Shown here: in pieces, positions 1-64,000 of the stretch
Position numbering within the stretch: the first letter of the stretch is position 1
How the letters are laid out: the number at the start of each line of letters is the position of its first letter
From: Pyrinomonadaceae bacterium MAG19_C2-C3
GTDB lineage: Bacteria > Acidobacteriota > Blastocatellia > Pyrinomonadales > Pyrinomonadaceae
Assembly: GCA_024330265.1 (NCBI GenBank)
Contig: JANDLT010000004.1
Span: 62,001-126,000, forward strand
Direction of reading: 5' to 3'
Length of the DNA stretch: 64,000 nt
The notes under the pieces: generated by a model
What the model saw: only the letters and a program-made list of their open reading frames with translations
Told to the model about the DNA's origin: nothing
The model's database searches: none
Translations under genes and position numbers: made by a program

Positions 1-58
1 CCGTTTTACTTATCCGTTCATCTTCTACAATCCCGATGAATTGAATCTATCTTTAGTT
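1..58. other. Unassigned left edge
   Basis: Frame 2 of the plus strand is open from the window edge through residues FTYPFIFYNPDELNLS and continues into the adjacent repeat element to a TGA at 143-145. It could be the tail of a gene entering from the left, with a repeat-derived C-terminus. Two other plus frames also close here, so I cannot assign a gene. Confidence 0.2.
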
Positions 59-345
59 CTCACCTTACGCGATTTTGTTTTTAGCCCGATTCACCGGGCT
101 TTCCGCGAAGCGGCACTTAGACAGGTTCCGTTGACGGCTGGGTGAAGCGAGTTGAACATTGGAGGGCGTTTTAACGTCCTTCCCGCTCCCGCTTTAGCAT
201 CCGGCTAAAGCCGACTTTCAAAAGGACGTTAAAACGCCCTTCAAATTCTTACACCGTTTGTCCACGCGATAAAATCGCGTGGCTAGTCGCCGCTTAGCGG
301 AAAGCCGCGTGAACGCGGCTGAAAACCAGAATCGCGTAAGGTGAG
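59..345. repeat. MITE-like element 1 (CTCACC family, cargo type I)
   Basis: 287 bp bounded by inverted ends CTCACCTTACGCG (59-71) and its complement ending at 345. It is flanked exactly by the direct repeat TTTAGTT (52-58 and 346-352), read as a 7-bp target-site duplication. The interior is a chain of hairpins: AGCCCGATTCACCGGGCT, a GGGCGTTTTAACGTCC block with its inverted partner, and CCACGCGATaaaATCGCGTGG. It has no coding capacity, so it looks non-autonomous. The stop codon of the neighbouring minus-strand gene lies inside the right-hand duplication. The closest relative in the window is the element at 43998-44293. Confidence 0.85.
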
Positions 346-346
346 T

Positions 347-3076
347 TTAGTTGATTCGCTTGTCGCTCGCGGTCGCATTTCTGCCCGCGAGGTCGCCGCC
401 GCGCAAGTTGCCTTTTTCGTTGATGAAGAACGAACGGCGTCCCGATTTGCCATAGACTTCGGGCGTCGCGGTCGCTTCAAATGTAGAACCGTTGGCACTC
501 ATCTCGATGCGATAACCTTTCGCCGTGAAGCGTTCGGCATTGTCGTCTTCGCCGTCTTCGCTTTTGCCGCTTAGTTCTTCAAGGGAAACGAAAGGCGCGT
601 CTTGGGTTTTGACTTCCATGTTAATCGTATCTCCACCATTGCCATCCATTTTATCCGTGATTTTATAGCGGCGTTGAAGTTGGGCGTAATACAAGCTTCG
701 CAACGCGCTTTGCGCCATCGCATCATTGGTGATGACTTCTTGATGTGCGGCGGCGAGTGACGATGTTTGAGAAAAGAGGCGCACGGCGTCAATCGGGATG
801 CGGAGTTCGTGTTGCGCTCCGAGCGGGTCGGCGGTAATCGTGTAGGTCACGGCGCGCGGGTCTATATCAATGCCCGCGTAAGGATTCGGCACATTGCCGA
901 TGGCGGCGAGAACGCTCTTTTGCGACATGTTGATAAGGGCTTTGACAAGCGTGTTGGCGACATAAAATTCACCGAGTTTTTCGGTTTTTTGCCAACTGCG
1001 CGCCGCCGTAAAACGATTGTCGGCGGCGAGACCGCCGCCTTCACGAAAAGCTTTGATGACCGCACGCGCGGCTTCGGCGTCGGGCGTGAGCAGTAGATAA
1101 TCACCGACGAAACTGACCATGTTATTCGTGAACATCACGCTCTCCACACCGTCGCGGCGTTCGATGAGATTGATGTCTTTGGGAACTTTAATGCCCGCGA
1201 GTTCGAGCGCGACGGGAAGCAATCTTTGCAGACGCGCTTTGTCCTGCACGGCGATGAGAAAGTACATGCCCATCGAAGACGGCGAAGCGGCGACGGCGGC
1301 ATCTTGCTTTGAAGCGTCGTTGGCGGAAGTCGGAGAAGCCGTCGCGTTGGCAGTGGAAACTGTGAGCGTCGCCGTCGCTTTGGTCGTCGCGTCATCATCA
1401 TCTTCTTCTTCAACCGGAGCGGCGGGTGACATCTCTTTGGTTATCCATTTTTCGGAAACCCCGAAAGCGATTTCGCTGCCGAACGCGGCGAGAAGTTCAT
1501 CGCGGAATTTGAAATTGTGTTGGGTTTCAATCGCAAAGATGCTCGCTTCGAGCGGTGACAACGCGGCGTCAGTGGTGAGAGTGGCGGCGGACGATGATGA
1601 TGCGGGGTTGGCGGCGTTTGCCTTCTTCGCGGCTTGGACTTCGCTCGTGTGAGCGGCTTTCGCACTGCCGATGATTTCGTCGTAGATGCGCGGCATGTCG
1701 AGCGAGACGGAAGCGAAAATCCCCGTCTCAACCGGCATCAGATTCGCGGCTTGGGTGGCAAGCGGCTTGCCCGAAACGATGAACGGCAATAAGGGAATGG
1801 GTCCGACGGGGATGCCCTGTTTGTTGGCGATGAGGACACGAATCGAGGCGGCTTCGCTGTCTAAATTGAACGCCGCGCCGACGGCTTCAACCGATTCGTA
1901 ACCGCGCGTGAAACCGCCGAACAGGGCGGGGAACACCGACGATGAAAGCCGGTCAATCGCGCTTGGCGCGGGCGGTGCTTCGGGCGCAGAAGGTTCGTCC
2001 GGCGCGGCTTCCGGTTCGGCAATTATAGGAGTCGGATTGATGACGGTAGCGGTAATTTGCCCGGTCTGATTAGAGACAGGCGGCGGCGCGGGTGTGACTA
2101 CGGCGGCTTGCGGTTCGGGCGTGATAGGGTCGCCGCCGGACATATTACTTGAGACAACGCCCGCCGCTGAATTTTGATTCAATGGAACTACAGTCCCGCC
2201 CACAATTACGCCGGAGTTACCCGTCAACACGGCGGTACTTTGAGACGCCTTTGATTGTTCCGCCATGAAAGTGCGAAACCCGTTCGCGTCGAAATAGATG
2301 AACGCCGTTGACGGCATGAAGCGCGAACGCATGTCGCGCATCTGTGCGTCGGCAATAAAAGACGGCGCGTTGGTGGGACGCAGGGCATCGAGTTTGACCG
2401 GAGCGTCGCTGACAATAAGCGTGCGCCCGACGCGCATCAAGCGTAATGCCGAAGACGAATCGGTTTCGTTATTGCGGGCATTGCTACGATTATTACTGCG
2501 ACTACCGCGCCGCGCGTTTGTCGCGCGTGGCTTAGTCTGACCCGTAGCGGCGGCAATGGACGGAGCGAGTTTTTTAAGCAAACGTCTGACTTGCGGTTCG
2601 AGCGTCCGCGCGTCGTCCGCGCCCGGAGTTTCGAGGGCAAACAAGAATTGCGGAAGCGAAGGCTTGAGCGGCACGACGAACGCGACGGCGCGACTCTGCG
2701 CGAGTAGGGCGCGGTGCGTTTTCACAAAATCCATCCACACGATTGTTTCCGGCGGCACGATTCCGGCGGCGCGCAAGGGCGCGAGCGATTCGGTGACAAG
2801 CGGCGAATCGAAGGATTCGACAATCGAACGTGTCTCGGAAAGCAGGGCGTAAGTTCCACGCGCCACAAGTTCGTCAAGGTTGCCGTCCGGTTCGGCGGCA
2901 GTTGTCGAAGCACGCGCCGGAACGGTTGACGGCGCGGCGGTTTGCGACGTGCGGGCAACGGGCGTTGAAGCGGAACGCGCAGGAAGACGGCGACGTGTTT
3001 GCGCGATACCGGCAAACGAGAACAGCAAACACCACGCGAGACAAGAGATAAGACACCGTGTCAGTAAATTTTTCAT
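347..3076 (-). CDS. Secreted DUF3352-like protein
   Basis: Encodes about 909 residues. The N-terminus (MKNLLTRCLISCLAWCLLFS, then an A-x-A-like end at AGIAQ) is a signal peptide, so the protein is exported. After a low-complexity Ala/Thr/Ser stretch come two alpha/beta segments with the 'evaluate model score and subtract' style of DUF3352 proteins, separated by proline/alanine linkers and an acidic run EEEDDDDA. No catalytic motif was recognised. An upstream TTG at 3103 is in frame, but ATG 3076 places the signal peptide at the very start and is preferred. The stop codon sits within the target duplication of the adjacent repeat element. The function is unknown, and the DUF3352 link is from memory of the family's shape. 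Confidence 0.75.
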   Translation of the reverse strand: MKNLLTRCLISCLAWCLLFSFAGIAQTRRRLPARSASTPVARTSQTAAPSTVPARASTTAAEPDGNLDELVARGTYALLSETRSIVESFDSPLVTESLAPLRAAGIVPPETIVWMDFVKTHRALLAQSRAVAFVVPLKPSLPQFLFALETPGADDARTLEPQVRRLLKKLAPSIAAATGQTKPRATNARRGSRSNNRSNARNNETDSSSALRLMRVGRTLIVSDAPVKLDALRPTNAPSFIADAQMRDMRSRFMPSTAFIYFDANGFRTFMAEQSKASQSTAVLTGNSGVIVGGTVVPLNQNSAAGVVSSNMSGGDPITPEPQAAVVTPAPPPVSNQTGQITATVINPTPIIAEPEAAPDEPSAPEAPPAPSAIDRLSSSVFPALFGGFTRGYESVEAVGAAFNLDSEAASIRVLIANKQGIPVGPIPLLPFIVSGKPLATQAANLMPVETGIFASVSLDMPRIYDEIIGSAKAAHTSEVQAAKKANAANPASSSSAATLTTDAALSPLEASIFAIETQHNFKFRDELLAAFGSEIAFGVSEKWITKEMSPAAPVEEEDDDDATTKATATLTVSTANATASPTSANDASKQDAAVAASPSSMGMYFLIAVQDKARLQRLLPVALELAGIKVPKDINLIERRDGVESVMFTNNMVSFVGDYLLLTPDAEAARAVIKAFREGGGLAADNRFTAARSWQKTEKLGEFYVANTLVKALINMSQKSVLAAIGNVPNPYAGIDIDPRAVTYTITADPLGAQHELRIPIDAVRLFSQTSSLAAAHQEVITNDAMAQSALRSLYYAQLQRRYKITDKMDGNGGDTINMEVKTQDAPFVSLEELSGKSEDGEDDNAERFTAKGYRIEMSANGSTFEATATPEVYGKSGRRSFFINEKGNLRGGDLAGRNATASDKRIN

Positions 3077-3146
3077 AAAGCTAAATATAGGGAAGCGAAA
3101 CAATCGTGGAGTGGTCGGTTTCTAAGAGACGGATTGCGATTAAGAA

Positions 3147-3197
3147 AATCCGCCGTTGATTGAAAGCCGTGCAGGTCGCATCAATCAACGGCGGATT
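3147..3197. repeat. 17-bp-arm inverted repeat
   Basis: Perfect 17-bp arms (3147-3163 and 3181-3197; core AATCCGCCGTTGATTGA) around a 17-base loop. It lies between two minus-strand genes, downstream of the FAH-family gene and upstream of the DUF3352-like gene. There is no clear T-tract, so it could be a terminator hairpin or a decayed palindromic repeat. Confidence 0.6.
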
Positions 3198-3285
3198 ATG
3201 TCAAAATCGAAGTGTGCATGGAAGCTTACAAGCACAAATTATCAGCACAAGATGGAGAGCGGACAAAAGTTTTCGCTTCGCACTT

Positions 3286-4209
3286 TCAAGCCTCGTCGTG
3301 AGCCACGACAGGATTGCTCAACGTGCCGAGATGCTCGATTTCAACTTCAACCGTATCGCCCGCGCGCAGGAAAACTTGCGGCGTGCGCGCCGCCCCGACG
3401 CCCGACGGCGTGCCGGTTGAGATTATGTCGCCGGGTTTGAGCGTCATAATTTCGGAAAGATAATTGATGATGACAGGGATGTTGAAAATGAAATCGGCGG
3501 TCGTGCCGTCCTGCATCGTCTCGCCGTTTAAGCGAAGCTTGATGGAGAGATTGTGGGGGTCTGGAACTTCGTCTTTCGTGACGAGTGCGACGCCGCACGG
3601 AGCGGACGTGTCGAAGGTTTTGCCTTGCAAAAATTGCGTCGTGCGACGCTGATAATCGCGCACCGAAATGTCGTTGAAATTCATGTATCCGGCGACGTAA
3701 TCAAACGCTTTATCAAGCGGTATGTCTTTGCCCGTGCGCGATATGACAACGGCGAGTTCGGCTTCGTAATCAACCTTTTGTGAGACGCGCGGCAAACGAA
3801 TCGGCTGGCGATGTCCGGTCAATGTGTTGGTGTATTTCGCAAAGAAAAGCGGGTATTCGGGCGCGTCGTGTTTCATCTCGCTGATGTGTTCGCGGTAGTT
3901 CTGCCCTATGCAAACGATTTTTTCGGGGTGTGTTACGGGCGGCAAAAAATCAACCGAAGAACCGTCGTGAATCGCTCCGGCTTGATGCAGGGAATCCGCG
4001 CCGTCTTCGGTTTCGGCAAGTTCCAAGATTTCGCGCACAGAGGCGAAAGCCGCGTCGCCGCCCGCGAGAAATTCGAGTGTGGTTTGCGGAAAAGCGTGTG
4101 AACGGTGCGGCGCAAGTTCGTCGCACGCGGCACAGAGGTCAATGACGTTGTTTGCCGCGAGCGCGCCGAAACGTTGCCCGCCGGATTGATTGAAGGTGAC
4201 AAGACGCAC
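3286..4209 (-). CDS. Fumarylacetoacetate hydrolase (FAH) family protein
   Basis: 307 residues of the FAH superfamily, whose members hydrolyse, decarboxylate or isomerise beta-diketo or 2-oxo acids using a divalent metal. A short N-terminal domain is followed by the catalytic fold from about residue 95 (KIVCIGQNYREHISEM). Metal-site acidic residues are visible in DYEAELAVVI, and family signatures are NFNDISVRDYQ, GKTFDTSAPCG and the C-terminal GDIISTGTPSGVG. Translation starts at GTG: the ATG just upstream (4218) is followed directly by TAA. The enzyme is distinct from the true fumarylacetoacetase at 23437-24777. The exact substrate cannot be read from sequence. Confidence 0.9.
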   Translation of the reverse strand: MRLVTFNQSGGQRFGALAANNVIDLCAACDELAPHRSHAFPQTTLEFLAGGDAAFASVREILELAETEDGADSLHQAGAIHDGSSVDFLPPVTHPEKIVCIGQNYREHISEMKHDAPEYPLFFAKYTNTLTGHRQPIRLPRVSQKVDYEAELAVVISRTGKDIPLDKAFDYVAGYMNFNDISVRDYQRRTTQFLQGKTFDTSAPCGVALVTKDEVPDPHNLSIKLRLNGETMQDGTTADFIFNIPVIINYLSEIMTLKPGDIISTGTPSGVGAARTPQVFLRAGDTVEVEIEHLGTLSNPVVAHDEA

Positions 4210-4335
4210 AGGTTACATACCTCGCAAGTAGGAAAGATTTGAACGGTAAAATCACACGCTCTTTAAGCTATCGCCCGTCTTGAAGTCAAGAGGCGCGGCT
4301 TATGCTAGGCTTGGGATTTGAGGATGACGCGATAC

Positions 4336-5445
4336 ATGAGACTACGATTGAAGACTGGTTTGAGATGGCGATTCGTGATGTCGGTGCTGGCAATAATAGC
4401 GGCAACGATGATGCTCGTCGCGTGTGAAACCAATCGCGCCGGACAATTATCATCAACGGCAAACGCGGTTGCGTCGCCGGATACTTTTCCCACAAATGCG
4501 CCCGCGATTGATGAACCCAACCTGACGAACACCGGAAACAATCAAGCTTCAAACACCGCATCTGCCTTAGCCGGAACGCGATACGGCGCACCGCAAATGC
4601 TCGCGCAACTTGCTGACGCGGCGATTGATGAGAGCAGCGGCATCGTCGCTTCACATCGCACGCCGGACATCTTTTGGACGCATAACGATTCAGGCGGCGG
4701 GGCATTGATTTATGCGTTCGATACGCGCGGGCGAAGTCGCGGGACGTGGTTTGTCAGTGGTGCAAAAGCGGTTGATTGGGAAGACATCGCCATCGCTCCG
4801 GCGGGTAGTGGCGGTGATTCTGAACCGCAGATTTATGTTGGCGACATCGGCGACAACGGCATGCGGCGTAAAGAGATCGTCGTCTATCGTTTCCTTGAAC
4901 CCGTGATTGACATTGCTTCGACGAACGGCAAAACCGCGACCGCACAGGCATCGGCGATTCGTTTGCGATACCCTGACGGAGCGCACGATGCCGAAGCTTT
5001 GCTCGTTCATCCCATGAGCGGCGACATCTACATCATCGCTAAAACTTTTGCGACGACGACCTATGTGTACCGCGCTTCTGCCGCCAGCATCGCCGCCAAC
5101 ACAACAGCGGATAAAGACCAACCGACGATGCTGGAACGTGTCGCGGAACTGCGTGTGCCGGATGCTCTCGGCAATCTCATCACGGGCGGCGAGATTTCCC
5201 CGGACGGGCGGCGGGTCGTGTTGTGCGATTACTTGCGCGGTTATGAAATCGAACTTCCGCCGTCGGTCATGACAAAGGATTTCAATCAAATTTGGCGACA
5301 ACCGATTGCTTCCTTTGACATCGGTGTGCGACGGCAAGGCGAAGCGATTTGTTATCGCCCCGACGGTCAAGCCGTCTTAACGACAAGCGAGAAACTGCCC
5401 ACGCCGCTTTATCAAGTGACGCGAAAGGCGGGCGACAATCGTTAA
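4336..5445 (+). CDS. Lipoprotein with beta-propeller-like domain
   Basis: About 369 residues. A hydrophobic stretch ends in the lipobox LVAC (Cys at about 30), so it is a predicted lipoprotein. A Thr/Asn/Ala-rich linker leads to a beta-rich domain with DESSGIVAS, IFWTHNDSGG, DWEDIA and YVGDIGDN, a pattern I associate with six-bladed propeller or esterase-like proteins of unknown activity. D-x-G-D/N clusters could bind calcium. In-frame TTG 4318 and ATG 4324 are alternative starts; ATG 4336 is chosen because GAGG at 4320-4323 is at usable distance. It stands alone upstream of the sigma-factor operon. No enzyme function is assigned. Confidence 0.75.
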   Translation: MRLRLKTGLRWRFVMSVLAIIAATMMLVACETNRAGQLSSTANAVASPDTFPTNAPAIDEPNLTNTGNNQASNTASALAGTRYGAPQMLAQLADAAIDESSGIVASHRTPDIFWTHNDSGGGALIYAFDTRGRSRGTWFVSGAKAVDWEDIAIAPAGSGGDSEPQIYVGDIGDNGMRRKEIVVYRFLEPVIDIASTNGKTATAQASAIRLRYPDGAHDAEALLVHPMSGDIYIIAKTFATTTYVYRASAASIAANTTADKDQPTMLERVAELRVPDALGNLITGGEISPDGRRVVLCDYLRGYEIELPPSVMTKDFNQIWRQPIASFDIGVRRQGEAICYRPDGQAVLTTSEKLPTPLYQVTRKAGDNR

Positions 5446-5622
5446 TCAAACACGCCCGCGATGATGTGCAATTACGATGCGTGTCCGTCCGCTTCGCGGC
5501 TTGTTTTCTTGTCGCTTCTAAAAATTGTGGAACTTTCCCCGCCCGCCCGCGCAAATACCTTTCGACGACCAAGAAAATAATCTCCTCGCGCCATACATGA
5601 TTTCATTTAACCAGAGACGCCG

Positions 5623-6327
5623 ATGATGAATGGCGACGACAGGCAAACTTTGGCTTCACCGGACAACACGGAAATCAATTTTCCTTGCGCTTTCGCCTAC
5701 GATTCGTTGAGCGACGGCGAACTGATTGAGCGCGTGACCTCTCACGCCGACGAAGAGGCATTTGTGTTTATCTTTCATCGCCATCAGGCGGCAATCTATC
5801 GCTTCGTCTTGCATTTGAGCGGCAGCGTCGGTATCGCGGAAGATGTGTGTCAGGAAGTGTTCATCGCTCTCATGCGCCAATCCGCGCAATTTGATTCGAC
5901 ACGCGGCACACTCGGAGCTTATCTGTTCGGCGTCGCGCGGCACTTAACCTTTCGCCACCTTGAGCGGCAACGCATGTACGTCAATCTTGAAGGAGAAGAT
6001 GACCACCCGACGATGACGAACACCGCCACCAACAACGCGCACGCACTGCACGCGATGACCAATCCGCTTGATGAATTTACGCGCGATGAGGATGTGCGGC
6101 GTGTGCGGCAGGCAATCCTGACCTTGCCCGTGCATTACCGCGAAGTCATCGTCCTGTGCGAACTGCACGAAAAGACTTACGACGAAGCGGCGGAGGTTTT
6201 AGGTTGCGCGGTCGGCACGATTCGTTCACGCCTTCATCGCGCGCGCGCCCTGCTCGCCGCACGCTTACAACCAACGACAACAAAAGATACGACGCCGGAA
6301 TTACTAAACGCGAGGTGCTTCGCATGA
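5623..6327 (+). CDS. ECF RNA polymerase sigma factor
   Basis: 234-residue sigma-70 family protein. Region 2 runs from about residue 45 (AFVFIFHRHQAAIYRFVLHLSG and AEDVCQEVFIALM), and region 4 is near the C-terminus (LPVHYREVIVLCELHEKTYDEAAEVLGCAVGTIRSRLHRAR), where the helix-turn-helix contacts the -35 element. A histidine/threonine-rich linker separates them. The stop TGA overlaps the ATG of the next gene (ATGA at 6324-6327), the standard arrangement for a sigma factor and its cognate anti-sigma factor. It probably drives its own operon, including the secreted protein at 7343. Confidence 0.93.
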   Translation: MMNGDDRQTLASPDNTEINFPCAFAYDSLSDGELIERVTSHADEEAFVFIFHRHQAAIYRFVLHLSGSVGIAEDVCQEVFIALMRQSAQFDSTRGTLGAYLFGVARHLTFRHLERQRMYVNLEGEDDHPTMTNTATNNAHALHAMTNPLDEFTRDEDVRRVRQAILTLPVHYREVIVLCELHEKTYDEAAEVLGCAVGTIRSRLHRARALLAARLQPTTTKDTTPELLNARCFA

Positions 6328-7271
6328 ACTGTCAAGAATTTCAGATTTACTTTAATGAGCGCGACGACCACGCATCTACGGAGGACACCCGCGCTCAAGC
6401 CCACGCGCAATCGTGCCTCGCGTGCAAGGAGTTTGCGCGCGAACAAAACTTAACAAACTGTTTGCGTCAATTCGCCGCCACAACCGCCGCGTGTCAGTCA
6501 TCGCCCGCCGTCGAAGCCGCCTTGCGCCAAGCTTTCCGCCAACACACAACGTCACACAACGCACCGCAGGTCGCCGCCGTCGCCTCAACGATGCCCGCGT
6601 TTGAAGATGTGCAAAGCGAAGCAAACTCCGCGCAAGCGTCATACAAACAGGTCGGCATCAATCATCTGATTGCCGCGCAAATGGCGAACGTGTGGCAGAT
6701 GCACCGAAGTGTTTTCGCGTCCATCATCGTCGCCGCCGTGTGTCTGGCGACGTTCGGAGTTTTCGCCGCGCGCTGGCAAACGCCCGAAGGGGCGAGGAAC
6801 GAAACCGCGTTCGTCAATCCGACTTCACGGCAACAGAACGCTTCACCAAGCTTCGCCGCACAATCGGTGTCATCACCGGCAATCATAAGTTCACCGTCAC
6901 CACTTGAACCCGCCGAAGTCACGCCGACAAGCGACGCCGCTTATATTCAAAATGCACGCTACTCCACCGGACGCCGCATCGCCGCGTCGCGCCCGCGCCT
7001 GAAAACCAATGGCGGCACGATGCCTGATACGAAACTCGCCACACCTGAAAATCAAATCGAGAACGAACAGGTTGCGACGCAATTCTTTCCGCTTGACGAC
7101 GGGCTTTTGCCACCCGTCGAAAGCGGACATCTGATGAAAATCGAGATGCCGCGCTCGGCTCTCGCGTCGTTTGGTTTGCCAACCTCAATCGAACGCTCGA
7201 ACGAAGTCGTCAAAGCCGAAGTCCTCGTCGGCACGGACGGCATCGCCCGCGCGATTAGATTTGTGCGTTGA
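6324..7271 (+). CDS. Anti-sigma factor-like membrane protein
   Basis: 315 residues, starting at the ATG that overlaps the sigma-factor stop; GAGGT at 6312-6316 is the ribosome site. The N-terminal cytoplasmic domain has a zinc anti-sigma (ZAS)-like pattern, H-x3-C-x2-C in HAQSCLACKEF. A single membrane helix lies near residue 130-150 (SVFASIIVAAVCLATFGVFA), followed by a long Ser/Pro/Thr-rich region, presumably periplasmic. The C-terminus (VVKAEVLVGTDGIARAIRFV) resembles a TonB-C-like strand-helix ending, which is unusual for an anti-sigma factor. It likely holds the sigma factor at the membrane until a signal is sensed. Confidence 0.85.
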   Translation: MNCQEFQIYFNERDDHASTEDTRAQAHAQSCLACKEFAREQNLTNCLRQFAATTAACQSSPAVEAALRQAFRQHTTSHNAPQVAAVASTMPAFEDVQSEANSAQASYKQVGINHLIAAQMANVWQMHRSVFASIIVAAVCLATFGVFAARWQTPEGARNETAFVNPTSRQQNASPSFAAQSVSSPAIISSPSPLEPAEVTPTSDAAYIQNARYSTGRRIAASRPRLKTNGGTMPDTKLATPENQIENEQVATQFFPLDDGLLPPVESGHLMKIEMPRSALASFGLPTSIERSNEVVKAEVLVGTDGIARAIRFVR

Positions 7272-7342
7272 CCCGGTGCTTTTACGATTGAAACAAAATA
7301 GGAAACACCCAAATTTACAAACTTATTAAGGAGAACAATTTC

Positions 7343-8590
7343 ATGCCTGAAATAAAGCTTCGCTTCCTGACTTACATGCTCGCCGCCACACTCGCCACCA
7401 CGCAATTTCCATTCTTAGCCGTCGCCCAACAAGGCAACGCCCCCGCCGCGCCGCGCCGCGCAACTCAAACCCGTGTTGTCGTTGCTCCGTCCGCGCCGCA
7501 AGATGTGGTGATAGAAAATGGCGTGTTTCAAACACCGGATATGAACTTTACAGTCGCACCGATGCCGCCGATGCCGCCGATGCCGCCAATGGGATTTGAG
7601 CCGATGACGTTCAACTTTATCGCCAACGAAATGAGTTTCAACGGCAAAGTCGTCAAAGGCGCGCCCTATTCGGCGGAAGCCGTCAACGAAACGATTCAAA
7701 CTTTTGCGGACGGCAATCGCATCGTGCGTAAATCAACTTCAAACATTTACCGCGACAGCGAAGGGCGCACACGCCGCGAACAGGATGCGACCCCGTTTCG
7801 CGTCGGGCAATACTTCACGAGCAACACGCCCGCGACCGAAGCCGGACGCACGATTTTCATCAACGATCCGGTGACGGGCATCAACTATGTGCTTGACTCC
7901 AAAGCACGCACCGCGCGCAAGCTGCCGAATTTGAACTTCAGGATTTCTAAGGAAGTTGATAAGGCTCTCGGTGAAGCTCAAAAGAATTTGAAGTTGCACG
8001 GCGAAGCCCTTCAAAATGCGGAGCGCGCTCAGGCTCTCGCGGATCGTATTCAAGGCATCACATCAAGCAAAGAAAATAGAGAAGTTGAAGCGCGGGTTGC
8101 GCCGAACGGTGAGCGGCGCGTGACTATCGTGACCTCGAAAGACGGGCAGACAAGGCGCGAAGAACTGACGGGCGAAGCCGCCGAAAAAGCCCTCAAAGAT
8201 TTGCGCGAACGTCACGGCATCAAGGGCGTTGATGAGAACACCAAAACCGAAAACCTTGGCAAGCAATCTTTCGACGGTGTTGAAGCCGAAGGCACGCGCA
8301 CCACGCGCACCATTCCGGCGGGTGAAATCGGCAACGAACGCCCGCTAGAAATCGTCTCCGAACGGTGGTACGCACCCGCCCTGCAAGCCGTCGTGATGAC
8401 GCGCCGCAGTGACCCGCGTTCCGGTGAAACGACGTATCGCTTAACCAACATCAATCGCGGTGAACCGAGCCGTTCATTGTTTGAAGTTCCCGCCGACTAC
8501 ACGGTTAAAGAATCGCCCGCCATGCCTTTCGGCAATGTCCGCGTCGAACGCCGTCTGAAGAAAGACATTAAGGAAGAAAACAAACAGTAA
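7343..8590 (+). CDS. Secreted protein with Met-Pro repeat, unknown function
   Basis: 415 residues with a good ribosome site (AAGGAG at 7328-7333) and a signal peptide ending near AVAQ (residue 29). A short MPPMPPMPPM repeat is followed by a beta-rich domain with FNGKVVKGAPYSAEAVNETIQTF, ADGNRIVRKSTSNIYRDSEGRTRRE and INDPVTGINYVLD. The central part is helical and charged; the C-terminal half ends in YRLTNINRGEPSRSLFEVPADY. Similar domains are common in Acidobacteriota as conserved hypotheticals, often behind ECF sigma/anti-sigma pairs, as here. It is probably an envelope effector of that regulon. No catalytic residues recognised. Confidence 0.8.
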   Translation: MPEIKLRFLTYMLAATLATTQFPFLAVAQQGNAPAAPRRATQTRVVVAPSAPQDVVIENGVFQTPDMNFTVAPMPPMPPMPPMGFEPMTFNFIANEMSFNGKVVKGAPYSAEAVNETIQTFADGNRIVRKSTSNIYRDSEGRTRREQDATPFRVGQYFTSNTPATEAGRTIFINDPVTGINYVLDSKARTARKLPNLNFRISKEVDKALGEAQKNLKLHGEALQNAERAQALADRIQGITSSKENREVEARVAPNGERRVTIVTSKDGQTRREELTGEAAEKALKDLRERHGIKGVDENTKTENLGKQSFDGVEAEGTRTTRTIPAGEIGNERPLEIVSERWYAPALQAVVMTRRSDPRSGETTYRLTNINRGEPSRSLFEVPADYTVKESPAMPFGNVRVERRLKKDIKEENKQ

Positions 8591-8606
8591 CGGTAACGTA
8601 AAAGGT

Positions 8607-8646
8607 AAAACGGCGGTGAAATCAAATTCACCGCCGTTTTGTTTTG
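8607..8646 (+). terminator. Rho-independent terminator
   Basis: A 14-bp perfect stem (AAAACGGCGGTGAA, 8607-8620, pairing with 8627-8640), a 6-base loop ATCAAA and a T-rich tail. It closes the sigma/anti-sigma/secreted-protein operon. Confidence 0.9.
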
Positions 8647-8685
8647 TGTAAATCAACGTGGGTTCGATATAGGAAGCGGAAAACA

Positions 8686-8775
8686 TTTATCCACGAATCA
8701 CACGAAGCAACACGAAACAAAACAGGATGTCTTCAATGTTTTTATTCGTGCCGTTTCGTGTGTTTAGTGGATAAA
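8686..8775. repeat. TTTATCCACGAA-type inverted repeat
   Basis: Imperfect long inverted repeat. The left arm begins TTTATCCACGAATCACACGA and the right arm ends GTGTTTAGTGGATAAA. Repeats of this wording (TTATCCACGAA...CACGAA) are widespread short palindromic repeats in environmental genomes. A decayed relative lies at about 52502-52576. Confidence 0.7.
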
Positions 8776-8805
8776 ATCTTTCTTGTCCCGCCGTCGCACC
8801 TCAGG

Positions 8806-9564
8806 TTATTTAGCTTCAAACACGAGCAGGTAATCCATGCCGTCGGGCTTGACGAAATCTTGTTCGTCAACAAGGCGAAAACCCGCTTGCGCCGCTTCTT
8901 TGACAACCGTATCACGCGCGATGCCGTGGTCGTTGTCCGGCGTCTGGTTGCGGTCAATGATGCCGACGCGCCCGCCGGGACGAAGTGCGGCGCGCACGTT
9001 CTTCATCACTAACACGGGCTGCCCGATTTCGTGATAAGTCTTCAAAATTAGAACCGCATCCACGCTTTTGGCGGGCAAGCGCGGGTCATCTTCCGTTCCC
9101 AAAATCGCGTTGATATTTGAAAGCTTTTCATTTTTGGCGCGCTTTGCGATGTGGTCAACATATTCCTTGTTGATGTCAACGGCGAAGACTTTTCCTTTAT
9201 CTCCGACACGCCGCGCCGCAAGCACCGTGAACCAACCGGAAGCCGCCCCGATGTCGGCAATCGATTTCCCTGAGTCAATTCGCAAGATGTCCATCACACG
9301 ATTTATCGAAAGCCTATCGGCGCGCCCTTCGTCTTCAAAAATCGAAAGCTCACCCGTGTAAGGTTCACTCGTCTCGCGCGTCACGCGGTCGGCATCTTTA
9401 ACGGGCGCGGATTTATTTTGCGCGGCGGCGTCTTTCGCGCGTGACGAAGTTTGCGAATCAAACGCGCAACCGACGGTTGTAAAAGCGAGCAAGAGAGCGC
9501 ACATCAACATGCGTTCGCGCGCCGGTGCGACAAAGCGATGAGACGAGAAAGAACGTATAAACAT
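8806..9564 (-). CDS. Lipoprotein class I SAM-dependent methyltransferase
   Basis: 252 residues. A signal segment ending in TTVGC (lipobox Cys 33) is followed by a Rossmann methyltransferase domain: motif I IADIGAASGWFTVLAARRVG, an acidic strand end VFAVDIN, motif IV-like SVDAVLILKTYHEI and LRPGGRVGIID. A SAM-dependent enzyme outside the cytoplasm would lack cofactor, so either the signal is an uncleaved anchor or the fold has another role; such exported methyltransferase-like proteins are nonetheless common in this phylum. The substrate is unknown. It stands alone, converging with the sigma operon. Confidence 0.85.
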   Translation of the reverse strand: MFIRSFSSHRFVAPARERMLMCALLLAFTTVGCAFDSQTSSRAKDAAAQNKSAPVKDADRVTRETSEPYTGELSIFEDEGRADRLSINRVMDILRIDSGKSIADIGAASGWFTVLAARRVGDKGKVFAVDINKEYVDHIAKRAKNEKLSNINAILGTEDDPRLPAKSVDAVLILKTYHEIGQPVLVMKNVRAALRPGGRVGIIDRNQTPDNDHGIARDTVVKEAAQAGFRLVDEQDFVKPDGMDYLLVFEAK

Positions 9565-9591
9565 AGTGATTAAAAACTTCCTTATTGATTA

Positions 9592-9799
9592 CTAACCTTA
9601 TGCGGTGAAAGCGTTTTTGCGGCTGTGCCGCCTGATGTGCGGTGAGGCTCCGCCTCACCGTGGGATGCTTTCCCAATTTCTTCGAGGCTATGCCTCCGAA
9701 GGCGGGCGGCGTAGCCGCCATAAATTTCTAGGGGCGTGTCGGAAAGGCGAAGCCTTTCCGCACATCAGGCGGCACAGCCGCTCTACCGCGTGAGGTGAC
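9592..9799. repeat. MITE-like element 2 (CTCACC family, cargo type II)
   Basis: 208 bp with ends CTAACCTTATGCGG and CCGCGTGAGGTGAC, variants of the CTCACCTTACGCG ends. Flanks are TTGATTA (9585-9591) and TTGGTTA (9800-9806), a 7-bp duplication with one mismatch. The interior has inverted GCGGCTGTGCCGCCTGATGT (24-bp arms in full), a central GCGGCGTAGCCGC hairpin and a GGAAAGGC(N)GCCTTTCC hairpin. It shares this interior with the elements at 39790-39995 and 46900-47112. Non-coding. Confidence 0.85.
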
Positions 9800-9830
9800 T
9801 TGGTTAAACTGCAGATTGATTGAGTCGTTG

Positions 9831-10628
9831 TCAGCGCAAAGTCGCATCTTCATCGAGCAAAGGTTTGAGCGATTGATAAACCGTATCGGCGACGAGGCGC
9901 GTGCCGTTTGCGTTCGGGTGTACACCGTCGGGCAGATTCAACTCCGGGCGTCCCGCCACGCGGTCGAGAAAGAACGGGATAAACGGCACTTCGTATTCAT
10001 CAATCAAACTCTGATACGCGGTGGCGACCTGGCGTTGATACATGCCGCCCTGATTGGTGGGTGCGAACATTCCGGCAAGCAGAACCTGTATGTTGCGACG
10101 CTGCGCGGCTTCGATGATGCGTGCGAGATTGGCGCGCATCGCGCTTATGGATTGCCCGCGCAAGATGTCGTTTGCGCCGAGTTCTAAAATCATAATCTTC
10201 ACGTCCGGCTTATCGCTCAACGCCCATTCAAGTCGCGCCAAACCTTGCGCCGAAGTGTCGCCGGAAACTCCGGCGTTGATGACTTCGTAAGAATAACCAT
10301 CGGCATCGAGTTTTTGTTGAAGCAAATAAGGATAGCTTTCGGTTTGCGCGAGTCCGTAACCGGCGGTCAGACTGTCACCGAAGGCGATGATTTTCGGGCG
10401 CGAAGAAGTTGGAGGTTTAGAAGTTAATTGGTTGGTCGCGGTGTTCATTGTGTCGTTGACAGAGGCAGATGTTTTATCAACGCCGGATGATTGAAAGTTC
10501 GTCGTGCTTTCGTTTGAACACGCTGCCGCCGCGCACAGCAACATGAGTGTGACGAGAAAGCTAAAGAATTGCGTGGCGCGGCTTGCGACAGGACGCCCGA
10601 CTGCGGCATCAAAGTTTGAAATTGTCAC
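9831..10628 (-). CDS. tesA: Arylesterase / lysophospholipase L1-like SGNH hydrolase lipoprotein
   Basis: 265 residues; the start is GTG. Lipobox Cys at about 37 (LCAAAAC) after a hydrophobic segment, then a Ser/Thr linker. The SGNH hydrolase domain shows block I IIAFGDSLTAGYGL (Ser 86 nucleophile), block II INAGVSGDTSAQG, block III LELGANDILRG and block V LPDGVHPNANGT (Asp-His pair). This matches TesA, a periplasmic thioesterase/lysophospholipase/arylesterase. It is divergent from a ybbA-ybbP ABC pair, the same arrangement as in E. coli, which strengthens the assignment. The lipoprotein anchor differs from soluble E. coli TesA. Confidence 0.9.
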   Translation of the reverse strand: MTISNFDAAVGRPVASRATQFFSFLVTLMLLCAAAACSNESTTNFQSSGVDKTSASVNDTMNTATNQLTSKPPTSSRPKIIAFGDSLTAGYGLAQTESYPYLLQQKLDADGYSYEVINAGVSGDTSAQGLARLEWALSDKPDVKIMILELGANDILRGQSISAMRANLARIIEAAQRRNIQVLLAGMFAPTNQGGMYQRQVATAYQSLIDEYEVPFIPFFLDRVAGRPELNLPDGVHPNANGTRLVADTVYQSLKPLLDEDATLR

Positions 10629-10669
10629 CTGATATGTTTTCCCTAAATTAAAATTAAGTTCTCAAAAGC

Positions 10670-11485
10670 ATGATTGAATTATTGAAAGTCACCAAACAAG
10701 TTGCATCCGGCAGCGAACAATTAACTATCCTTCACCCGCTCGATTTACGAATTGCGGGCGGCGAATTCGTGTCAATCACAGGACCTTCCGGCAGCGGTAA
10801 ATCAACTTTGCTCGGTATCATCGCGGGTTTAGATGCGCCAAGCGGCGGAAGTGTTTTGATTGACGACGAAGATATTACCCTGATGAACGAAGACCGTCTC
10901 GCGCGCTTGCGCGGGTCGAAAATCGGCTTCGTGTTCCAATCCTTTCACTTGATACCGACATTGACCGCCGAAGAAAACATCTTGATTCCGCTCGAAATCG
11001 CCGGAGCTTCCGATGCCAGAGCGCGTGCGCGCGAACTGCTCGCGGAAGTCGAACTGACGAATCGCGGTCATCACTATCCTTCGCAACTCTCCGGTGGCGA
11101 ACAGCAACGCATCGCCATCGCCCGCGCGTTTGCGAATCGCCCGCCGATTCTGCTTGCCGATGAGCCGACGGGCAATCTCGATTCACGCAACGGCGCGCAC
11201 GTTCTCGAACTCATGCAGAACTTAAACGCGCGCCACGCGACGACGCTTGTTCTCGTCACGCACGATGCGGAACTCGCCGCCCTCGCCTCGCGCCGCATCG
11301 CGCTTCGTGACGGGCGCGTCGTGATGGACAGCCGTAGCGCGGCGACTGCTGAAAACCGTTTGGTGAATGTTGACGCGAACAGGCATGACGCGCTTCATCG
11401 GAACGCACCAACATCCACAGCGTCAATCACAGATGAACGCGCGCACGGTTTCGATGTCGAAGCCCAAACCGAAGGAGCGGGATAA
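10670..11485 (+). CDS. ybbA: ABC transporter ATPase, YbbA/LolD-like
   Basis: 271 residues. Walker A GPSGSGKST (near residue 39), Q-loop FVFQSFHLIPTLTAEENI, signature LSGGEQQRIAIARAF, Walker B ILLADEPTGNLD and the H-loop VTHD are all present, so it should be active. About 45 C-terminal residues beyond the usual end are Ala/Thr/His-rich and not conserved. The stop lies one base before the permease ATG, so the two are translationally coupled. The MacB/LolD/YbbA class usually powers extracytoplasmic work such as lipoprotein or lysophospholipid handling rather than solute transport; the tesA neighbour supports a lipid role. Confidence 0.92.
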   Translation: MIELLKVTKQVASGSEQLTILHPLDLRIAGGEFVSITGPSGSGKSTLLGIIAGLDAPSGGSVLIDDEDITLMNEDRLARLRGSKIGFVFQSFHLIPTLTAEENILIPLEIAGASDARARARELLAEVELTNRGHHYPSQLSGGEQQRIAIARAFANRPPILLADEPTGNLDSRNGAHVLELMQNLNARHATTLVLVTHDAELAALASRRIALRDGRVVMDSRSAATAENRLVNVDANRHDALHRNAPTSTASITDERAHGFDVEAQTEGAG

Positions 11486-11486
11486 G

Positions 11487-14054
11487 ATGAAATTTATTCT
11501 TAACCTCACGTTGCGCGAGATTCGTTCGTCGTGGCGCAGATTGTTATTCTTCTTTTTGTGCATCGGCATCGGTGTCGCGTCCATCGTCGCTTTGCGTTCG
11601 GTCATCGGCAACGTCCGCGAATCCGTCGTCGGTGAAGCGCGTTCCTTGCTTGCCGCCGATGTCGTGGTCGAAAGCACGCGCCCTTGGACGGGCGAACAAC
11701 TTCAAGCGATTGAGCGCGCGGCACGAAACAACCGGACGACGGGGCGCACGGAAACCGTTGACGCGGCGACGATGGTGCGCGTTCCCGATTCAACAGGGGA
11801 AGCCGACAATGAAGCGAACGAATCCGGCGGGGCGATGATGATTGAACTCAAAGGTATAGAGTCAAACTTCCCGCTCGTCGGCGCGTGGCAATTGGAAAAC
11901 GGTGCGCGTTATGACTCGAATTTGCTGAATGACAATGGCGCGATTGTCAGCCGCGCGTTGATGGCGAGACTTGGCTTGAAAATCGGCGATACGATTTTAA
12001 TCGGCACGGAAAGCTTTCAGATTCGCGCCGTCGTCACACAAGAACCGGGCGCGGGTGCGGGCTTTACTTTGGGTCCTCGCGTTTTTATCCAACGCGAAAA
12101 CATCGAACGCGCCGGACTCGTCGGCTTCGGCAGTCGTGCGCGGCGCAAGATTCTGTTCACTGTTCCTGATTCGTCGGGCGTGCTTGCGTTTGAAAAAAGT
12201 TTAGAGATGGAAATCAACGATAACGTCGCGCGCATACGAACCTTTCGTGATGCCGAGCAGAACTTGGGAAAACAGTTCACGCGCGCCGAAAACTATCTTT
12301 CACTCGCCGGACTCATCGTGCTGGTGCTTGGCGGCGTCGGCATCTCGAACGTCACGCGCGTTCTTATCGAGCAGAAGCGGCGCAGCATCGCTATCTTAAA
12401 ATGCGTCGGTGCGACGGGCGGACGTATCACGACGGCTTATCTTGTGCAAATCATTGTCCTCGCGCTCTTGGGAAGCGGGCTTGGAATTATGCTCGCGCGC
12501 CTCGCGTTGTTCATCGTCGAGCGTCAATTCGCGGCGAGTCTGCCCGCGAATATGACTTACAGTTTGCAGTGGACGGCAATCGCGCAAGGCACTTTGCTCG
12601 GCGTTCTTATCGCGCTTCTGTTTTCCGCATTGCCGTTGCTCGGCGTGCGTCACATCAAGCCGAATATGTTGTTGCGCGAAACGGAGAGCGGTTCACGAAC
12701 GCAGGGTTTCGATTGGCTTCGCGTCGCGGTTGCGGTCATCGTCGGCGGGTTGCTCATCGCGGTCGCGGCGTGGCAAGCCGGTTCGTGGCGCGTCGGCGGG
12801 TTGTTTCTGCTGTCTTTAATTTTAGCGACGGGAGCGTTATACGCGGTCGCGGCAGGGTTGATTTGGACGCTCGGACGGTTTAAGCGCGCAGGGATAAAAT
12901 CCTTTGCGGTGCGTCACGCGATTGGAAGCTTAGGGCGACCGGGAAATCAAACACGGACGGTCGTGATGGCGACGGGCTTGGGTGTGTTTCTCGTCGTCGC
13001 CGTGCAGCTTTTGCAAGTCAACCTTGTACGCGAGTTGGACATCAACGCCAACCCGAACGCCCCGAACATGTTTCTGATTGACGTACAGTCTGACCAAGCC
13101 GAAGGCGTGCGCGCCATCACGCGCGAGTACGCCAACACGGAAGCGAATCTCGTTCCGACGGTGCGGGCGCGCATCACCGATGTTGACGGAAACCAAAACA
13201 TCGGAGCGGGCGAACAACAACGCGAACGCGGGCGCATAGGGCGCGAGTATGTCGTGACGTATCGCCCGTATCTTGAACCGAACGAGAAGATTGTCGGTGG
13301 ACAGTTTTGGGGCGATAAGCCAAGCACTTCGGGCGAGGCGGAAGTCTCAATTGAGAAAGATATGGTCGGGCTTGCCGGAATGAAGTTAGGAAGTCTCGTG
13401 ACGTTCGATGTTTTAGGGCGTGCGATACAAGCGCGCGTCACGAGTCTGCGCGAAGTTGACTGGCGCAATTCGCGCACCGGCTTTATGGTCGTCTTTCGTC
13501 CCGGTGCTTTGGAAGCCGCCCCGCAAACACTCATCGCCGCCGTCAACGCACCGGAAGAAGCGGCGGCGCGCGCCCGCTTTACGCGCGCCATAGTCAACCG
13601 TTATCCGAACATCGCATTGATTGATGTGGGTGAGATTTTGCGAAACGTCGGGCGCGTCGTCGGCAATATCACGCTCGCCGTGTCGTTTGTCGGAGCGTTC
13701 ATTTTCCTAAGCGGCGTGCTGATTCTCATCGGCTCGATTGCGATAACGAAGTTCCAGCGAATATATGAAACCGCGATACTTCGCACGCTCGGCGCGGAAC
13801 GCCGGACGCTGATTGTGATAATGCTCGTCGAATACGGCTTGCAGGGTTTAATCGCCGGACTCGTCGGCGTGCTTGCCGCTCTCGCGTTGTCTTTCGCGGT
13901 TGCACGCTTCGTGCTTGATATTAGTTGGACGTGGACGCCCGCCGTTACCTTCGCGGGCATTTTAGGTTCGGTTCTGCTTGTGATGTTGGTCGGCATCTTC
14001 GCCAGTTTTGATGTGTTGAAACGCAAGCCGCTTTCAACTCTGCGCGCGGGCTAA
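11487..14054 (+). CDS. ybbP: ABC transporter permease, YbbP/FtsX-like
   Basis: About 855 residues. The start is ATG 11487, one base after the ATPase stop, with GGAG at 11473-11476; earlier in-frame starts only read through the ATPase gene. There is an N-terminal membrane helix (LLFFFLCIGIGVASIVAL), a periplasmic MacB-like domain, then two FtsX modules: helices around residues 270-430 (LAGLIVLVLGGVGISNVTRVLIEQKRR) and at the C-terminus (FIFLSGVLILIGSIAITKFQRIYETAILRTLGAERRTL). Ten-helix two-module architecture is typical of YbbP. Partner of the upstream ATPase. Confidence 0.92.
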   Translation: MKFILNLTLREIRSSWRRLLFFFLCIGIGVASIVALRSVIGNVRESVVGEARSLLAADVVVESTRPWTGEQLQAIERAARNNRTTGRTETVDAATMVRVPDSTGEADNEANESGGAMMIELKGIESNFPLVGAWQLENGARYDSNLLNDNGAIVSRALMARLGLKIGDTILIGTESFQIRAVVTQEPGAGAGFTLGPRVFIQRENIERAGLVGFGSRARRKILFTVPDSSGVLAFEKSLEMEINDNVARIRTFRDAEQNLGKQFTRAENYLSLAGLIVLVLGGVGISNVTRVLIEQKRRSIAILKCVGATGGRITTAYLVQIIVLALLGSGLGIMLARLALFIVERQFAASLPANMTYSLQWTAIAQGTLLGVLIALLFSALPLLGVRHIKPNMLLRETESGSRTQGFDWLRVAVAVIVGGLLIAVAAWQAGSWRVGGLFLLSLILATGALYAVAAGLIWTLGRFKRAGIKSFAVRHAIGSLGRPGNQTRTVVMATGLGVFLVVAVQLLQVNLVRELDINANPNAPNMFLIDVQSDQAEGVRAITREYANTEANLVPTVRARITDVDGNQNIGAGEQQRERGRIGREYVVTYRPYLEPNEKIVGGQFWGDKPSTSGEAEVSIEKDMVGLAGMKLGSLVTFDVLGRAIQARVTSLREVDWRNSRTGFMVVFRPGALEAAPQTLIAAVNAPEEAAARARFTRAIVNRYPNIALIDVGEILRNVGRVVGNITLAVSFVGAFIFLSGVLILIGSIAITKFQRIYETAILRTLGAERRTLIVIMLVEYGLQGLIAGLVGVLAALALSFAVARFVLDISWTWTPAVTFAGILGSVLLVMLVGIFASFDVLKRKPLSTLRAG

Positions 14055-14129
14055 CGAAGCATCCGGCTTTCAGGTTAGAATCTCGCCACAACCCATGTTT
14101 CACCGTTTCAAAAGAGGAGTTCAAAAATT

Positions 14130-15008
14130 ATGATGAAAAAGATGTTCCCGATTTTCTTGATGCTGTTGGCACTCGTGTGTGTCTCGCACGTCGCACAGGC
14201 GCAGGTTGATTTACCGATGGCGAGTCAACGCGCGAGCGTCGAACAACGCATCGGCTTGACCGATGTCAAAATCACTTATCACCGTCCGCAAGTCAAAGGG
14301 CGCGTCATTTACGGCGGGCTTGAACCTTACGGCAAGGTGTGGCGCACGGGTGCAAATAATGCGACCGTGATTTCATTCACCGACGATGTGAGGATTAACG
14401 GTCAACCTTTGCCCGCCGGAAATTACAGCTTGCACACGATTCCGACGCAAGGCGAATGGACAGTAATTTTCAACAAGACTGCCGACCAGTGGGGCAGTTA
14501 TCAGTACGACGAAAAGCAGGATGCTTTGCGCGTCAAGGTTCAACCCGTCGCCCTCACTTCGCCGCAAGAAATTCTGACGTTCAATTTCGCGGACGTGAAA
14601 AGCGACAAGGCGGTTGTCGAGATGGCATGGAGTACGCTTCGTGTGCCGTTCACTATCGAAACGGAAGTCACGCAAAAAGCACTTCGCAATTCACGCGACG
14701 CCGTGTCAAAAGCGAAGCCCGATGATTGGCGCACACCGTTCCAAGCCGCCAACTACGCATATCAATCGAACGTCGCACCGGATGAAGCGATGACGTGGAT
14801 TGACAAATCCATCGCCGTCAAAGAATCACACCCCAACCTCGCGCTCAAAGCCCGTCTGCTCGCCCGCGCGGGACGCAAAGCCGAAGCCATCACGCTGGCA
14901 GAGAAGGCGATTAAGCTTGGCAAAGCGGCACAACCCGCCGCCGATACCGCCGCCACCGAAAAGTTTCTCGTCGAATTGCGCGGCGGCGCGACGGCGGCGA
15001 AGAACTAA
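14130..15008 (+). CDS. Secreted DUF2911 protein
   Basis: 292 residues, ribosome site AGAGGAG. Signal peptide ending AQAQ (about residue 25). The DUF2911 domain follows with its hallmark strings VKITYHRPQVKGRVIYGGL, PYGKVWRTGANNAT, LPAGNYSLHTIP and EWTVIFNKTADQWGSYQYD. The C-terminal 100 residues are helical with a TPR-like repeat (AMTWIDKSIAVKESHPNLALKARLLARAGRKAEAITLAEKAI). DUF2911 has no established function; the family is frequent in Acidobacteriota and Bacteroidota envelopes. Monocistronic with its own terminator. Confidence 0.9.
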   Translation: MMKKMFPIFLMLLALVCVSHVAQAQVDLPMASQRASVEQRIGLTDVKITYHRPQVKGRVIYGGLEPYGKVWRTGANNATVISFTDDVRINGQPLPAGNYSLHTIPTQGEWTVIFNKTADQWGSYQYDEKQDALRVKVQPVALTSPQEILTFNFADVKSDKAVVEMAWSTLRVPFTIETEVTQKALRNSRDAVSKAKPDDWRTPFQAANYAYQSNVAPDEAMTWIDKSIAVKESHPNLALKARLLARAGRKAEAITLAEKAIKLGKAAQPAADTAATEKFLVELRGGATAAKN

Positions 15009-15040
15009 AGCGAAAAGTTTTTACATTTTCCATAAAACCG

Positions 15041-15075
15041 AAGGGCGCGAAGCATCATCTTCGCGCCCTTCTTTG
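15041..15075 (+). terminator. Rho-independent terminator
   Basis: A 12-bp perfect stem (AAGGGCGCGAAG, 15041-15052, with 15059-15070) around CATCAT, followed by CTTTGTT. It ends the DUF2911 gene. The remaining 235 bases up to the cyclase gene hold no ORF or repeat that I could identify, only an AAGGA ribosome site at its end. Confidence 0.88.
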
Positions 15076-15310
15076 TTCGCTCAGATGACTCAAAGCCGGG
15101 AACATAAACCGCAACATTTGTAGACTAACCACCGCCTGTTTGTTATAAGTGATTGAGGTACTATTTCGACACAGACTTTAGTGCCTTCCGCAACGCCTTC
15201 CTCCTTCAATCCTTCGACTCCTGAAGCCGACTAAAAGATTACCTCTACACTTCAGCGTAAATCCCGGCTCGCATTCTCAAGCATCGCACATAAACAATAA
15301 GGACTTTCGC

Positions 15311-16810
15311 ATGAGCTACCGTACACGGCTGCTAATCATCTTCTTTGGCTCCGCGCTTCTCGTCAACGGGGCGTCGGTTGCGTTTCTGTACCGCGAATCG
15401 GAGCGTGATGTTTATGAAGAGTTCCGTGATAAGGCATTGTCCGTCGCCGCGACGACGGCGGTCGCTCTCGATGCGGACTTACATCGCACCCTTCAAACGA
15501 GAGAGGATGAAGGTTCGGATGCTTACCGGAAGATTGAGGAAACCCTGCGGCGCGCCCGTGATGCCAATCGCCGCGACGATACTTACGTTAAATTTATCTA
15601 CACGGTGATGCCGTCGAAGGACGATCCCGCGATGCTCGTCTTCGGTGTTGACCCGGAAGAGAGTCTCGCCGATAAATCACATCTGGGCGATGTTTATAGG
15701 GTGCAGAAAACACATCCGATTACCTTCGGCGAGCGTCGTGTTGACGAAGATTTTTACACCGACCAATGGGGGACTTGGCTTAGTGCTTATGAGCCAATCA
15801 AAGACAGTTCGGGTAAGACCGTGGCGATGGTGGTCGTCGATTTCTCTTCGAGTAGAGTAGCCCTCAAGTTAAGACCCTTACATCTGGCTCTCGCGCTTTC
15901 CGTCGTCATCTGCTTTTGCCTTGCGTTGTTGATAGCGGTCGTCCACTCCGCGCATGTCAGTCGCCCGCTGCTCGCACTGCGCGACGTGGTAGCGAGAATC
16001 GGGAAGGGAGATTACGCCGCCAGAATAGGGGTCATACGTAAGGATGAGTTCGGCGAAGTGGCAAAGGCGGTGAACAAAATGGCGGAGGGTTTGCAAGAAC
16101 GTGAAACGATTAAATCGGCGTTCGCGCGCTACGTCTCCAGTCATGTACTTGAAGAGGTGCTAAGTTCCGGTCAGATGCCCGTGGTACACGGAGTGAGTCG
16201 CCGCGTGACGGTGCTGTTTTCAGATATACGAGGTTTTACGGGGACTTCGGAAATGATGCGACCGGAACAGGTCGTCGCTATGCTTAATGAGTATTTCAAG
16301 ATTATGGTTGATGTCGTGTTCCGCCATCACGGTATGCTCGACAAGTTTATCGGCGACGGCATGATGGTGATTTTCGGCGCGCCGGTTGACGACCCGCATC
16401 AGGAAGAACACGCCATCCGCGCCGCCCTCGAAATGCAGCAGGAAGTTTATAAGCTGTGTGAGAAATGGGAGTTGCAAGGGCGTTCGAGCATACGCATCGG
16501 CATCGGCATCAACTCCGGCAGCGCGGTCGTCGGCAACATCGGCTCGGACGAGCGTTTGGAATACACAGCAATCGGCGACACTGTGAACCTTGCTTCGCGC
16601 TTGGAGTCGGCGACTAAAGAGTTGGGAGTGGACATACTCATCAGCGAGTACACATACGACGCGGTGCGCGGTCTGTTCCCCGCGATGCCACAGGGCGAGG
16701 TTCACGTTAAAGGCAGACAACAGCCTGTCATGACCTACTCGGTGGCGACTCAACACCCGCTTCACACAAATCAGCGTGCAGAGGCGGATATGGAACTGAC
16801 TTGCGTTTAA
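15311..16810 (+). CDS. HAMP-domain class III adenylate/guanylate cyclase
   Basis: 499 residues. A membrane helix at 7-27, an extracytoplasmic sensor of about 165 residues, a second helix (LALALSVVICFCLALLIAVV, near 192-214), a HAMP domain and then the cyclase domain from about residue 295. Catalytic motifs: metal aspartates in VTVLFSDIRGFT and DKFIGDGMMVIFGAP, and EYTAIGDTVNLASRLE with the transition-state Asn and Arg. The Lys of DKFIGD and Thr of YTAIGD suggest ATP specificity (class IIIb pattern), so cAMP is the likely product. The sensor converts an envelope signal to a second messenger; its ligand is unknown. Confidence 0.93.
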   Translation: MSYRTRLLIIFFGSALLVNGASVAFLYRESERDVYEEFRDKALSVAATTAVALDADLHRTLQTREDEGSDAYRKIEETLRRARDANRRDDTYVKFIYTVMPSKDDPAMLVFGVDPEESLADKSHLGDVYRVQKTHPITFGERRVDEDFYTDQWGTWLSAYEPIKDSSGKTVAMVVVDFSSSRVALKLRPLHLALALSVVICFCLALLIAVVHSAHVSRPLLALRDVVARIGKGDYAARIGVIRKDEFGEVAKAVNKMAEGLQERETIKSAFARYVSSHVLEEVLSSGQMPVVHGVSRRVTVLFSDIRGFTGTSEMMRPEQVVAMLNEYFKIMVDVVFRHHGMLDKFIGDGMMVIFGAPVDDPHQEEHAIRAALEMQQEVYKLCEKWELQGRSSIRIGIGINSGSAVVGNIGSDERLEYTAIGDTVNLASRLESATKELGVDILISEYTYDAVRGLFPAMPQGEVHVKGRQQPVMTYSVATQHPLHTNQRAEADMELTCV

Positions 16811-16843
16811 TCTTCGTGGGATGTGGTGATGAATTGCGGTGGA

Positions 16844-19447
16844 CTATTTCTTACCCGCCGAAACCATATTGACGAACAGGCGATATGCACCCGGAACGCC
16901 CGCCGGAAGTTGGCGAAACCATGCGTAGGACGTGTAGATATATGTGCCTCGTCCATGACGCGCGACGAGCATTCCGCCCGGCTTCGCTGATTCGTTCGGG
17001 TCGTGCGATTCGAGCGGCGTCGTATAGCGCGCGTCCCATTCGCTCGCAAAATAGAGTCCGCGTTCTTGTACCCAGCCGTCGAAGTCGCGCGCCGTGATGC
17101 GGTTTGGCGTGGTAAGTAAAGCGTCGTTCGGATTGATGAGGTTGACGGGTGCTTCTTCAAGCGTAACGCGCTCGCGCGAAATCTTGAACGGATAGACGCC
17201 GAGATTTGCCGGAAGGTCTGCGTCCGCCGTGTTGTATTGAACGACGAGCGTGCCGCCGCGCTCGACATAAGAAAGCAAGCGCGGTTGATGACGTGAAAGC
17301 GCGGGGCGCGTGTTATACGCACGAATGCCTGTGACGATGGCATCGTACTTGGCAAAGTCTGCTTCGGATAATTCGCGGTCTGAAAGACTCGTTACCGTGT
17401 AACCGACTTGCGCGAGTGCCTGCGGGATGTCGTCGCCAGAACCCATGATGTAACCGATGTTCGAGCCGCGACGAGAAAGCGAAAGATGAACGAGTTTGAC
17501 CGCCGCGACGGGCTGCAAAGTTTGGGCGGGGATGTGCGGGTAATCAATCGTGATGAGGTTAGTGATGAGGCGAGAATCCTTTGAAACAAATTCGGCAATC
17601 GCTTCGACGCTTTGCGAATCGGTTGATTGGGTTTGGGTTGAAGTCGGAGCGTTTGAGTTGAACTTAACTTCAAACTCGACTTCGCGCTCTTCGTCAATAG
17701 CTTTGAGCGTGAGGGGAATGCTTGAGGGCATCGCGCTCCAACCAACGGGCAAACGCAAACGCACATCACCGGACGTGTTGCCTGTCGCGTTTGAACGAAC
17801 GCGCACTTTGACACGCTTCGTCTCACCATTCGGCAAAACATAAACCGCTTCATCGAACGAAAGCGATGCGCGCGGCACAATCGCAAACGGTCGAAACAGT
17901 TCGCCGCGTACAGGGTCAACGCTACGCGAGAGAATCGGCAAATCGTAAGTCAAAGTTTGTCCGGCGATTTTTATATCAACGCGCGCAGTCAGGGCGGGCG
18001 GGCTTTCCGCCCTGCCGATAAGCGCGAGCGGTATTGATTCCGGCGTCAGAGATGTTTGCGGCGTGCCGATTTCATTAACCGTCAAGGCATGCGACGTGAG
18101 CCAGTAAGGATTCGTGAGGGCGGCGTTGGCGGGGATTGATAATTTCAGTTCGCGCGTGACGTTTTGATTAAGGGGCAAATTCGTTTCAATCGTTTCATCA
18201 AAGCCAACTTGCGCGACGCGCACGCGGCTAAGGGAAAGCATCGCGGGCGAACGATTGTTGAGTGTGAGATTGACGGTTGCCTGACCATCGGGCGATGCGG
18301 CATTCGTCGTGCTGACGGCTTCCATTGACAATCCGGCGCACGATTGAATGATATGAAGCAGGTCACGCTTTTTGGCTTCAATGATTTGCGTTGGGCGGAG
18401 GCGTTCGAGTTCGAGATAAGCCGCCGTGAGTCGCGGCAAAATCAGATGCGGTGCGGTTGGATTAAAAGCATCACGCGCCGCCGCGAGTTTGTCGCCAATC
18501 ATTTTGCCCGCTTCGATACGTGACCAACTTAAATCTATGTCGTCGAAAACGTCTTGGCGCGCGGGCGTTCCGGCGAGTTGACGAAACGTGTTCGGCGTCG
18601 TCCCGCGACGTTCCGCCGAGCCGAAACCCTGACTCCGGTGTTGGCTGCGACTCGTCGCCGCGATTTCATTGTACGAGCGTCCGAGCAGTGTGTTGTACGT
18701 TCCGACATCCAAAGTTAAATCCGGTGCGATACCTTGACCTTTAGCGTTGGCGAACGCATTCCACAACAAACGCTTCGCTTGCCACACAGAAACAAATTTG
18801 AGTTGTTCGGGATATGCGCGAGGGTCGGCGGCAAGCTTGAAAGCTTCTCCGGCTAAAATCGCGGACGCCGTGTGATGTCCGTGTCCGCCTTCGCCCGTCG
18901 TCGGAAAGCGCGTGATGATAACGTCGGGTCGAAAGCGGCGAATCACCCACACGATGTCGCCCAATACTTCATCACGATTCCATGTACGCAAAGTCTCTTC
19001 GGGGTTTTTCGAGAAACCGAAATCCTGCGCGCGTGTGAAGAATTGTTCCGCACCGTCAATGCGTCGCGCGGCGAGAAGTTCCTGCGTGCGTATTAAGCCG
19101 AGTTGCGCTCCGCGTTCGTTGCCGATGAGGTTCTGTCCGCCGTCTCCGCGCGTCAGTGAAAGATACGCGGTGCGAAGTCTTCGTTCGTTGGCGAGATAGG
19201 CGAGAAGCGCGGTGTTCTCATCGTCGGGATGCGCGGCAATGAACAGCACGCCACCGACGACATTGATTTTCTCAAGAGCCAGACGCAGTTCGGCGGCATT
19301 GAGAACGCGCGGCGGGCGGGCGTTTGAAGCGGCATTGAAAGTGGTATTGGAAGTTGTACCGGAAGCGGTTTGCGCTAGGGAAGGAAGCGCGTTCAGCGTC
19401 ATTAAAATCAACGCTAAAAAGAATGTGAGAAGTTTTGTTTTTATCAT
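16844..19447 (-). CDS. Secreted PIG-L (LmbE-like) deacetylase with long C-terminal region
   Basis: 867 residues. Signal peptide (ending SLAQ), then a PIG-L zinc deacetylase domain: AAHPDDE (His 73, Asp 76), the internal TRGDGGQNL, and the third ligand region GEGGHGHHTAS. The family removes N-acetyl groups from GlcNAc-type substrates. The C-terminal half holds NEW3-like beta domains (INKAVTL-type repeats) and a flavodoxin/GATase-like fold (IGYIMGSGDDIPQALAQVGY, VTGIRAYNT, GGTLVVQYNT), a combination typical of large exported PIG-L proteins in Acidobacteriota. It follows the feo operon and dtxR on the same strand with 24 bases between, so it may be read through from it. Confidence 0.88.
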   Translation of the reverse strand: MIKTKLLTFFLALILMTLNALPSLAQTASGTTSNTTFNAASNARPPRVLNAAELRLALEKINVVGGVLFIAAHPDDENTALLAYLANERRLRTAYLSLTRGDGGQNLIGNERGAQLGLIRTQELLAARRIDGAEQFFTRAQDFGFSKNPEETLRTWNRDEVLGDIVWVIRRFRPDVIITRFPTTGEGGHGHHTASAILAGEAFKLAADPRAYPEQLKFVSVWQAKRLLWNAFANAKGQGIAPDLTLDVGTYNTLLGRSYNEIAATSRSQHRSQGFGSAERRGTTPNTFRQLAGTPARQDVFDDIDLSWSRIEAGKMIGDKLAAARDAFNPTAPHLILPRLTAAYLELERLRPTQIIEAKKRDLLHIIQSCAGLSMEAVSTTNAASPDGQATVNLTLNNRSPAMLSLSRVRVAQVGFDETIETNLPLNQNVTRELKLSIPANAALTNPYWLTSHALTVNEIGTPQTSLTPESIPLALIGRAESPPALTARVDIKIAGQTLTYDLPILSRSVDPVRGELFRPFAIVPRASLSFDEAVYVLPNGETKRVKVRVRSNATGNTSGDVRLRLPVGWSAMPSSIPLTLKAIDEEREVEFEVKFNSNAPTSTQTQSTDSQSVEAIAEFVSKDSRLITNLITIDYPHIPAQTLQPVAAVKLVHLSLSRRGSNIGYIMGSGDDIPQALAQVGYTVTSLSDRELSEADFAKYDAIVTGIRAYNTRPALSRHQPRLLSYVERGGTLVVQYNTADADLPANLGVYPFKISRERVTLEEAPVNLINPNDALLTTPNRITARDFDGWVQERGLYFASEWDARYTTPLESHDPNESAKPGGMLVARHGRGTYIYTSYAWFRQLPAGVPGAYRLFVNMVSAGKK

Positions 19448-19471
19448 TACCCGATGGAAAATTTTGCGAGT

Positions 19472-20179
19472 TTAAGCATGTTCGGCGACTAGGATTTTAC
19501 CGGCGATGCGGCGCGAAATGTTGAGCGTCGTATCGTCGAGGATGATGGTCAGGTCGCCGCCGAAAGGTTCACGATTGACGACGCGCAACAGCGCACCGGG
19601 AAGCAAAGCGTGGCTCTGCATAAAGCGTAAATGCTCCGCGTCGTCGGTCGTTAATTGTTTGATGTGAAGCGGTATATCGGCATCAGCATCGGAGAGCGGT
19701 TGCCCGTGAACATGATTGATGTGTCCGTCAATCGTCGGAATCGGGCTTCCGTGCGGGCAGTCGTGCGGGTGATTTAGATGCGCGTCAATCCGGCGGATAA
19801 ATTCATCCGAGACGTGATGCTCCAATCGTTCGGCTTCGTCATGCACTTCATCGAGGGCATAACCCAGAGCTTCGACAAGGTAGCGTTCGAGCAGACGATG
19901 ACGACGCACGATGCGAAGCGCGATGCGTCGCCCCTGCGCGGTCAAACGCACGCCGTGATAAGGCGTATGCGTCACGAGGCGTTGCGTCTGAAGTTGCTTG
20001 AGCATCTTTGAAATCGCGGGCGGCGAAACATTCAGTGCCACCGCGAGGTCGCCCGTGTTGGCTTCGGTCGCAAGGCGTTCTTCGGAGAACGCGAAGATTG
20101 CTTTCAGGTAATCTTCCACCGAGCGCGTCACTGCGCGAGTCACAGGGCGTGTCACAGTTTTTGCCGCCGTTGAAGTCAT
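19472..20179 (-). CDS. DtxR/MntR-family metal-dependent repressor
   Basis: 235 residues. The N-terminal winged helix (EDYLKAIFAFSEERL, then NTGDLAVALNVSPPAISKMLKQLQTQRLV) is followed by the dimerisation/metal domain (RRHRLLERYLVEALGYALDEVHDEAERLEHHVSDEFIRRID) with Glu/His metal ligands. The C-terminal SH3/FeoA-like domain contains LLPGALLRVVN and GGDLTIILDD. A His/Asp-rich insert HLNHPHDCPHGSP could add a metal site. As last gene of feoA-feoB-feoB-dtxR it very likely senses Fe(II) or Mn(II) and represses this operon (inference). Confidence 0.92.
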   Translation of the reverse strand: MTSTAAKTVTRPVTRAVTRSVEDYLKAIFAFSEERLATEANTGDLAVALNVSPPAISKMLKQLQTQRLVTHTPYHGVRLTAQGRRIALRIVRRHRLLERYLVEALGYALDEVHDEAERLEHHVSDEFIRRIDAHLNHPHDCPHGSPIPTIDGHINHVHGQPLSDADADIPLHIKQLTTDDAEHLRFMQSHALLPGALLRVVNREPFGGDLTIILDDTTLNISRRIAGKILVAEHA

Positions 20180-20189
20180 TGATTCCGCC

Positions 20190-21611
20190 TCACAAATTAA
20201 AGAACAGACGCGCGACGGTCGCGGTCGTCAAACACACGAGGATGCCAATGACGACGGGCAACAGGGTCGCCACCGTCGTCCACTTCACGCTTTTGGTTTC
20301 CTTCCAAATCGTCCAGATGGTCGTGCTGCACGGATTGTGAAGCAGGCTGAACAGCATCAAATTTAAGCCTGTCAAAATCGTCCACCCGCCAAGCCCAGTT
20401 AAGACTTGCGTGGTCTGCGCGGCTTCGTCGAATTCAATCATCACGCCGTTCTGCGCGAGCGTCGAACGGGCGGCGTTTAAGGTCAACATCAACACGGTCG
20501 GGACGACAATTTCATTCGCCGGAATCGCTAAAACGTAAGCCAGCAAAATCACGCCGTTCAAGCCCAACAACCAGCCGACAGGCTCAAGTAAGTTGATAAC
20601 GTGAACCGCGATGGAGGCGTCGCCGATGTAGATGTTGCTGATAAGCCAGACCGCCGCACCCGCCGGAGCCGCCATGTAAATCGCCCGCTTTAAGACGATA
20701 AACGTGCGGTCAATCAGCGATGTGTAAATCGTTTGCCAGACGCGCGGCGGACGATACGGCGGAAGCTCCAAAGAGAAACTCGATGCTTCGCCGCGCAGCA
20801 TCGTGCGCGATAGTAAAGCCGAAACAAGCAGTGTGAAGATGATGCCCAAGACCGCGACGGCGGCAACACTCGTCGCCGCGATAAGGCTGGCGAAGGCGGG
20901 CGGCGCGAGGGCGGCGATAAAGATGGTGCTGATTAAAATCATCGTTCCCCATCGCCCGTTACAAATCGAAAAGTTGTTCGTGATGATGGCGATTAAACGC
21001 TCACGCGGGCTGTCAATAATGCGCGTCGAGACGACTCCGGCGGCGTTGCATCCGAAGCCCATCATCATCGTCAAAGCCTGTTTGCCGTGCGCCCCCGCGC
21101 GTTTGAAAAGCCGGTCAAGATTGAACGCCACGCGCGGCAGATACCCGAAGTCTTCAAGCAGCGTCCACAGCGGAAAGAAAATCGCCATCGGCGGCAACAT
21201 GACGCTGATAACCCACGCGGTTGCAAGGTACACGCCGTCAATCAAGAATCCGCTCAACCACCATGGCGCGCTCAACGCACGCGCTCCCGCGTGAAGCCAG
21301 TCATAAACAGCCCCGCGCAAGAAATCACCGAGCATCGCCGAAGGCACGTTCGCTCCCGCAATCGTCAACCACAACACGACGGTCAACATCAATATCATCA
21401 CAGGGAAACCGAACAGCCGACTCGTCAATAACCTGTCCAGCACCGTATCGAAACGCACGCGCGATTGAACGCCGCCGCGCTCAATAGATGAATCGGCGAT
21501 AGTCGTCGCTTCAGCGTAAATCGCCGCCGTCAAACGGTCGTGCAAATCGCCGCCGATTTCGCCGCGCAGCTTGGAAGCCGACTTGATAAGTTCACTGGCG
21601 TTGGTTGCCAT
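20190..21611 (-). CDS. feoB: FeoB membrane (permease) half, separate polypeptide
   Basis: 473 residues equal to the membrane part of FeoB: Gate motifs (LLEDFGYLPRVAFNLDRLFKRAGAHGKQALTMMMGFGCNAAGVVSTRIIDSPRERLIAIITNNFSICNGR is the diagnostic core at about residues 130-200), and a second Gate half near FIVLKRAIYMAAPAGAAVWLISNI. Multiple membrane helices carry Fe(II). It starts at its own ATG, with an in-frame TAA two codons upstream and AGGA as ribosome site, 16 bases after the G-domain gene stops and in another frame. The N-terminal 60 residues (helical, charged) are not GTPase. It must act with the upstream G protein. Confidence 0.93.
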   Translation of the reverse strand: MATNASELIKSASKLRGEIGGDLHDRLTAAIYAEATTIADSSIERGGVQSRVRFDTVLDRLLTSRLFGFPVMILMLTVVLWLTIAGANVPSAMLGDFLRGAVYDWLHAGARALSAPWWLSGFLIDGVYLATAWVISVMLPPMAIFFPLWTLLEDFGYLPRVAFNLDRLFKRAGAHGKQALTMMMGFGCNAAGVVSTRIIDSPRERLIAIITNNFSICNGRWGTMILISTIFIAALAPPAFASLIAATSVAAVAVLGIIFTLLVSALLSRTMLRGEASSFSLELPPYRPPRVWQTIYTSLIDRTFIVLKRAIYMAAPAGAAVWLISNIYIGDASIAVHVINLLEPVGWLLGLNGVILLAYVLAIPANEIVVPTVLMLTLNAARSTLAQNGVMIEFDEAAQTTQVLTGLGGWTILTGLNLMLFSLLHNPCSTTIWTIWKETKSVKWTTVATLLPVVIGILVCLTTATVARLFFNL

Positions 21612-21627
21612 CGGTTAATTCAATCCT

Positions 21628-22512
21628 TTAGACGGAAGGTGAAACGGACGCCTGCCCGCGCGAGATTTGAACGAGCGTTGAGGGCGACGACGGCGCGGCA
21701 TCAATCGGCGTCTCCGCCGGAGCAATTTCACCGAGCGTGCCGTCTTCAATCGCGCGAATGATGCTCGCGTCGTCTTCGAGAAGACGCAGCGCAACCCATC
21801 GCGCGTTCGGCAAACGCGGAAAAGCGCGGTTGATTTGTCCGACTAAAACTTCCACCGCCGATTGAAGTTGCGCGTCCGCATAAGCCGCACGACGAGCGCG
21901 CAACGGGTACGAACCCGAAGCGACATCCGCGATTGCCTGCGATAATTGTTGAACGCCTTGACCCGTGCGCGCCGCCATCAAAACGACGGGGACGCCCATC
22001 TCACGCGCCAAAGCACGTTCGTCAACCGTGACGCCGTGACGCTTCGCTTCGTCAATTAAATTGACGGCTAAAACTACGCGGTCGGTTATCTCCGTAACTT
22101 GCAATGCGAGGTGAAGATTTCGTTCGAGACGGTTCGCGTCAAGCACCACGACGGTCACGTCGGGACGCGCGAACAGAATGAAATCACGCGCGATTTCTTC
22201 ATCAACACTCGTCGAAAGCATGGAGTATGTGCCGGGCAAGTCAACGACTTTGTAACGATGTTCGCCGTAGCGATACGCGCCTTCGGCACGCGCCACGGTC
22301 TTGCCCGCCCAGTTGCCGACGTGCTGGCGCAAGCCCGTCAACTGGTTGAAAATCGTGCTTTTACCCGTGTTCGGATTGCCCGCGAGGGCGACGACATAAT
22401 CGCTGCCCGTCGTGTCAATACCGAGTCGCGCGAGGTTTCCCGTGTGACACACGGACGACGCGCAACCGCCGCATTCTTTATCGTTCGTCGTGGGGTTTGC
22501 CAAATCGCTCAT
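21628..22512 (-). CDS. feoB: FeoB GTPase half, separate polypeptide
   Basis: 294 residues, starting at ATG 22512 (MSDLANP). A cysteine cluster CGGCASSVCH precedes the G domain: G1 GNPNTGKST, G2 GLRQHVGNWAGKTV, G3 DLPGTYSMLS, G4-like NLID, then the helical GDI-like segment (SGSYPLRARRAAYADAQ through LEDDASI). It ends in a Ser/Pro tail without any membrane helix. In typical FeoB this domain is fused to the permease; here they are two genes. It presumably gates the permease encoded immediately downstream. The Cys cluster could bind iron or a cluster (inference). Confidence 0.93.
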   Translation of the reverse strand: MSDLANPTTNDKECGGCASSVCHTGNLARLGIDTTGSDYVVALAGNPNTGKSTIFNQLTGLRQHVGNWAGKTVARAEGAYRYGEHRYKVVDLPGTYSMLSTSVDEEIARDFILFARPDVTVVVLDANRLERNLHLALQVTEITDRVVLAVNLIDEAKRHGVTVDERALAREMGVPVVLMAARTGQGVQQLSQAIADVASGSYPLRARRAAYADAQLQSAVEVLVGQINRAFPRLPNARWVALRLLEDDASIIRAIEDGTLGEIAPAETPIDAAPSSPSTLVQISRGQASVSPSV

Positions 22513-22546
22513 CGTGATGTGTGAAGTGATTTGAAATCCGGTGACT

Positions 22547-22777
22547 TCAAATCTTTGAAGGATTGACTTGGATTTGCGCGGTCTGTTCGCGCCGCAAAGC
22601 GATGACCGCACCGCGTATGCGATAGGCACAAGGGTCGCCCAGAGGACTTCGCATCACGGCTTCGACAATCGTGCCGGGAACTAATCCCAAATCGAGAAGC
22701 CTTCGCCGCTCCGTCGTCAAACTGCCGATGCCCGTCACCGTCGCCCTCTCGCCCGTTTGTAAATCGCTTAAAGTCAT
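22547..22777 (-). CDS. feoA: FeoA ferrous iron transport protein
   Basis: 76 residues, the usual FeoA size, starting at ATG 22777 (MTLSDLQTGERATVTGI). The SH3-like fold shows RRRLLDLGLVPGTIVEAVMRSPLGDPCAYRIRGAVIALRREQTAQIQV, with LDLGLVPG as family signature. Longer in-frame extensions to 22861 would overrun the promoter region and are rejected. First gene of feoA-feoB(G)-feoB(permease)-dtxR; 34 bases separate it from the GTPase gene. It is thought to assist FeoB through direct contact. Confidence 0.93.
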   Translation of the reverse strand: MTLSDLQTGERATVTGIGSLTTERRRLLDLGLVPGTIVEAVMRSPLGDPCAYRIRGAVIALRREQTAQIQVNPSKI

Positions 22778-22836
22778 CGTGGTATATTCCGCTTCGTTCT
22801 CGAAAGTTTGGTATAAATTTACGCAAGAAAAATCGC

Positions 22837-22854
22837 GTGGTAATGTTGTACCAC
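22837..22854. promoter_or_regulatory. Palindromic operator candidate between feoA and ybaK
   Basis: GTGGTAATGTTGTACCAC, perfect 6-bp arms with a 6-base spacer, in the 142-base divergent region. It lies 60 bases upstream of the feoA start. A metal-repressor site is the natural guess because dtxR is in this operon, but the sequence does not match the IdeR consensus closely. The AT-rich stretch TTTGGTATAAAT nearby could be a -10 region. Confidence 0.4.
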
Positions 22855-22919
22855 ACTTCATTCAAAATTGCACTAAGGTTAAATTTGATTTTAAGCGGCG
22901 TGCAGAATCGAGAACTGCC

Positions 22920-23417
22920 GTGACCAAAACGACTTATCCGGTGACGCCCGCCGTGCGCGCTTTGAGAAATCACAACATTCCTTATGAGCCGCACATTTAC
23001 GATTATCAAGAACGAGGCGGAACGAAACGTTCGTCCGCGTCGCTTGGCGTTAATGAACACATCATCATCAAAACCCTTGTCATGGAGACGGACAGCGGCG
23101 CATCGCTCATCGTGTTGATGCACGGCGATTGCGAGGTTTCAACACAAAGTCTCGCGCGCCAACTTGGAGCGAAGCGCATCGCCCCGTGCGCGCCTGACAA
23201 AGCGCAGAAACTGACGGGCTACATGGTCGGCGGCACGAGTCCTTTGGGGACGCGCACCGAGCTTCCGGTTTATGCCGAACGCACGATTTTCGATTTGCCG
23301 TTGATTTATATCAACGGCGGCAAGCGCGGATTTCTGGTGAGTCTCGCGCCACGAGATTTGAAGCGTGTGTTGAAAATTGAAGAAGTCGAAGCCGCGATTC
23401 TTAAAAGCGCGACTTGA
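22920..23417 (+). CDS. ybaK: Cys-tRNA(Pro)/Cys-tRNA(Cys) deacylase YbaK
   Basis: 165 residues with a GTG start; the longer open frame upstream is non-coding. The YbaK/ProX editing fold shows TPAVRALRNHNIPYEPHIYDY, LGVNEHIIIKTLVM (catalytic Lys), CEVSTQSLARQLGAKRI, the TGYMVGGTSPLGTRTELPVY loop characteristic of YbaK, and INGGKRGFLVSLAPRDL. It hydrolyses Cys wrongly charged on tRNA-Pro. Divergent from the iron operon, with no functional link obvious. Confidence 0.92.
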   Translation: MTKTTYPVTPAVRALRNHNIPYEPHIYDYQERGGTKRSSASLGVNEHIIIKTLVMETDSGASLIVLMHGDCEVSTQSLARQLGAKRIAPCAPDKAQKLTGYMVGGTSPLGTRTELPVYAERTIFDLPLIYINGGKRGFLVSLAPRDLKRVLKIEEVEAAILKSAT

Positions 23418-23436
23418 CGGACGAATGAATCTTAAA

Positions 23437-24777
23437 TTAAGCGGCGGGCGTCACGATGCCGCGACATTCACCGAAGCCAATTGATTTATAGCCTTCGCGC
23501 GAACATCGCCCGCGCATGATTACTTCGTCGCCGTCATTAAGGAAGCGGCGTTCTTCACCGTTCGGTAAAGTCAAAGGTTCGCTGCCACGCCATGTCAGTT
23601 CGAGCAGACAGCCACGTTCGCTTTTCTCTTTGCCCGACACCGTGCCGGAAGCAAATAAATCTCCCGCTTGAAGATTGCATCCGTTGCTGGCGTGATGCAC
23701 GAGCATCTGCGCGGGCGTCCAATAAAGGTCGCGCAAGTTGCTGGTCGAGAGTTTGACAGGAGCGATGTCGCTTTCGCGCATCCGTGACGATGAAAGATAA
23801 ACTTCCAATTCGAGATTGATGCCGCCGCCCGTTTGATTGGCTTCGGAAGCGAGATAGGGAAGCGGTCGCGGGTCTTCTGCGTCGCGCTCGAAAGCGGGAA
23901 CGCGAAACGGCGCGAGGGCTTCCATTGTCACGACGTAAGGCGACACGCTCGTCGCAAAACTTTTCGCTAAAAAGGGTCCCAAAGGTTGATACTCCCACGA
24001 CTGCATATCACGCGCCGACCAATCATTGACGAGACACGCCCCGAAGATGTGTTCTTCCGCACGCTCAAGCGGAATGGTTTCGCCAAGTTCGTTTCCCGTG
24101 CCGATAAAGAATCCGACTTCCATTTCGTAATCGAGATTTTTGCACGCGGCATAGACGGGCGGTTGTTCCGCATCGGGTCGAATCTGACCGTGCGGGCGTT
24201 TGATGTTTGTTCCCGAAACGACGATTGACGAGCCGCGCCCGTGATAGCCGATAGGAATGTATTTGTAGTTCGGAAGTAAAGGATTGTCCGGTCGAAACAT
24301 CGAGCCGACGTTGGTGGCGTGAAAGATTGAACAGTAAAAATCCGTGTAGTCGCCAATTTCCGCCGTCAGTAATACGTCCGCGTTATCCATGCCCACCATG
24401 CACAAGCGCAACGCCGCGAGACGCTCCGCACTGTGTCCCGCGTCGGAACGCAATAGACGGCTGACCGATAAACGAAACGCCGAAAGGTGTTCCTTATCGC
24501 GCGTCATCATCTTGTTAAGCGAAGTCTGTTTGCAATCGAGAACTACCTGCACGGCGGGCGTTGTGAAATCGTCAAGCAACCCGTCATCGTAAGCCTTCGC
24601 CACATCGAAAATCTCCGTTCCGATGACGATACCGACGCGCGCCGCCGCGTTCGAGTCGTGTTGCCGGAACACGCCGAACGGCAAGTTTTGAATCGGAAAA
24701 TCCGTGTCGCTTGTGTTCGCTGATTCAACCCATGAATTGATGTTCGGGTCGTGCGTTTCGTTGATTTCGTGTGTCAT
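23437..24777 (-). CDS. fahA: Fumarylacetoacetase
   Basis: 446 residues, last step of tyrosine catabolism: fumarylacetoacetate to fumarate and acetoacetate. N-terminal SH3-like domain (residues 25-130; IQNLPFGVFR, VGIVIGTEIFDV) and catalytic domain with DYTDFYCSIFHATNVGSMFRP, PIGYHGRGSSIVVSG, metal-site Glu/Asp in LDYEMEVGFFIG and NDWSARDMQSWEYQPLGPFLAKSF, and the SGTVSGKEKSERGCLLELTWRG end. Full length. 14 bases downstream of the unknown gene at 24792 and the last gene of the operon. Confidence 0.95.
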   Translation of the reverse strand: MTHEINETHDPNINSWVESANTSDTDFPIQNLPFGVFRQHDSNAAARVGIVIGTEIFDVAKAYDDGLLDDFTTPAVQVVLDCKQTSLNKMMTRDKEHLSAFRLSVSRLLRSDAGHSAERLAALRLCMVGMDNADVLLTAEIGDYTDFYCSIFHATNVGSMFRPDNPLLPNYKYIPIGYHGRGSSIVVSGTNIKRPHGQIRPDAEQPPVYAACKNLDYEMEVGFFIGTGNELGETIPLERAEEHIFGACLVNDWSARDMQSWEYQPLGPFLAKSFATSVSPYVVTMEALAPFRVPAFERDAEDPRPLPYLASEANQTGGGINLELEVYLSSSRMRESDIAPVKLSTSNLRDLYWTPAQMLVHHASNGCNLQAGDLFASGTVSGKEKSERGCLLELTWRGSEPLTLPNGEERRFLNDGDEVIMRGRCSREGYKSIGFGECRGIVTPAA

Positions 24778-24791
24778 AAGATTTGCGAGAG

Positions 24792-25691
24792 TTATAAAAG
24801 TTCGAGGGCGCGTAAGTCTTCAATCGGTTCGATGAACGAACATGAACCGAATGAGAGAGCGAAGTTTTGCCGTGCGAGTTTTAATTTTTCGGTCGAGATT
24901 TTCGCGTCGCGCCAAGTCGCAAACTCGTCTTCAAACTTGAAAGCGGAAGCGTCCGTTTCATCTAAAATTCGCAAAGCTTCACGGTCGTCCATGCCGTCGA
25001 GGATGAATGCGGCGGTGAGAAAGACATTCAAGAATCCGTGCATCACGGCGCGCGGTGCTTCTTTTCCATAAGTTAAATTACGCTCGGCGCGCAACGGGTG
25101 ATGAAGTCCGGCGGTGGCTTTGAACGATGCGTGGTGTTGATGAGCGGTGCGTATAAAGTTTAAGACGCGCGAACTTGAAGGAATCTGCGAAGCGGTGATG
25201 CCGCCGGTGCGAATCTTGGCGTGCGCGTTGTGAATCGCTTTGATGAGCGTTGATAAATCGTCGTTCAGAGCGAGTTCAAAGAAGACATCGAAACTGCTTT
25301 CCCGATGTTGATTATGGGTCGCGCGCATCACGGATTCAATTTCATCCGCACTTACGATTTTGATTTCAAACGCATCAACACGGGCGCGCGAATCGTTGTT
25401 GCGATTAAAGGTTAGGACGCGCTGCAAATCTTCGTTGAAATTATCAGCCGACGACAAAGCACTGATGCGCCACATCGCGCCCGACGTTTCGAGGCTGTCG
25501 AACTCATCTTGAAAATCGTCGAGCTTTGTCATGGGTGCGATGAAACTCCTGAGCATCCATGAATCTTCGCCGTGTATATACTCGGCGTAATTTCGCACCG
25601 CGTGTTTCATATCGAGCGATGCGGGCGGAAAGAGTCCGGCGTAGTCAATCAGATTTTCGAGTAGGGCGCGGAGTGATGCGGGTGTGTTCAT
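24792..25691 (-). CDS. Conserved protein of unknown function in tyrosine operon
   Basis: 299 residues, no signal peptide or membrane helix, so cytoplasmic. The N-terminus LRALLENLIDYAGLFPPASLDMKHAVRNYAEYIHGEDSWMLRSF is at a level of conservation I associate with an uncharacterised family found in several phyla. Other visible features are acidic segments and ATAGLHHPLR followed by MHGFLNVFLTAAFI. It sits between hmgA and fahA, exactly where a maleylacetoacetate isomerase gene would be expected, but it is not glutathione-transferase-like. A role in this pathway is an inference from position only. Confidence 0.85.
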   Translation of the reverse strand: MNTPASLRALLENLIDYAGLFPPASLDMKHAVRNYAEYIHGEDSWMLRSFIAPMTKLDDFQDEFDSLETSGAMWRISALSSADNFNEDLQRVLTFNRNNDSRARVDAFEIKIVSADEIESVMRATHNQHRESSFDVFFELALNDDLSTLIKAIHNAHAKIRTGGITASQIPSSSRVLNFIRTAHQHHASFKATAGLHHPLRAERNLTYGKEAPRAVMHGFLNVFLTAAFILDGMDDREALRILDETDASAFKFEDEFATWRDAKISTEKLKLARQNFALSFGSCSFIEPIEDLRALELL

Positions 25692-25703
25692 GTAGGATAA
25701 AAC

Positions 25704-25773
25704 CTCTGCGCCTTACTCTGCGTCTTCGGCGGTTGAATTAAGTTTATTAACCGCAGAGACGCAGAGAGCGCAG
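25704..25773. repeat. CTCTGCG-type imperfect inverted repeat
   Basis: Between hmgA and the unknown gene: left arm CTCTGCGCCTTACTCTGCGT, right arm ending ACGCAGAGAGCGCAGAG, around AATTAAGTTTATTAA. The wording 'CGCAGAGACGCAGAGAGCGCAGAG' type is a common dispersed palindromic repeat. It could attenuate or stabilise the operon mRNA. Confidence 0.6.
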
Positions 25774-25791
25774 AGTAAATGAGAGAAGACT

Positions 25792-27012
25792 TTAATCGGT
25801 TAAAGGCATAATCGCCGCTTCTTCGACGACGATGTTGGGATTGGTCGTGGCGGGTGCTTCTTCAATCCACGAGCGGTAATAATTTCTGTCTTCAAAGTCG
25901 AGTGCCTGACGCGCGACGGTGAGCGGTCGAAAAGTGTCAACCATGACGGCGAGTTCGTCGGTGTGCGTCATGCCGATGGAGGCTTCGGCGCGTCCGGGAT
26001 GCGGTCCGTGCGCGAGTCCGTCGGGGTGCAAAGTGATGGAAGCGTATTCGATTCCTTTGCGCGACATAAATTCCGATGAAGCGTAAAAGATGACTTCTTC
26101 GCTCATCACGTTCGAGTGATTGTACGGGGCGGGAACGGCTTCGGGGTCGAAATCGTAAGGGCGCGGGCAGAAGGAACAGACGACGAAGCCGTCGGATTCA
26201 AAGGTTTGATGAACGGGCGGCGGAAGGTGCGTGCGCCCGACTTTCGGCTCGAAGTCTTCGATGTTGAATGTCCATGGATAGTAGTAACCGTCCCATCCAA
26301 CGACATCGAGCGGATGGCTTCCCAGTGTCATTTCGGTGAGTTTGTTGCTTTTCTTGACGATAACTTTGAATTCGCCCTGTTCATCGTGAACCACAAGATT
26401 CTGTGGTCGGTGTATGTCGCGTTCGCTATACGGCGCACCTTCGAGCAGTTGACCGTGTTCGTTGCGATAGCGTTTCGGGGTGCGTATGTAGCCGTGTGAT
26501 TCGACGCAGAGAAGCCGCACGGGATGCTCCGTGAAGCGGAAGCGGTGGAGTATGCCCCACGGGATGACGACGTAATCGCCCGGTCGGAAAGGGAGTTCGC
26601 CCATCTGCGTTTCGAGTATCCCTGAGCCTTCGGAGACATAAACCATTTCGTCGCCCTGCGCGTTGCGATAAAAGAAATCGTCTTCACCCGTCGGGCGCAC
26701 GGTCGAGATTTGGCAGTCCGCGTTGAACATCAAAACTTGACGGTCGAGCGTCGGGCTTTGCGCCGTATCAACGTCTTTGGTTTTGAAGTGACGATGACGT
26801 ATTTCGGGATTCGGGTCGGCTTCCGGCGTCACGTCTTTGAGATGTTTGACCGCTAAAACTTGCGTCGGGCGATGCAGGTGATAAAGCAGCGAACTGGGTC
26901 CGACGAAGCCTTTGTTGCCGACGAGTTCTTCCGGGTAAAGCGAACCGTCGGGTTTGCGAAACGCGATGTGACGCTTGCGCGGCATGTCTCCGAGTTGATG
27001 ATAAATAGGCAT
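25792..27012 (-). CDS. hmgA: Homogentisate 1,2-dioxygenase
   Basis: 406 residues. Opens the aromatic ring of homogentisate to maleylacetoacetate using Fe(II). The cupin-like core is recognisable in GDEMVYVSEGSGILETQMGELPFRPGDYVVIPWGILHRF, VVGWDGYYYPWTFNIEDFEPKVGRTHLPPPVHQTFE and the iron-site region YNHSNVMSEEVIFYAS; the end HPDGLAHGPHPGRAEASIG is also conserved. Length is slightly below the human enzyme (445) and typical for the bacterial form. Third gene of the hpd operon. Confidence 0.95.
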   Translation of the reverse strand: MPIYHQLGDMPRKRHIAFRKPDGSLYPEELVGNKGFVGPSSLLYHLHRPTQVLAVKHLKDVTPEADPNPEIRHRHFKTKDVDTAQSPTLDRQVLMFNADCQISTVRPTGEDDFFYRNAQGDEMVYVSEGSGILETQMGELPFRPGDYVVIPWGILHRFRFTEHPVRLLCVESHGYIRTPKRYRNEHGQLLEGAPYSERDIHRPQNLVVHDEQGEFKVIVKKSNKLTEMTLGSHPLDVVGWDGYYYPWTFNIEDFEPKVGRTHLPPPVHQTFESDGFVVCSFCPRPYDFDPEAVPAPYNHSNVMSEEVIFYASSEFMSRKGIEYASITLHPDGLAHGPHPGRAEASIGMTHTDELAVMVDTFRPLTVARQALDFEDRNYYRSWIEEAPATTNPNIVVEEAAIMPLTD

Positions 27013-27050
27013 GATGTTTTAAGGTTTTTGTCGGGTCGAGTTGATGAACT

Positions 27051-27614
27051 TTACCGCGCGAAAATCTTTGATACCGCGCAACTAAAATCAGGCAGAAGCG
27101 GCGTTGTCAAATTATCGTTTTCCATTAACGTCGCGTGAAGATGCAAGCGCGCGTCGGTGCGGCGATAAATTTCAATCACGCGCAAGAATGAATTGATGAG
27201 CCAGTATTCCGAGACGCCATAACGAGAGTAAAGTTGAAGTTTGTGTATGCGGTCGCGGTCTTCGTTTTCCTTGCCGGGCGAGAGAATTTCAATCGCCAGT
27301 TCCGGCGCGCCGTAGAGCCGTTCGTTCTTTTCAATCAATTCCAAACGCGCATTACTGACATAAACGACATCGGGAATAACGCCGTTATACGGGCTAAGAA
27401 TGACGCCGATGCCGGGAAGAATTAAACCCGTCGGATTTTGGGCAAGGTGATTTCCGACTTCTCGATTGAGATTTCCAACAACCACTTGATGTTGAATTGC
27501 GGGTGCGCTTGACACGAAGATTTCTCCTTCGATGACTTCATAACGGTTTCCGTCATCAGGGGCAGAAGCGAGTTGTTCGACAGTAATGAGCGGCTCAATG
27601 ATTTGTGTTGACAT
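27051..27614 (-). CDS. Uma2-family (DUF820) PD-(D/E)XK nuclease-like protein
   Basis: 187 residues from ATG 27614 (a TTG at 27632 is an alternative). Uma2 features: LITVEQLASAPDDGNRYEVIEGEIFV, the nuclease-fold core VIPDVVYVSN (motif Asp) and APELAIEILSPGKENEDRDRIHKLQLYSRYGVSEYWLIN with the E-x-L...K element. Uma2 proteins are abundant in some phyla and uncharacterised. This one is unusual in sitting inside the tyrosine operon between hpd and hmgA, in the same orientation with 38-44 base gaps. It may be a passenger insertion. Confidence 0.88.
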   Translation of the reverse strand: MSTQIIEPLITVEQLASAPDDGNRYEVIEGEIFVSSAPAIQHQVVVGNLNREVGNHLAQNPTGLILPGIGVILSPYNGVIPDVVYVSNARLELIEKNERLYGAPELAIEILSPGKENEDRDRIHKLQLYSRYGVSEYWLINSFLRVIEIYRRTDARLHLHATLMENDNLTTPLLPDFSCAVSKIFAR

Positions 27615-27658
27615 CGCAAACTCCAGTGACAATCAGGTTGATTTGCATTGCGTCATGC

Positions 27659-28762
27659 CTAAAGATTTCCGCGCTTGGCTTGTTCGGCTTCGATGCTCTC
27701 GAACAACGCTCTGAAGTTGCCTTTGCCGAAGCCGCGTGAGCCGTGACGTTGGATGATTTCAAAGAATAAGGTCGGGCGGTCTTCGACGGGTTTGGTGAAA
27801 AGTTGAAGCAGGTAGCCTTCTTCGTCGCGGTCAACGAGGATGCCGAGATTGCGTATCAGTGCCGCGTCTTCGTCAATTTTGCCGACACGTTCGGGCAGCA
27901 TTTCATAATACGAATCGGGGACGGTTAGAAATTCGACGCCGTTATCACGCAAGTTGCGGACGGTGGCGAGTATGTCTTTGCAAAGTAGGGCGACGTGTTG
28001 CGCGCCGGGTCCGCCGTAGAAATCGAGATACTCTTCAATTTGGCTTTTGCGTTTGCCGGTTGCCGGTTCGTTCAAAGGAAATTTGATGGAGTGTGAATTG
28101 TCGCTCATCACGATGCTCATCAAGGCACTGTATTCGGTCGAGATGTCTTTGTCATCAAAGCTGATGAACCGCTCGAAGCCGAAGACTTGGGCGTAGTAGT
28201 CGCACCAGTAATTCATCTTGCCGAGTTCGACGTTGCCGACGATGTGGTCAACGCGGACGATGCCGACATCTTTGCCCGCGACTTCTTTCGGTTGGAAGCC
28301 GGGAAGGAACGCGCCGCGATAATCTTTGTATGAAATCAAGGAGTGAATCGTATCGCCGTAAGTTTTAACCGCCGCGTGGCGGACTGTTCCATGTTCGTCT
28401 GTGATGTCACGCGGCTCTTGGGCGACGAAAGCACCGCGCCGGACGGCTTCTTCAAAAGCGGCGTCCGTATCTTCGACATGAAAGGCGATGTCGCGTATGC
28501 CGTCGCCGTGTTTGACGAGGTGGTCGTTAATCGGGCTGTTCGAGTTAAGCGGCGTGGTCAGGAGAATGCGGGCTTTGCTTTGTTGTAAAAGATAGGAAGA
28601 CGTTTCGCGGTTTCCGGTTTCTAAACCCGAATACGCGAGTTGTGAAAAGCCGAAAGCGTGGCGATAAAAGAAGGCGGCTTGCTTGGCATTGCCGACCCAG
28701 AACTCGACGTGATGGATGTTTTTGAGTCCAAGCGGATTAGTAGGCGAAGTATTGTTTTTCAA
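27659..28762 (-). CDS. hpd: 4-Hydroxyphenylpyruvate dioxygenase
   Basis: 367 residues. Converts 4-hydroxyphenylpyruvate to homogentisate. Two vicinal-oxygen-chelate domains: N-terminal [25 protein letters not shown] and C-terminal [27 protein letters not shown]. Iron ligands are the His of VDHIVG, the His of GPGAQHVAL and the Glu of TLFFEIIQR. The C-terminal helix [18 protein letters not shown] is characteristic. The start is TTG, chosen because a full AAGGAG lies at 28771-28776, 8 bases upstream, and no ATG fits. First gene of the catabolic operon, divergent from ppk1. Confidence 0.95.
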
Positions 28763-28770
28763 AAGTTTAA

Positions 28771-28776
28771 CTCCTT
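28771..28776 (-). promoter_or_regulatory. Shine-Dalgarno deciding the hpd TTG start
   Basis: AAGGAG on the minus strand, 8 bases before TTG at 28762. It is the reason for accepting a non-ATG start for hpd. Confidence 0.8.
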
Positions 28777-28959
28777 AATTGGTTGGTGATTGTCGGCTAT
28801 CCTAACAAAAGAATCCGACACGGAGAAGCGAACGATATGCGGCAATGATTCTTGCGTCGTGCCGGAGTTTGTTGTATTCGTACAAGTTTGCAAAGGTGAA
28901 ATAAGATGTCGTGTTTCACTTACTGAAAGTTTGAGCGCACCCGAAGGATTTAATTGACG

Positions 28960-31107
28960 ATGAAGGCAGCCAAAAAAGTTGAAGCCGAGATAAAGGAATT
29001 AGAGCGCAAACACGCCACCGAAATTGAGGAACAAGCCGCTCCCGTCACGCCCTATTTCAATCGTGAACTTAGCTGGTTGGAGTTTAATCGTCGCGTGCTT
29101 GAAGAAGCTCAAGACCAAACGCATCCTTTGCTCGAACGGCTCAAGTTCCTCTCGATTTTCTCGACGAATCTCGACGAGTTTTACATGATTCGCGTGTCGG
29201 GTCTTAAAGAACAATTAGAGGAGAGCATCCGCGAACTCTCGCCCGACGGTTTATCGCCCGGCGAACAACTGCGCGCGATTGGCGAGAGTCTGCGTCCGAC
29301 ACTGCTCGCGCAATCGCAGTGTTTGCGTGACGAAGTGTTGGCGGAACTCGAAGGGCATGATGTGCGCGTCGTGCCGTACTGTGATTTGTCGAAATCGGAA
29401 AAGCGCAAGCTCGATGATTATTTCGATGAGCATGTCTATCCGATTCTGACGCCGCAGGCTGTTGACCCAAGCCATCCGTTTCCTTACATCTCAAGCTTGA
29501 GTTTGAATTTGGGCGTGATGATTGAACCGCATGACGACGATGATGATGACGATGAAGAACCGCGATTCGCGCGCATTAAAGTTCCGCCCGTCGTGCCGCG
29601 CCTCGTCAAGATAAATCACACGCCGTCAAACTTCGCACTGCTCGAAGAAGTCATCGCCGCCAACATTGATAAATTGTTTCCCGGAATGCGTGCCACGCAA
29701 CCCTATATCTTTCGCGTGACGCGCGACGCCGACATTGAAATCGAAGAAGACGAAGCCGATGATTTGCTTCGCATGATGGAAAGCGAATTGCGCCGCCGCC
29801 GCTTCGGGATGGCGGTGCGCCTCGAAGTCGAAGCGGCGATGCCGAAGGTGATGGTTGACTACCTGACACGCTCTTTGAAGCTGCATGAGAATGATGTGTT
29901 TCAAGTTGAGGGTATCATCAACATTCCCGATTTGATGGTGTTGTATAAACTCGAACGCCCGGAACTAAAAGACGCGCCGCTTGTGCCGTCGCTGCCCGCC
30001 GCGTTCAAAGAAGGGCGTTCGATATTCGATACGATTCGCCGCCGCGATATTCTGCTTCATCATCCTTACGATTCGTTCGCGCCCGTGATTGATTTTATTC
30101 GTTCGGCGGTCAATGACCCGGATGTCGTCGCCATTAAGATGACCTTGTACCGCACGGGTCAGCCGTCACCGATTGTGCAGGCTTTGATGGATGCGACCGA
30201 GCGCGGCAAACAGGTCGCGGTCTTGGTTGAACTCAAGGCGCGCTTCGATGAAGAAAATAATATCGAATGGGCAAGGCGTCTGGAACAGGCGGGCGTCCAC
30301 GTCGTGTATGGTCTGATAGGCTTAAAGACGCATAGTAAAATCGCGCTTGTCGTCAGACGCGAAGGCGAGCGTTTGCGGCGTTATTGTCACATCGGCACGG
30401 GCAATTACAATCCCGCGACGGCGCGACTCTACACCGATTTGGGTTTGTTCACCGCCGACGAAGAAACGGGTTCGGACGCGACCGAACTGTTTAATTACCT
30501 GACGGGTTTTTCCAAACAACGCAATTATCAGAAACTTTTAATCGCCCCGATAAGCTTGCGCGACAGCTTCACCAAACTAATCGAACGCGAAATCGAGCAT
30601 CATCGCAAAGGCAGACCCGCGCGCATCATCGTCAAAATCAACAGCCTGACCGATGTGCAGACGATAGACCTTCTATATCAAGCGTCACAGGCGGGCGTCC
30701 CCGTTGATTTAATCGTGCGCGGCGTGTGCATGTTGCGTCCCGGCGTTAAGAAGATGTCGGAAAACATCACCGTCCGCAGCATCGTCGGGCGTTTCCTCGA
30801 ACACAGCCGCATCTTCTATTTCGCCAACGGCGCGGACGATGCGGGCGACGGCAAGAACGCCGATATTTATCTTGGCAGTGCCGATTGGATGCGCCGCAAC
30901 ATTGACCGTCGAGTTGAACTCGTTACTCCGGTGGATGATAAGAGAATCAAACGCCGTTTGAAGGAACAGGTTCTCGATGTGATGTTGCGCGACAACGTGA
31001 AAGCGCGTTACCTGACGGGCGACGGTTCGTACATACGTTATCCACTTAGTGAGCATGAAACCGCGTTCGACAGTCAAAAATCTTTTATCAAACAGCGCGC
31101 GAACTAA
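28960..31107 (+). CDS. ppk1: Polyphosphate kinase 1
   Basis: About 715 residues. Makes polyphosphate from ATP reversibly. Domains in order: N-terminal ([19 protein letters not shown]), head, then the two phospholipase-D-like catalytic domains. The phosphorylated His is in [14 protein letters not shown], the second conserved His in [10 protein letters not shown], and the end is [16 protein letters not shown]. An acidic insert [10 protein letters not shown] near residue 190 is unusual. GAAGGA at 28943-28948 serves either ATG 28960 or in-frame TTG 28954. Followed by a very long palindrome, perhaps acting as terminator. Confidence 0.95.
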
Positions 31108-31120
31108 CTTCTTGAGCGAG

Positions 31121-31263
31121 CATGTCAGAACCGTCTGCGGTAGCGGGCGGTTGAAGCAAAGTAGAAGGGCGAAAGTATCAATCAGGCGAAGCAGTCTCCA
31201 ATCTTTTCTTTTCGCCCTTCTACTTTGCTTCAACCGCCCGCTACCGCAGACGGTTCTGACATG
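31121..31263. repeat. Long perfect inverted repeat, 54-bp arms (GTCAGAACCG family)
   Basis: Arms 31121-31174 and 31210-31263 are complementary over 54 bases with a 35-base spacer. The arms start CATGTCAGAACCGTCTGCGG and include TAGCGGGCGGTTGAAGC. A shorter relative lies at 63730-63801. No duplication of the flanks was found. It fills most of the 361-base gap between ppk1 and the sigma gene; the rest shows no ORF. Confidence 0.9.
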
Positions 31264-31468
31264 ACGCGCTTTCTTGCCAACTGCGTAACTCGTCAAGCAG
31301 TTCAAAATAATATCGCCTGAATCCAGCCGTTTCCCCCCAAAAGTCTTTGTGCATCCGGTGAGCGATGCTAAAATCCCGCGCACAAATAAGATTTTAAGCC
31401 GGTAACTTTCGGAGTGTGCGAGACTTGGCGAAGGTTCATCCCGGACTTCTTTTCACAAAGGATATGCG

Positions 31469-32044
31469 ATGGATGCGCCCGAATCTATCACCCAACTTTT
31501 AGTTGAGTGGGGCAACGGTGATGAAGCGGCTCTTAACCGGTTGATGCCTGTGGTTCAAGATGAACTAAGACGACTCGCGCGTATGTATTTGCGCCGCGAA
31601 CGCATTAACCACACCTTGCAGCCGACCGCCCTTATCAATGAAGCGTATCTGAAACTCGTTGACCAGCACGGGATGCACTGGCAAAACCGCGCGCAATTTT
31701 TCGGCATCTCGGCGCAGTTGATGCGGCGCATACTCGTTGATTACGCGCGTCAGGCACGCGCCGATAAACGCGGCGGCGGAGCAATCGCCGTCTCACTGAC
31801 GCAGGCGAACAGTTTCACAAAACAACCCGAAGTTGATTTGCTTGAGATTCACGAAGCCTTAGAGCGTCTCGCGGCGTTTGACCCGCAACAAAGCCGCGTC
31901 GTCGAACTGCGTTTCTTCGCCGGACTCACCAATGAAGAATCCGCCGAAGTCATAGGTATCTCGCGCGCCACCGTCGCGCGTGAATGGACGATGGCGAAAG
32001 CGTGGCTGCATCGTGAACTAAGCCTCTCCGGTCTTGAAGACTGA
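31469..32044 (+). CDS. ECF sigma factor, TIGR02999 (Sig-70_X6) type
   Basis: 191 residues. Starts ITQLLVEWGNGDEAALNRLMPVVQDELRRLARMYLRRER, with HTLQPTALINEAYLKLVDQ and the QNRAQFFGISAQLMRRILVDYAR signature of this ECF subfamily; region 4 is ELRFFAGLTNEESAEVIGISRATVAREWTMAKAWLHREL. No anti-sigma gene is adjacent; instead a Ser/Thr kinase gene follows 45 bases downstream, the usual Acidobacteriota/Planctomycetota pairing in which phosphorylation is thought to control the sigma factor. It is a paralogue of 59401-59973. Confidence 0.93.
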   Translation: MDAPESITQLLVEWGNGDEAALNRLMPVVQDELRRLARMYLRRERINHTLQPTALINEAYLKLVDQHGMHWQNRAQFFGISAQLMRRILVDYARQARADKRGGGAIAVSLTQANSFTKQPEVDLLEIHEALERLAAFDPQQSRVVELRFFAGLTNEESAEVIGISRATVAREWTMAKAWLHRELSLSGLED

Positions 32045-32089
32045 ATCAGTTCTTGTTTCTTAAACTCGCGCAACCTGTACCCTCACATT

Positions 32090-35059
32090 ATGACGCCGGA
32101 ACGATGGCAGCACATCAAGGAAGTTTTCAATCGCGCCCTCGCCGTTGAAGAACCCGCCGCCCGCCTCGCGTTTCTCGATGAGGTGTGCGCGGGTGATGAC
32201 GACTTGCGCCGCGAAGTCGAATCTTTGATTAAGGCGCAGCAAAACAGTTCCGGGTTTCTCAATCAACCCGCGCACGAACTCGCCGCCGATTTAATCGTCG
32301 GCAATCAAACCGGCATTCTCACCGGACATGTCATTGACCATTATCGCGTGCTTAACCTGCTGGCGCGCGGCGGAATGGGCGAAGTTTATCTCGCCGAAGA
32401 CGTGCGTTTGGGTCGCCGCGCGGTCTTGAAAGTTTTGCCGGAACGCTTCACCGAAGACGCAGACCGCGTGCGTCGCTTTGAACAGGAAGCACGCGCGGCG
32501 TCGGCACTCAATCACCCGAACATCGTCACGATTTATGAAATCGGACACGTCGAACGCACGCGCTATATCGCCACCGAATACGTCGAAGGCGAGAACCTGC
32601 GCCAGCGCATGAAGCGCGGCACACTGACGCTCGACGAGATTCTAAACACGGGTTCGCAAATCGCCGCCGCGCTTTCCGTCGCGCACGATGCCGGAATTAT
32701 TCACCGCGACATCAAGCCGGAAAACATCATGCTGCGCCGCGATTCCCTCGTGAAGTTGCTTGACTTCGGCATCGCCAAATTGATTACCGCGCGCCCCTTC
32801 AATCAGGCGACCGACCCCGAAGCCCTGACGCGAAACTTGATGCAGACCGCGCCGCATACGGTCGTCGGGACAATCAGTTATATGTCGCCGGAACAGGCGC
32901 GCGGGCGCGACGTTGATGCGCGCACCGATGTCTGGAGTTTGGGCGTCGTGCTTTATGAAATGGTCGCGGGCTTTACACCCTTCGACGGCGAAACACCGTC
33001 GGACATGATTGCCGCCGTGCTTGAGCGTCACCCTTTGCCGCTCTCAAGCGTCGCTCCCGACATCCCGCTTGAATTTCAACGCATCGTCAAGCGCGCACTC
33101 TCGAAAGACCCGAACGAACGTTATCAAACCATTAAAGATTTTCATCTCGACTTAAAGGGTTTGAAACAGGATGTGACGCTTGATGAATTCGCGCCGAGCG
33201 GCGAATACAACATCCCGCCGACGCTTCGTACATCCGGTAATCACAAACGGTTCACAGGCGCGGCATCCGCCGCCTATCCGGTCGCCGCGCGTCCTCACGC
33301 CTCGACAAACACATTCAGACAACGCCTGTCCGCTTCGCGCACTTGGGTCATCATCGCGTTTCTTATCGTGGGCATCGCAGCGGGAGCATTCGCGGTGCAT
33401 CGTCTCATCAACCGTCAACCGCCAACTCCAACGCGCACGGCGAACGCTTCGATTGTTAATTTGACGAACACGGGAAACGCCGTGTGCAGCGCGATTTCAC
33501 CCGACGGCAAATACGTCGCCCACGTCGAACAATCGAGCATCGGGCAAGCTTTGATTTTGACGCGCACGCCGACTGCCAGCAAAGTAACGGTTGTGCCGCC
33601 GATGAGAGCGAGGTATCACGGGCTGACGTTTTCACCCGACGGCGATTACATCTACTTTGTCCGTCAAGACGCTTCCGTTTCAAGCGGCACGTTATATCAA
33701 GTGGCGATGCTCGGCGGTTCGATAATAAAGGTGATGGAAGACGTGAATAGTCCGGTCGCGTTCTCGCCCGACGGCAAACAGATTGTGTTTGTGCGCGTTG
33801 ACCAATCTCAAGGCAGATACGCTTTGATGGTTGCGGGCGGAAACGGCGCGAACGCGCGAACGCTCACCGTGCGCGGCGATGACGAAGAGTTTTCGATTGA
33901 AGGCGCGACGTGGACGCCCGACGGCAAAAAGGTTATCTGCGCGGCGGGCGATTGGGAAGGCGGCTTTAATATGTATCTGCTCGAAGTTGATTTGAACGGC
34001 GCAATCAAACGACTCGCTTCCAAAAGATGGTTCGCGTTGATGCAAGTCGCGTGGGCGGATGAGAATAGTTTGCTTGTCACGGCGGGCGAAACCGCGACCA
34101 GCCCGTATCAGATTTGGCGTATCGCTTACCCCGACGGCGCGGCGGAAAAAGTAATCGGCGATCTGAATTTTTATAAAGGCGTCAGCGTCTCACCCGTCGC
34201 GCGCACCATCCTGTCAATTCAAAATCAGCGCATCACGAACATCTGGCTTGCCCCCGGCGGCGATGCCAACCGTGCGACGCAAATCGCCACCAGCGTCGGG
34301 TTGAGTTACGGCTTGGCATGGCGGAGCGGCGACAACATCGCCCTTTCCGCGATGGCGGGCAACAACTTAAACATCACCTTGCTAAAGGACAACGGGTTGG
34401 AACGCAAACAACTGACCGTCAACGCGGGCGACAATTATCACCCGACGTTCACCCACGACCGACGCTTTATCGTGTTCGCTTCAAACCGCAACGGCGGCTT
34501 CAACATTTTTCGCATGAACGCCACGGACGGCGGCGATGTGCGGCAATTAACAACCGGCGGCAGCGACTTCTACCCGTATCCTTCGCCCGATAACAAGTGG
34601 GTTGTTTATGAACATCAGGTTAAAGGCAAACCGACTTTGTGGCGTGTTCCGCTTGACGGCGAAAGCCGCGCCACACAGTTGACGGACAAGTATTCGCGGA
34701 TGCCCGTCGTTTCACCCGACGGGCGGTTTATCGTGTGCAGTTATTACAGAGATGAAAACTTCAAAGGCTTCGCCATCCTGCGCTTTGACGACGGCGAACC
34801 AATCCGTCTGCTTTCGATTCCGGTCATCGCCAATCAGCGCGTGCGTTGGACACCGGACGGAAAGGGTTTGACTTACATTGATATACGCGACGGCGTTTCC
34901 AATATCTGGCTGCAAACTCTCTCTGGCGATGCGACAAGGCAAATAACCAATTTTAAGAGCGAACGCATTTTCTCTTACGATTGGTCAGCCGACGGCAAGA
35001 ATTTGGTTTGCGAGCGCGGAGCGGAACTAAGCGATGTGGTGGCGATAAATAATTTCTAA
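32090..35059 (+). CDS. Membrane Ser/Thr protein kinase with C-terminal PD40/TolB-like propeller
   Basis: 989 residues. The N-terminal 75-residue helical domain (MTPERWQHIKEVFNRALAVE, DLRREVESLI) is shared with the other kinase in the window. The Hanks kinase domain runs about 85-360: G-loop LLARGGMGEVYLAE, Lys 114, catalytic HRD (Asp 207) in IIHRDIKPENIML, DFG 225-227 and APE-like MSPEQARG. A membrane helix at about residue 420-440 (WVIIAFLIVGIAAGAFAVH) precedes an external beta-propeller with repeated SPDGK/TPDGK motifs (PD40). The propeller presumably senses or scaffolds in the periplasm. Partner of the sigma factor just upstream. Confidence 0.93.
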   Translation: MTPERWQHIKEVFNRALAVEEPAARLAFLDEVCAGDDDLRREVESLIKAQQNSSGFLNQPAHELAADLIVGNQTGILTGHVIDHYRVLNLLARGGMGEVYLAEDVRLGRRAVLKVLPERFTEDADRVRRFEQEARAASALNHPNIVTIYEIGHVERTRYIATEYVEGENLRQRMKRGTLTLDEILNTGSQIAAALSVAHDAGIIHRDIKPENIMLRRDSLVKLLDFGIAKLITARPFNQATDPEALTRNLMQTAPHTVVGTISYMSPEQARGRDVDARTDVWSLGVVLYEMVAGFTPFDGETPSDMIAAVLERHPLPLSSVAPDIPLEFQRIVKRALSKDPNERYQTIKDFHLDLKGLKQDVTLDEFAPSGEYNIPPTLRTSGNHKRFTGAASAAYPVAARPHASTNTFRQRLSASRTWVIIAFLIVGIAAGAFAVHRLINRQPPTPTRTANASIVNLTNTGNAVCSAISPDGKYVAHVEQSSIGQALILTRTPTASKVTVVPPMRARYHGLTFSPDGDYIYFVRQDASVSSGTLYQVAMLGGSIIKVMEDVNSPVAFSPDGKQIVFVRVDQSQGRYALMVAGGNGANARTLTVRGDDEEFSIEGATWTPDGKKVICAAGDWEGGFNMYLLEVDLNGAIKRLASKRWFALMQVAWADENSLLVTAGETATSPYQIWRIAYPDGAAEKVIGDLNFYKGVSVSPVARTILSIQNQRITNIWLAPGGDANRATQIATSVGLSYGLAWRSGDNIALSAMAGNNLNITLLKDNGLERKQLTVNAGDNYHPTFTHDRRFIVFASNRNGGFNIFRMNATDGGDVRQLTTGGSDFYPYPSPDNKWVVYEHQVKGKPTLWRVPLDGESRATQLTDKYSRMPVVSPDGRFIVCSYYRDENFKGFAILRFDDGEPIRLLSIPVIANQRVRWTPDGKGLTYIDIRDGVSNIWLQTLSGDATRQITNFKSERIFSYDWSADGKNLVCERGAELSDVVAINNF

Positions 35060-35086
35060 ACAATCGGAAAGCTTGTGTCACTTGAA

Positions 35087-35149
35087 ATACCTTCAGGCGT
35101 CGCCCGCCTCAACCATTGCTTGGTTGAGGCGGGCGACGCCTGAAGGTAT
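35087..35149. repeat. 29-bp stem hairpin after the kinase
   Basis: Perfect arms 35087-35115 and 35121-35149 with loop TTGCT; the core is CAGGCGTCGCCCGCCTCAAC. It starts 28 bases after the kinase stop. It is too long for an ordinary terminator and has no T-tract, so it is better viewed as one of the palindromic repeats of this genome. Confidence 0.88.
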
Positions 35150-35179
35150 AAAACCCGGATTGCGCTTGGTGCGCGGTTA

Positions 35180-35428
35180 TTATGAACCGCCGCCGCCGTC
35201 GGGAGGCTCCGGGTAACAGCCCGGCGGTCTGGTGCAGATTGAGTTGGCAATGGCTTGGAGGGCAGCCTTCAAATCATCGCCTTTTACTTCCGGCTTATTA
35301 TTTAATCGGTCAATACCGATCATTACTGCCGCGCGAAGCAGGGCATTGTTTTTAGCAAGTTGCATTTCAAGTTTCGTGTGTTTGTCCGCCAATGTTTCAA
35401 GGGTTAGAGCCGGTGATGGTGGTTGCAT
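35180..35428 (-). CDS. Small hypothetical protein, Cys/Pro-rich C-terminus
   Basis: 82 residues from ATG 35428 (MQPPSPALTLETLADKHTKLEMQLAKNNALLRAAV), chosen because AAGAAAGG precedes it; an in-frame ATG at 35464 lacks a ribosome site. A helical segment with coiled-coil tendency is followed by LKAALQAIANSICTRPPGC and a proline/glycine tail. The two-Cys, Pro-rich end recalls short modified-peptide precursors, but no maturation enzyme is nearby and I do not claim one. Convergent with the kinase gene. Confidence 0.5.
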   Translation of the reverse strand: MQPPSPALTLETLADKHTKLEMQLAKNNALLRAAVMIGIDRLNNKPEVKGDDLKAALQAIANSICTRPPGCYPEPPDGGGGS

Positions 35429-35686
35429 GGTTTGCCTTTCTTGTTTGATAAATTCAGAGGACATGGTTTGAATGTTTGAACACGAGCGATGGGCTTGCGC
35501 GTTCAAGCAAGAAGGGAAGCGGCGAGGAAGCACTTAGCTTGCGCGTGAAACCGGCGAGAGGTTGAAAGCTTATACGATTGAAGCGCGGCGGTTGTCAATA
35601 ATTTTTCGGCAACATCCTTGACCTTCATCAACCGACAGGCATAACGTAGCCACGCGCCGCACAACATAATGCCGGATACACACGCG

Positions 35687-35802
35687 GGCAATGGCATTAA
35701 GTTAAGGTTGTTTGGAGGCGGGCATAGCCCGCCGTCCCCGCGCACGGCGGGCATAGCCCGCCTCCAAACGGGCGATTATTTTCTTAACTTAATGCCATTG
35801 CC
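35687..35802. repeat. Nested palindromic element with direct-repeat flanks
   Basis: Outer inverted arms GGCAATGGCATTAAGTTAA and complement (35687-35705 and 35784-35802), inner 26-bp arms 35710-35735 and 35744-35769 (GTTTGGAGGCGGGCATAGCC core). The direct repeat CACGCG abuts both ends (35681-35686, 35803-35808), consistent with a 6-bp target duplication. The inner palindrome resembles that at 47888-47966. It occupies the gap between 35429 and 35819; the remainder has no visible ORF. The right flank supplies the GGGAG ribosome site of the next gene. Confidence 0.8.
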
Positions 35803-35819
35803 CACGCGGGAGCGGAAAA

Positions 35820-36095
35820 ATGATTGAACGTGAATTAGAAGTGATGGACAATGCGACGGAAGAAGCCAGTGACATCGCCGTCGCCGTCGCCGATTTGCGT
35901 GACACTCTGAACGGCAAGTCCGCCGACGAGATAAAGCAATCTCTCTCAACCCTCCTCGAACGCATTAACGGAATCGCCGATGTGTTGACGGCATTGAGCA
36001 TTGATTTGTTCAAAGTCAACGCGCAAATAAACGGCGCGGGCGACACCCGAAACAACGCCAATCAGGAATCGAATCAGGAAGCGGACGAAGCATGA
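35820..36095 (+). CDS. Small acidic helical protein upstream of response regulator
   Basis: 91 residues, mostly helical and acidic (MIERELEVMDNATEEASDIAVAVADLRDTLNGKSADEIKQSLSTLLERINGIADVLTALSIDL). No transmembrane helix or known domain. The ribosome site is GGGAG at 35808-35812. The stop overlaps the ATG of the response regulator (ATGA at 36092-36095), implying coupled translation and a shared role, perhaps as a phosphotransfer or binding partner (inference). Confidence 0.7.
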   Translation: MIERELEVMDNATEEASDIAVAVADLRDTLNGKSADEIKQSLSTLLERINGIADVLTALSIDLFKVNAQINGAGDTRNNANQESNQEADEA

Positions 36096-36487
36096 TAAGC
36101 AACGACACACAGCGCAAACCGACGATCTTAATTGTTGACGATTACGACGAATACCGCTTTACGATAAAGATGTTTTTAGAACGCAGTGGCTACGCGGTCG
36201 TCGAAGCCCAAGACGGGCAGCAAGCTCTTGATGTCGCGCTGGCTTCGCTTCCGGCGGTGATTCTGATGGACATCGGGTTGCCGGGTTTCGGCGGCATCGC
36301 GGTCACTAAAGAATTACGAAAAGAAAAATCACTGCAAAATTGTCCCATCATCGCCATCACCGCTTACGGCGCACAGGGGCTTCACGAAGAAGCACTGGCG
36401 GCGGGCTGCAATGAAGTTTATACCAAGCCGATTGAACTCGAATTACTCCGCCGGATTTTAGAGCGACACGGAGCATTTCCCGCCTAG
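36092..36487 (+). CDS. CheY-like single-domain response regulator
   Basis: 131 residues consisting only of a receiver domain: acidic pocket DD at 16-17 (TILIVDDYDEYRF), phospho-acceptor Asp 60 (ILMDIGLPGFGG), the Thr/Tyr switch AITAYG and conserved Lys in VYTKPIELELL. No output domain, so it acts by protein contact or in a phosphorelay. No histidine kinase gene is adjacent; the only partner visible is the overlapping small gene upstream. Confidence 0.92.
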   Translation: MISNDTQRKPTILIVDDYDEYRFTIKMFLERSGYAVVEAQDGQQALDVALASLPAVILMDIGLPGFGGIAVTKELRKEKSLQNCPIIAITAYGAQGLHEEALAAGCNEVYTKPIELELLRRILERHGAFPA

Positions 36488-36504
36488 AAATTAGCGAAGA
36501 ATTA

Positions 36505-36567
36505 ACAATGGATGAGGCGGGTTACGCAGAGTGATTGAATCTCTGCGTAACCCGCCTCATCCATTGT
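36505..36567. repeat. 27-bp stem hairpin
   Basis: Perfect arms 36505-36531 and 36541-36567 (core GGATGAGGCGGGTTACGCAG) with loop TGATTGAAT, 18 bases after the response-regulator stop. No T-tract follows. One of several unusually long stems in this window. Confidence 0.88.
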
Positions 36568-36708
36568 TGTTTGCCGGTTCATAAAGGTACGAAAAAAAAT
36601 TAAAAATTCGTGAGACTTTTCTTGCTCATTTCTCGCGTTAATAATTGTAAGTAAATTAGCGGTCGCCGTTTCCCCCGTGAACATGGCAACTCACGGACGT
36701 TTCTACTA

Positions 36709-37044
36709 ATGCCCGTGAAGAAACCGAAAGCACAGGGCAGACGGCTCACGGCTCAGATACTTACCCAGAACAAACTGCCCGAACCTAAGACAAGCCCCAA
36801 GCAGCATCCTCATCATGAAACTGCTTTGTCTGCCCCCCACACGAGAGAAGCGGTTGTCAAAGCCGCTTCTCTCCCGCCTCACACACGGGCTTTGATTGAG
36901 GCGTGGAAGAACTGCAAAAAGGGTGCTAGGGACATCGGACGATTTGAAAACCCGCCGCGAACACGGGTGAAACGCATGATTGCGATTGCCCTAAAACCTT
37001 CACCGGCGCGGACACGAGTTTTGATAATTTGGCGAATTTGTTGA
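36709..37044 (+). CDS. Doubtful basic ORF
   Basis: 111 codons, Lys/Arg/Pro-rich, with no recognised domain and no clear ribosome site. It covers a small hairpin (GAGAGAAGCGG, 36843-36853 with 36863-36873). The whole stretch 36568-37262 otherwise shows only the tandem CTCGTATAT near 37180. It may be non-coding leader sequence for the diguanylate cyclase gene. Confidence 0.2.
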   Translation: MPVKKPKAQGRRLTAQILTQNKLPEPKTSPKQHPHHETALSAPHTREAVVKAASLPPHTRALIEAWKNCKKGARDIGRFENPPRTRVKRMIAIALKPSPARTRVLIIWRIC

Positions 37045-37262
37045 ATGCTCAACAAAGCGTTCGACAGCGCAGAGGCGGTGTATCAGCGAGGGGTCGCCGC
37101 TTCTGCAAAAAACCAACGCCGACAGCTTTACCACCCGAATCGTTTTTGACTTCCTTCGCATCAAAACCGTTACCTTCCTCGTATATCTCGTATATCTCAA
37201 TTCCTACGAACGCGGGCGCGTGAAAGATAAAACTCGTTGCCTGCAATCAATTCAAGCGGGTG

Positions 37263-38288
37263 ATGAACGCCATGACGACAGCCGGACGCGGTTCTAAAAA
37301 ACATAACTTGATTTTGTTTGAACCGATGGCGGCGCGCAACGAAAATTCGCCGCACCACAATTCCGAACACGAACCTAAGCCTCACGCTCAAAAAAGGTTC
37401 AGTGGTTCTACGCACGCGAAAACAGCCCGCAGGAAACAAGAACTTTTACTTACCGACCACATCCCGCAATTAGTCGAACAGGTTCTAAGCCGTGCCGGAC
37501 ACGATGCCGAGAACTCAAGACGCTGGTGTTTGCGCGTCGCACGAAGCGATGGGCGAAGCCGCGCACGCGGGCATGTCTCACCGAGGCAGCTAATGGATAC
37601 ATATCAAGGTTTGCGAGAAAACGTTTTTCTACATCTCGACGCGGAGTTGGCGAGCGACAGGACAATAAACGCGGGCGAACGTAAAAGCATTTTTCAACGT
37701 CTCGGCAACGCCCTCGATGAAGCCGTGCGCGATGCGGTCAGTTCCTTTATGGTCGAACGGACGAAGAAACTGCAACGTCTCGCGCGCACTGATGGCTTGA
37801 CGAATCTTTATAATCACCGGACTTTCTACGAACGGCTCGAACAAGAAGCCCAACGCGCGGTTCGCTATGGCGCGCCGCTTTCAATCGCGTTGATAGACTT
37901 GGACAATTTCAAAATCGTCAACGACACGCTCGGTCATCAAAGCGGCGACAAATTGCTCAAGTTGTGCGCCGAAGTTTTACGAAAAGAACTGCGCGCGACC
38001 GATGTTGTGTGTCGCTATGGCGGCGACGAGTTTGCGATTATCCTACCGGAGACCGACCGCGACGAAGCCCGCGCTATCTTAAAAAGATTGCCCGCCAAGC
38101 TTGCCGAATGCGGTACACAACTCGGCGCGCCCGCGTGTTTCGGTATGAGTTTCGGGATTGCGACGCACCCCGATGATTGCTCCGCCACCGCCCTTGTTCA
38201 CTACGCCGATAAACTTCTGCTTAAAAACAAACGCCGCCATCACAGCCGCGACACGGGCAGACTCACCGCGCAAGCCGAAGCGTCTTGA
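37263..38288 (+). CDS. Diguanylate cyclase with RsbR-like N-terminal domain
   Basis: About 341 residues, no membrane helix, so cytoplasmic. After a basic disordered 55 residues, a helical domain (LLLTDHIPQLVEQVLSR, WCLRVARSDGRSRARGHVSPRQLMDTYQGLRENVF) resembles the RsbRD N-terminal domain of stress-sensing proteins. The GGDEF domain follows (LARTDGLTNLYNHRTFYERL) with the intact active site RYGGDEFAIILPETD and an inhibitory I-site RATD five residues before it, so c-di-GMP synthesis with product inhibition is expected. ATG 37263 is preferred over the overlapping GTG 37260. Confidence 0.9.
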   Translation: MNAMTTAGRGSKKHNLILFEPMAARNENSPHHNSEHEPKPHAQKRFSGSTHAKTARRKQELLLTDHIPQLVEQVLSRAGHDAENSRRWCLRVARSDGRSRARGHVSPRQLMDTYQGLRENVFLHLDAELASDRTINAGERKSIFQRLGNALDEAVRDAVSSFMVERTKKLQRLARTDGLTNLYNHRTFYERLEQEAQRAVRYGAPLSIALIDLDNFKIVNDTLGHQSGDKLLKLCAEVLRKELRATDVVCRYGGDEFAIILPETDRDEARAILKRLPAKLAECGTQLGAPACFGMSFGIATHPDDCSATALVHYADKLLLKNKRRHHSRDTGRLTAQAEAS

Positions 38289-38499
38289 TTGGGCGCGTCT
38301 CATCCGATAGTTATCGGGTTTAACCTCGCGGTAACAGAATCGTTCGCACGATTGAACATCACGGACGCAAAGCCCGACTTCCAACCAGCATTAACATCTT
38401 CATCATCGCTTGACATCGCCTAACTTCTTCGCAAAAGTTCAGCTTCAATAATCACGTCTTGAATTTGAACCCGAAGCTTTGCGAACGAAGCCCGAAGCG

Positions 38500-39780
38500 A
38501 TGACGATTCCGTTGTTTGACGAACCCGAAGAAGTTTCGGGCGATGCCGCGCTCGCGCCGCTTGCCGAGCGTATGCGCCCGCAGAGGCTCGAAGATTTCGT
38601 CGGGCAGAAGCATCTTATCGGAATTGAAAGCGGCTTGCGACGAACGCTTGCCAATCGCGGAAAGTTGCCGTCGTTGATTCTGTGGGGCGCGCCCGGCACG
38701 GGTAAGACGACGCTCGCGCGGATTCTGGCGATTGAGAGCGGGAAGCGGTTCGTGCAGCTTTCGGCGACTTTCGCGGGTGTCAAAGAATTGCGCGCGGCAA
38801 TCGTCGAAGCGCGTGAGATGCGCCGACGCGGGCGTGACACCATCATCTTTATTGACGAGATTCATCGCTTCAATAAATCACAACAGGACGCTTTGCTTCC
38901 GGCGGTCGAAGACGGCACGGTGACGCTTATCGGAGCGACAACCGAAAACCCGTCGTTTGAAGTCACGGGCGCGCTTCTCTCCCGTTCGCGCGTGCTGGCT
39001 TTGAAACCTCTGTCGGATGAAGACGTGACGCTTATTTTGCGGCGCGCGATTGATGATGAAGTCAAAGGCATTGCCAATCTAAAACCGCGCCTCACGGATG
39101 AATCGCTCGCGCGTCTGGCGCAGTCAAGCGGCGGCGATGCGCGCGTTGCGCTGACGGCTCTTGAGTCGGCGGTTGAAGCGACTCCGGCGAGCGCGGACGG
39201 AGAGCGCGAAGTGACGAACGAGATTCTCGAAGAAGCCTTGGGACGGGCGCGTTTCGCATATGACAAGGGCGGCGAGGAGCATTACAATCTCGCTTCCGCG
39301 CTCATCAAGTCAGTGCGAAACTCCGATGCGAACGCCGCGCTGTACTGGCTCGCGCGCCTCATTGAAGGCGGCGCAGACCCGATTTTCATTGCCCGCCGTT
39401 TATGCATTTTGGCTTCCGAAGACATCGGACTCGCCGACCCGCACGCCATCACGCACGCGGCATCGGCGGCGCACATCACGCACCTGATAGGGCTTCCCGA
39501 AGCTCTCTACCCGCTCGCGCAAACGACGATTTACCTTGCCCGCGCGCCGAAATCGAATCTCGTCAAAACGGCTTACTTTGCCGCCGCCGAAGACGCGCGT
39601 GAGACGGCGCGCGAAAGCGTGCCGCTTCATCTGCGAAACGCCATCACCAATCTGATGCGTTCACAGGGTTACGGCAAAGGCTATCGTTACGCCCACGATG
39701 ATGCGCGGGCGCGGGATGAGATGACGTGTTTGCCGGACAAATTGAGAGACAGAAAATATGTGCCGGATGATGAACGGTAA
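38500..39780 (+). CDS. rarA: Replication-associated recombination ATPase RarA (MgsA)
   Basis: About 426 residues; ATG 38500 preferred over TTG 38479. AAA+ clamp-loader-like ATPase acting at stalled forks. N-terminal LAERMRPQRLEDFVGQKHLIG, Walker A WGAPGTGKTT, Walker B IIFIDEIHRFNKSQQDALLPAVE, sensor 1 GATTENPSFEV, then the tetramerisation domain (DKGGEEHYNLASALIKSVRNSDANAALYWLARLIEGGADPIFIARRL) and YAHDDA end. Complete and typical in length. Confidence 0.95.
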   Translation: MTIPLFDEPEEVSGDAALAPLAERMRPQRLEDFVGQKHLIGIESGLRRTLANRGKLPSLILWGAPGTGKTTLARILAIESGKRFVQLSATFAGVKELRAAIVEAREMRRRGRDTIIFIDEIHRFNKSQQDALLPAVEDGTVTLIGATTENPSFEVTGALLSRSRVLALKPLSDEDVTLILRRAIDDEVKGIANLKPRLTDESLARLAQSSGGDARVALTALESAVEATPASADGEREVTNEILEEALGRARFAYDKGGEEHYNLASALIKSVRNSDANAALYWLARLIEGGADPIFIARRLCILASEDIGLADPHAITHAASAAHITHLIGLPEALYPLAQTTIYLARAPKSNLVKTAYFAAAEDARETARESVPLHLRNAITNLMRSQGYGKGYRYAHDDARARDEMTCLPDKLRDRKYVPDDER

Positions 39781-39789
39781 GCCGAGTAA

Positions 39790-39995
39790 CTCACTTTACG
39801 CGGCAGACGAAGTTTCGCGGCTCTGCCGCCTGATGTGTGGTGAGGCTGCCGCCTCACCGTGAAGCGTATTAGAAGGTCTTCGAGGCTATGCCTCGAACGC
39901 GGGCGGCGTAGCCGCCATAAATTTCTGGGGCGAGCCGGAAAGGCATAGCCTTTCCGCACATCGGGCGGCACAGCCGTTCCACTGCGTAAGATGAG
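39790..39995. repeat. MITE-like element 3 (CTCACC family, cargo type II)
   Basis: 206 bp between CTCACTTTACGCGG and TGCGTAAGATGAG. Flanks CGAGTAA (39783-39789) and TGAATAA (39996-40002) agree at 5 of 7 positions, a decayed duplication. The interior matches elements 2 and 6 (GCGGCTCTGCCGCCTGATGT..., GGCGGCGTAGCCGCC, GGAAAGGCATAGCCTTTCC). It fills most of the 269-base gap between rarA and the CoA-ligase gene. Confidence 0.85.
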
Positions 39996-40049
39996 TGAAT
40001 AATCCGATAAAACGCATCTCCAAATTATGAAGACGATACGAACGACGAT

Positions 40050-42077
40050 ATGAACGACGCACAAGCTTCATCAAACATCGAGTGGCAACCGACTCCCGAC
40101 ATCATCGAACGGGCGCGCGTCACGCAATTTATCAAGCAGTGCGGAGCGCGTGACTTCGCGGACATGCACTGCCGCTCCATTGCTGATGTCGCGTGGTTCA
40201 CCGAACAGACGCTTCGCTTTTTGGACGTGAAATGTGACCCGCCTTATACAAACATTCTCGACGTGTCGCGGGGCAAAGCGTGGGCGCGGTGGTGCGTCGG
40301 CGGGGGACTCAACATCTCGGCGCGGTGCGTTGATTATCATTTGGGTTCAAAGGTCGCAGACCAACCGGCGGTGATTTGGGAAGGCGAAGAAGGCGGGCAA
40401 GACGAACTTAGTTACAGTGAGCTTCATCACGAAGTCGTCTGTTTTGCCGCCGGACTAAGACATCTCGGCATCACACGCGGCGACAGCATAGGGATTCATT
40501 TGCCGATGATGCCGGAAACAATCATCGCCCTTCTCGCAATCGCGCGCATCAGTGCGATTGCCGTTCCGGTGTTCTCCGGTTACGGGGCGGCGGCGATTGC
40601 GGCGCGTTTGCAGGACACCGAAGCGAAAGCCTTGATAACGTGTGACGGCTTCCCGCGTCGCGGCAAAATCGTTGAAGCGTTCTCCACCGCCCAGAGAGCG
40701 GCGCATGAGTGTCCGACGATTCAACACCTCATCGTCGTGCGGCGCACCACGCGACCGCTTCTTTACTCCAAAAAAGACACCTCAATTTGGACACATGTAA
40801 TTGCCGAAGGCGAGCGAATCATCCGCATCGAATCTCGCGCGAAAAGTAAAAGTTCATCAAAAAACTCGCCCGCTTTGAGTCGCATCGAACCGACAAATGC
40901 GGAAGACCCTTTGATGATTCTCTACACATCGGGAACGACCGGAAAGCCGAAAGGCATAGTGCATTCGCACTGCGGTTTTCCGGTAAAGGCGGCGCAGGAT
41001 ATGGCGTTCGGTTGTGACGTAAAAGAGGGAACGCGCATCTGTTGGGTGACGGACATCGGTTGGATGATGGGGGCGTGGCTGATTTATGGAGCGTGTATTT
41101 TAGGGGCGACGATTGTGCTGTATGACGGCGCGCCGGATTATCCGCAACCTGATAGGTTATGGGATTTTTGCGCGCGTCATAAAGTCGAAGTCTTGGGCAT
41201 CTCGCCTTCGTTGATACGCGCTCTGGCGGCGTGCGGCGATGAATTGCCAAAAGCTCACGATTTATCAAACCTGAAAATGTTCGCCTCGACCGGCGAAGCT
41301 TGGGATGAAGCTTCGTGGTGGTGGTTGTTTGAAAAAGTCGGCGGGAAGCGGTTGCCAATAATCAATTATTCGGGTGGGACGGAAATCTCCGGCGGCATCT
41401 TGATGGGCAGTCCTGTGTTAAGTCAGAAGCCGTGTTCGTTTCCGGCGGCGTGTCTTGGAATGAGTGCTGACACGGTTGATGAAGCGGGGAACAGCGTCAG
41501 TGAAACCGTCGGTGAACTCGTGATACGCGAGCCTTGGATTGGCATGGCACGCGGCTTCTGGAAAGACCCTGAGCGATACCTCGAAACTTACTGGCAGAGA
41601 TTTCCAGACGTTTGGGTTCATGGCGATTGGGCGGAGCGCGATGCCGATGGTCACTGGTACATACGCGGGCGAAGCGACGACACTTTGAAGATTGCCGGAA
41701 AGCGGGTCGGACCCGCCGAAGTAGAATCTATTTTGATTCAACATGAAAGCGTCATCGAAGCCGCCGTCATCGGTGTGCCGGATGAAAAGAAAGGCACACG
41801 CATGATTGCCTTCTGTGTCTTGAAAGATAAAAGCGCGGGGGATGAAAACTTGAGTGCGCTTTTGCGTGAAGCCGTCGGCACATCGCTCGGCAAACCGCTT
41901 CGCCCTGATAGTGTTCACTTCGTTCCGGCGTTGCCGAAAACGCGCAATGCCAAAACCATGCGGCGCGTCATCCGCGCGGCTTATTTGAACGAAGCACCCG
42001 GCGACGTTTCCGCGTTGGAAAATCCCGAATCGCTGGCGGGCGTCACGAACTCGAACACAAATTTAACGTCCGCTTAA
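40050..42077 (+). CDS. AMP-dependent acyl-CoA synthetase (acetyl-CoA synthetase-like)
   Basis: 675 residues of the ANL superfamily. It adenylates a short acyl group and transfers it to CoA. N-terminal ACAS-type segment ([37 protein letters not shown]), ATP-binding A3 [21 protein letters not shown]5 [12 protein letters not shown]7 [36 protein letters not shown] and a modified A10 [14 protein letters not shown] carrying the catalytic Lys. The substrate is probably acetate, propionate or a similar short acid; exact choice is not readable. Isolated gene. Confidence 0.9.
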
Positions 42078-42085
42078 TTCGCGTT

Positions 42086-42928
42086 TCAACGGGCGGCGAA
42101 GCGGCGTGAACGAGTTCCGATGTGGATGTGCGCTCCGGTCGCAGAGCCGCTGACGGCGCGACGGAACGCGAAAAACGGGATGTTGCGCGCAATGAGAAAT
42201 TCGATGACCGCGCGCCCTTCCGTGCTGTCTGGATGAAGGGAAACGTCCATCGCGTTGAAGTGCGCGAAGCCGAGTTGGTTATGCGTCGCGGTCTGTCCGA
42301 ACGCGCTAACGGGAAGGTTGCGATTGAAGCGTGCGCGAAAGAAGTTTTGAATTGAGGCGGCTTCCGCGAGTGTCCATGAACCGCGTCCCGGCGAATAAAA
42401 ATAGGCGACGGTGCGAACGGTTAAAAACCTTGTCGCGGCGGAAGAAGTAGAGTTGGGAACTGATGAGTTGACAGAGGCGGGCAAGGGTTCGGGTTCGTCC
42501 GGGATGCTGGCTTCCGCGAGGAGGTTATCAGCTTCCGTGATGCGCGCTTGGGTCGCTTCGAGTTGGGCGCGGGCGGTTGTGATTCTGTTTTGCGCTTCGG
42601 TGAGTGCGCTTTTTGAAATCAAACCTTCCGCGTAAAGTCCGCCCTGCTTCGCGGCTTCGGCTTCAACGCGCTTTAACCCGACTTCGTAAAGCGCAACCAA
42701 TTCGCTCGCCTGCTTCTTGTAGTTTTCCGTCGCCGCGATAAGGGCATCAAGTTCTTTCTGTCGCGCCGCTTTCGCTGTTTGTGCCGCGCTTGGTTTAGGC
42801 TTCGCGGTTTGCCGTGCGCGGCGATTCTTTTGAGCAAACGTGGGCGCACAACTTAACCAGACAATCAGCATCAAGATGAAAGCGAGATAAGGAGTCTTGT
42901 TGACGTGTGCGGTGTCTGTTAATTTCAT
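42086..42928 (-). CDS. Exported coiled-coil protein with M15-peptidase-like C-terminus
   Basis: 280 residues from ATG 42928. Signal sequence (ending TFAQ), a long helical coiled coil (KELDALIAATENYKKQASELVALYEVGLKRVEAEAAKQGG through ARITEADNLLAE) reminiscent of outer-membrane efflux helices, a Pro/Ser linker, then a compact C-terminal domain with HNQLGFAHFNAMDVSLHP and GAHIHIG. The H...D...H-x-H layout resembles D-Ala-D-Ala-type M15 or similar zinc peptidases; an envelope remodelling role is inferred. Convergent with the CoA-ligase gene, only 8 bases apart. Confidence 0.75.
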   Translation of the reverse strand: MKLTDTAHVNKTPYLAFILMLIVWLSCAPTFAQKNRRARQTAKPKPSAAQTAKAARQKELDALIAATENYKKQASELVALYEVGLKRVEAEAAKQGGLYAEGLISKSALTEAQNRITTARAQLEATQARITEADNLLAEASIPDEPEPLPASVNSSVPNSTSSAATRFLTVRTVAYFYSPGRGSWTLAEAASIQNFFRARFNRNLPVSAFGQTATHNQLGFAHFNAMDVSLHPDSTEGRAVIEFLIARNIPFFAFRRAVSGSATGAHIHIGTRSRRFAAR

Positions 42929-42975
42929 CAAGGGTGGCGCGCGTGTGATGTGTAGAAATTATTGAAGGAAAAATA

Positions 42976-43246
42976 GTAACTACTCAGCCGCGTTCACGCG
43001 GCTTTCCGCGAAAGCGGCACTTAGACCAGCCGTTTGACTGCTGGTGAAGATTGCAACCAAACTCAGTAGCCCGTTTCTAACGGGCTTTCGTATGAGGCTT
43101 GAGCCGTTCGGGTAATTGTGGCTAAAGCCGGATGAGAGAAGGATGTTAAAACGCCCTTGCAAATTTATTGACCTCGCTGCCCAGCCGTCAAACGGCTGGT
43201 CTATCTGCCCTTCGGGGAAGTCGTCTGAAGACGACTGAATAGTTAC
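42976..43246. repeat. MITE-like element 4 (GTAACTAYTCAG ends, cargo type I)
   Basis: 271 bp with inverted ends GTAACTACTCAG and CTGAATAGTTAC, different from the CTCACC family, and an exact 8-bp direct repeat GAAAAATA on both sides (42968-42975, 43247-43254). Yet its interior uses the same phrases as elements 1 and 5: TTTCCGCGAAAGCGGCACTT, CCAGCCGTTTGACTGCTGG and GATGTTAAAACGCCC. It fills the 348-base gap; nothing else is seen there. Confidence 0.85.
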
Positions 43247-43276
43247 GAAAAATAAAGGTAAAAGTTTAGTTTCTAT

Positions 43277-43987
43277 ATGACCGGCATGACGCTTCATCAA
43301 CCTGATTTTGAAACCGAAATCAGCGAACTGCTAAGACTCGAAAATGCTTTGTCGGCGCGCCGTGAAGAACTTGCGACGTTGCAAGATGAGATGCGTCAAT
43401 TTCGTGAACGATACGTTGAAATCGTTGGCGAGAGGCTTGCCGAACTTGCCGAAGTCGAACGCCGAATCGCGGCGATTGAAAAACTCGCATCGCCCGATGA
43501 TGAGACGCAAGCGACGGACGAAGTTGATAACGACTTCTTTTCACAAAGGACGCCAAAGGAAAATTCATCGGTGCGGAAACTGTTCTGGTCAATCGCCAAA
43601 CTATTTCACCCCGACTTCGCGGGCGACGACACGGACGAACGTGAGCGGCGACACGCGATTATGGCGGAAGCGAGTTGCGCTTACCAAGAAGGCGACGCCG
43701 AACGCCTGACCGCGCTGTTGAGCGACGATGCGTTTCTCTCGTCATGCGTTTCGACGAGTAGTGAAACCGATGATGAGATGACACTCGCGCGCCGTCTGTC
43801 GCGCGTGCGTGAGCAACTCGGCACGGTTGAATACGGTATTCGTCGAATTAAACAAGACGGGTTTTATCAAATGAAAATCCGCGTTGATGATGATGCGGCG
43901 CGCGGACGCGATGCGCTGGCAGAAATGGCGGCGCGCATCAATAAAAACATCTTTCAAGCGCGTCTCAAACTTGACCAATTCGGATAA
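43277..43987 (+). CDS. Coiled-coil protein with J-domain-like HPD motif
   Basis: 236 residues, cytoplasmic. The N-terminal coiled coil (LLRLENALSARREELATLQDEMRQFRERYVEIVGERLAELAEVERRIAAIEKLA) is followed by a region resembling helices II-III of a DnaJ domain: VRKLFWSIAKLFHPDFAGDDTDERERRHAIMAEASCAYQEGDAERLTALL, with the invariant His-Pro-Asp. It could recruit DnaK to an unknown client (inference). The C-terminal part is helical. In-frame ATG 43286 is an alternative start. Confidence 0.8.
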   Translation: MTGMTLHQPDFETEISELLRLENALSARREELATLQDEMRQFRERYVEIVGERLAELAEVERRIAAIEKLASPDDETQATDEVDNDFFSQRTPKENSSVRKLFWSIAKLFHPDFAGDDTDERERRHAIMAEASCAYQEGDAERLTALLSDDAFLSSCVSTSSETDDEMTLARRLSRVREQLGTVEYGIRRIKQDGFYQMKIRVDDDAARGRDALAEMAARINKNIFQARLKLDQFG

Positions 43988-43997
43988 GCGTTTATAA

Positions 43998-44293
43998 CTC
44001 ACCTTACGCGATTCTGGTTTTCAGCCCGATTCATCGGGCTTTCCGCGCGAGCGGCACTTAGCCACGCGATTTCATCGCGTGGACACAGGGCGCGAAAACC
44101 TCACAGGGCGTTTTAACGTCCTTGTGGAATGGGCGGCTTCAGCCAAACGCTAAAGCGGGAACGGGAAGGACGTTAAAACGCCCTCGAATGTTCAACTCGC
44201 GCCCTGTCCAGCCGTCAAACGGAACCTGTCTAAATGCCGCTTCGCGGAAAGCTCGATGAATCGGGCTGGAAATCATGACCTGCGTAAGGTGAG
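43998..44293. repeat. MITE-like element 5 (CTCACC family, cargo type I)
   Basis: 296 bp with ends CTCACCTTACGCG and TGCGTAAGGTGAG and a perfect 7-bp duplication TTTATAA (43991-43997, 44294-44300). The interior carries AGCCCGATTCATCGGGCT, CCACGCGATTTCATCGCGTGG and the GGGCGTTTTAACGTCC pair, as in element 1. The last 64 bases are translated as the C-terminus of the minus-strand M1 aminopeptidase. Confidence 0.9.
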
Positions 44294-46848
44294 TTTATAA
44301 GTTTCGCTTTGACCTTCAAACTTCGTCTCAACAAGTCCGATGCTTCGAGAATCTTGCGCTCAAGGTCAATGTCAATCGCGAGCCTTTCGAGAAAATCATC
44401 AATGACGGTAAGGGCTTTATCGGAAGTTTGATTGCCGATAAAAGAGGCGAGCCAGTTGTTGATGAAAAAGATTTTGCGTGTGCGTTTGAAGTGCGGGAGA
44501 CGCTCTAACGCGAGCGGTAAAAACTCTAACGTCAGATGCGCGTGGCGCGGTGAATTGAACCACGTCAGACTCGCTTCAATCCAACTTTCGGGAATGCGCG
44601 GCGCGTCTTCGATATAGGCGGCGAAGTAAGTCTGCTTCGCATCCATTCGCGCGGCACAGGCGGCGAAGGCATAACGCTTCGCCTCATCGCTTCCGTCGCG
44701 TGCCGTTTGAGTTTCGAGCAGACGCGCGCCGTCCTCATCGTCGAGTGCGAACAGGGCGGCGATGACAGCGAAAGAGTCGCGCGATTGAAGTTCGATTGTT
44801 GGTGCTTGGTCGGAAACAAGTCCTTTAAGAAACAGACGTGAATCATCGGTGATTGCGATGGCAAGCAAGGCACGCAGGTAAATCAAGCGCAAGGCGTGCG
44901 TGGTGTGAGTGATTTGACCGCGCATGAAAGTTTCCAAGAGCGACGAAATTCCACGTTGTCCGCCCTCATCGAGAAAGCGGTTGAAGGCAATCGTCGTCCA
45001 CTGAAGCACAATCTGAATTGTGATTTCGTCTTCCTCACGGGGAAGAAAGCGCATCACCGTGTTGATAAAATCAACGGGCGCGCATTCGCCTTCGACGACC
45101 GAATCCCACAGCGCACCCCACAGCAGAGCGCGCCGAAAATCGTCACTAACCGCATCAAGATGTTCGTGCAAAAATCTTTGACTCGCCGCGTCAAGCAGGA
45201 AACGCCCGTATCCGTAATCGCCGTGATTGGCGAAGATGAACGCGGCTGGCGAAGCGGGTTGTTTGATGTCAATGGTGTGGGTTGAAGCTTCGGCTATCAC
45301 CGGAACGATTGAATCCACCTCGCCCAGAGTCGCAACCAAAACATCGAAGCGCATCATCCACGGCGCGCCTTTATCGAGCGCGTCGTCCTGTGTGATACGG
45401 ATGAATGAAGCGTTTTCATCGTTCACTTCAACACGCACGCGCGGCATCCCGCGACGATGAATCCAATCATCCGCCCAACGCTCAAGCGTGCGCCCGGATG
45501 CGTCTTCAAACGCAAGCACGAGGTCGTGCCAATCGGCGGCTTCGTAGGCATGGCGCGTGAGATAGAGTTGAACGCCCCGCCGGAAAGTTTCGCTCCCAAG
45601 CAACATTTCGAGTGAACGCAACACGGAAGGGGCTTTGCGATACACGATGTTGCCGTAAGCGGATTTAGCGTCGGCAAGATTTGGAATAATTTGATGAAGC
45701 GCGGTCGTCCCGTCCGTCGCGTCCGTCTGATACGCGAGAGTCTTAGCGCGCAGATAGAAATACTTCCACGTCGCGTCCGCCAGCGAAGGCAAAATTACCT
45801 CGATGGCTTTGTATGACATCAAGGTTGCGAAGCCTTCTTTGAGCCATAAATCATCGAACCAACGCATCGTCACCAAATCGCCGAACCACTGATGCGCGGC
45901 TTCATGGGCGATGAGTTCGGCGCGGGCGAAGATGTCGGAGCGGGTCGCGGCGGTCGGGAAAATAACCGCTTCTTCGCGCAGAAAAGTCGCGCCCGCGTGT
46001 TCCATTCCGCCATAAGGAAATTCGGGCAGAATCACGAGGTCATATTTGCTAAACGGAAACGCGCAATCGGTATATTCGGCAAAGAAAGCGCAGGCTTCAC
46101 GACTCAAGCGCAAGACTTCCGCGACGTGTTCTTCCGCGATGCGCGCGGCTTGTGAGCGTCGCACGTAAAGCCGCGTTTCAAGCGGCGATGCCGCGTCGTG
46201 AAACTCCGCGAACTCGCCCGCCGCGAATGCGAAAAGATAAGTGGAGATTGGCGCGGTCGCCTCAAAGCACCAACGCTTATTTGAACGTGCTTCGATGATT
46301 TCATCTGACACAAATTCAGGCTTGGAATTTGAGACGACGTGCCACGCGGCGGGAGCGACGATTTCAAGCGTGAAGCAGGCTTTTAAGTCAGGTTGGTCCA
46401 AGCACGGAAACGCCGTACTCGCGTCGCACGGCACGAACAACGTATAAACATAATTGGAGTCGGTCGCGCCGTCGTGGTAGCGGGTGAGCGCGTTGCCCGC
46501 CGGATTGATGGGCGAAGTGAAAGCGATTTTGATGACGTTTGCGCCCGTTTTAAGTTGAACCTGTGAAATGAAAATGTGGTCGGCTTCGACTCGCCAATTC
46601 GCGCTGTGTTCATCGTTGATTGAGATGGCTTCGACTTGATTAAGATGTGGATTCGTCGAAGCCGCGCGCCAGTCAAGTACGATGTCAACAGGTCTCGCAA
46701 GTGTCACGCTAATCTCAATCGTGCCTTGTAAATGTGTGGCTTCGAGGGTCAGCGTCAGGCACAAATGATAACGAACATCGCGGTAGTTCCTCGCGCGCCA
46801 CTGTGCGAGTTCGTGGCTGACGCCGTTGGTTAAAATGGGAGTCGTCAT
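44230..46848 (-). CDS. M1 family aminopeptidase
   Basis: 872 residues; removes N-terminal residues from peptides with a zinc-water mechanism. N-terminal beta-saddle domain, then the thermolysin-like domain: exopeptidase motif YGGMEHAG (about 279-286, a variant of GAMEN), zinc site HEAAHQWFGDL (His 315, His 319) with the third ligand Glu 338 in WLKEGFATLMSY. The C-terminal ERAP1-like helical domain follows. No signal peptide, so cytoplasmic. The final residues from about INSPYAGHDFQPDSSSFPRSGI are encoded by the repeat element 43998-44293: the native stop has been displaced by the insertion. Confidence 0.93.
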   Translation of the reverse strand: MTTPILTNGVSHELAQWRARNYRDVRYHLCLTLTLEATHLQGTIEISVTLARPVDIVLDWRAASTNPHLNQVEAISINDEHSANWRVEADHIFISQVQLKTGANVIKIAFTSPINPAGNALTRYHDGATDSNYVYTLFVPCDASTAFPCLDQPDLKACFTLEIVAPAAWHVVSNSKPEFVSDEIIEARSNKRWCFEATAPISTYLFAFAAGEFAEFHDAASPLETRLYVRRSQAARIAEEHVAEVLRLSREACAFFAEYTDCAFPFSKYDLVILPEFPYGGMEHAGATFLREEAVIFPTAATRSDIFARAELIAHEAAHQWFGDLVTMRWFDDLWLKEGFATLMSYKAIEVILPSLADATWKYFYLRAKTLAYQTDATDGTTALHQIIPNLADAKSAYGNIVYRKAPSVLRSLEMLLGSETFRRGVQLYLTRHAYEAADWHDLVLAFEDASGRTLERWADDWIHRRGMPRVRVEVNDENASFIRITQDDALDKGAPWMMRFDVLVATLGEVDSIVPVIAEASTHTIDIKQPASPAAFIFANHGDYGYGRFLLDAASQRFLHEHLDAVSDDFRRALLWGALWDSVVEGECAPVDFINTVMRFLPREEDEITIQIVLQWTTIAFNRFLDEGGQRGISSLLETFMRGQITHTTHALRLIYLRALLAIAITDDSRLFLKGLVSDQAPTIELQSRDSFAVIAALFALDDEDGARLLETQTARDGSDEAKRYAFAACAARMDAKQTYFAAYIEDAPRIPESWIEASLTWFNSPRHAHLTLEFLPLALERLPHFKRTRKIFFINNWLASFIGNQTSDKALTVIDDFLERLAIDIDLERKILEASDLLRRSLKVKAKLINSPYAGHDFQPDSSSFPRSGI

Positions 46849-46899
46849 AGCGTTTTAAGGGCGATTCGAGGTTTTTTGTTCAGGGTTCAAAGTTATAAC

Positions 46900-47112
46900 C
46901 TCACCTTACGCGACAGAGGAAGTTTCGCGGCTCTGCCGCCTGATGTGCGGTGAGTCTATGACTCACCGCGAGACCATTCCCAAGTTCTTCGAGGCTACGC
47001 CTCGAACGCGAGCGGCGTAGCCGCCATAGCTTTCTACGGGCGAATCGGAAAGGCATAGCCTTTCCGCACATCAGGCGGCAGAGCCGCAAAATACTTATAC
47101 CGCGTAAGTGAG
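46900..47112. repeat. MITE-like element 6 (CTCACC family, cargo type II)
   Basis: 213 bp from CTCACCTTACGCG to CGCGTAAGTGAG (one base lost in the right end). The interior is the same as elements 2 and 3. The flanks TTATAAC and CCACTAC do not match, so the duplication has decayed or one edge was rearranged. It fills most of the gap between the aminopeptidase and pxpB starts and may carry or disturb their promoters. Confidence 0.8.
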
Positions 47113-47130
47113 CCACTACTCAGCGAAGTT

Positions 47131-48009
47131 ATGAAACCGGAAATCGAAGTTTGTGAGCCGGAAATTTACCCGCTCGGTGAAACGGCGGTTATCGTCCGCT
47201 TTGCGCGAAGCATGAACGATGAAGCACACGATAAAGTGAAAGCATTGGATGATTACTTCAAAGGTCGTGATGCGGTCGGCATCGTCGAATGCGTCGCTTC
47301 GTTTGCGAGTCTCGCGGTAGTGTACGACTTAGCCGCGACGCAAAACCACTTGATGCAAACGAAGTCGAGTCTCACGCCGTTCGATTACATCGCGGGTTTG
47401 ATTAAGCGCGGACTCGAAAATTCGGCATCGTTTGAAATGGAAGCGAGCCGCGAAATCGTCATCCCCGTCTGTTACGGCGGCGAACACGGGCAAGACCTCG
47501 AAGCCGTCGCACGCCACTGCCGGATGTCACCTGATGAAGTCGTGAAGCTTCACGCAGGCGGGACGTATCGAATGCTCTTTAACGGCTTCGCGCCGGGCTT
47601 CGCGTATCTCGCCGGACTCGACAAACGACTGACGACTCCGCGTCGGGATGCGCCGCGTGGGCGTGTTCCAAAAGGGTCAATCGGAATTGGCAACACGCAG
47701 ACGGGCGTTTATTCATTCGCCACACCGGGCGGTTGGAATCTCATCGGACGCACGCCGCGCACGTTGTTCGACATGATGCGCACGCCACCGTCTTTGTTGC
47801 GTTCCGGCGATACGGTTCGGTTTCAAATCGTATCGCATGAGGAATTTGAGACATACATTAGACCTAATGCAAAAGTAGAAATTCGTTTGTTTAGAGGCGG
47901 GCTTCCGCCCGCCGTGGCACGGTTAAATTCAGCGACCGACGGCGGGCGGAAGCCCGCCTCTAAACAGGTTGATGATTTTTGCAAGAGGTCTATTGTTATG
48001 TGTTTATGA
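47131..48009 (+). CDS. pxpB: 5-Oxoprolinase subunit PxpB (KipI-like) with repeat-derived tail
   Basis: 292 residues against about 230-245 for the family. The PxpB core is clear: YPLGETAVIVRFA, YDYIAGL-type linker, EIVIPVCYGGEHGQDLEAVARHCRMSPDEVVKLHAGGTYRMLFNGFAPGFAYLAGLD, PRVPKGSIGIGNTQTGVYSFATPGGWNLIGRTP. With PxpA and PxpC it cleaves 5-oxoproline to glutamate. After about residue 250 the reading frame enters a 79-base palindrome (47888-47966), giving a non-native Arg/Gly/Pro tail. pxpC and pxpA are absent next to it, so the complex is either encoded elsewhere or broken. Confidence 0.88.
   Translation: MKPEIEVCEPEIYPLGETAVIVRFARSMNDEAHDKVKALDDYFKGRDAVGIVECVASFASLAVVYDLAATQNHLMQTKSSLTPFDYIAGLIKRGLENSASFEMEASREIVIPVCYGGEHGQDLEAVARHCRMSPDEVVKLHAGGTYRMLFNGFAPGFAYLAGLDKRLTTPRRDAPRGRVPKGSIGIGNTQTGVYSFATPGGWNLIGRTPRTLFDMMRTPPSLLRSGDTVRFQIVSHEEFETYIRPNAKVEIRLFRGGLPPAVARLNSATDGGRKPASKQVDDFCKRSIVMCL
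47888..47966. repeat. Palindrome inserted in the 3' end of pxpB
   Basis: 28-bp arms 47888-47915 and 47939-47966 (TGTTTAGAGGCGGGCTTCCG core) around 23 bases. Related to the inner palindrome at 35710-35769 (TTTGGAGGCGGGC.../...GCCCGCCTCCAAA). It lies wholly within the open reading frame of pxpB. Confidence 0.88.
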
Positions 48010-48018
48010 CGACTTCGC

Positions 48019-49824
48019 TTATCGCGGTGCGCCTCTGAAATCGCGGTTCGGCGTGTTGCCGAATGTGCCGCCCGCTGGCGTGGTGGTGTGTGTTCCGGCA
48101 AAGCGTAAGGCGGTGCGTGCGCCGCCCGTCGCCGCCGATGCGGGGAAGCGTATTAGGCGCGTCGCCGTCGTACCGGGCGCGAGTTTGCCGTAGGATTGCG
48201 GCAAGCTGATTGCCGACGTAGTGCCGAGTCGCGCGATCGTCAATCGAACATTATTGGCGACGCTCGTGCCGGTGTTAGTGATGGTGACGAAGGTCATGTA
48301 TTCACCCGTCGCCACATCGCGCGTCAAACGCTTGGCGGTGATTTTGAATTGCTGGTTAAGCACGTCTTCGCCGTCAGGCAAGCTGTCGCCGTTGAGGTCT
48401 ATAAACCAACCTATGTCGCGCATAAACGGTAAGGTTAAATCGTTCGGCGGAGTGAGTTGATGAGTCAGGTCGTCGTTGATGCTCGGCTCCATTAGTTGGT
48501 TTGGCATTGCGCTCGTATCCCAGTGCGAAACGCTCGAACCGGGTTGCACGGGGTCGGGCGTGAACAGAAACGCGCGGGCTTGCGCGTCCGCTCCGGCATA
48601 GATGTTCGGGTCAACGCCGAGTGTGCCGTTGACGACGTTGCCGCCGAGTTGACCTTTAATCGCATTGCCGTCAACGAGGGCGATTCTGACGGCGGGAATC
48701 GTGATTGTCGCGTCATCGCCGCCAAGTCCGGGTGGCGGGTTTTCCGCGACGTTATCAACGATGATGACGCCGACTGCTCCGGCATTCTGTGCGTTTTTGA
48801 CTTTGACGGTGAAGTTGCAATTACCCCGGTCAATCAACGCGATGTTGCCGTTAATCTCCGCGCCGTTAATCACCGGAGCGCAAACATCGGTCGGCGTGGC
48901 GTCGCCGTCACTTGCCGCGACGATGTTGGCGGTGACGCCCGGCGTGGTGAGTTGCGCTCCGAATTGGGCTGTGCCGACGGCGTAGATTTTGGCGACGCTT
49001 GACGGAGCGTTGATGGTCAGAAGCGGTGTGCCGAGACGCAGCACGCCGGGCAGGGCTGATGTCACGTTGCGCCCGTTCCAGATGAGACGCCGGGTGTTGA
49101 AAGCCGATGCGCGGCGTTCCTCATTCGTCATGTCAATCCAGAGTTTGCCCGTCGTCGTGTCAAACGTGTAATGGGAAAAGATGTCGCCTGTGCTGACGCC
49201 GGTCGAGGAATCAACAAAACTTGAGAACCCCAGCCCGTGAGCGAATTCGTGAAGCGCGACGACAACGAGGTTGGTTTGATTCGGTGATTGATTCGTGTCA
49301 AGCCCGTAATACCAACTGGAATTGGCGAGACAGTTCGCCGTGCCGAGACTGCTATTGAAGCGGGCGTTGATGTCGGCATTACCGGGACTCAAATCGCGTC
49401 CCGCGCGTTTGTCGGCAAGCGCGCTGTGATACGAGGTGTCGCCGTACTCCGTGCCGGGAAAATTACGAAACGAGCGCGCCGCACCAGCCGAGCCAAGTAC
49501 CCCGCTGTTTGCCGTACAACTCAGCGGGTCGAAGTTGGCGTTGATTCTGATTTCAGCAACGCTATCGAGCGTCGCACCCCAGATGTCGGCGGCGAATTGA
49601 AAAGCGATGAGACGTTGCTGACCGATGGTCGTGCCGGAATTATTGCCGACGGGTTGCGCGGGCGTCGGGTCGTTGAAACCTTCGTTCGCCGCGTCAGCAT
49701 TGATGACGACGATGCGCGCGGCGGCGTGTGCTTCGGTAACGGGCATGGACAATAAGCAGACGAAAGCCAGCCGGATGAAAAGCGATTTAGGAATGGAATT
49801 TCTGTTCGTAAATTTTGCGTTCAT
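48019..49824 (-). CDS. Secreted metalloprotease-like protein with PA domain
   Basis: 601 residues. Signal peptide ending AHAAA. The N-terminal domain contains the zinc motif HEFAHGLGFSSFVD (HExxHxxGxxF) and a terminal MEPSINDDLTHQLTPPNDLTLPFMRDIGW, the metzincin-like arrangement seen in bacterial 'PA domain' proteases. A protease-associated domain is inserted (CAPVINGAEINGNIALIDRGNCNFTVKVKNAQNAGAVGVIIVDN). The last 110 residues form a DUF11/CARDB-like beta domain (FVTITNTGTSVANNVRLTI). Exported, probably degrading extracellular protein. Ends 10 bases from the pxpB stop, convergent. Confidence 0.88.
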   Translation of the reverse strand: MNAKFTNRNSIPKSLFIRLAFVCLLSMPVTEAHAAARIVVINADAANEGFNDPTPAQPVGNNSGTTIGQQRLIAFQFAADIWGATLDSVAEIRINANFDPLSCTANSGVLGSAGAARSFRNFPGTEYGDTSYHSALADKRAGRDLSPGNADINARFNSSLGTANCLANSSWYYGLDTNQSPNQTNLVVVALHEFAHGLGFSSFVDSSTGVSTGDIFSHYTFDTTTGKLWIDMTNEERRASAFNTRRLIWNGRNVTSALPGVLRLGTPLLTINAPSSVAKIYAVGTAQFGAQLTTPGVTANIVAASDGDATPTDVCAPVINGAEINGNIALIDRGNCNFTVKVKNAQNAGAVGVIIVDNVAENPPPGLGGDDATITIPAVRIALVDGNAIKGQLGGNVVNGTLGVDPNIYAGADAQARAFLFTPDPVQPGSSVSHWDTSAMPNQLMEPSINDDLTHQLTPPNDLTLPFMRDIGWFIDLNGDSLPDGEDVLNQQFKITAKRLTRDVATGEYMTFVTITNTGTSVANNVRLTIARLGTTSAISLPQSYGKLAPGTTATRLIRFPASAATGGARTALRFAGTHTTTPAGGTFGNTPNRDFRGAPR

Positions 49825-49903
49825 AGATTTTGCAAGGAGCGGTTAAAGCGTGATAGTGCGGCAACTGACAAAGATGCCTGCCAACCGTGCGGGTTTCAAA
49901 AAT

Positions 49904-50413
49904 TTAGTTGCGTGTCGGGCGTGTGCTTCGTGTTTTAGTCACGGGCTTCGATGTGGGTGGCGGCGTTTGCGCGGCGGGTGGGATGACGGCGGGAGCGGTG
50001 TCTTTCGTGGCGGGGTCGAGTTTGAAGCCGAAGAAATCGGCGGCGGATTCCGGCGTCGTGACGCATTCGGTTTCGACTTTGCCGTCGGTCGTGGTACGCG
50101 CAAGCATCAAGTTCATAAAGCGTCCTTGCAAATCCGTTTCTTCTGTACCGTCGGCGTGCTTGTGAACGGTGAGACCTTCGGTTGAACGGTTAAGCAAGTT
50201 CTTCATACCTTCAGCCAGAATCTTGGCTTCTTCGGCGGTCGGCGCAACGAGTCTTCCGGTTTGGCGATTGACCTTGACTTGTTGCCCATTGACGGTTGTG
50301 GTCACGGTGTCGTTTGCGTTTTCCTCCGGCGGTTGTACGCTGACGGTTTGCGCGGAAGCTGTCGCGGCACACAGCACGGCACACAGCATCAAGCTTTGAA
50401 TGCGGAACTTCAT
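49904..50413 (-). CDS. Small secreted protein of the NGQQVKVNxQTG type
   Basis: 169 residues with a signal peptide (ATASAQ). The core VNGQQVKVNRQTGRLVAPTAEEAKILAEGMKNLLNRSTEGLTVHKHADGTEETDLQGRFMNLMLARTTTDGKVETECVTTPESAADFFG matches my memory of the 'post-PEP-CTERM-1' family, which often lies next to secreted metalloproteases as it does here (same strand, 79 bases upstream of the protease start). A Pro/Thr tail follows. Function unknown; co-occurrence suggests it modulates or is processed by the protease (inference). Confidence 0.8.
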   Translation of the reverse strand: MKFRIQSLMLCAVLCAATASAQTVSVQPPEENANDTVTTTVNGQQVKVNRQTGRLVAPTAEEAKILAEGMKNLLNRSTEGLTVHKHADGTEETDLQGRFMNLMLARTTTDGKVETECVTTPESAADFFGFKLDPATKDTAPAVIPPAAQTPPPTSKPVTKTRSTRPTRN

Positions 50414-50568
50414 CGGGGTTAGCCTTTCTGTATTTCTGGACGATGGACTTTAACGGATTTGATTGAGGGCGAAACTAACGGTGGTTCAGATGAACCACGC
50501 GGGCGATGCGATGCACGCCGGACATCTGGAATTTAACAAGCCACGCGCGAAAGTCAAAGCGAAAAAGC

Positions 50569-51597
50569 TTAAACGGATGCGGGCAAAACACTCCATGCGA
50601 CGCGCTCAATCAAGCGTTCCGGTGGTGTCGAGATAAGGCGCGCGTCGAGTTTCAAACTACGTTCGACGCGCGACGATGCGTTGTGAAGTCGAAGCGAGAC
50701 GCTCCAATTATTATCAAGCGTGATGACGGCGGTGTTGTGCGAATCTTTTTTGAACGCGGCGGAGATGATGCGCGACGGAACGGGTAAGCGTTTGATGAGC
50801 GTTGACGGTTGTTTCGTTACAAAGTTGTAACCGAGCGTGTGCGCGAAGGAATAGGTTTGCAGTTCGGTGGTTTCAGTCGCGGCATGGGCGATGACTTTAT
50901 AAAAATCTTGCCGCCCGACGAGAAAGCGAATCAGCTTGGCGGGCATATCTTTATCGAGTCGAGCCTGCGCGAGAAGTTCCGCGATAAGGGCTTCGATAAT
51001 CGGGCGATAGTATCGCGTCTGTTTATCTTCATCGCTAAGTCCGAGTGAATCCCAGTGCGCTCCGGTCGCGGCGAAGCGTTCGAGTTCATCGAACACAGGT
51101 TTAATGCGGGCGAAATACTGCGGACTCGCGGGACGATTAAACCACGCTTTAGCGAAATCGGATTGACCCGCGAGGCGCGGATGTTTGACGGCATCGTTGT
51201 TGGTTTTAACGAGAATGCCGCACTCCCAAGAACTCGCATTATTGGGAGTGATGTGGCGGGCGACGACATCACGCACGTCACCGACGATGCCTTGCGCGTC
51301 GGTTTGCATCGCCACCTGATACGCACCGGGAAGCGGAAGGCGAAACATAGGTTCGTACTTTTGTAAAAGCGTAATCGCGGTGGCGGCGGCGCGCATGTAG
51401 CTTTGACGGGCGAGCGGCTTTAAGCCGTCGAAGCGGCGCGCGGCGGTGCGACTCGCGGGACTCGACATAATCTCCGCCGATGTTTTCGGAGCGTGGTTTA
51501 ATGCTTCGACGACGGCGCGGGCGCACGCATACTCGAACGCTTTGCCGTTCGCCGATTCATTATCGAGTGCGAGATTATAAAACGCGGCGTGGTTCAT
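50569..51597 (-). CDS. HaeIII-family type II restriction endonuclease
   Basis: 342 residues from ATG 51597 (TTG 51642 is an alternative). It matches the RE_HaeIII family as I remember it along its whole length: NGKAFEYACARAVVEAL, DAQGIVGDVRDVV, WECGILVKTNNDAVKHPRLAGQSDFAKAWFN, FLVGRQDFYKVIAH and the C-terminal SVSLRLHNASSRVERSLKLDARLIS. Family members cut GGCC. Candidate catalytic acids and lysine lie in GDVRD and WECGILVK. No DNA methyltransferase is encoded in the window. It follows the cyclic-phosphate receiver gene by 46 bases, likely one transcript. I found no GGCC anywhere in the window. Confidence 0.87.
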   Translation of the reverse strand: MNHAAFYNLALDNESANGKAFEYACARAVVEALNHAPKTSAEIMSSPASRTAARRFDGLKPLARQSYMRAAATAITLLQKYEPMFRLPLPGAYQVAMQTDAQGIVGDVRDVVARHITPNNASSWECGILVKTNNDAVKHPRLAGQSDFAKAWFNRPASPQYFARIKPVFDELERFAATGAHWDSLGLSDEDKQTRYYRPIIEALIAELLAQARLDKDMPAKLIRFLVGRQDFYKVIAHAATETTELQTYSFAHTLGYNFVTKQPSTLIKRLPVPSRIISAAFKKDSHNTAVITLDNNWSVSLRLHNASSRVERSLKLDARLISTPPERLIERVAWSVLPASV

Positions 51598-51643
51598 CTT
51601 TATGTCGTCACAGGCGCAATTCAGCGTGCGTGTGAAAGTCAAA

Positions 51644-52099
51644 TCAAAGGTGCGCCATGATGTTGGCTTTTTGCGTTAGTAACGGAAAAGGAACGTAGTC
51701 GGCATGGCGTCCGCCGCGTCGCAAACAGTTGACCATACGCATCGCGCCGTCGGCATTGCGCGTGTGAACGGTGATGTTTGAAGCGGCTTGGTAGTTCGGA
51801 TTTTCGGCAAGCCACACGGCGATGGCGTAACCCGTGTGTTCGTCGTCGTGTTCTGCGGCGTGGTAATGCTCCGGCAGTAAATCGTGATCAAGAAACAGGG
51901 CGTCGTAGGAAGCCGACTTGAGCAGTTCGAGTGCCTCGCCGACCGTTTCCGCGATGTCAACATGGTCTTTAGCGAAACGCTGTTTGAACCACTCGTGGCG
52001 GCGCACGTCGTCATCAAGCAGGAAAATGTAATAAGGGTCGCGCGGAACTTCGGGCATACCGAAGCCGAGTTTGAACATCAACGAACGAAAGAAACTCAT
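51644..52099 (-). CDS. Cyclic-phosphate processing receiver-domain protein
   Basis: 151 residues. Receiver-like fold with an acidic pocket YIFLLDDDVRRHEWF and a phospho-site-like LFLDHDLL, continued by GYAIAVWLAEN and ITVHTRNADGAMRMVNCLRR. This His/Arg-containing variant corresponds to the cREC family proposed to act on cyclic phosphates in RNA or nucleotide signalling rather than as a two-component regulator. It is immediately upstream of the HaeIII-like gene on the same strand, so the pair may be co-expressed; a regulatory or RNA-repair role in restriction is only an inference. Confidence 0.82.
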   Translation of the reverse strand: MSFFRSLMFKLGFGMPEVPRDPYYIFLLDDDVRRHEWFKQRFAKDHVDIAETVGEALELLKSASYDALFLDHDLLPEHYHAAEHDDEHTGYAIAVWLAENPNYQAASNITVHTRNADGAMRMVNCLRRGGRHADYVPFPLLTQKANIMAHL

Positions 52100-52334
52100 G
52101 AGTCTTAAACGATAAGGGCGCGAGGCGACAAGTCAAAATAAAGGAGCAAAAACGATTATTGATTTATGCGGTCAAACAAATATAACATGAGAGTATATCG
52201 AGTCACCGTCCTCAACTTTTATAAGTCCGGTTAAGAAATTTTCGGTTTAACTCTCTCTTGCCGCCGAAGGTAAGTATATACGTTTGTCGTTTCAGGCTTG
52301 ATGCGGCGGAGTTTGTAGTCTGACAAAACCAATT

Positions 52335-52499
52335 ATGAAGTGTCCTTACTGCGATAGACCCTTGCGACGGTTTGGCACGCGATGCCGCGCTTGTCGGCGT
52401 TATGTACTGCGTTGGTATCACATTCTGGTGCTTATAATACTGGCGATTGCGGCGTGCGGTTTAATCCTCGAACTAATGGTTAAAATGTTCGGAGTTTAA
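52335..52499 (+). CDS. 54-residue zinc-ribbon membrane protein
   Basis: Starts MKCPYCDRPL and continues RRFGTRCRACRRYVLRWY: two C-x2-C pairs 11 residues apart (CPYC, CRAC), a typical zinc ribbon. A single membrane helix follows (HILVLIILAIAACGLILELM), then stop TAA at 52497. Codon use and the intact zinc knuckles argue for a real gene. The ribosome site is weak. It lies between the divergent restriction gene pair and the helicase loader; no function is assigned. Confidence 0.7.
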   Translation: MKCPYCDRPLRRFGTRCRACRRYVLRWYHILVLIILAIAACGLILELMVKMFGV

Positions 52500-52501
52500 A
52501 A

Positions 52502-52576
52502 CTTATCCACGAAACAACACCGGATTTCTTTGAGTGTTCTTACTTCATGATGTTTAGTGTGATTCGCAGATAAAAG
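52502..52576. repeat. Decayed TTATCCACGAA-type repeat
   Basis: TTATCCACGAAACAACAC on the left and GTTTAGTGTGATTCGCAGAT on the right resemble the arms of the repeat at 8686-8775, with several mismatches. Confidence 0.4.
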
Positions 52577-52820
52577 CTTTTTGTCTTACATCGCGCCTCA
52601 CGTTTTTAAGGCTCGATGTCAATCAAAACCCTGCCTGCGCGCGAAATGTACGAAAGCGATTGCAAATCATTTTTCGGGTGCTATAATCCCCGTCGCTTTC
52701 AAGTTTGCAAGTGAATATTTCACTTTCCGCCGGAGTAATCCGCTGGAATAAGCGGTACTGAAACACTCGCTTGATTCAAATGTTTTGCCTATCCGATTTC
52801 GGTTCTTAAACCTAACTTTC

Positions 52821-53645
52821 ATGTCGTCTGAAAAAAGCAAAAAACAGGCTCTCCGCGCCGTCCCCGATGCGGCATTGCCACCGGAGGACGACGCTCCGCT
52901 TTTTAAGACCATCCCCGAAAACACCGACGAATATGCTTCGACCGCGTGTCCGCTCTGTAACGGTTCGGGTTGGGAACAAGTCGGCAATCAAAGCAGCAAT
53001 CAAGGCGTGCGACGATGCAAATGTTTCGTGCTGAAAGCCCAAGCCGATGTCGTCTCAACCGCCCGCATCCCGCATCGTTATCGCCCGTGTTCCCTGCACA
53101 ACTACTATCCGATTCACGGCAACGGCACGCAGTTCCGCGCGTTCAATTACGCCGTCAGACTCGCCCGCGAATATCCGGCGATTGATCGCGGACTGCTTTT
53201 CATGGGAACGGTCGGCGTCGGCAAAACGCATTTGTCGGTCGCCGTTTTGCAAGAACTCATAGGCAAAGGCGTCGGCTGTTTGTTCTATGATTTCGGTTCG
53301 CTCTTAAAAGAGATTCAAGATTCTTACAGCAAAGTCTCACACACTTCCGAACTAAGCTTGCTCGCTCCGGTCTTCAACACCGATGTTTTAGTTTTAGATG
53401 AACTCGGTGCGTCGAAGCCGACTGATTGGGTCAGAGACACGATGATGCACGTCATCGGCAAACGCTACAACGACCAAAAACTGACCATCTTTACCACCAA
53501 CTATCTTGACCAACGCCGCGCTTCGGAAGAAACCCTCGAAGACCGCATCGGCGTGCGTCTTAGAAGTCGTCTTTACGAGATGTGCAAAACCGTCGTCATC
53601 GAAGGCGAGGATTGGCGCAAGAAGAAGGACGCGCTGAACCCGTAA
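52821..53645 (+). CDS. DnaC/DnaI-like helicase loader ATPase
   Basis: 274 residues from ATG 52821. A zinc-binding segment CPLCNGSGW...RRCKC (about 45-75) precedes an AAA+ domain of the DnaC/IstB type: [23 protein letters not shown] (Walker A), [20 protein letters not shown] (Walker B) and TIFTTNYLD (sensor 1) with an arginine finger region [16 protein letters not shown]. The zinc finger N-terminus is typical of chromosomal helicase loaders rather than IS21 IstB proteins, and no transposase is near. It likely loads DnaB. Confidence 0.88.
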
Positions 53646-53677
53646 AACAAAACGATAAATCGCGTATCAAACCACGC

Positions 53678-53720
53678 AAAGAAGCGCAACGGATTCTGCT
53701 TTCCGTTGCGCTTCTTTGTT
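53678..53720 (+). terminator. Rho-independent terminator
   Basis: A 16-bp stem AAAGAAGCGCAACGGA (53678-53693) with 53702-53717 and loop TTCTGCTT, then GTTGCTTATTTTA. It ends the helicase-loader gene. Confidence 0.85.
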
Positions 53721-53784
53721 GCTTATTTTAATTGTTTATGCGGGTTAAGACTCGCTACTTCGCACCGTCAGATGTGTGAAATGC

Positions 53785-54399
53785 TTAACGGATTTCGTCG
53801 CGCTCAAGCGGCGGGACAATGGGCGGCGGAAACGTGACGTTGCGGTAAATCTCGCGCAAGCTCAAATCACAATCCAGCGACGGCAGATGAACAACTGCAC
53901 CCAAATCAGCGAAGTCACGATAAATCCATTCGCCGTCTTCGGTTCTAAATAATTGCGTGACCGCCGCGCCGTCTTGCGCGACGAGCAAGTATTCACTGAA
54001 GCTTTCGATTGATTTGTAGTACCTAAACTTTTCGCTCCGGTCATAGTTGGCGGTCGAATCCGACAAAACTTCGACAATCAAAGCGGGATTCACCAACGCA
54101 TCCACACCGCCGATTTTCTCAAACTTCGCCTCACCACATAACGCCGAAACGTCCGCGTAACGATAAGGCGGATGACTCGGAACTTTGATTCGCATGTTCG
54201 AGGTGAAGGCTTCGCACTTGCGCCCTGTCACCAATGACGACAGATGAATCAACGTGTCTCGGCAAATACGTTCATGCGCGGAACTGCCACCGCTCATGCA
54301 GAAAACTTCACCGTTGAAAAATTCATATCTTTCGTCCGTGTTGCGTTCCAACTCAAAGTATTCTTCGAGCGTATATCGTTTCTCTAAATTGGCGACCAT
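53785..54399 (-). CDS. Uma2-family nuclease-like protein
   Basis: 204 residues. YTLEEYFELERNTDERYEFFNGEVFCMSGGSSAHERI, then the fold core YRYADVSALCG and NPALIVEVLSDSTANYDRSEKFRYYKSIESFSEYLLVAQD, with the D...E-x-L and K elements of the PD-(D/E)XK fold. The Uma2/DUF820 family is expanded in this organism (three copies here). Closer in wording to 58297-58941 than to 27051-27614. Isolated; function unknown. Confidence 0.88.
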   Translation of the reverse strand: MVANLEKRYTLEEYFELERNTDERYEFFNGEVFCMSGGSSAHERICRDTLIHLSSLVTGRKCEAFTSNMRIKVPSHPPYRYADVSALCGEAKFEKIGGVDALVNPALIVEVLSDSTANYDRSEKFRYYKSIESFSEYLLVAQDGAAVTQLFRTEDGEWIYRDFADLGAVVHLPSLDCDLSLREIYRNVTFPPPIVPPLERDEIR

Positions 54400-54597
54400 T
54401 TACTTTTGCGCTCCCTTCAAGCTGTGATGTGGACAGGAATCAAACTTGCAAAATCAATTTGTAATATAACCGCCCTGACAAGTGAAGCGTTGAAGCGGAC
54501 AAACATGCGACTTCATGCCGTGCAAACGCGGTGTGTATAATGCCGCAATCTCATACGACATCACAAAAAAGATTGCCCGTCGCATACCTATCGCTTC

Positions 54598-57500
54598 ATG
54601 CCAAAACGCACAGACATCAAGAAAATACTTATCATCGGTTCGGGTCCTATCGTCATCGGTCAGGGATGCGAGTTTGATTATTCAGGCACGCAGGCTTGCA
54701 AATCGCTTCGCGGGGAAGGTTATGAAGTCGTGTTGGTTAATTCCAATCCGGCGACGATTATGACTGACCCGGAAACGGCTGACCGCACATACATCGAACC
54801 GTTGACCATTGAGGTCGTGACCAAGATTATCGAGCGCGAACGTCCCGACGCGCTGTTGCCGACGGTCGGCGGGCAGACGGCTTTGAATCTCGCGGTCGCT
54901 CTCTCTGATGCGGGCGTGCTTGAAACTTACGGCGTCGAGTTGATTGGGGCGCAGATTGAAGCCGTGAAAGTCGCGGAAGACAGACGCCTGTTCAAAGCCG
55001 CGATGGAAGCGGTCGGGTTGCCGATGCCGAAAGGGGGCTTCGCGCGGGCGTGGAGCGATGCGGAAAAGTTGGTTGAAACGACGGGTTATCCGGCGATTGT
55101 CCGTCCTAGTTTCACGCTCGGTGGGACGGGCGGCGGCACGGCGTATAACCCCGAAGAGTTTGAGGAAATCGTGCGCGGCGGGCTGTCCGCTTCGCCCGTG
55201 CATGAAGTCTTGATTGAGGAATCGCTTCTGGGTTGGAAAGAGTTCGAGTTGGAAGTGATGCGCGATTGTGCGGATAACGTCGTCATCATCTGTTCGATTG
55301 AAAACTTTGACCCGATGGGCGTGCATACGGGCGACTCGATTACGGTCGCACCCGCGCAGACTCTGACCGACCGCGAGTATCAAACTTTGCGCGATATGTC
55401 GGTCAAGATTATTCGCACGGTCGGAGTTGAAACCGGCGGCTCGAACATACAATTTGCCGTCAACCCTGTGAACGGCGAGATACGCATTATCGAAATGAAC
55501 CCGCGCGTTTCACGCTCATCCGCGCTGGCGTCGAAAGCGACGGGTTTTCCGATTGCCAAAATCGCGGCGAAACTCGCGGTCGGCTATACGCTCGACGAGA
55601 TTCCGAACGACATCACGCGGAAGACTCCGGCATCGTTTGAACCGACGCTCGATTATGTCGTCGCCAAAATTCCGAAGTGGTCGTTCGAGAAGTTCAAAGC
55701 CGCCGAAGATGTCTTGGGAACGCAAATGAAATCGGTCGGTGAAGTGATGGCAATCGGGCGCACGTTCAAAGAAGCTTTGTTCAAAGGGCTTCGTTCACTC
55801 GAAGCGACGACGCCTTTGCGATTAGAGAACGTCGCGCCCGATGAGCTTCAACGCAAACTCGCGCGCCCGAACTCACAACGCTTTTCATACATCACTTACG
55901 CTTTGCGAAACGACGTGAGCATCAGGGAAATCAATCGCTTGTCGGGGATTGACCCGTGGTTTCTCGAACAGCTTCAAGACGTGATGCACATTCAAACGTG
56001 CATCGAAGGCAAGCAACTCGAAGCGATTGACGACAATCTTTTACGCACCGCGAAAGAGGTCGGCTTATCCGATAGGCGGCTCGCTTATTTGACAGGCACG
56101 GATGAATTGACGGTGCGCGCCCGTCGTAAAACATCGGGCATCGTTCCGGTCTTTAAGCGCGTTGATACATGCGGCGCGGAGTTTGAATCGTTCACGCCGT
56201 ATCTCTATTCGACTTACGAACAAGAGGACGAATCAGAGCCGACGACGCGCAGGAAGATTATGATTCTCGGTTCGGGACCCAATCGCATCGGGCAAGGAAT
56301 CGAATTCGATTATTGTTGTTGTCATGCGTCGTTCGCTTTGCGGGACGCCGACTTTGAAACCATTATGGTCAACTGTAATCCCGAAACCGTCTCGACCGAC
56401 TACGACACTTCAGACCGTCTGTACTTCGAGCCGCTGACGTTTGAAGACGTGATGAGCATCATTGATGTTGAGAAGCCGGAAGGTGTCATCGTGCAGTTCG
56501 GTGGGCAGACGCCGCTCAATCTCGCGGGACAACTTGAGAAAGCGGGCGCGCCCATCATCGGCACATCGCCCGACTCGATTGACCTCGCGGAAGACCGCAA
56601 ACGCTTCACCGCCCTACTCACCGAACTTCGCATCCCACAACCGCCCGCCGGAACTGCCGTCACAAGCGATGAAGCCAACGCGGTCGCGGACGGCATCGGG
56701 TATCCGGTCTTGGTACGCCCAAGTTATGTGCTTGGCGGGCGCGCGATGGCGATTGTGTATGACGCGCCCGCGCTCGAAGATTACATGCGAACGGCAATCG
56801 CGGCATCGCCGGAGCGTCCCGTATTGATTGATAAATTTCTTGAGAGCGCGGCGGAGTTCGACGTTGACGCGATTGCCGACGATGAAAGTTGCGTCATCGC
56901 CGGAATCCAAGAACACATCGAAGAAGCGGGCATTCATTCGGGCGATTCGTCATGCGTCCTGCCGCCAGTTCGCATCGAGCCGGAACACGTCGAAACGATG
57001 CGGCATTACACACGTCGTCTGGCGAAAGCCTTGAACGTGCGCGGCTTGATGAACATTCAATTTGCGATTAAAGACGACCGCGTTTATGTCATCGAAGTCA
57101 ACCCACGCGCATCGCGCACCGTGCCGTTTGTCTCAAAAGCGACGGGCGTTCCACTCGCACGCATCGCCGCCCTTGTGATGATGGGACGCAAACTTTCGAG
57201 TTTCAATTTGCCGGACGATCTGACCGACACGATTAAAAATCGCTTCTTCATCAAGTCGCCCGTGTTCCCGTTCGCCAAGTTTCCCGGCGTTGACCCTGTG
57301 CTGGGACCTGAAATGCACTCGACGGGCGAAGTCATGGGCATCGGCGAAACTTTCGGCGAAGCCTACGCGAAAGCGATGAGCGGCGCGGGGCTGACGTTGC
57401 CGCGTGAAGGCACGGCATTCATCTCGGTCAACGATGCGGATAAGGGCGCGGCTGCCGTCGTCGCGCGTCGTCTTGATAAACTCGGCTTCAAGTTAATCGC

Positions 57501-57810
57501 CACCTTCGGGACAAGCGAACGCTTACGCGAAACGGGCTTGGAAGTCGAAACCGTGTTCAAAGTCAACGAAGGTCGCCCGAACGTCGTCGACCTCATCAAG
57601 CAAGGCGACATCGCCATCATCATCAACACCCCGCTCGGTCGCACATCGCACTACGACGAGCAGGCAATCCGCCGCGCCGCGCTTCAATACGGTGTGCCGT
57701 GCGTGACGACGATGACCGGAGCGGAAGCCATCATCGCCGCCCTCACGTCGAACATGAACGGCGAAACATCCGTCATCACGCTTCAGGAATTGCACGCGAT
57801 AACAATCTGA
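54598..57810 (+). CDS. carB: Carbamoyl-phosphate synthase large subunit
   Basis: 1070 residues, the normal CarB length. Makes carbamoyl phosphate for pyrimidines and arginine with the CarA glutaminase. The two homologous ATP-grasp halves are intact: [22 protein letters not shown] and [23 protein letters not shown], each with a [24 protein letters not shown] motif and a [18 protein letters not shown] / [18 protein letters not shown] motif; the C-terminal allosteric MGS-like domain ends in [12 protein letters not shown]. No carA lies within the window. The ATG at 54598 has no clear ribosome site. Confidence 0.96.
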
Positions 57811-57859
57811 ATTTAAGACAGTTTAATATCCATCGAACGCGAAGAAAAAGAGATCGAAT

Positions 57860-58276
57860 ATGAACGAAGATGAACAATACGAACGCCGCGAGCGACAAAT
57901 CAATTTCATTATGGAACAACAAGCCCAATTCACCATTGACATGCAACGTATGAAAGAATCCGACGATGAATTGCGTCGCATCCTTGCCGAATACATGACT
58001 CAATCCAATGAGTACATGGCGCAATCAAACGAGCGCATGACACGAATCGAGCGAAACGCCGGGCAACAGCAGCAAAAAGCGGAGCAGCAACAAGAGCTAT
58101 TAGCCCGTACACAAAGCTTGTTGTATTCGTCGCTTGAGAACCAAAAGCAAATCAAAATAGACCAAGAACAAATGAAGGCAACGATGAAAACTATCGCGTC
58201 GCACGTTGACCGTATCGGTGAAGCGATGGTTTATCTGCTTGACCGTGACAGTCGCAAGAACGGCGACGGCATTTAA
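57860..58276 (+). CDS. Small coiled-coil protein
   Basis: 138 residues, almost entirely helical and Gln/Glu/Met-rich (MEQQAQFTIDMQRMKESDDELRRILAEY), with the short repeat YMTQSNEYMAQSNERM and a QQQQKAEQQQE run. No membrane segment or catalytic motif. The stop lies 20 bases before the Uma2 gene on the same strand. Small coiled-coil genes commonly precede Uma2 genes in such genomes, so the two may form a pair (inference). Confidence 0.75.
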   Translation: MNEDEQYERRERQINFIMEQQAQFTIDMQRMKESDDELRRILAEYMTQSNEYMAQSNERMTRIERNAGQQQQKAEQQQELLARTQSLLYSSLENQKQIKIDQEQMKATMKTIASHVDRIGEAMVYLLDRDSRKNGDGI

Positions 58277-58296
58277 TAAATCGGAGTGCAAAACAG

Positions 58297-58941
58297 ATGT
58301 CAGCTAATCCAAAACATTTTCTAACGCCGGAAGAATACTTGGAAATCGAAGAAGAAGCCGCGCGGCGGAGCGAGTATTTCAATGGTGAAATGTTCTTGAT
58401 GGCGGGTGCAAGTCCGCGTCACGTTTTGATTATGGACAACACGGTGATTCATCTTGGAGTGCAAATAAAGCGCAAGCGGCGATGCAACATTTTTTCAAAT
58501 GACTTGCGTTTGCAAGTTTTGCCGACAGGTCTTTACACATACCCGGACATCATCGTCGTGTGCGGCGCGCCTGAGTTTGCTAAAAGGCAGGGCGGAAAAG
58601 GTCGCACGGGAACGCTGCTTAATCCGACTTTAATTGTCGAGGTGTTGAGTGATTCGACGAAGGATTACGATAGAGGCGAGAAGTTCGCGCACTATCGCGC
58701 GCTGGAATCTTTGCGGCAGTATGTGTTGATTGCACAAAATAAAGTTCACGTCGAACTTTTCACCAGACAGGTTGACGGGTGGTTGCTGACCGAAACAAAC
58801 AACCGTGAAGATGTGATTGCGTTGCCGTCAATCGAATGTGAGTTGTCGTTGACGGAAGCTTATGATGGATACGAAGCGTTGCCGGTGACGGCAGATAATG
58901 ATGATGATGAAACAAACGAAATGAGGATTGAAGATGAATGA
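58297..58941 (+). CDS. Uma2-family nuclease-like protein
   Basis: 214 residues. FLTPEEYLEIEEEAARRSEYFNGEMFLMAGASPRHVLI, then YTYPDIIVVCG and NPTLIVEVLSDSTKDYDRGEKFAHYRALESLRQYVLIAQ; the PD-(D/E)XK core residues are intact. An acidic tail follows. Its last bases overlap the start of the CoA-binding protein gene, so the two are in one operon with the coiled-coil gene upstream. Confidence 0.88.
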   Translation: MSANPKHFLTPEEYLEIEEEAARRSEYFNGEMFLMAGASPRHVLIMDNTVIHLGVQIKRKRRCNIFSNDLRLQVLPTGLYTYPDIIVVCGAPEFAKRQGGKGRTGTLLNPTLIVEVLSDSTKDYDRGEKFAHYRALESLRQYVLIAQNKVHVELFTRQVDGWLLTETNNREDVIALPSIECELSLTEAYDGYEALPVTADNDDDETNEMRIEDE

Positions 58942-59338
58942 GCGGGAAACTATCGAACGTATTTTCAGCGAGTGTCAGGTGATTGCCGTCGTCGGTTTAT
59001 CGTCGAAGCCGCGCCCGTCGAACATGGTGGCGAAGTATATGAAGCAACACGATTACCAAATCGTTCCGGTCAACCCGCGTGAAACCGAAGTCTTGGGCGA
59101 GCGGGCTTTCGCGTCTTTGAAGGAAGCGAAAGAGAGCATCGGGGCGATTGATCTGGTTGACGTGTTCCGGCGTTCCGAAGAAGCGGGAGCGGTGGTTGAT
59201 GAGGCGATTGCGATTGGCGCGAAAGCCGTGTGGTTGCAAGACGGCGTGGTTGACGAGCGTGCGGCAGAGCGCGCGGCGGAAGCCGGATTGATGGTGGTTA
59301 TGAATAGATGTTGGTTGCGCGATTATGCCAGACGGTGA
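58934..59338 (+). CDS. CoA-binding protein (YccU-like)
   Basis: 134 residues from ATG 58934, overlapping the Uma2 stop by 8 bases; GAGG at 58923-58926 is the ribosome site and a TTG at 58928 is less likely. The Rossmann CoA-binding domain is recognisable: VIAVVGLSSKPRPSNMVAKYMKQHDYQIVPVNPRETEVLGERAFASLKEA, IDLVDVFRRSEEAGAVVDEAIAIGAKAVWLQDGVVDERA, VMNRCW. Family members resemble succinyl-CoA ligase alpha N-domains; the cellular role is not established. Confidence 0.92.
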   Translation: MNERETIERIFSECQVIAVVGLSSKPRPSNMVAKYMKQHDYQIVPVNPRETEVLGERAFASLKEAKESIGAIDLVDVFRRSEEAGAVVDEAIAIGAKAVWLQDGVVDERAAERAAEAGLMVVMNRCWLRDYARR

Positions 59339-59400
59339 AAGATGTTGGCGGTAGTCTTATAATTCGGGTCTGACAACTAATCTCGCACGGGTTCAGGTTT

Positions 59401-59973
59401 ATGACCACACCGACACACGAAGTAACGCAACTGCTCGTCTCATGGGGCAACGGCGACGAAGCCGCCCTTGAGCAGTTGATTCCGCTTGTCCACAGCGAAC
59501 TGCGCCGCATCGCCAAACGATATATGAACGGCGAGCGTCCCGGACACACTTTGCAGACGACGGCACTCGTCAATGAAGCTTACCTGCGACTTGTTGATTG
59601 GAAGAATGTGAGATGGGAAAACCGTTCGCACTTCTTCGCCGTCTCCGCGCAGATGATGCGCCGCATACTGGTTGACTTTGCGCGCCAGCGTGCTACACAC
59701 AAACGCGATGCGGGCGTGCGTGTGATGACGCTTGACGGCGTGGCGGACATCGGGCAGATGAAGGATGGTAGTTTGATTGCCCTCGACGATGCGCTTAACG
59801 CCCTTCACACCTTCGACGAACGCCAAAGCCGGATTGTGGAATTGCGTTTCTTCGGCGGCTTGAGCGTCGAAGAAACGGCGGAAGTCCTGAAGATTTCCCG
59901 CCCAACCGTCATCCGCGAATGGACGAAAGCGAAAGCATGGCTCTACCGCGAATTGTCAAATAGTGATGAGTGA
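59401..59973 (+). CDS. ECF sigma factor, TIGR02999 type (second copy)
   Basis: 190 residues: VTQLLVSWGNGDEAALEQLIPLVHSELRRIAKRYM, HTLQTTALVNEAYLRLVDW, ENRSHFFAVSAQMMRRILVDFARQRA and the region 4 ELRFFGGLSVEETAEVLKISRPTVIREWTKAKAWLYREL. Clearly a paralogue of 31469-32044. Its partner kinase gene begins 350 bases downstream because a repeat element has inserted in the spacer, whereas the other cassette has 45 bases. Confidence 0.93.
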   Translation: MTTPTHEVTQLLVSWGNGDEAALEQLIPLVHSELRRIAKRYMNGERPGHTLQTTALVNEAYLRLVDWKNVRWENRSHFFAVSAQMMRRILVDFARQRATHKRDAGVRVMTLDGVADIGQMKDGSLIALDDALNALHTFDERQSRIVELRFFGGLSVEETAEVLKISRPTVIREWTKAKAWLYRELSNSDE

Positions 59974-59994
59974 TGAGTAATGAGTGATGAGTAA

Positions 59995-60273
59995 GTCATG
60001 TTACGCGATTTCGATTCTTTGCTCTGAAAGAGCATCAAGAAGGTAGCCAGAGGCAAGCACGCTCTGGTGCGCCGCCTCTGGAACACATCGTATAACCCGT
60101 CCGCGCCCTGAAAGGTGCGCGAAGAAAGTTGTGAGGCACGCATTGATTCAAACATTCTATGCGCCCTGTCAGGGCGCGGACATCTTTTCTATCGTAACCA
60201 GAGGCGGCGCACAAAGTGCTTGCCACTGGCTACCTTCTTTGTGTCTTTTCAGGACATGACCGCGTAAGGTGAG
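59995..60273. repeat. MITE-like element 7 (CTCACC family, cargo type III)
   Basis: 279 bp with ends GTCATGTTACGCG (left, diverged) and CGCGTAAGGTGAG (right) and a perfect 7-bp duplication TGAGTAA (59988-59994, 60274-60280). The interior is a third type: GAAGGTAGCCAGAGGCAAGC with a degenerate complement near 60215-60240, CCAGAGGCGGCGCAC, and GCGCCCTGTCAGGGCGC. Outside it, a GTGATGAGTGATGAG tract and its complement (CTCATCACTCATCAC, from 60304) flank the insertion. The 350-base sigma-kinase gap contains no gene. Confidence 0.85.
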
Positions 60274-60323
60274 TGAGTAAAGGACATAATTCTTTCTCAT
60301 CACCTCATCACTCATCACTTTAT

Positions 60324-63056
60324 ATGAAGCCTGAACGTTGGAAGCAAATCGGTAATCTGTTTGATGACGCCCTCGAACTTGAAGGCGAAGCCCGTGCTTC
60401 TTTCCTCGATGCGCGATGCGGTGATGATGCGGAGTTGCGCGCCGAAGTCGAATCTTTACTCACGGCGCATGAGCAGTCGCAGAGTTTTATCGAAACTCCG
60501 GCGTTGAATGTCGCGGCGCGTTTGTTAAGCCGTGATGACGAGGATGGAGTGGGAACTTTCGCGGTCGGGCAAGATGTCGGGCGATACGAGATTCATTCGC
60601 TGATTGGCAGAGGCGGGATGGGCGAAGTTTATCTCGCGGAAGATTCCGAACTCGAACGCCTTGTGGCTTTGAAAGTCTTGCCGACAGAGATTGCAAAGGA
60701 CACGGAGCGCGTCCGCCGTTTCGTGCAGGAAGCGAAATCGGCTTCCGCTTTGAATCATCCGAACATCCTGACGATTCACGAAATCGGGCAGTTCGGTGAT
60801 TCGCCGTTCATCGCCAGCGAATACATCGCGGGCGAGACTTTGCGCGACCGCGAGGGACGAAGCGACACCGAACCTTTGACGTTGGATGAGGTGATTGATG
60901 TCGCCGCGCAAGTCGCCGCCGCGCTTAACGCCGCGCACGCCGCCGACATCGTGCATCGTGACATCAAGCCGGAAAACATCATGCTGCGCGGGGACGGGTT
61001 GGTGAAGGTTCTGGATTTTGGGTTGGCGAAGTTGACCGAACGCAAACAAGCGGCGGTTGATATGGAAGCCGCGACCCGCTTTCAAGTCTTGACGACGCCC
61101 GGCATGGTCATCGGCACGCCCGGTTATATGTCGCCCGAACAGGCGCGCGGGAAAGCGACCGATGCGCGTTCGGACGTGTGGAGTCTGGGTGTCGTGATTT
61201 ATGAAATGCTCGCTGGAAAACCGCCGTTCGCGGGTGAAACGCCGAACGATACGCTCGCCGCGATTCTCAAAGAAGAACCCGAACCGCTCCATGAAAATAC
61301 GCCCGTCGAACTAAACCGTATCATCAGAAAAAGCTTGCAAAAAAATCGTGATGAGCGTTATCAAACCGTCAAAGATTTACTGATAGACCTCAAAAATCTA
61401 CAACGTGAATTGGAGTTCACGCACGAACGCGAACGCCTTCACCTCTCGACATTCGCCAGCCCGAACACCGTCACAACGCAAGGGCGCGACAACTTCACTA
61501 CCAACGCGGCGACCGTCGTTACCGCCAATCAAAACGCCAAACAGACAACGACCACATCAAGCGCGGAATACGTCATCGGCGAAATTAAACGTCACAAAAC
61601 CCTGACGCTGGCGACCTTGCTTGTCACGGTTCTTGCCGCGCTTGGTCTGGTGATTTATCTCTCGGTCAGAACCACCGCGACCGCGATTGATTCCATCGCG
61701 GTCATGCCGTTCGTTAATTTCAATCAAGACCCGGAAACGGAATATCTTTCCGACGGTGTGACCGAAAGCATCATCAATAATTTGACGCAGCTTCCGCAGT
61801 TGCGCGTCATCCCGCGCAACTCCGTGTTTCGCTATAAGGGAAAAGAAATTGACACCGCGACGATTGCCAACGCTCTCGGCGTGCGCGCCGTTTTGACCGG
61901 AAGAATCACCAGACGCGGTGATGCTTTAACCATCAGCGCGGAACTCGTTGATGTCAGCAACGACAAGCAATTATGGGGTGAGCAATACGTTCGCAAAGTC
62001 TCCGACGCGCTCGCCATGCAACGCGATATTTCAAGGGAGATTTCCGAACACCTTCGCTTGAAGCTGTCGGGTGCGGACGTGCGACACATCACGACGAGCG
62101 GCACGGATAACCCGGCGGCTTACCAGTCTTATCTCAAGGGACGCTTTTACTGGAACAGGCGGACGACGGAAAATCTTCAAAAAGCGATTGAAGAATTTCA
62201 AGCGGCGGCAAACATTGATCCCGATTACGCGCTGGCTTACGTCGGCATCGCGGATTGTTATGCCCTGCTCGAAGAATACGCCGGAACGCCTTCGCGCGAG
62301 ACTTTGCCGCCAGCTAAAGCCGCCGCCGAACGCGCGCTTCAACTCGACAACACGCTTGCCGAAGCGCACGTCTCACTCGCGTTTATTCTAACGAATTTGT
62401 GGCAGTGGGAAGCGTCGGAAAAAGAGTTCAAGCAATCCTTCGCCTTGAACCCGAACTACCCGACCGCGCATCAATGGTACAGCGGTCTCTTGCGCGATGT
62501 CGGACGCCTCGAAGAATCACTCGTCGAAGATAAACGCGCTCAACAACTCGACCCGTTATCACTGGTCATCAACGCCAATCTCGGACTCGGTTATCTGTTG
62601 GACGGCGACGTATATTCAGCCATCGAACAGAGCCGGAAAGTCATTGAACTTAATCCGAATTACGCGCCCGCGCACAGCATCTTAGGTTTGGCATATCTGC
62701 AACGTGGAAGCCATGCGGAAGCCCTCGCGGAATTAAGCAAAGCGGTGGAGGTTTCCAATCGTGCGAGCGGGATTTTATGTTTCCTCGGTTACGGCGAAGC
62801 GGTCACGGGAAACCGCGCGGCGGCGTTGAAGATTATCAAAGAACTCGAAGCGGCTTACGCCACACGTCAGGCGCGCGGTCAAGACATCGCGCAGATTTAC
62901 GCCGCGCTCGGTGATAAAGACCAAGCTTTCGCGTGGCTTGAGAAAGATTATCAAGTTAGAAGCGGCGGCTTGCCGGTGATTAGATGGTATCCGATGTTTG
63001 CACCGCTCCGTGACGACGCGCGTTACGCAGACCTTTTGCGGCGCATGAATCTATAA
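60324..63056 (+). CDS. Membrane Ser/Thr protein kinase with FlgO-like and TPR domains
   Basis: 910 residues from ATG 60324; a GTG at 60273 lies in the repeat end and is rejected. The N-terminal helical domain MKPERWKQIGNLFDDALELE, EVESLLTAHEQS matches the other kinase. Hanks domain: G-loop LIGRGGMGEVYLAE, Lys 117, HRD Asp 213, DFG 231-233, GYMSPEQARG. A membrane helix near 425-445 (LTLATLLVTVLAALGLVIYL) precedes an external FlgO/adenylate-cyclase-associated domain (SIAVMPFVNFNQDPETEYLSDGVTESIINNL, VLTGRITRRGDALTISAELVD) and a TPR array (IDPDYALAYVGIADCY, LNPNYAPAHSILGLAYLQRG). The C-terminus overlaps hisH by 6 bases, convergent. Confidence 0.93.
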   Translation: MKPERWKQIGNLFDDALELEGEARASFLDARCGDDAELRAEVESLLTAHEQSQSFIETPALNVAARLLSRDDEDGVGTFAVGQDVGRYEIHSLIGRGGMGEVYLAEDSELERLVALKVLPTEIAKDTERVRRFVQEAKSASALNHPNILTIHEIGQFGDSPFIASEYIAGETLRDREGRSDTEPLTLDEVIDVAAQVAAALNAAHAADIVHRDIKPENIMLRGDGLVKVLDFGLAKLTERKQAAVDMEAATRFQVLTTPGMVIGTPGYMSPEQARGKATDARSDVWSLGVVIYEMLAGKPPFAGETPNDTLAAILKEEPEPLHENTPVELNRIIRKSLQKNRDERYQTVKDLLIDLKNLQRELEFTHERERLHLSTFASPNTVTTQGRDNFTTNAATVVTANQNAKQTTTTSSAEYVIGEIKRHKTLTLATLLVTVLAALGLVIYLSVRTTATAIDSIAVMPFVNFNQDPETEYLSDGVTESIINNLTQLPQLRVIPRNSVFRYKGKEIDTATIANALGVRAVLTGRITRRGDALTISAELVDVSNDKQLWGEQYVRKVSDALAMQRDISREISEHLRLKLSGADVRHITTSGTDNPAAYQSYLKGRFYWNRRTTENLQKAIEEFQAAANIDPDYALAYVGIADCYALLEEYAGTPSRETLPPAKAAAERALQLDNTLAEAHVSLAFILTNLWQWEASEKEFKQSFALNPNYPTAHQWYSGLLRDVGRLEESLVEDKRAQQLDPLSLVINANLGLGYLLDGDVYSAIEQSRKVIELNPNYAPAHSILGLAYLQRGSHAEALAELSKAVEVSNRASGILCFLGYGEAVTGNRAAALKIIKELEAAYATRQARGQDIAQIYAALGDKDQAFAWLEKDYQVRSGGLPVIRWYPMFAPLRDDARYADLLRRMNL

Positions 63057-63680
63057 AACGTCAGTTCGATGTACGTCCATCTCGGCAAAGTTTTTCAAGA
63101 TTTTCAACCCCGCCGCCTGACTCTTTTCCGGGTGAAACTGCACGCCGCACACATTTTCACGCGCGACGATTGAAGCGTAATTCTCGCCGTACTCCGTTAC
63201 CGCCAGAGCATCCTCCTGATGTTCGGGCGCACAAAAATACGAATGCACAAAATAGAAAAACGAGTCATCGGGCGTGTCTTTCAGCAAAGCATGTTCCCCT
63301 CGCAGATGAATTTGATTCCAACCGATTTGCGGAACGTGAAGCCGGTCATCGAAGCGTTTGACCTTTCCCGCAATCAACCCCAAACCTTGCGCTCCGCCGA
63401 ACTCATCCGACTCGTCGAATAACATCTGCATCCCGACGCACACGCCCAAAAGCGGCACGCCGTCCGCGACACGCTCACGCACAAGGTCTTCCAAATTGTG
63501 TTCCTTCAAGGCGTTCATGCACGCGGCGAAAGCACCGACGCCGGGCAGCACCAACCTTTCCGCCGCACGCAAAACCGCTTCGTCCGACGTGACAATCGCA
63601 TCAACTCCACTCGCCGCAAACGCCTTTTCAACCGAACGCAAATTGCCGACGCCGTAATCAATAATAGCGACTTGAATCAT
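63051..63680 (-). CDS. hisH: Imidazole glycerol phosphate synthase glutaminase subunit HisH
   Basis: 209 residues. Class I glutamine amidotransferase supplying ammonia to HisF in histidine synthesis. DYGVGNLRSVEKAF, oxyanion region LPGVGAF, nucleophile Cys in LLGVCVGMQMLF, substrate region HVPQIGWNQI, FVHSYF and the His-Glu dyad in GVQFHPEKSQ. Complete. hisF and hisA are not visible, so either they lie upstream outside the window or his genes are dispersed. The 3' end overlaps the convergent kinase gene. Confidence 0.95.
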   Translation of the reverse strand: MIQVAIIDYGVGNLRSVEKAFAASGVDAIVTSDEAVLRAAERLVLPGVGAFAACMNALKEHNLEDLVRERVADGVPLLGVCVGMQMLFDESDEFGGAQGLGLIAGKVKRFDDRLHVPQIGWNQIHLRGEHALLKDTPDDSFFYFVHSYFCAPEHQEDALAVTEYGENYASIVARENVCGVQFHPEKSQAAGLKILKNFAEMDVHRTDVL

Positions 63681-63729
63681 AAATTTTATTCGTCCTGCTT
63701 TTCGTGTTGCTCATCCTGTCCATGTACGG

Positions 63730-63801
63730 GTCAGAACCGCCTCCGGTAGCGGGCAGTTAATGTCGAGAGTTCAACCGCCCGCTACCGGAGGCGGTTCTGA
63801 C
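63730..63801. repeat. GTCAGAACCG-family inverted repeat
   Basis: 25-bp perfect arms (63730-63754 and 63777-63801; GTCAGAACCGCCTCCGGTAG) around 22 bases. Same outer wording as the 54-bp-arm repeat at 31121-31263, with a shorter stem and different centre. Lies between hisH and the MATE gene, both on the minus strand. Confidence 0.88.
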
Positions 63802-63842
63802 ATGGCACGCATGTCCCGTATGTGCAATTTTCATGACTGAAT

Positions 63843-64000
63843 TCACACGACTTTCTCTTTCCACTTTCCGCGTTTGAAAAGAATCCCCGAAAGGATTGCC
63901 AGCAATGAAAACGCGGCGGTAATCGCCCAAAAAACTCCGGTCGGTCCAAGTCCGAAGCGATATGCCAAGACGTATGCCAGCGGAATCTCGAACAACCAGA
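63843..64000 (-). CDS. MATE-family efflux transporter, C-terminal end (partial)
   Basis: The last 52 codons only, running off the right edge. They read WLFEIPLAYVLAYRFGLGP, TGVFWAITAAFSLLAILSG, then a basic tail and stop. This matches the last two membrane helices of MATE (MatE) drug/cation antiporters, in particular the EIPLAY and GPTGVFWA wording. Upstream of hisH on the same strand. The function beyond family is not readable. Confidence 0.75.
   Translation of the reverse strand, partial: WLFEIPLAYVLAYRFGLGPTGVFWAITAAFSLLAILSGILFKRGKWKEKVV

What the first reader, a model, noticed from the sequence alone, without database searches (positions are those of the whole stretch)
50569..51597. HaeIII-type restriction enzyme with no methyltransferase in sight: restriction without modification?
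The gene matches RE_HaeIII from end to end, and its neighbours within 10 kb on either side include no DNA methyltransferase. Combined with the apparent absence of GGCC, the host may be immune simply because it has purged the target, so the modification half of the system is dispensable. Such a self-protecting 'site-free' restriction system would differ from normal type II R-M and would work against any incoming DNA that contains GGCC.
Basis: inference. Interest (0 to 1): 0.9.

Follow-up and report, generated by a model that had tools for sequence, protein, structure and literature searches.

The report
GGCC-free genome, solitary HaeIII relative
This soil-bacterium genome really has lost almost every copy of the DNA word GGCC and carries a lone relative of the enzyme that cuts it, but 18 related genomes lost GGCC without that gene and its closest relatives sit in genomes full of GGCC, so the gene is probably not the cause and what removed GGCC is still unknown.

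Summary
Window 50569-51642 (-) encodes a full-length RE_HaeIII protein. No methyltransferase of the two families searched (C5; N4/N6 PF01555) lies on its contig. GGCC is 0 of 272 expected in the window; TGGCCG is 12 against 2,952 control words in the genome.

Of 119 family genomes, 19 (9 of 29 genera) are GGCC-free and only this one carries RE_HaeIII; the other four carriers are GGCC-rich. The gene belongs to a well-supported solitary Acidobacteriota clade, with changes (S144L, H149N) at sites invariant in 25 methyltransferase-paired enzymes. Two sister genes live in GGCC-rich genomes with no detectable C5 methyltransferase. This genome is also purged of most hexameric palindromes, GATC, CCWGG, CYCGRG, GDGCHC and RGCGCY, which HaeIII cannot explain.

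The general idea of restriction without modification survives, with another enzyme. Relative G111 has 1 GGCC in 1.08 Mb (4,195 expected), no C5 methyltransferase, and one PF01555 enzyme, also found in a GGCC-rich relative. GGCC is absent even where a synonymous choice would create it (0 of 5,914 codon contexts), which fits selection by cleavage. I did not find the enzyme. D12-class GGCC methyltransferases were not searched genome-wide.

The parts
50569..51642 (-). Solitary, diverged HaeIII-family (RE_HaeIII, PF09556) nuclease homologue, 357 aa from TTG (342 aa from the ATG at 51597). D122, D125 and K146 kept; S144L, H149N, S158A and G164A against the paired enzymes
   Evidence: Pfam 255 bits end to end; only copy in genome; residue comparison; tree; AlphaFold pLDDT 90, nearest solved fold the restriction enzyme HinP1I, weakly
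51644..52099 (-). cREC_REC receiver-domain protein, 151 aa, directly upstream on the same strand; ends next to the RE ORF start, so possibly one transcription unit
   Evidence: Pfam 64.7 bits; coordinates
1..64000 (.). Whole window free of GGCC (0 against 272 expected) and nearly free of GATC (14 against 377)

Best explanation
The window gene is a solitary, diverged HaeIII-family protein that has probably changed or lost GGCC cleavage. The loss of GGCC from this genome is real but is a separate, recurrent trait of this family of Acidobacteriota (Pyrinomonadaceae by the names of two relatives). Shown: near-zero GGCC in 19 of 119 family genomes; GGCC avoided by synonymous codon choice; no association with RE_HaeIII; in this genome a purge of many other Type II recognition patterns too. 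Inferred: the purge is selection by restriction. For most sites this would be ordinary leaky restriction-modification systems, present or lost. For GGCC, which is wholly absent even in relatives with no visible GGCC methyltransferase, it would be a GGCC-cutting activity against which the host DNA has no, or very poor, methyl protection. That enzyme is probably not the window gene and was not found.
For:: RE_HaeIII in 5 of 119 genomes, GGCC-free state in 19, overlap one genome; sister genes in G023 and G024 (no C5 methyltransferase found) and in G109 (one C5 enzyme, elsewhere in the genome), all GGCC-rich; window protein in a four-member Acidobacteriota orphan clade, support 100/99. S144, H149, S158 and G164 invariant in 25 of 25 paired enzymes, changed in the window; H149N shared by the clade; the sister pair G023/G024 has dN 0.16 and dS 0.92, so the protein is under purifying selection for some function. 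GCC share of alanine codons after G is 0/334 (window) and 0/5,914 (G111) against 0.37 and 0.34 elsewhere; normal relatives 0.29 against 0.29; hexamer palindromes 0.32 of expected, and the non-palindromic forms of CYCGRG (2/92), GRGCYC (1/71) and RGCGCY (2/236) are purged, while those of GTYRAC and GRCGYC are not, as enzyme-specific selection predicts. G111 has 1 GGCC in 1.08 Mb against 4,195 expected.
Against: No GGCC-cutting enzyme other than the window homologue was identified in any GGCC-free genome; RE_NgoPII gave no match, although its control rang nowhere, and 122 nuclease-like ORFs from 28% of G111 gave no restriction-enzyme family. The window protein keeps D122, D125 and K146, so activity is not excluded, and in this one genome it could contribute. 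PF02086 (D12) methyltransferases were not searched genome-wide, and a GGCC methyltransferase of that class is known in Anabaena (PMC4390886). The genomes are incomplete assemblies.
Confidence: 0.55

Rival explanations
1. Site-free restriction by this gene: the HaeIII homologue is active, GGCC was purged from the genome, the methyltransferase became dispensable and was lost, and the enzyme now destroys any GGCC-bearing DNA.
For: Full-length homologue; GGCC near zero genome-wide; no HaeIII-type methyltransferase in the genome; GGCC is 0 of 164 even in contigs whose GATC content looks foreign; PacI is a precedent for a solitary enzyme in a host lacking its site (PMC3488263).
Against: Eighteen GGCC-free relatives lack the gene. 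Sister proteins coexist with GGCC-rich, apparently unprotected genomes. S144L, H149N and other changes at otherwise invariant positions. The many other purged words need other enzymes.
Confidence: 0.15
2. All of it is ordinary restriction avoidance: the family gains and loses many orthodox Type II systems, and GGCC loss is the scar of old, leaky GGCC systems (protected by a methyltransferase not recognised here, or already lost).
For: This genome has 3 C5 and about a dozen N4/N6 methyltransferase genes against 4 PF01555 matches each in GGCC-rich G003 and G067. Avoidance of orthodox Type II sites, including traces of lost systems, is well documented (PMC4687349). GCGC is 3 of 60 in G007, which has an HhaI-like methyltransferase.
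Against: GGCC loss is total (1 of 4,195 in G111), whereas G007's GCGC, with a methyltransferase present, is reduced to 0.05, not zero. Both species of genus g28 are GGCC-free yet show no C5 and a single PF01555 enzyme that GGCC-rich G003 also carries. A scar without continuing selection should refill.
Confidence: 0.25
3. Mutation rather than selection: methylation of GGCC followed by deamination erodes the sites.
For: Transitions are common mutations; GGCT, one possible product, is raised in G111.
Against: GGTC, the product of deaminating the inner HaeIII-type methylcytosine, is not raised (0.91 in this genome, 1.19 in G111, 1.19 in normal relatives), while GGCA and GGCG are raised as well. 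Nine GGCC-free genomes show no C5 methyltransferase. Deamination would not be expected to take a four-letter word to zero.
Confidence: 0.03
4. Assembly or binning artefact.
For: Many of these genomes are draft metagenome assemblies; two of the three GGCC sites seen here lie at contig ends.
Against: The effect runs through long contigs, holds in assemblies of 8 and 20 contigs (G007, G033, G042), leaves reading frames intact and works through synonymous codons.
Confidence: 0.01

Closest known systems
HaeIII Type II restriction-modification system (RE_HaeIII, PF09556, with M.HaeIII)
   Same: Full-length homology; D122, D125, K146 and most invariant residues kept
   Different: 27 of the 36 loci fetched have an adjacent methyltransferase with the MSRNR recognition motif; the window gene has none, belongs to an orphan clade and is altered at S144 and H149
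PacI of Pseudomonas alcaligenes (solitary endonuclease, host genome without its sites; PMC3488263)
   Same: Lone endonuclease-like gene in a genome without the presumed target
   Different: PacI is active, on an 8-base site (site length from general knowledge); here the word has 4 bases and thousands of expected sites, activity is unproven, and the purge also occurs without the gene
Avoidance of orthodox Type II sites in prokaryotic genomes (Rusinov 2015, PMC4687349)
   Same: Under-represented recognition sites, including in genomes lacking the system
   Different: Extent: near-total loss of a tetranucleotide in 19 species of one family, and of dozens of hexamers in this genome
Solitary restriction endonucleases (Ershova 2012, PMC3488263)
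   Same: A restriction-enzyme homologue with no linked or recognisable partner methyltransferase; that paper lists absent sites and changed function as explanations
   Different: GGCC and HaeIII are not mentioned in its main text

Membership tests
HaeIII-family endonuclease (PF09556) | Full-length match to the family profile | tested here: met
   255 bits, profile 1-298 of 298
HaeIII-family endonuclease (PF09556) | Residues invariant in methyltransferase-paired members | tested here: not met
   S144L, H149N, S158A, G164A, L216I, Y240F and N265S against 25/25 paired enzymes; D122, D125 and K146 kept
HaeIII-family endonuclease (PF09556) | Cleavage of GGCC | not testable with these tools
   Needs protein; sister proteins coexist with GGCC-rich genomes, which argues against it
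HaeIII-family endonuclease (PF09556) | Restriction-endonuclease-like fold | tested here: inconclusive
   Confident model (pLDDT 90); best PDB match HinP1I, probability 0.92 but E 3e-3 and TM-score 0.26-0.35
HaeIII restriction-modification system | Adjacent C5 methyltransferase with HaeIII-type recognition motif | tested here: not met
   None on the contig; none of the genome's three C5 enzymes has the motif
Solitary site-free restriction (PacI-like) | Host genome lacks the recognition site | tested here: met
   3 of 1,014 expected in 248 kb; TGGCCG 12 against 2,952 genome-wide
Solitary site-free restriction (PacI-like) | No methyltransferase for the site anywhere in the genome | tested here: inconclusive
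   No HaeIII-type C5 enzyme; about a dozen PF01555 genes of unknown specificity; D12 class not searched
Solitary site-free restriction (PacI-like) | Gene presence goes with site absence | tested here: not met
   1 of 5 carriers is GGCC-free; 18 of 19 GGCC-free genomes lack the gene

The most novel reading that the evidence does not exclude
Several lineages of this family carry an unidentified GGCC-cutting defence that works without any methyltransferase: the host is immune only because every GGCC has been removed from its genome. This would be restriction without modification at a four-base site, arising repeatedly, with the window's HaeIII relative as a bystander or a partial contributor.
Probability: 0.35. 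Interest if true: 0.9.

Novelty: new variant of a known kind. Interest (0 to 1): 0.6.

Why it matters
Textbook restriction needs methylation for self-protection. A bacterial genome stripped of a four-base word across several megabases, repeatedly and within one family, would show that removing the target is a workable alternative to marking it. It would also make a barrier against phages and foreign DNA that no methylated donor could cross unless it carried GGCC methylation. G110, G111 and G033 give a clean setting to find the responsible enzyme: in the G033 and G111 stretches sampled, GGCC is the one tetramer removed outright. The multi-site purge in this genome is also a striking record of restriction pressure.

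Tried and rejected
RE_NgoPII as an alternative GGCC enzyme: 0 of 119 genomes, but the control was also silent. An M.HaeIII-like methyltransferase hidden elsewhere: only GGCC-rich G067 has a full-length one. A GGCC-specific role for the family-wide PF01555 enzyme next to exonuclease III in GGCC-free relatives: it has a DPPY motif, typical of adenine methyltransferases, and GGCC-rich G003 has it too. Spacing variants of GG..CC: GGWCC is also lowered in all GGCC-free genomes sampled (0.15-0.47 of expected) and GGNNCC varies (0.16-0.89), which hints at relaxed specificity but is unexplained. PADLOC and Pfam scans of 122 nuclease-like ORFs from 28% of G111 found no restriction-enzyme family; the Pfam run shows only its 25 commonest families. 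A motif screen for amino-methyltransferases in the fetched parts of five GGCC-free genomes found only the core enzyme, but the alpha-class pattern had no positive control. Literature searches found no report of GGCC-free Acidobacteriota.

Full report
What was checked. The ORF 50569-51642 on the minus strand encodes 357 residues that match RE_HaeIII over the whole profile, and it is the only such gene in the genome. The genome, G000, is a 4.80 Mb assembly in 144 contigs, 94% complete. GGCC is absent from the window (0 against 272 expected). In 248 kb made up of the window and stretches of other contigs there are 3 against 1,014 expected. Genome-wide, TGGCCG occurs 12 times against 2,952 for the reversed control word. 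The three C5 methyltransferases and the PF01555 enzymes lie on other contigs.

Is the gene the cause of the purge? The same GGCC count in 119 genomes of the family is bimodal. Nineteen genomes from 9 of 29 genera have less than 5% of the control count; the next lowest has 14% and most are near the control. RE_HaeIII occurs in five genomes, G000, G023, G024, G067 and G109, and only G000 is GGCC-free. G067 has the textbook arrangement, enzyme plus adjacent methyltransferase, and normal GGCC. G023 and G024 carry the solitary gene, show no C5 methyltransferase at all and keep about 60% of the control count of GGCC. So gene and trait are decoupled in both directions.

What the protein is. Of 36 RE_HaeIII loci found in public genomes, 27 have a neighbouring C5 methyltransferase with the MSRNR recognition motif. 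The window protein falls with the G023, G024 and G109 proteins in an orphan Acidobacteriota clade with support 100/99. Twenty-five paired enzymes are invariant at S144 (two residues before K146), H149, S158 and G164; the window protein has L, N, A and A there, and the whole clade has N at 149. D122, D125 and K146 are kept. The model is confident, and the only suggestive solved relative is the restriction enzyme HinP1I, weakly. If the fold is of the PD-(D/E)XK kind, S144 sits at the position of a catalytic residue; that is inference. Between G023 and G024 the gene has dN 0.16 and dS 0.92, so it is maintained for some function.

What else is missing from the genome. Hexameric palindromes as a class are at 0.32 of expected against 1.04 for other hexamers; TTCGAA is 0/175, GACGTC 0/98, ACGCGT 1/177, GGCGCC 1/164. 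GATC is 65/1,376, CCWGG 5/112 and GGWCC 44/289. The non-palindromic forms of CYCGRG (2/92), GRGCYC (1/71), GDGCHC (11/246) and RGCGCY (2/236) are purged, while those of GTYRAC (1.27) and GRCGYC (0.97) are not, and AAGCTT, TTATAA and TGTACA are close to or above expectation. This pattern follows enzyme specificities rather than palindromes in general, as expected from past or present Type II systems; avoidance of such sites, even as a trace of lost systems, is documented (PMC4687349). The genome has about a dozen PF01555 genes against four matches in each of two GGCC-rich relatives.

Why GGCC is special. G033 and G111 are close to normal for most tetramers (G111 also lowers CATG to 0.38 and GTAC to 0.54) yet have almost no GGCC. 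In 1.08 Mb of G111 there is one GGCC against 4,195 expected. The share of GCC among alanine codons following a G is 0 of 5,914 in G111 and 0 of 334 in the window, against 0.34 and 0.37 in other contexts; in GGCC-rich relatives it is 0.29 in both. GGTC, the product expected from deamination of the inner methylcytosine, is not enriched. This is selection on DNA that acts through synonymous changes. G111 has no C5 methyltransferase by the Pfam model, and its single PF01555 enzyme has a DPPY motif and is shared with GGCC-rich G003. Nine of the 19 GGCC-free genomes show no C5 methyltransferase, and none of those found in GGCC-free genomes has the HaeIII-type motif. These facts are what unprotected GGCC cleavage would leave, but no candidate enzyme was found, and D12-class methyltransferases, which include a GGCC enzyme in Anabaena (PMC4390886), were not searched genome-wide.

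Mechanism. Shown: GGCC purge, its recurrence, its synonymous signature and its independence from RE_HaeIII. Inferred: selection by cleavage. Most likely, the window protein is a diverged solitary HaeIII relative of changed or lost activity, and GGCC was removed under pressure from another GGCC-cutting enzyme with poor or no methyl protection, in a genome further shaped by many Type II systems.

Comparison. PacI is the stated precedent for a solitary enzyme in a host that lacks its site (PMC3488263), but with an eight-base site. Near-total loss of a four-base word in many species of one family was not found in the literature searched.

Limits. Most genomes are incomplete drafts; counts of GGCC in relatives rest on one hexamer context plus sampled stretches; expected counts come from low-order Markov models; the causal enzyme is unidentified; and no activity was measured.

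Noticed in passing
window 1-64000 and genome samples L005-L022: Besides GGCC, the genome lacks most hexameric palindromes, GATC, CCWGG and several degenerate Type II patterns, while AAGCTT, TTATAA and TGTACA are close to or above expectation.
   Followed up: yes
L007, L016, L019, L023, L024 (G000 contigs): Contigs with higher GATC (0.40 of expected), so perhaps recently acquired or mis-binned, still have 0 of 164 expected GGCC.
   Followed up: partly
L039-L058 and G111 stretches: GGWCC is lowered to 0.15-0.47 of expected in every GGCC-free genome sampled but is 0.74-1.19 in normal ones; it may mark relaxed specificity of the unknown enzyme.
   Followed up: partly
window 53785-54399 (-) and 58297-58941 (+): Two Uma2 (PF05685) putative nuclease genes within 5 kb of each other near the HaeIII homologue.
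   Followed up: no
L001 675-1229 and 1396-2415 (G000 contig C14): HhaI-like C5 methyltransferase beside purQ and an SRA-domain protein; a close homologue sits in GGCC-rich G003.
   Followed up: partly
L039-L040 and L031 (G007): GGCC-free G007 also has GCGC at 3 of 60 expected and an HhaI-like methyltransferase.
   Followed up: partly
L025 1035-1469 (G067): The complete HaeIII-type system of G067 is followed by an ORF that looks like a Vsr-type repair endonuclease, judged by eye from its sequence.
   Followed up: no
L070, L083, L088, L089: RE_HaeIII homologues with no C5 methyltransferase within the fetched flanks also occur in Obscuribacterales and Nitrosopumilaceae.
   Followed up: no
L148 1279-2304, L149, L150, L153, L099, L155, L100, L111: A conserved PF01555 methyltransferase with a DPPY motif is found across the family, next to a gene that looks like exonuclease III in six of the GGCC-free genomes.
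   Followed up: partly
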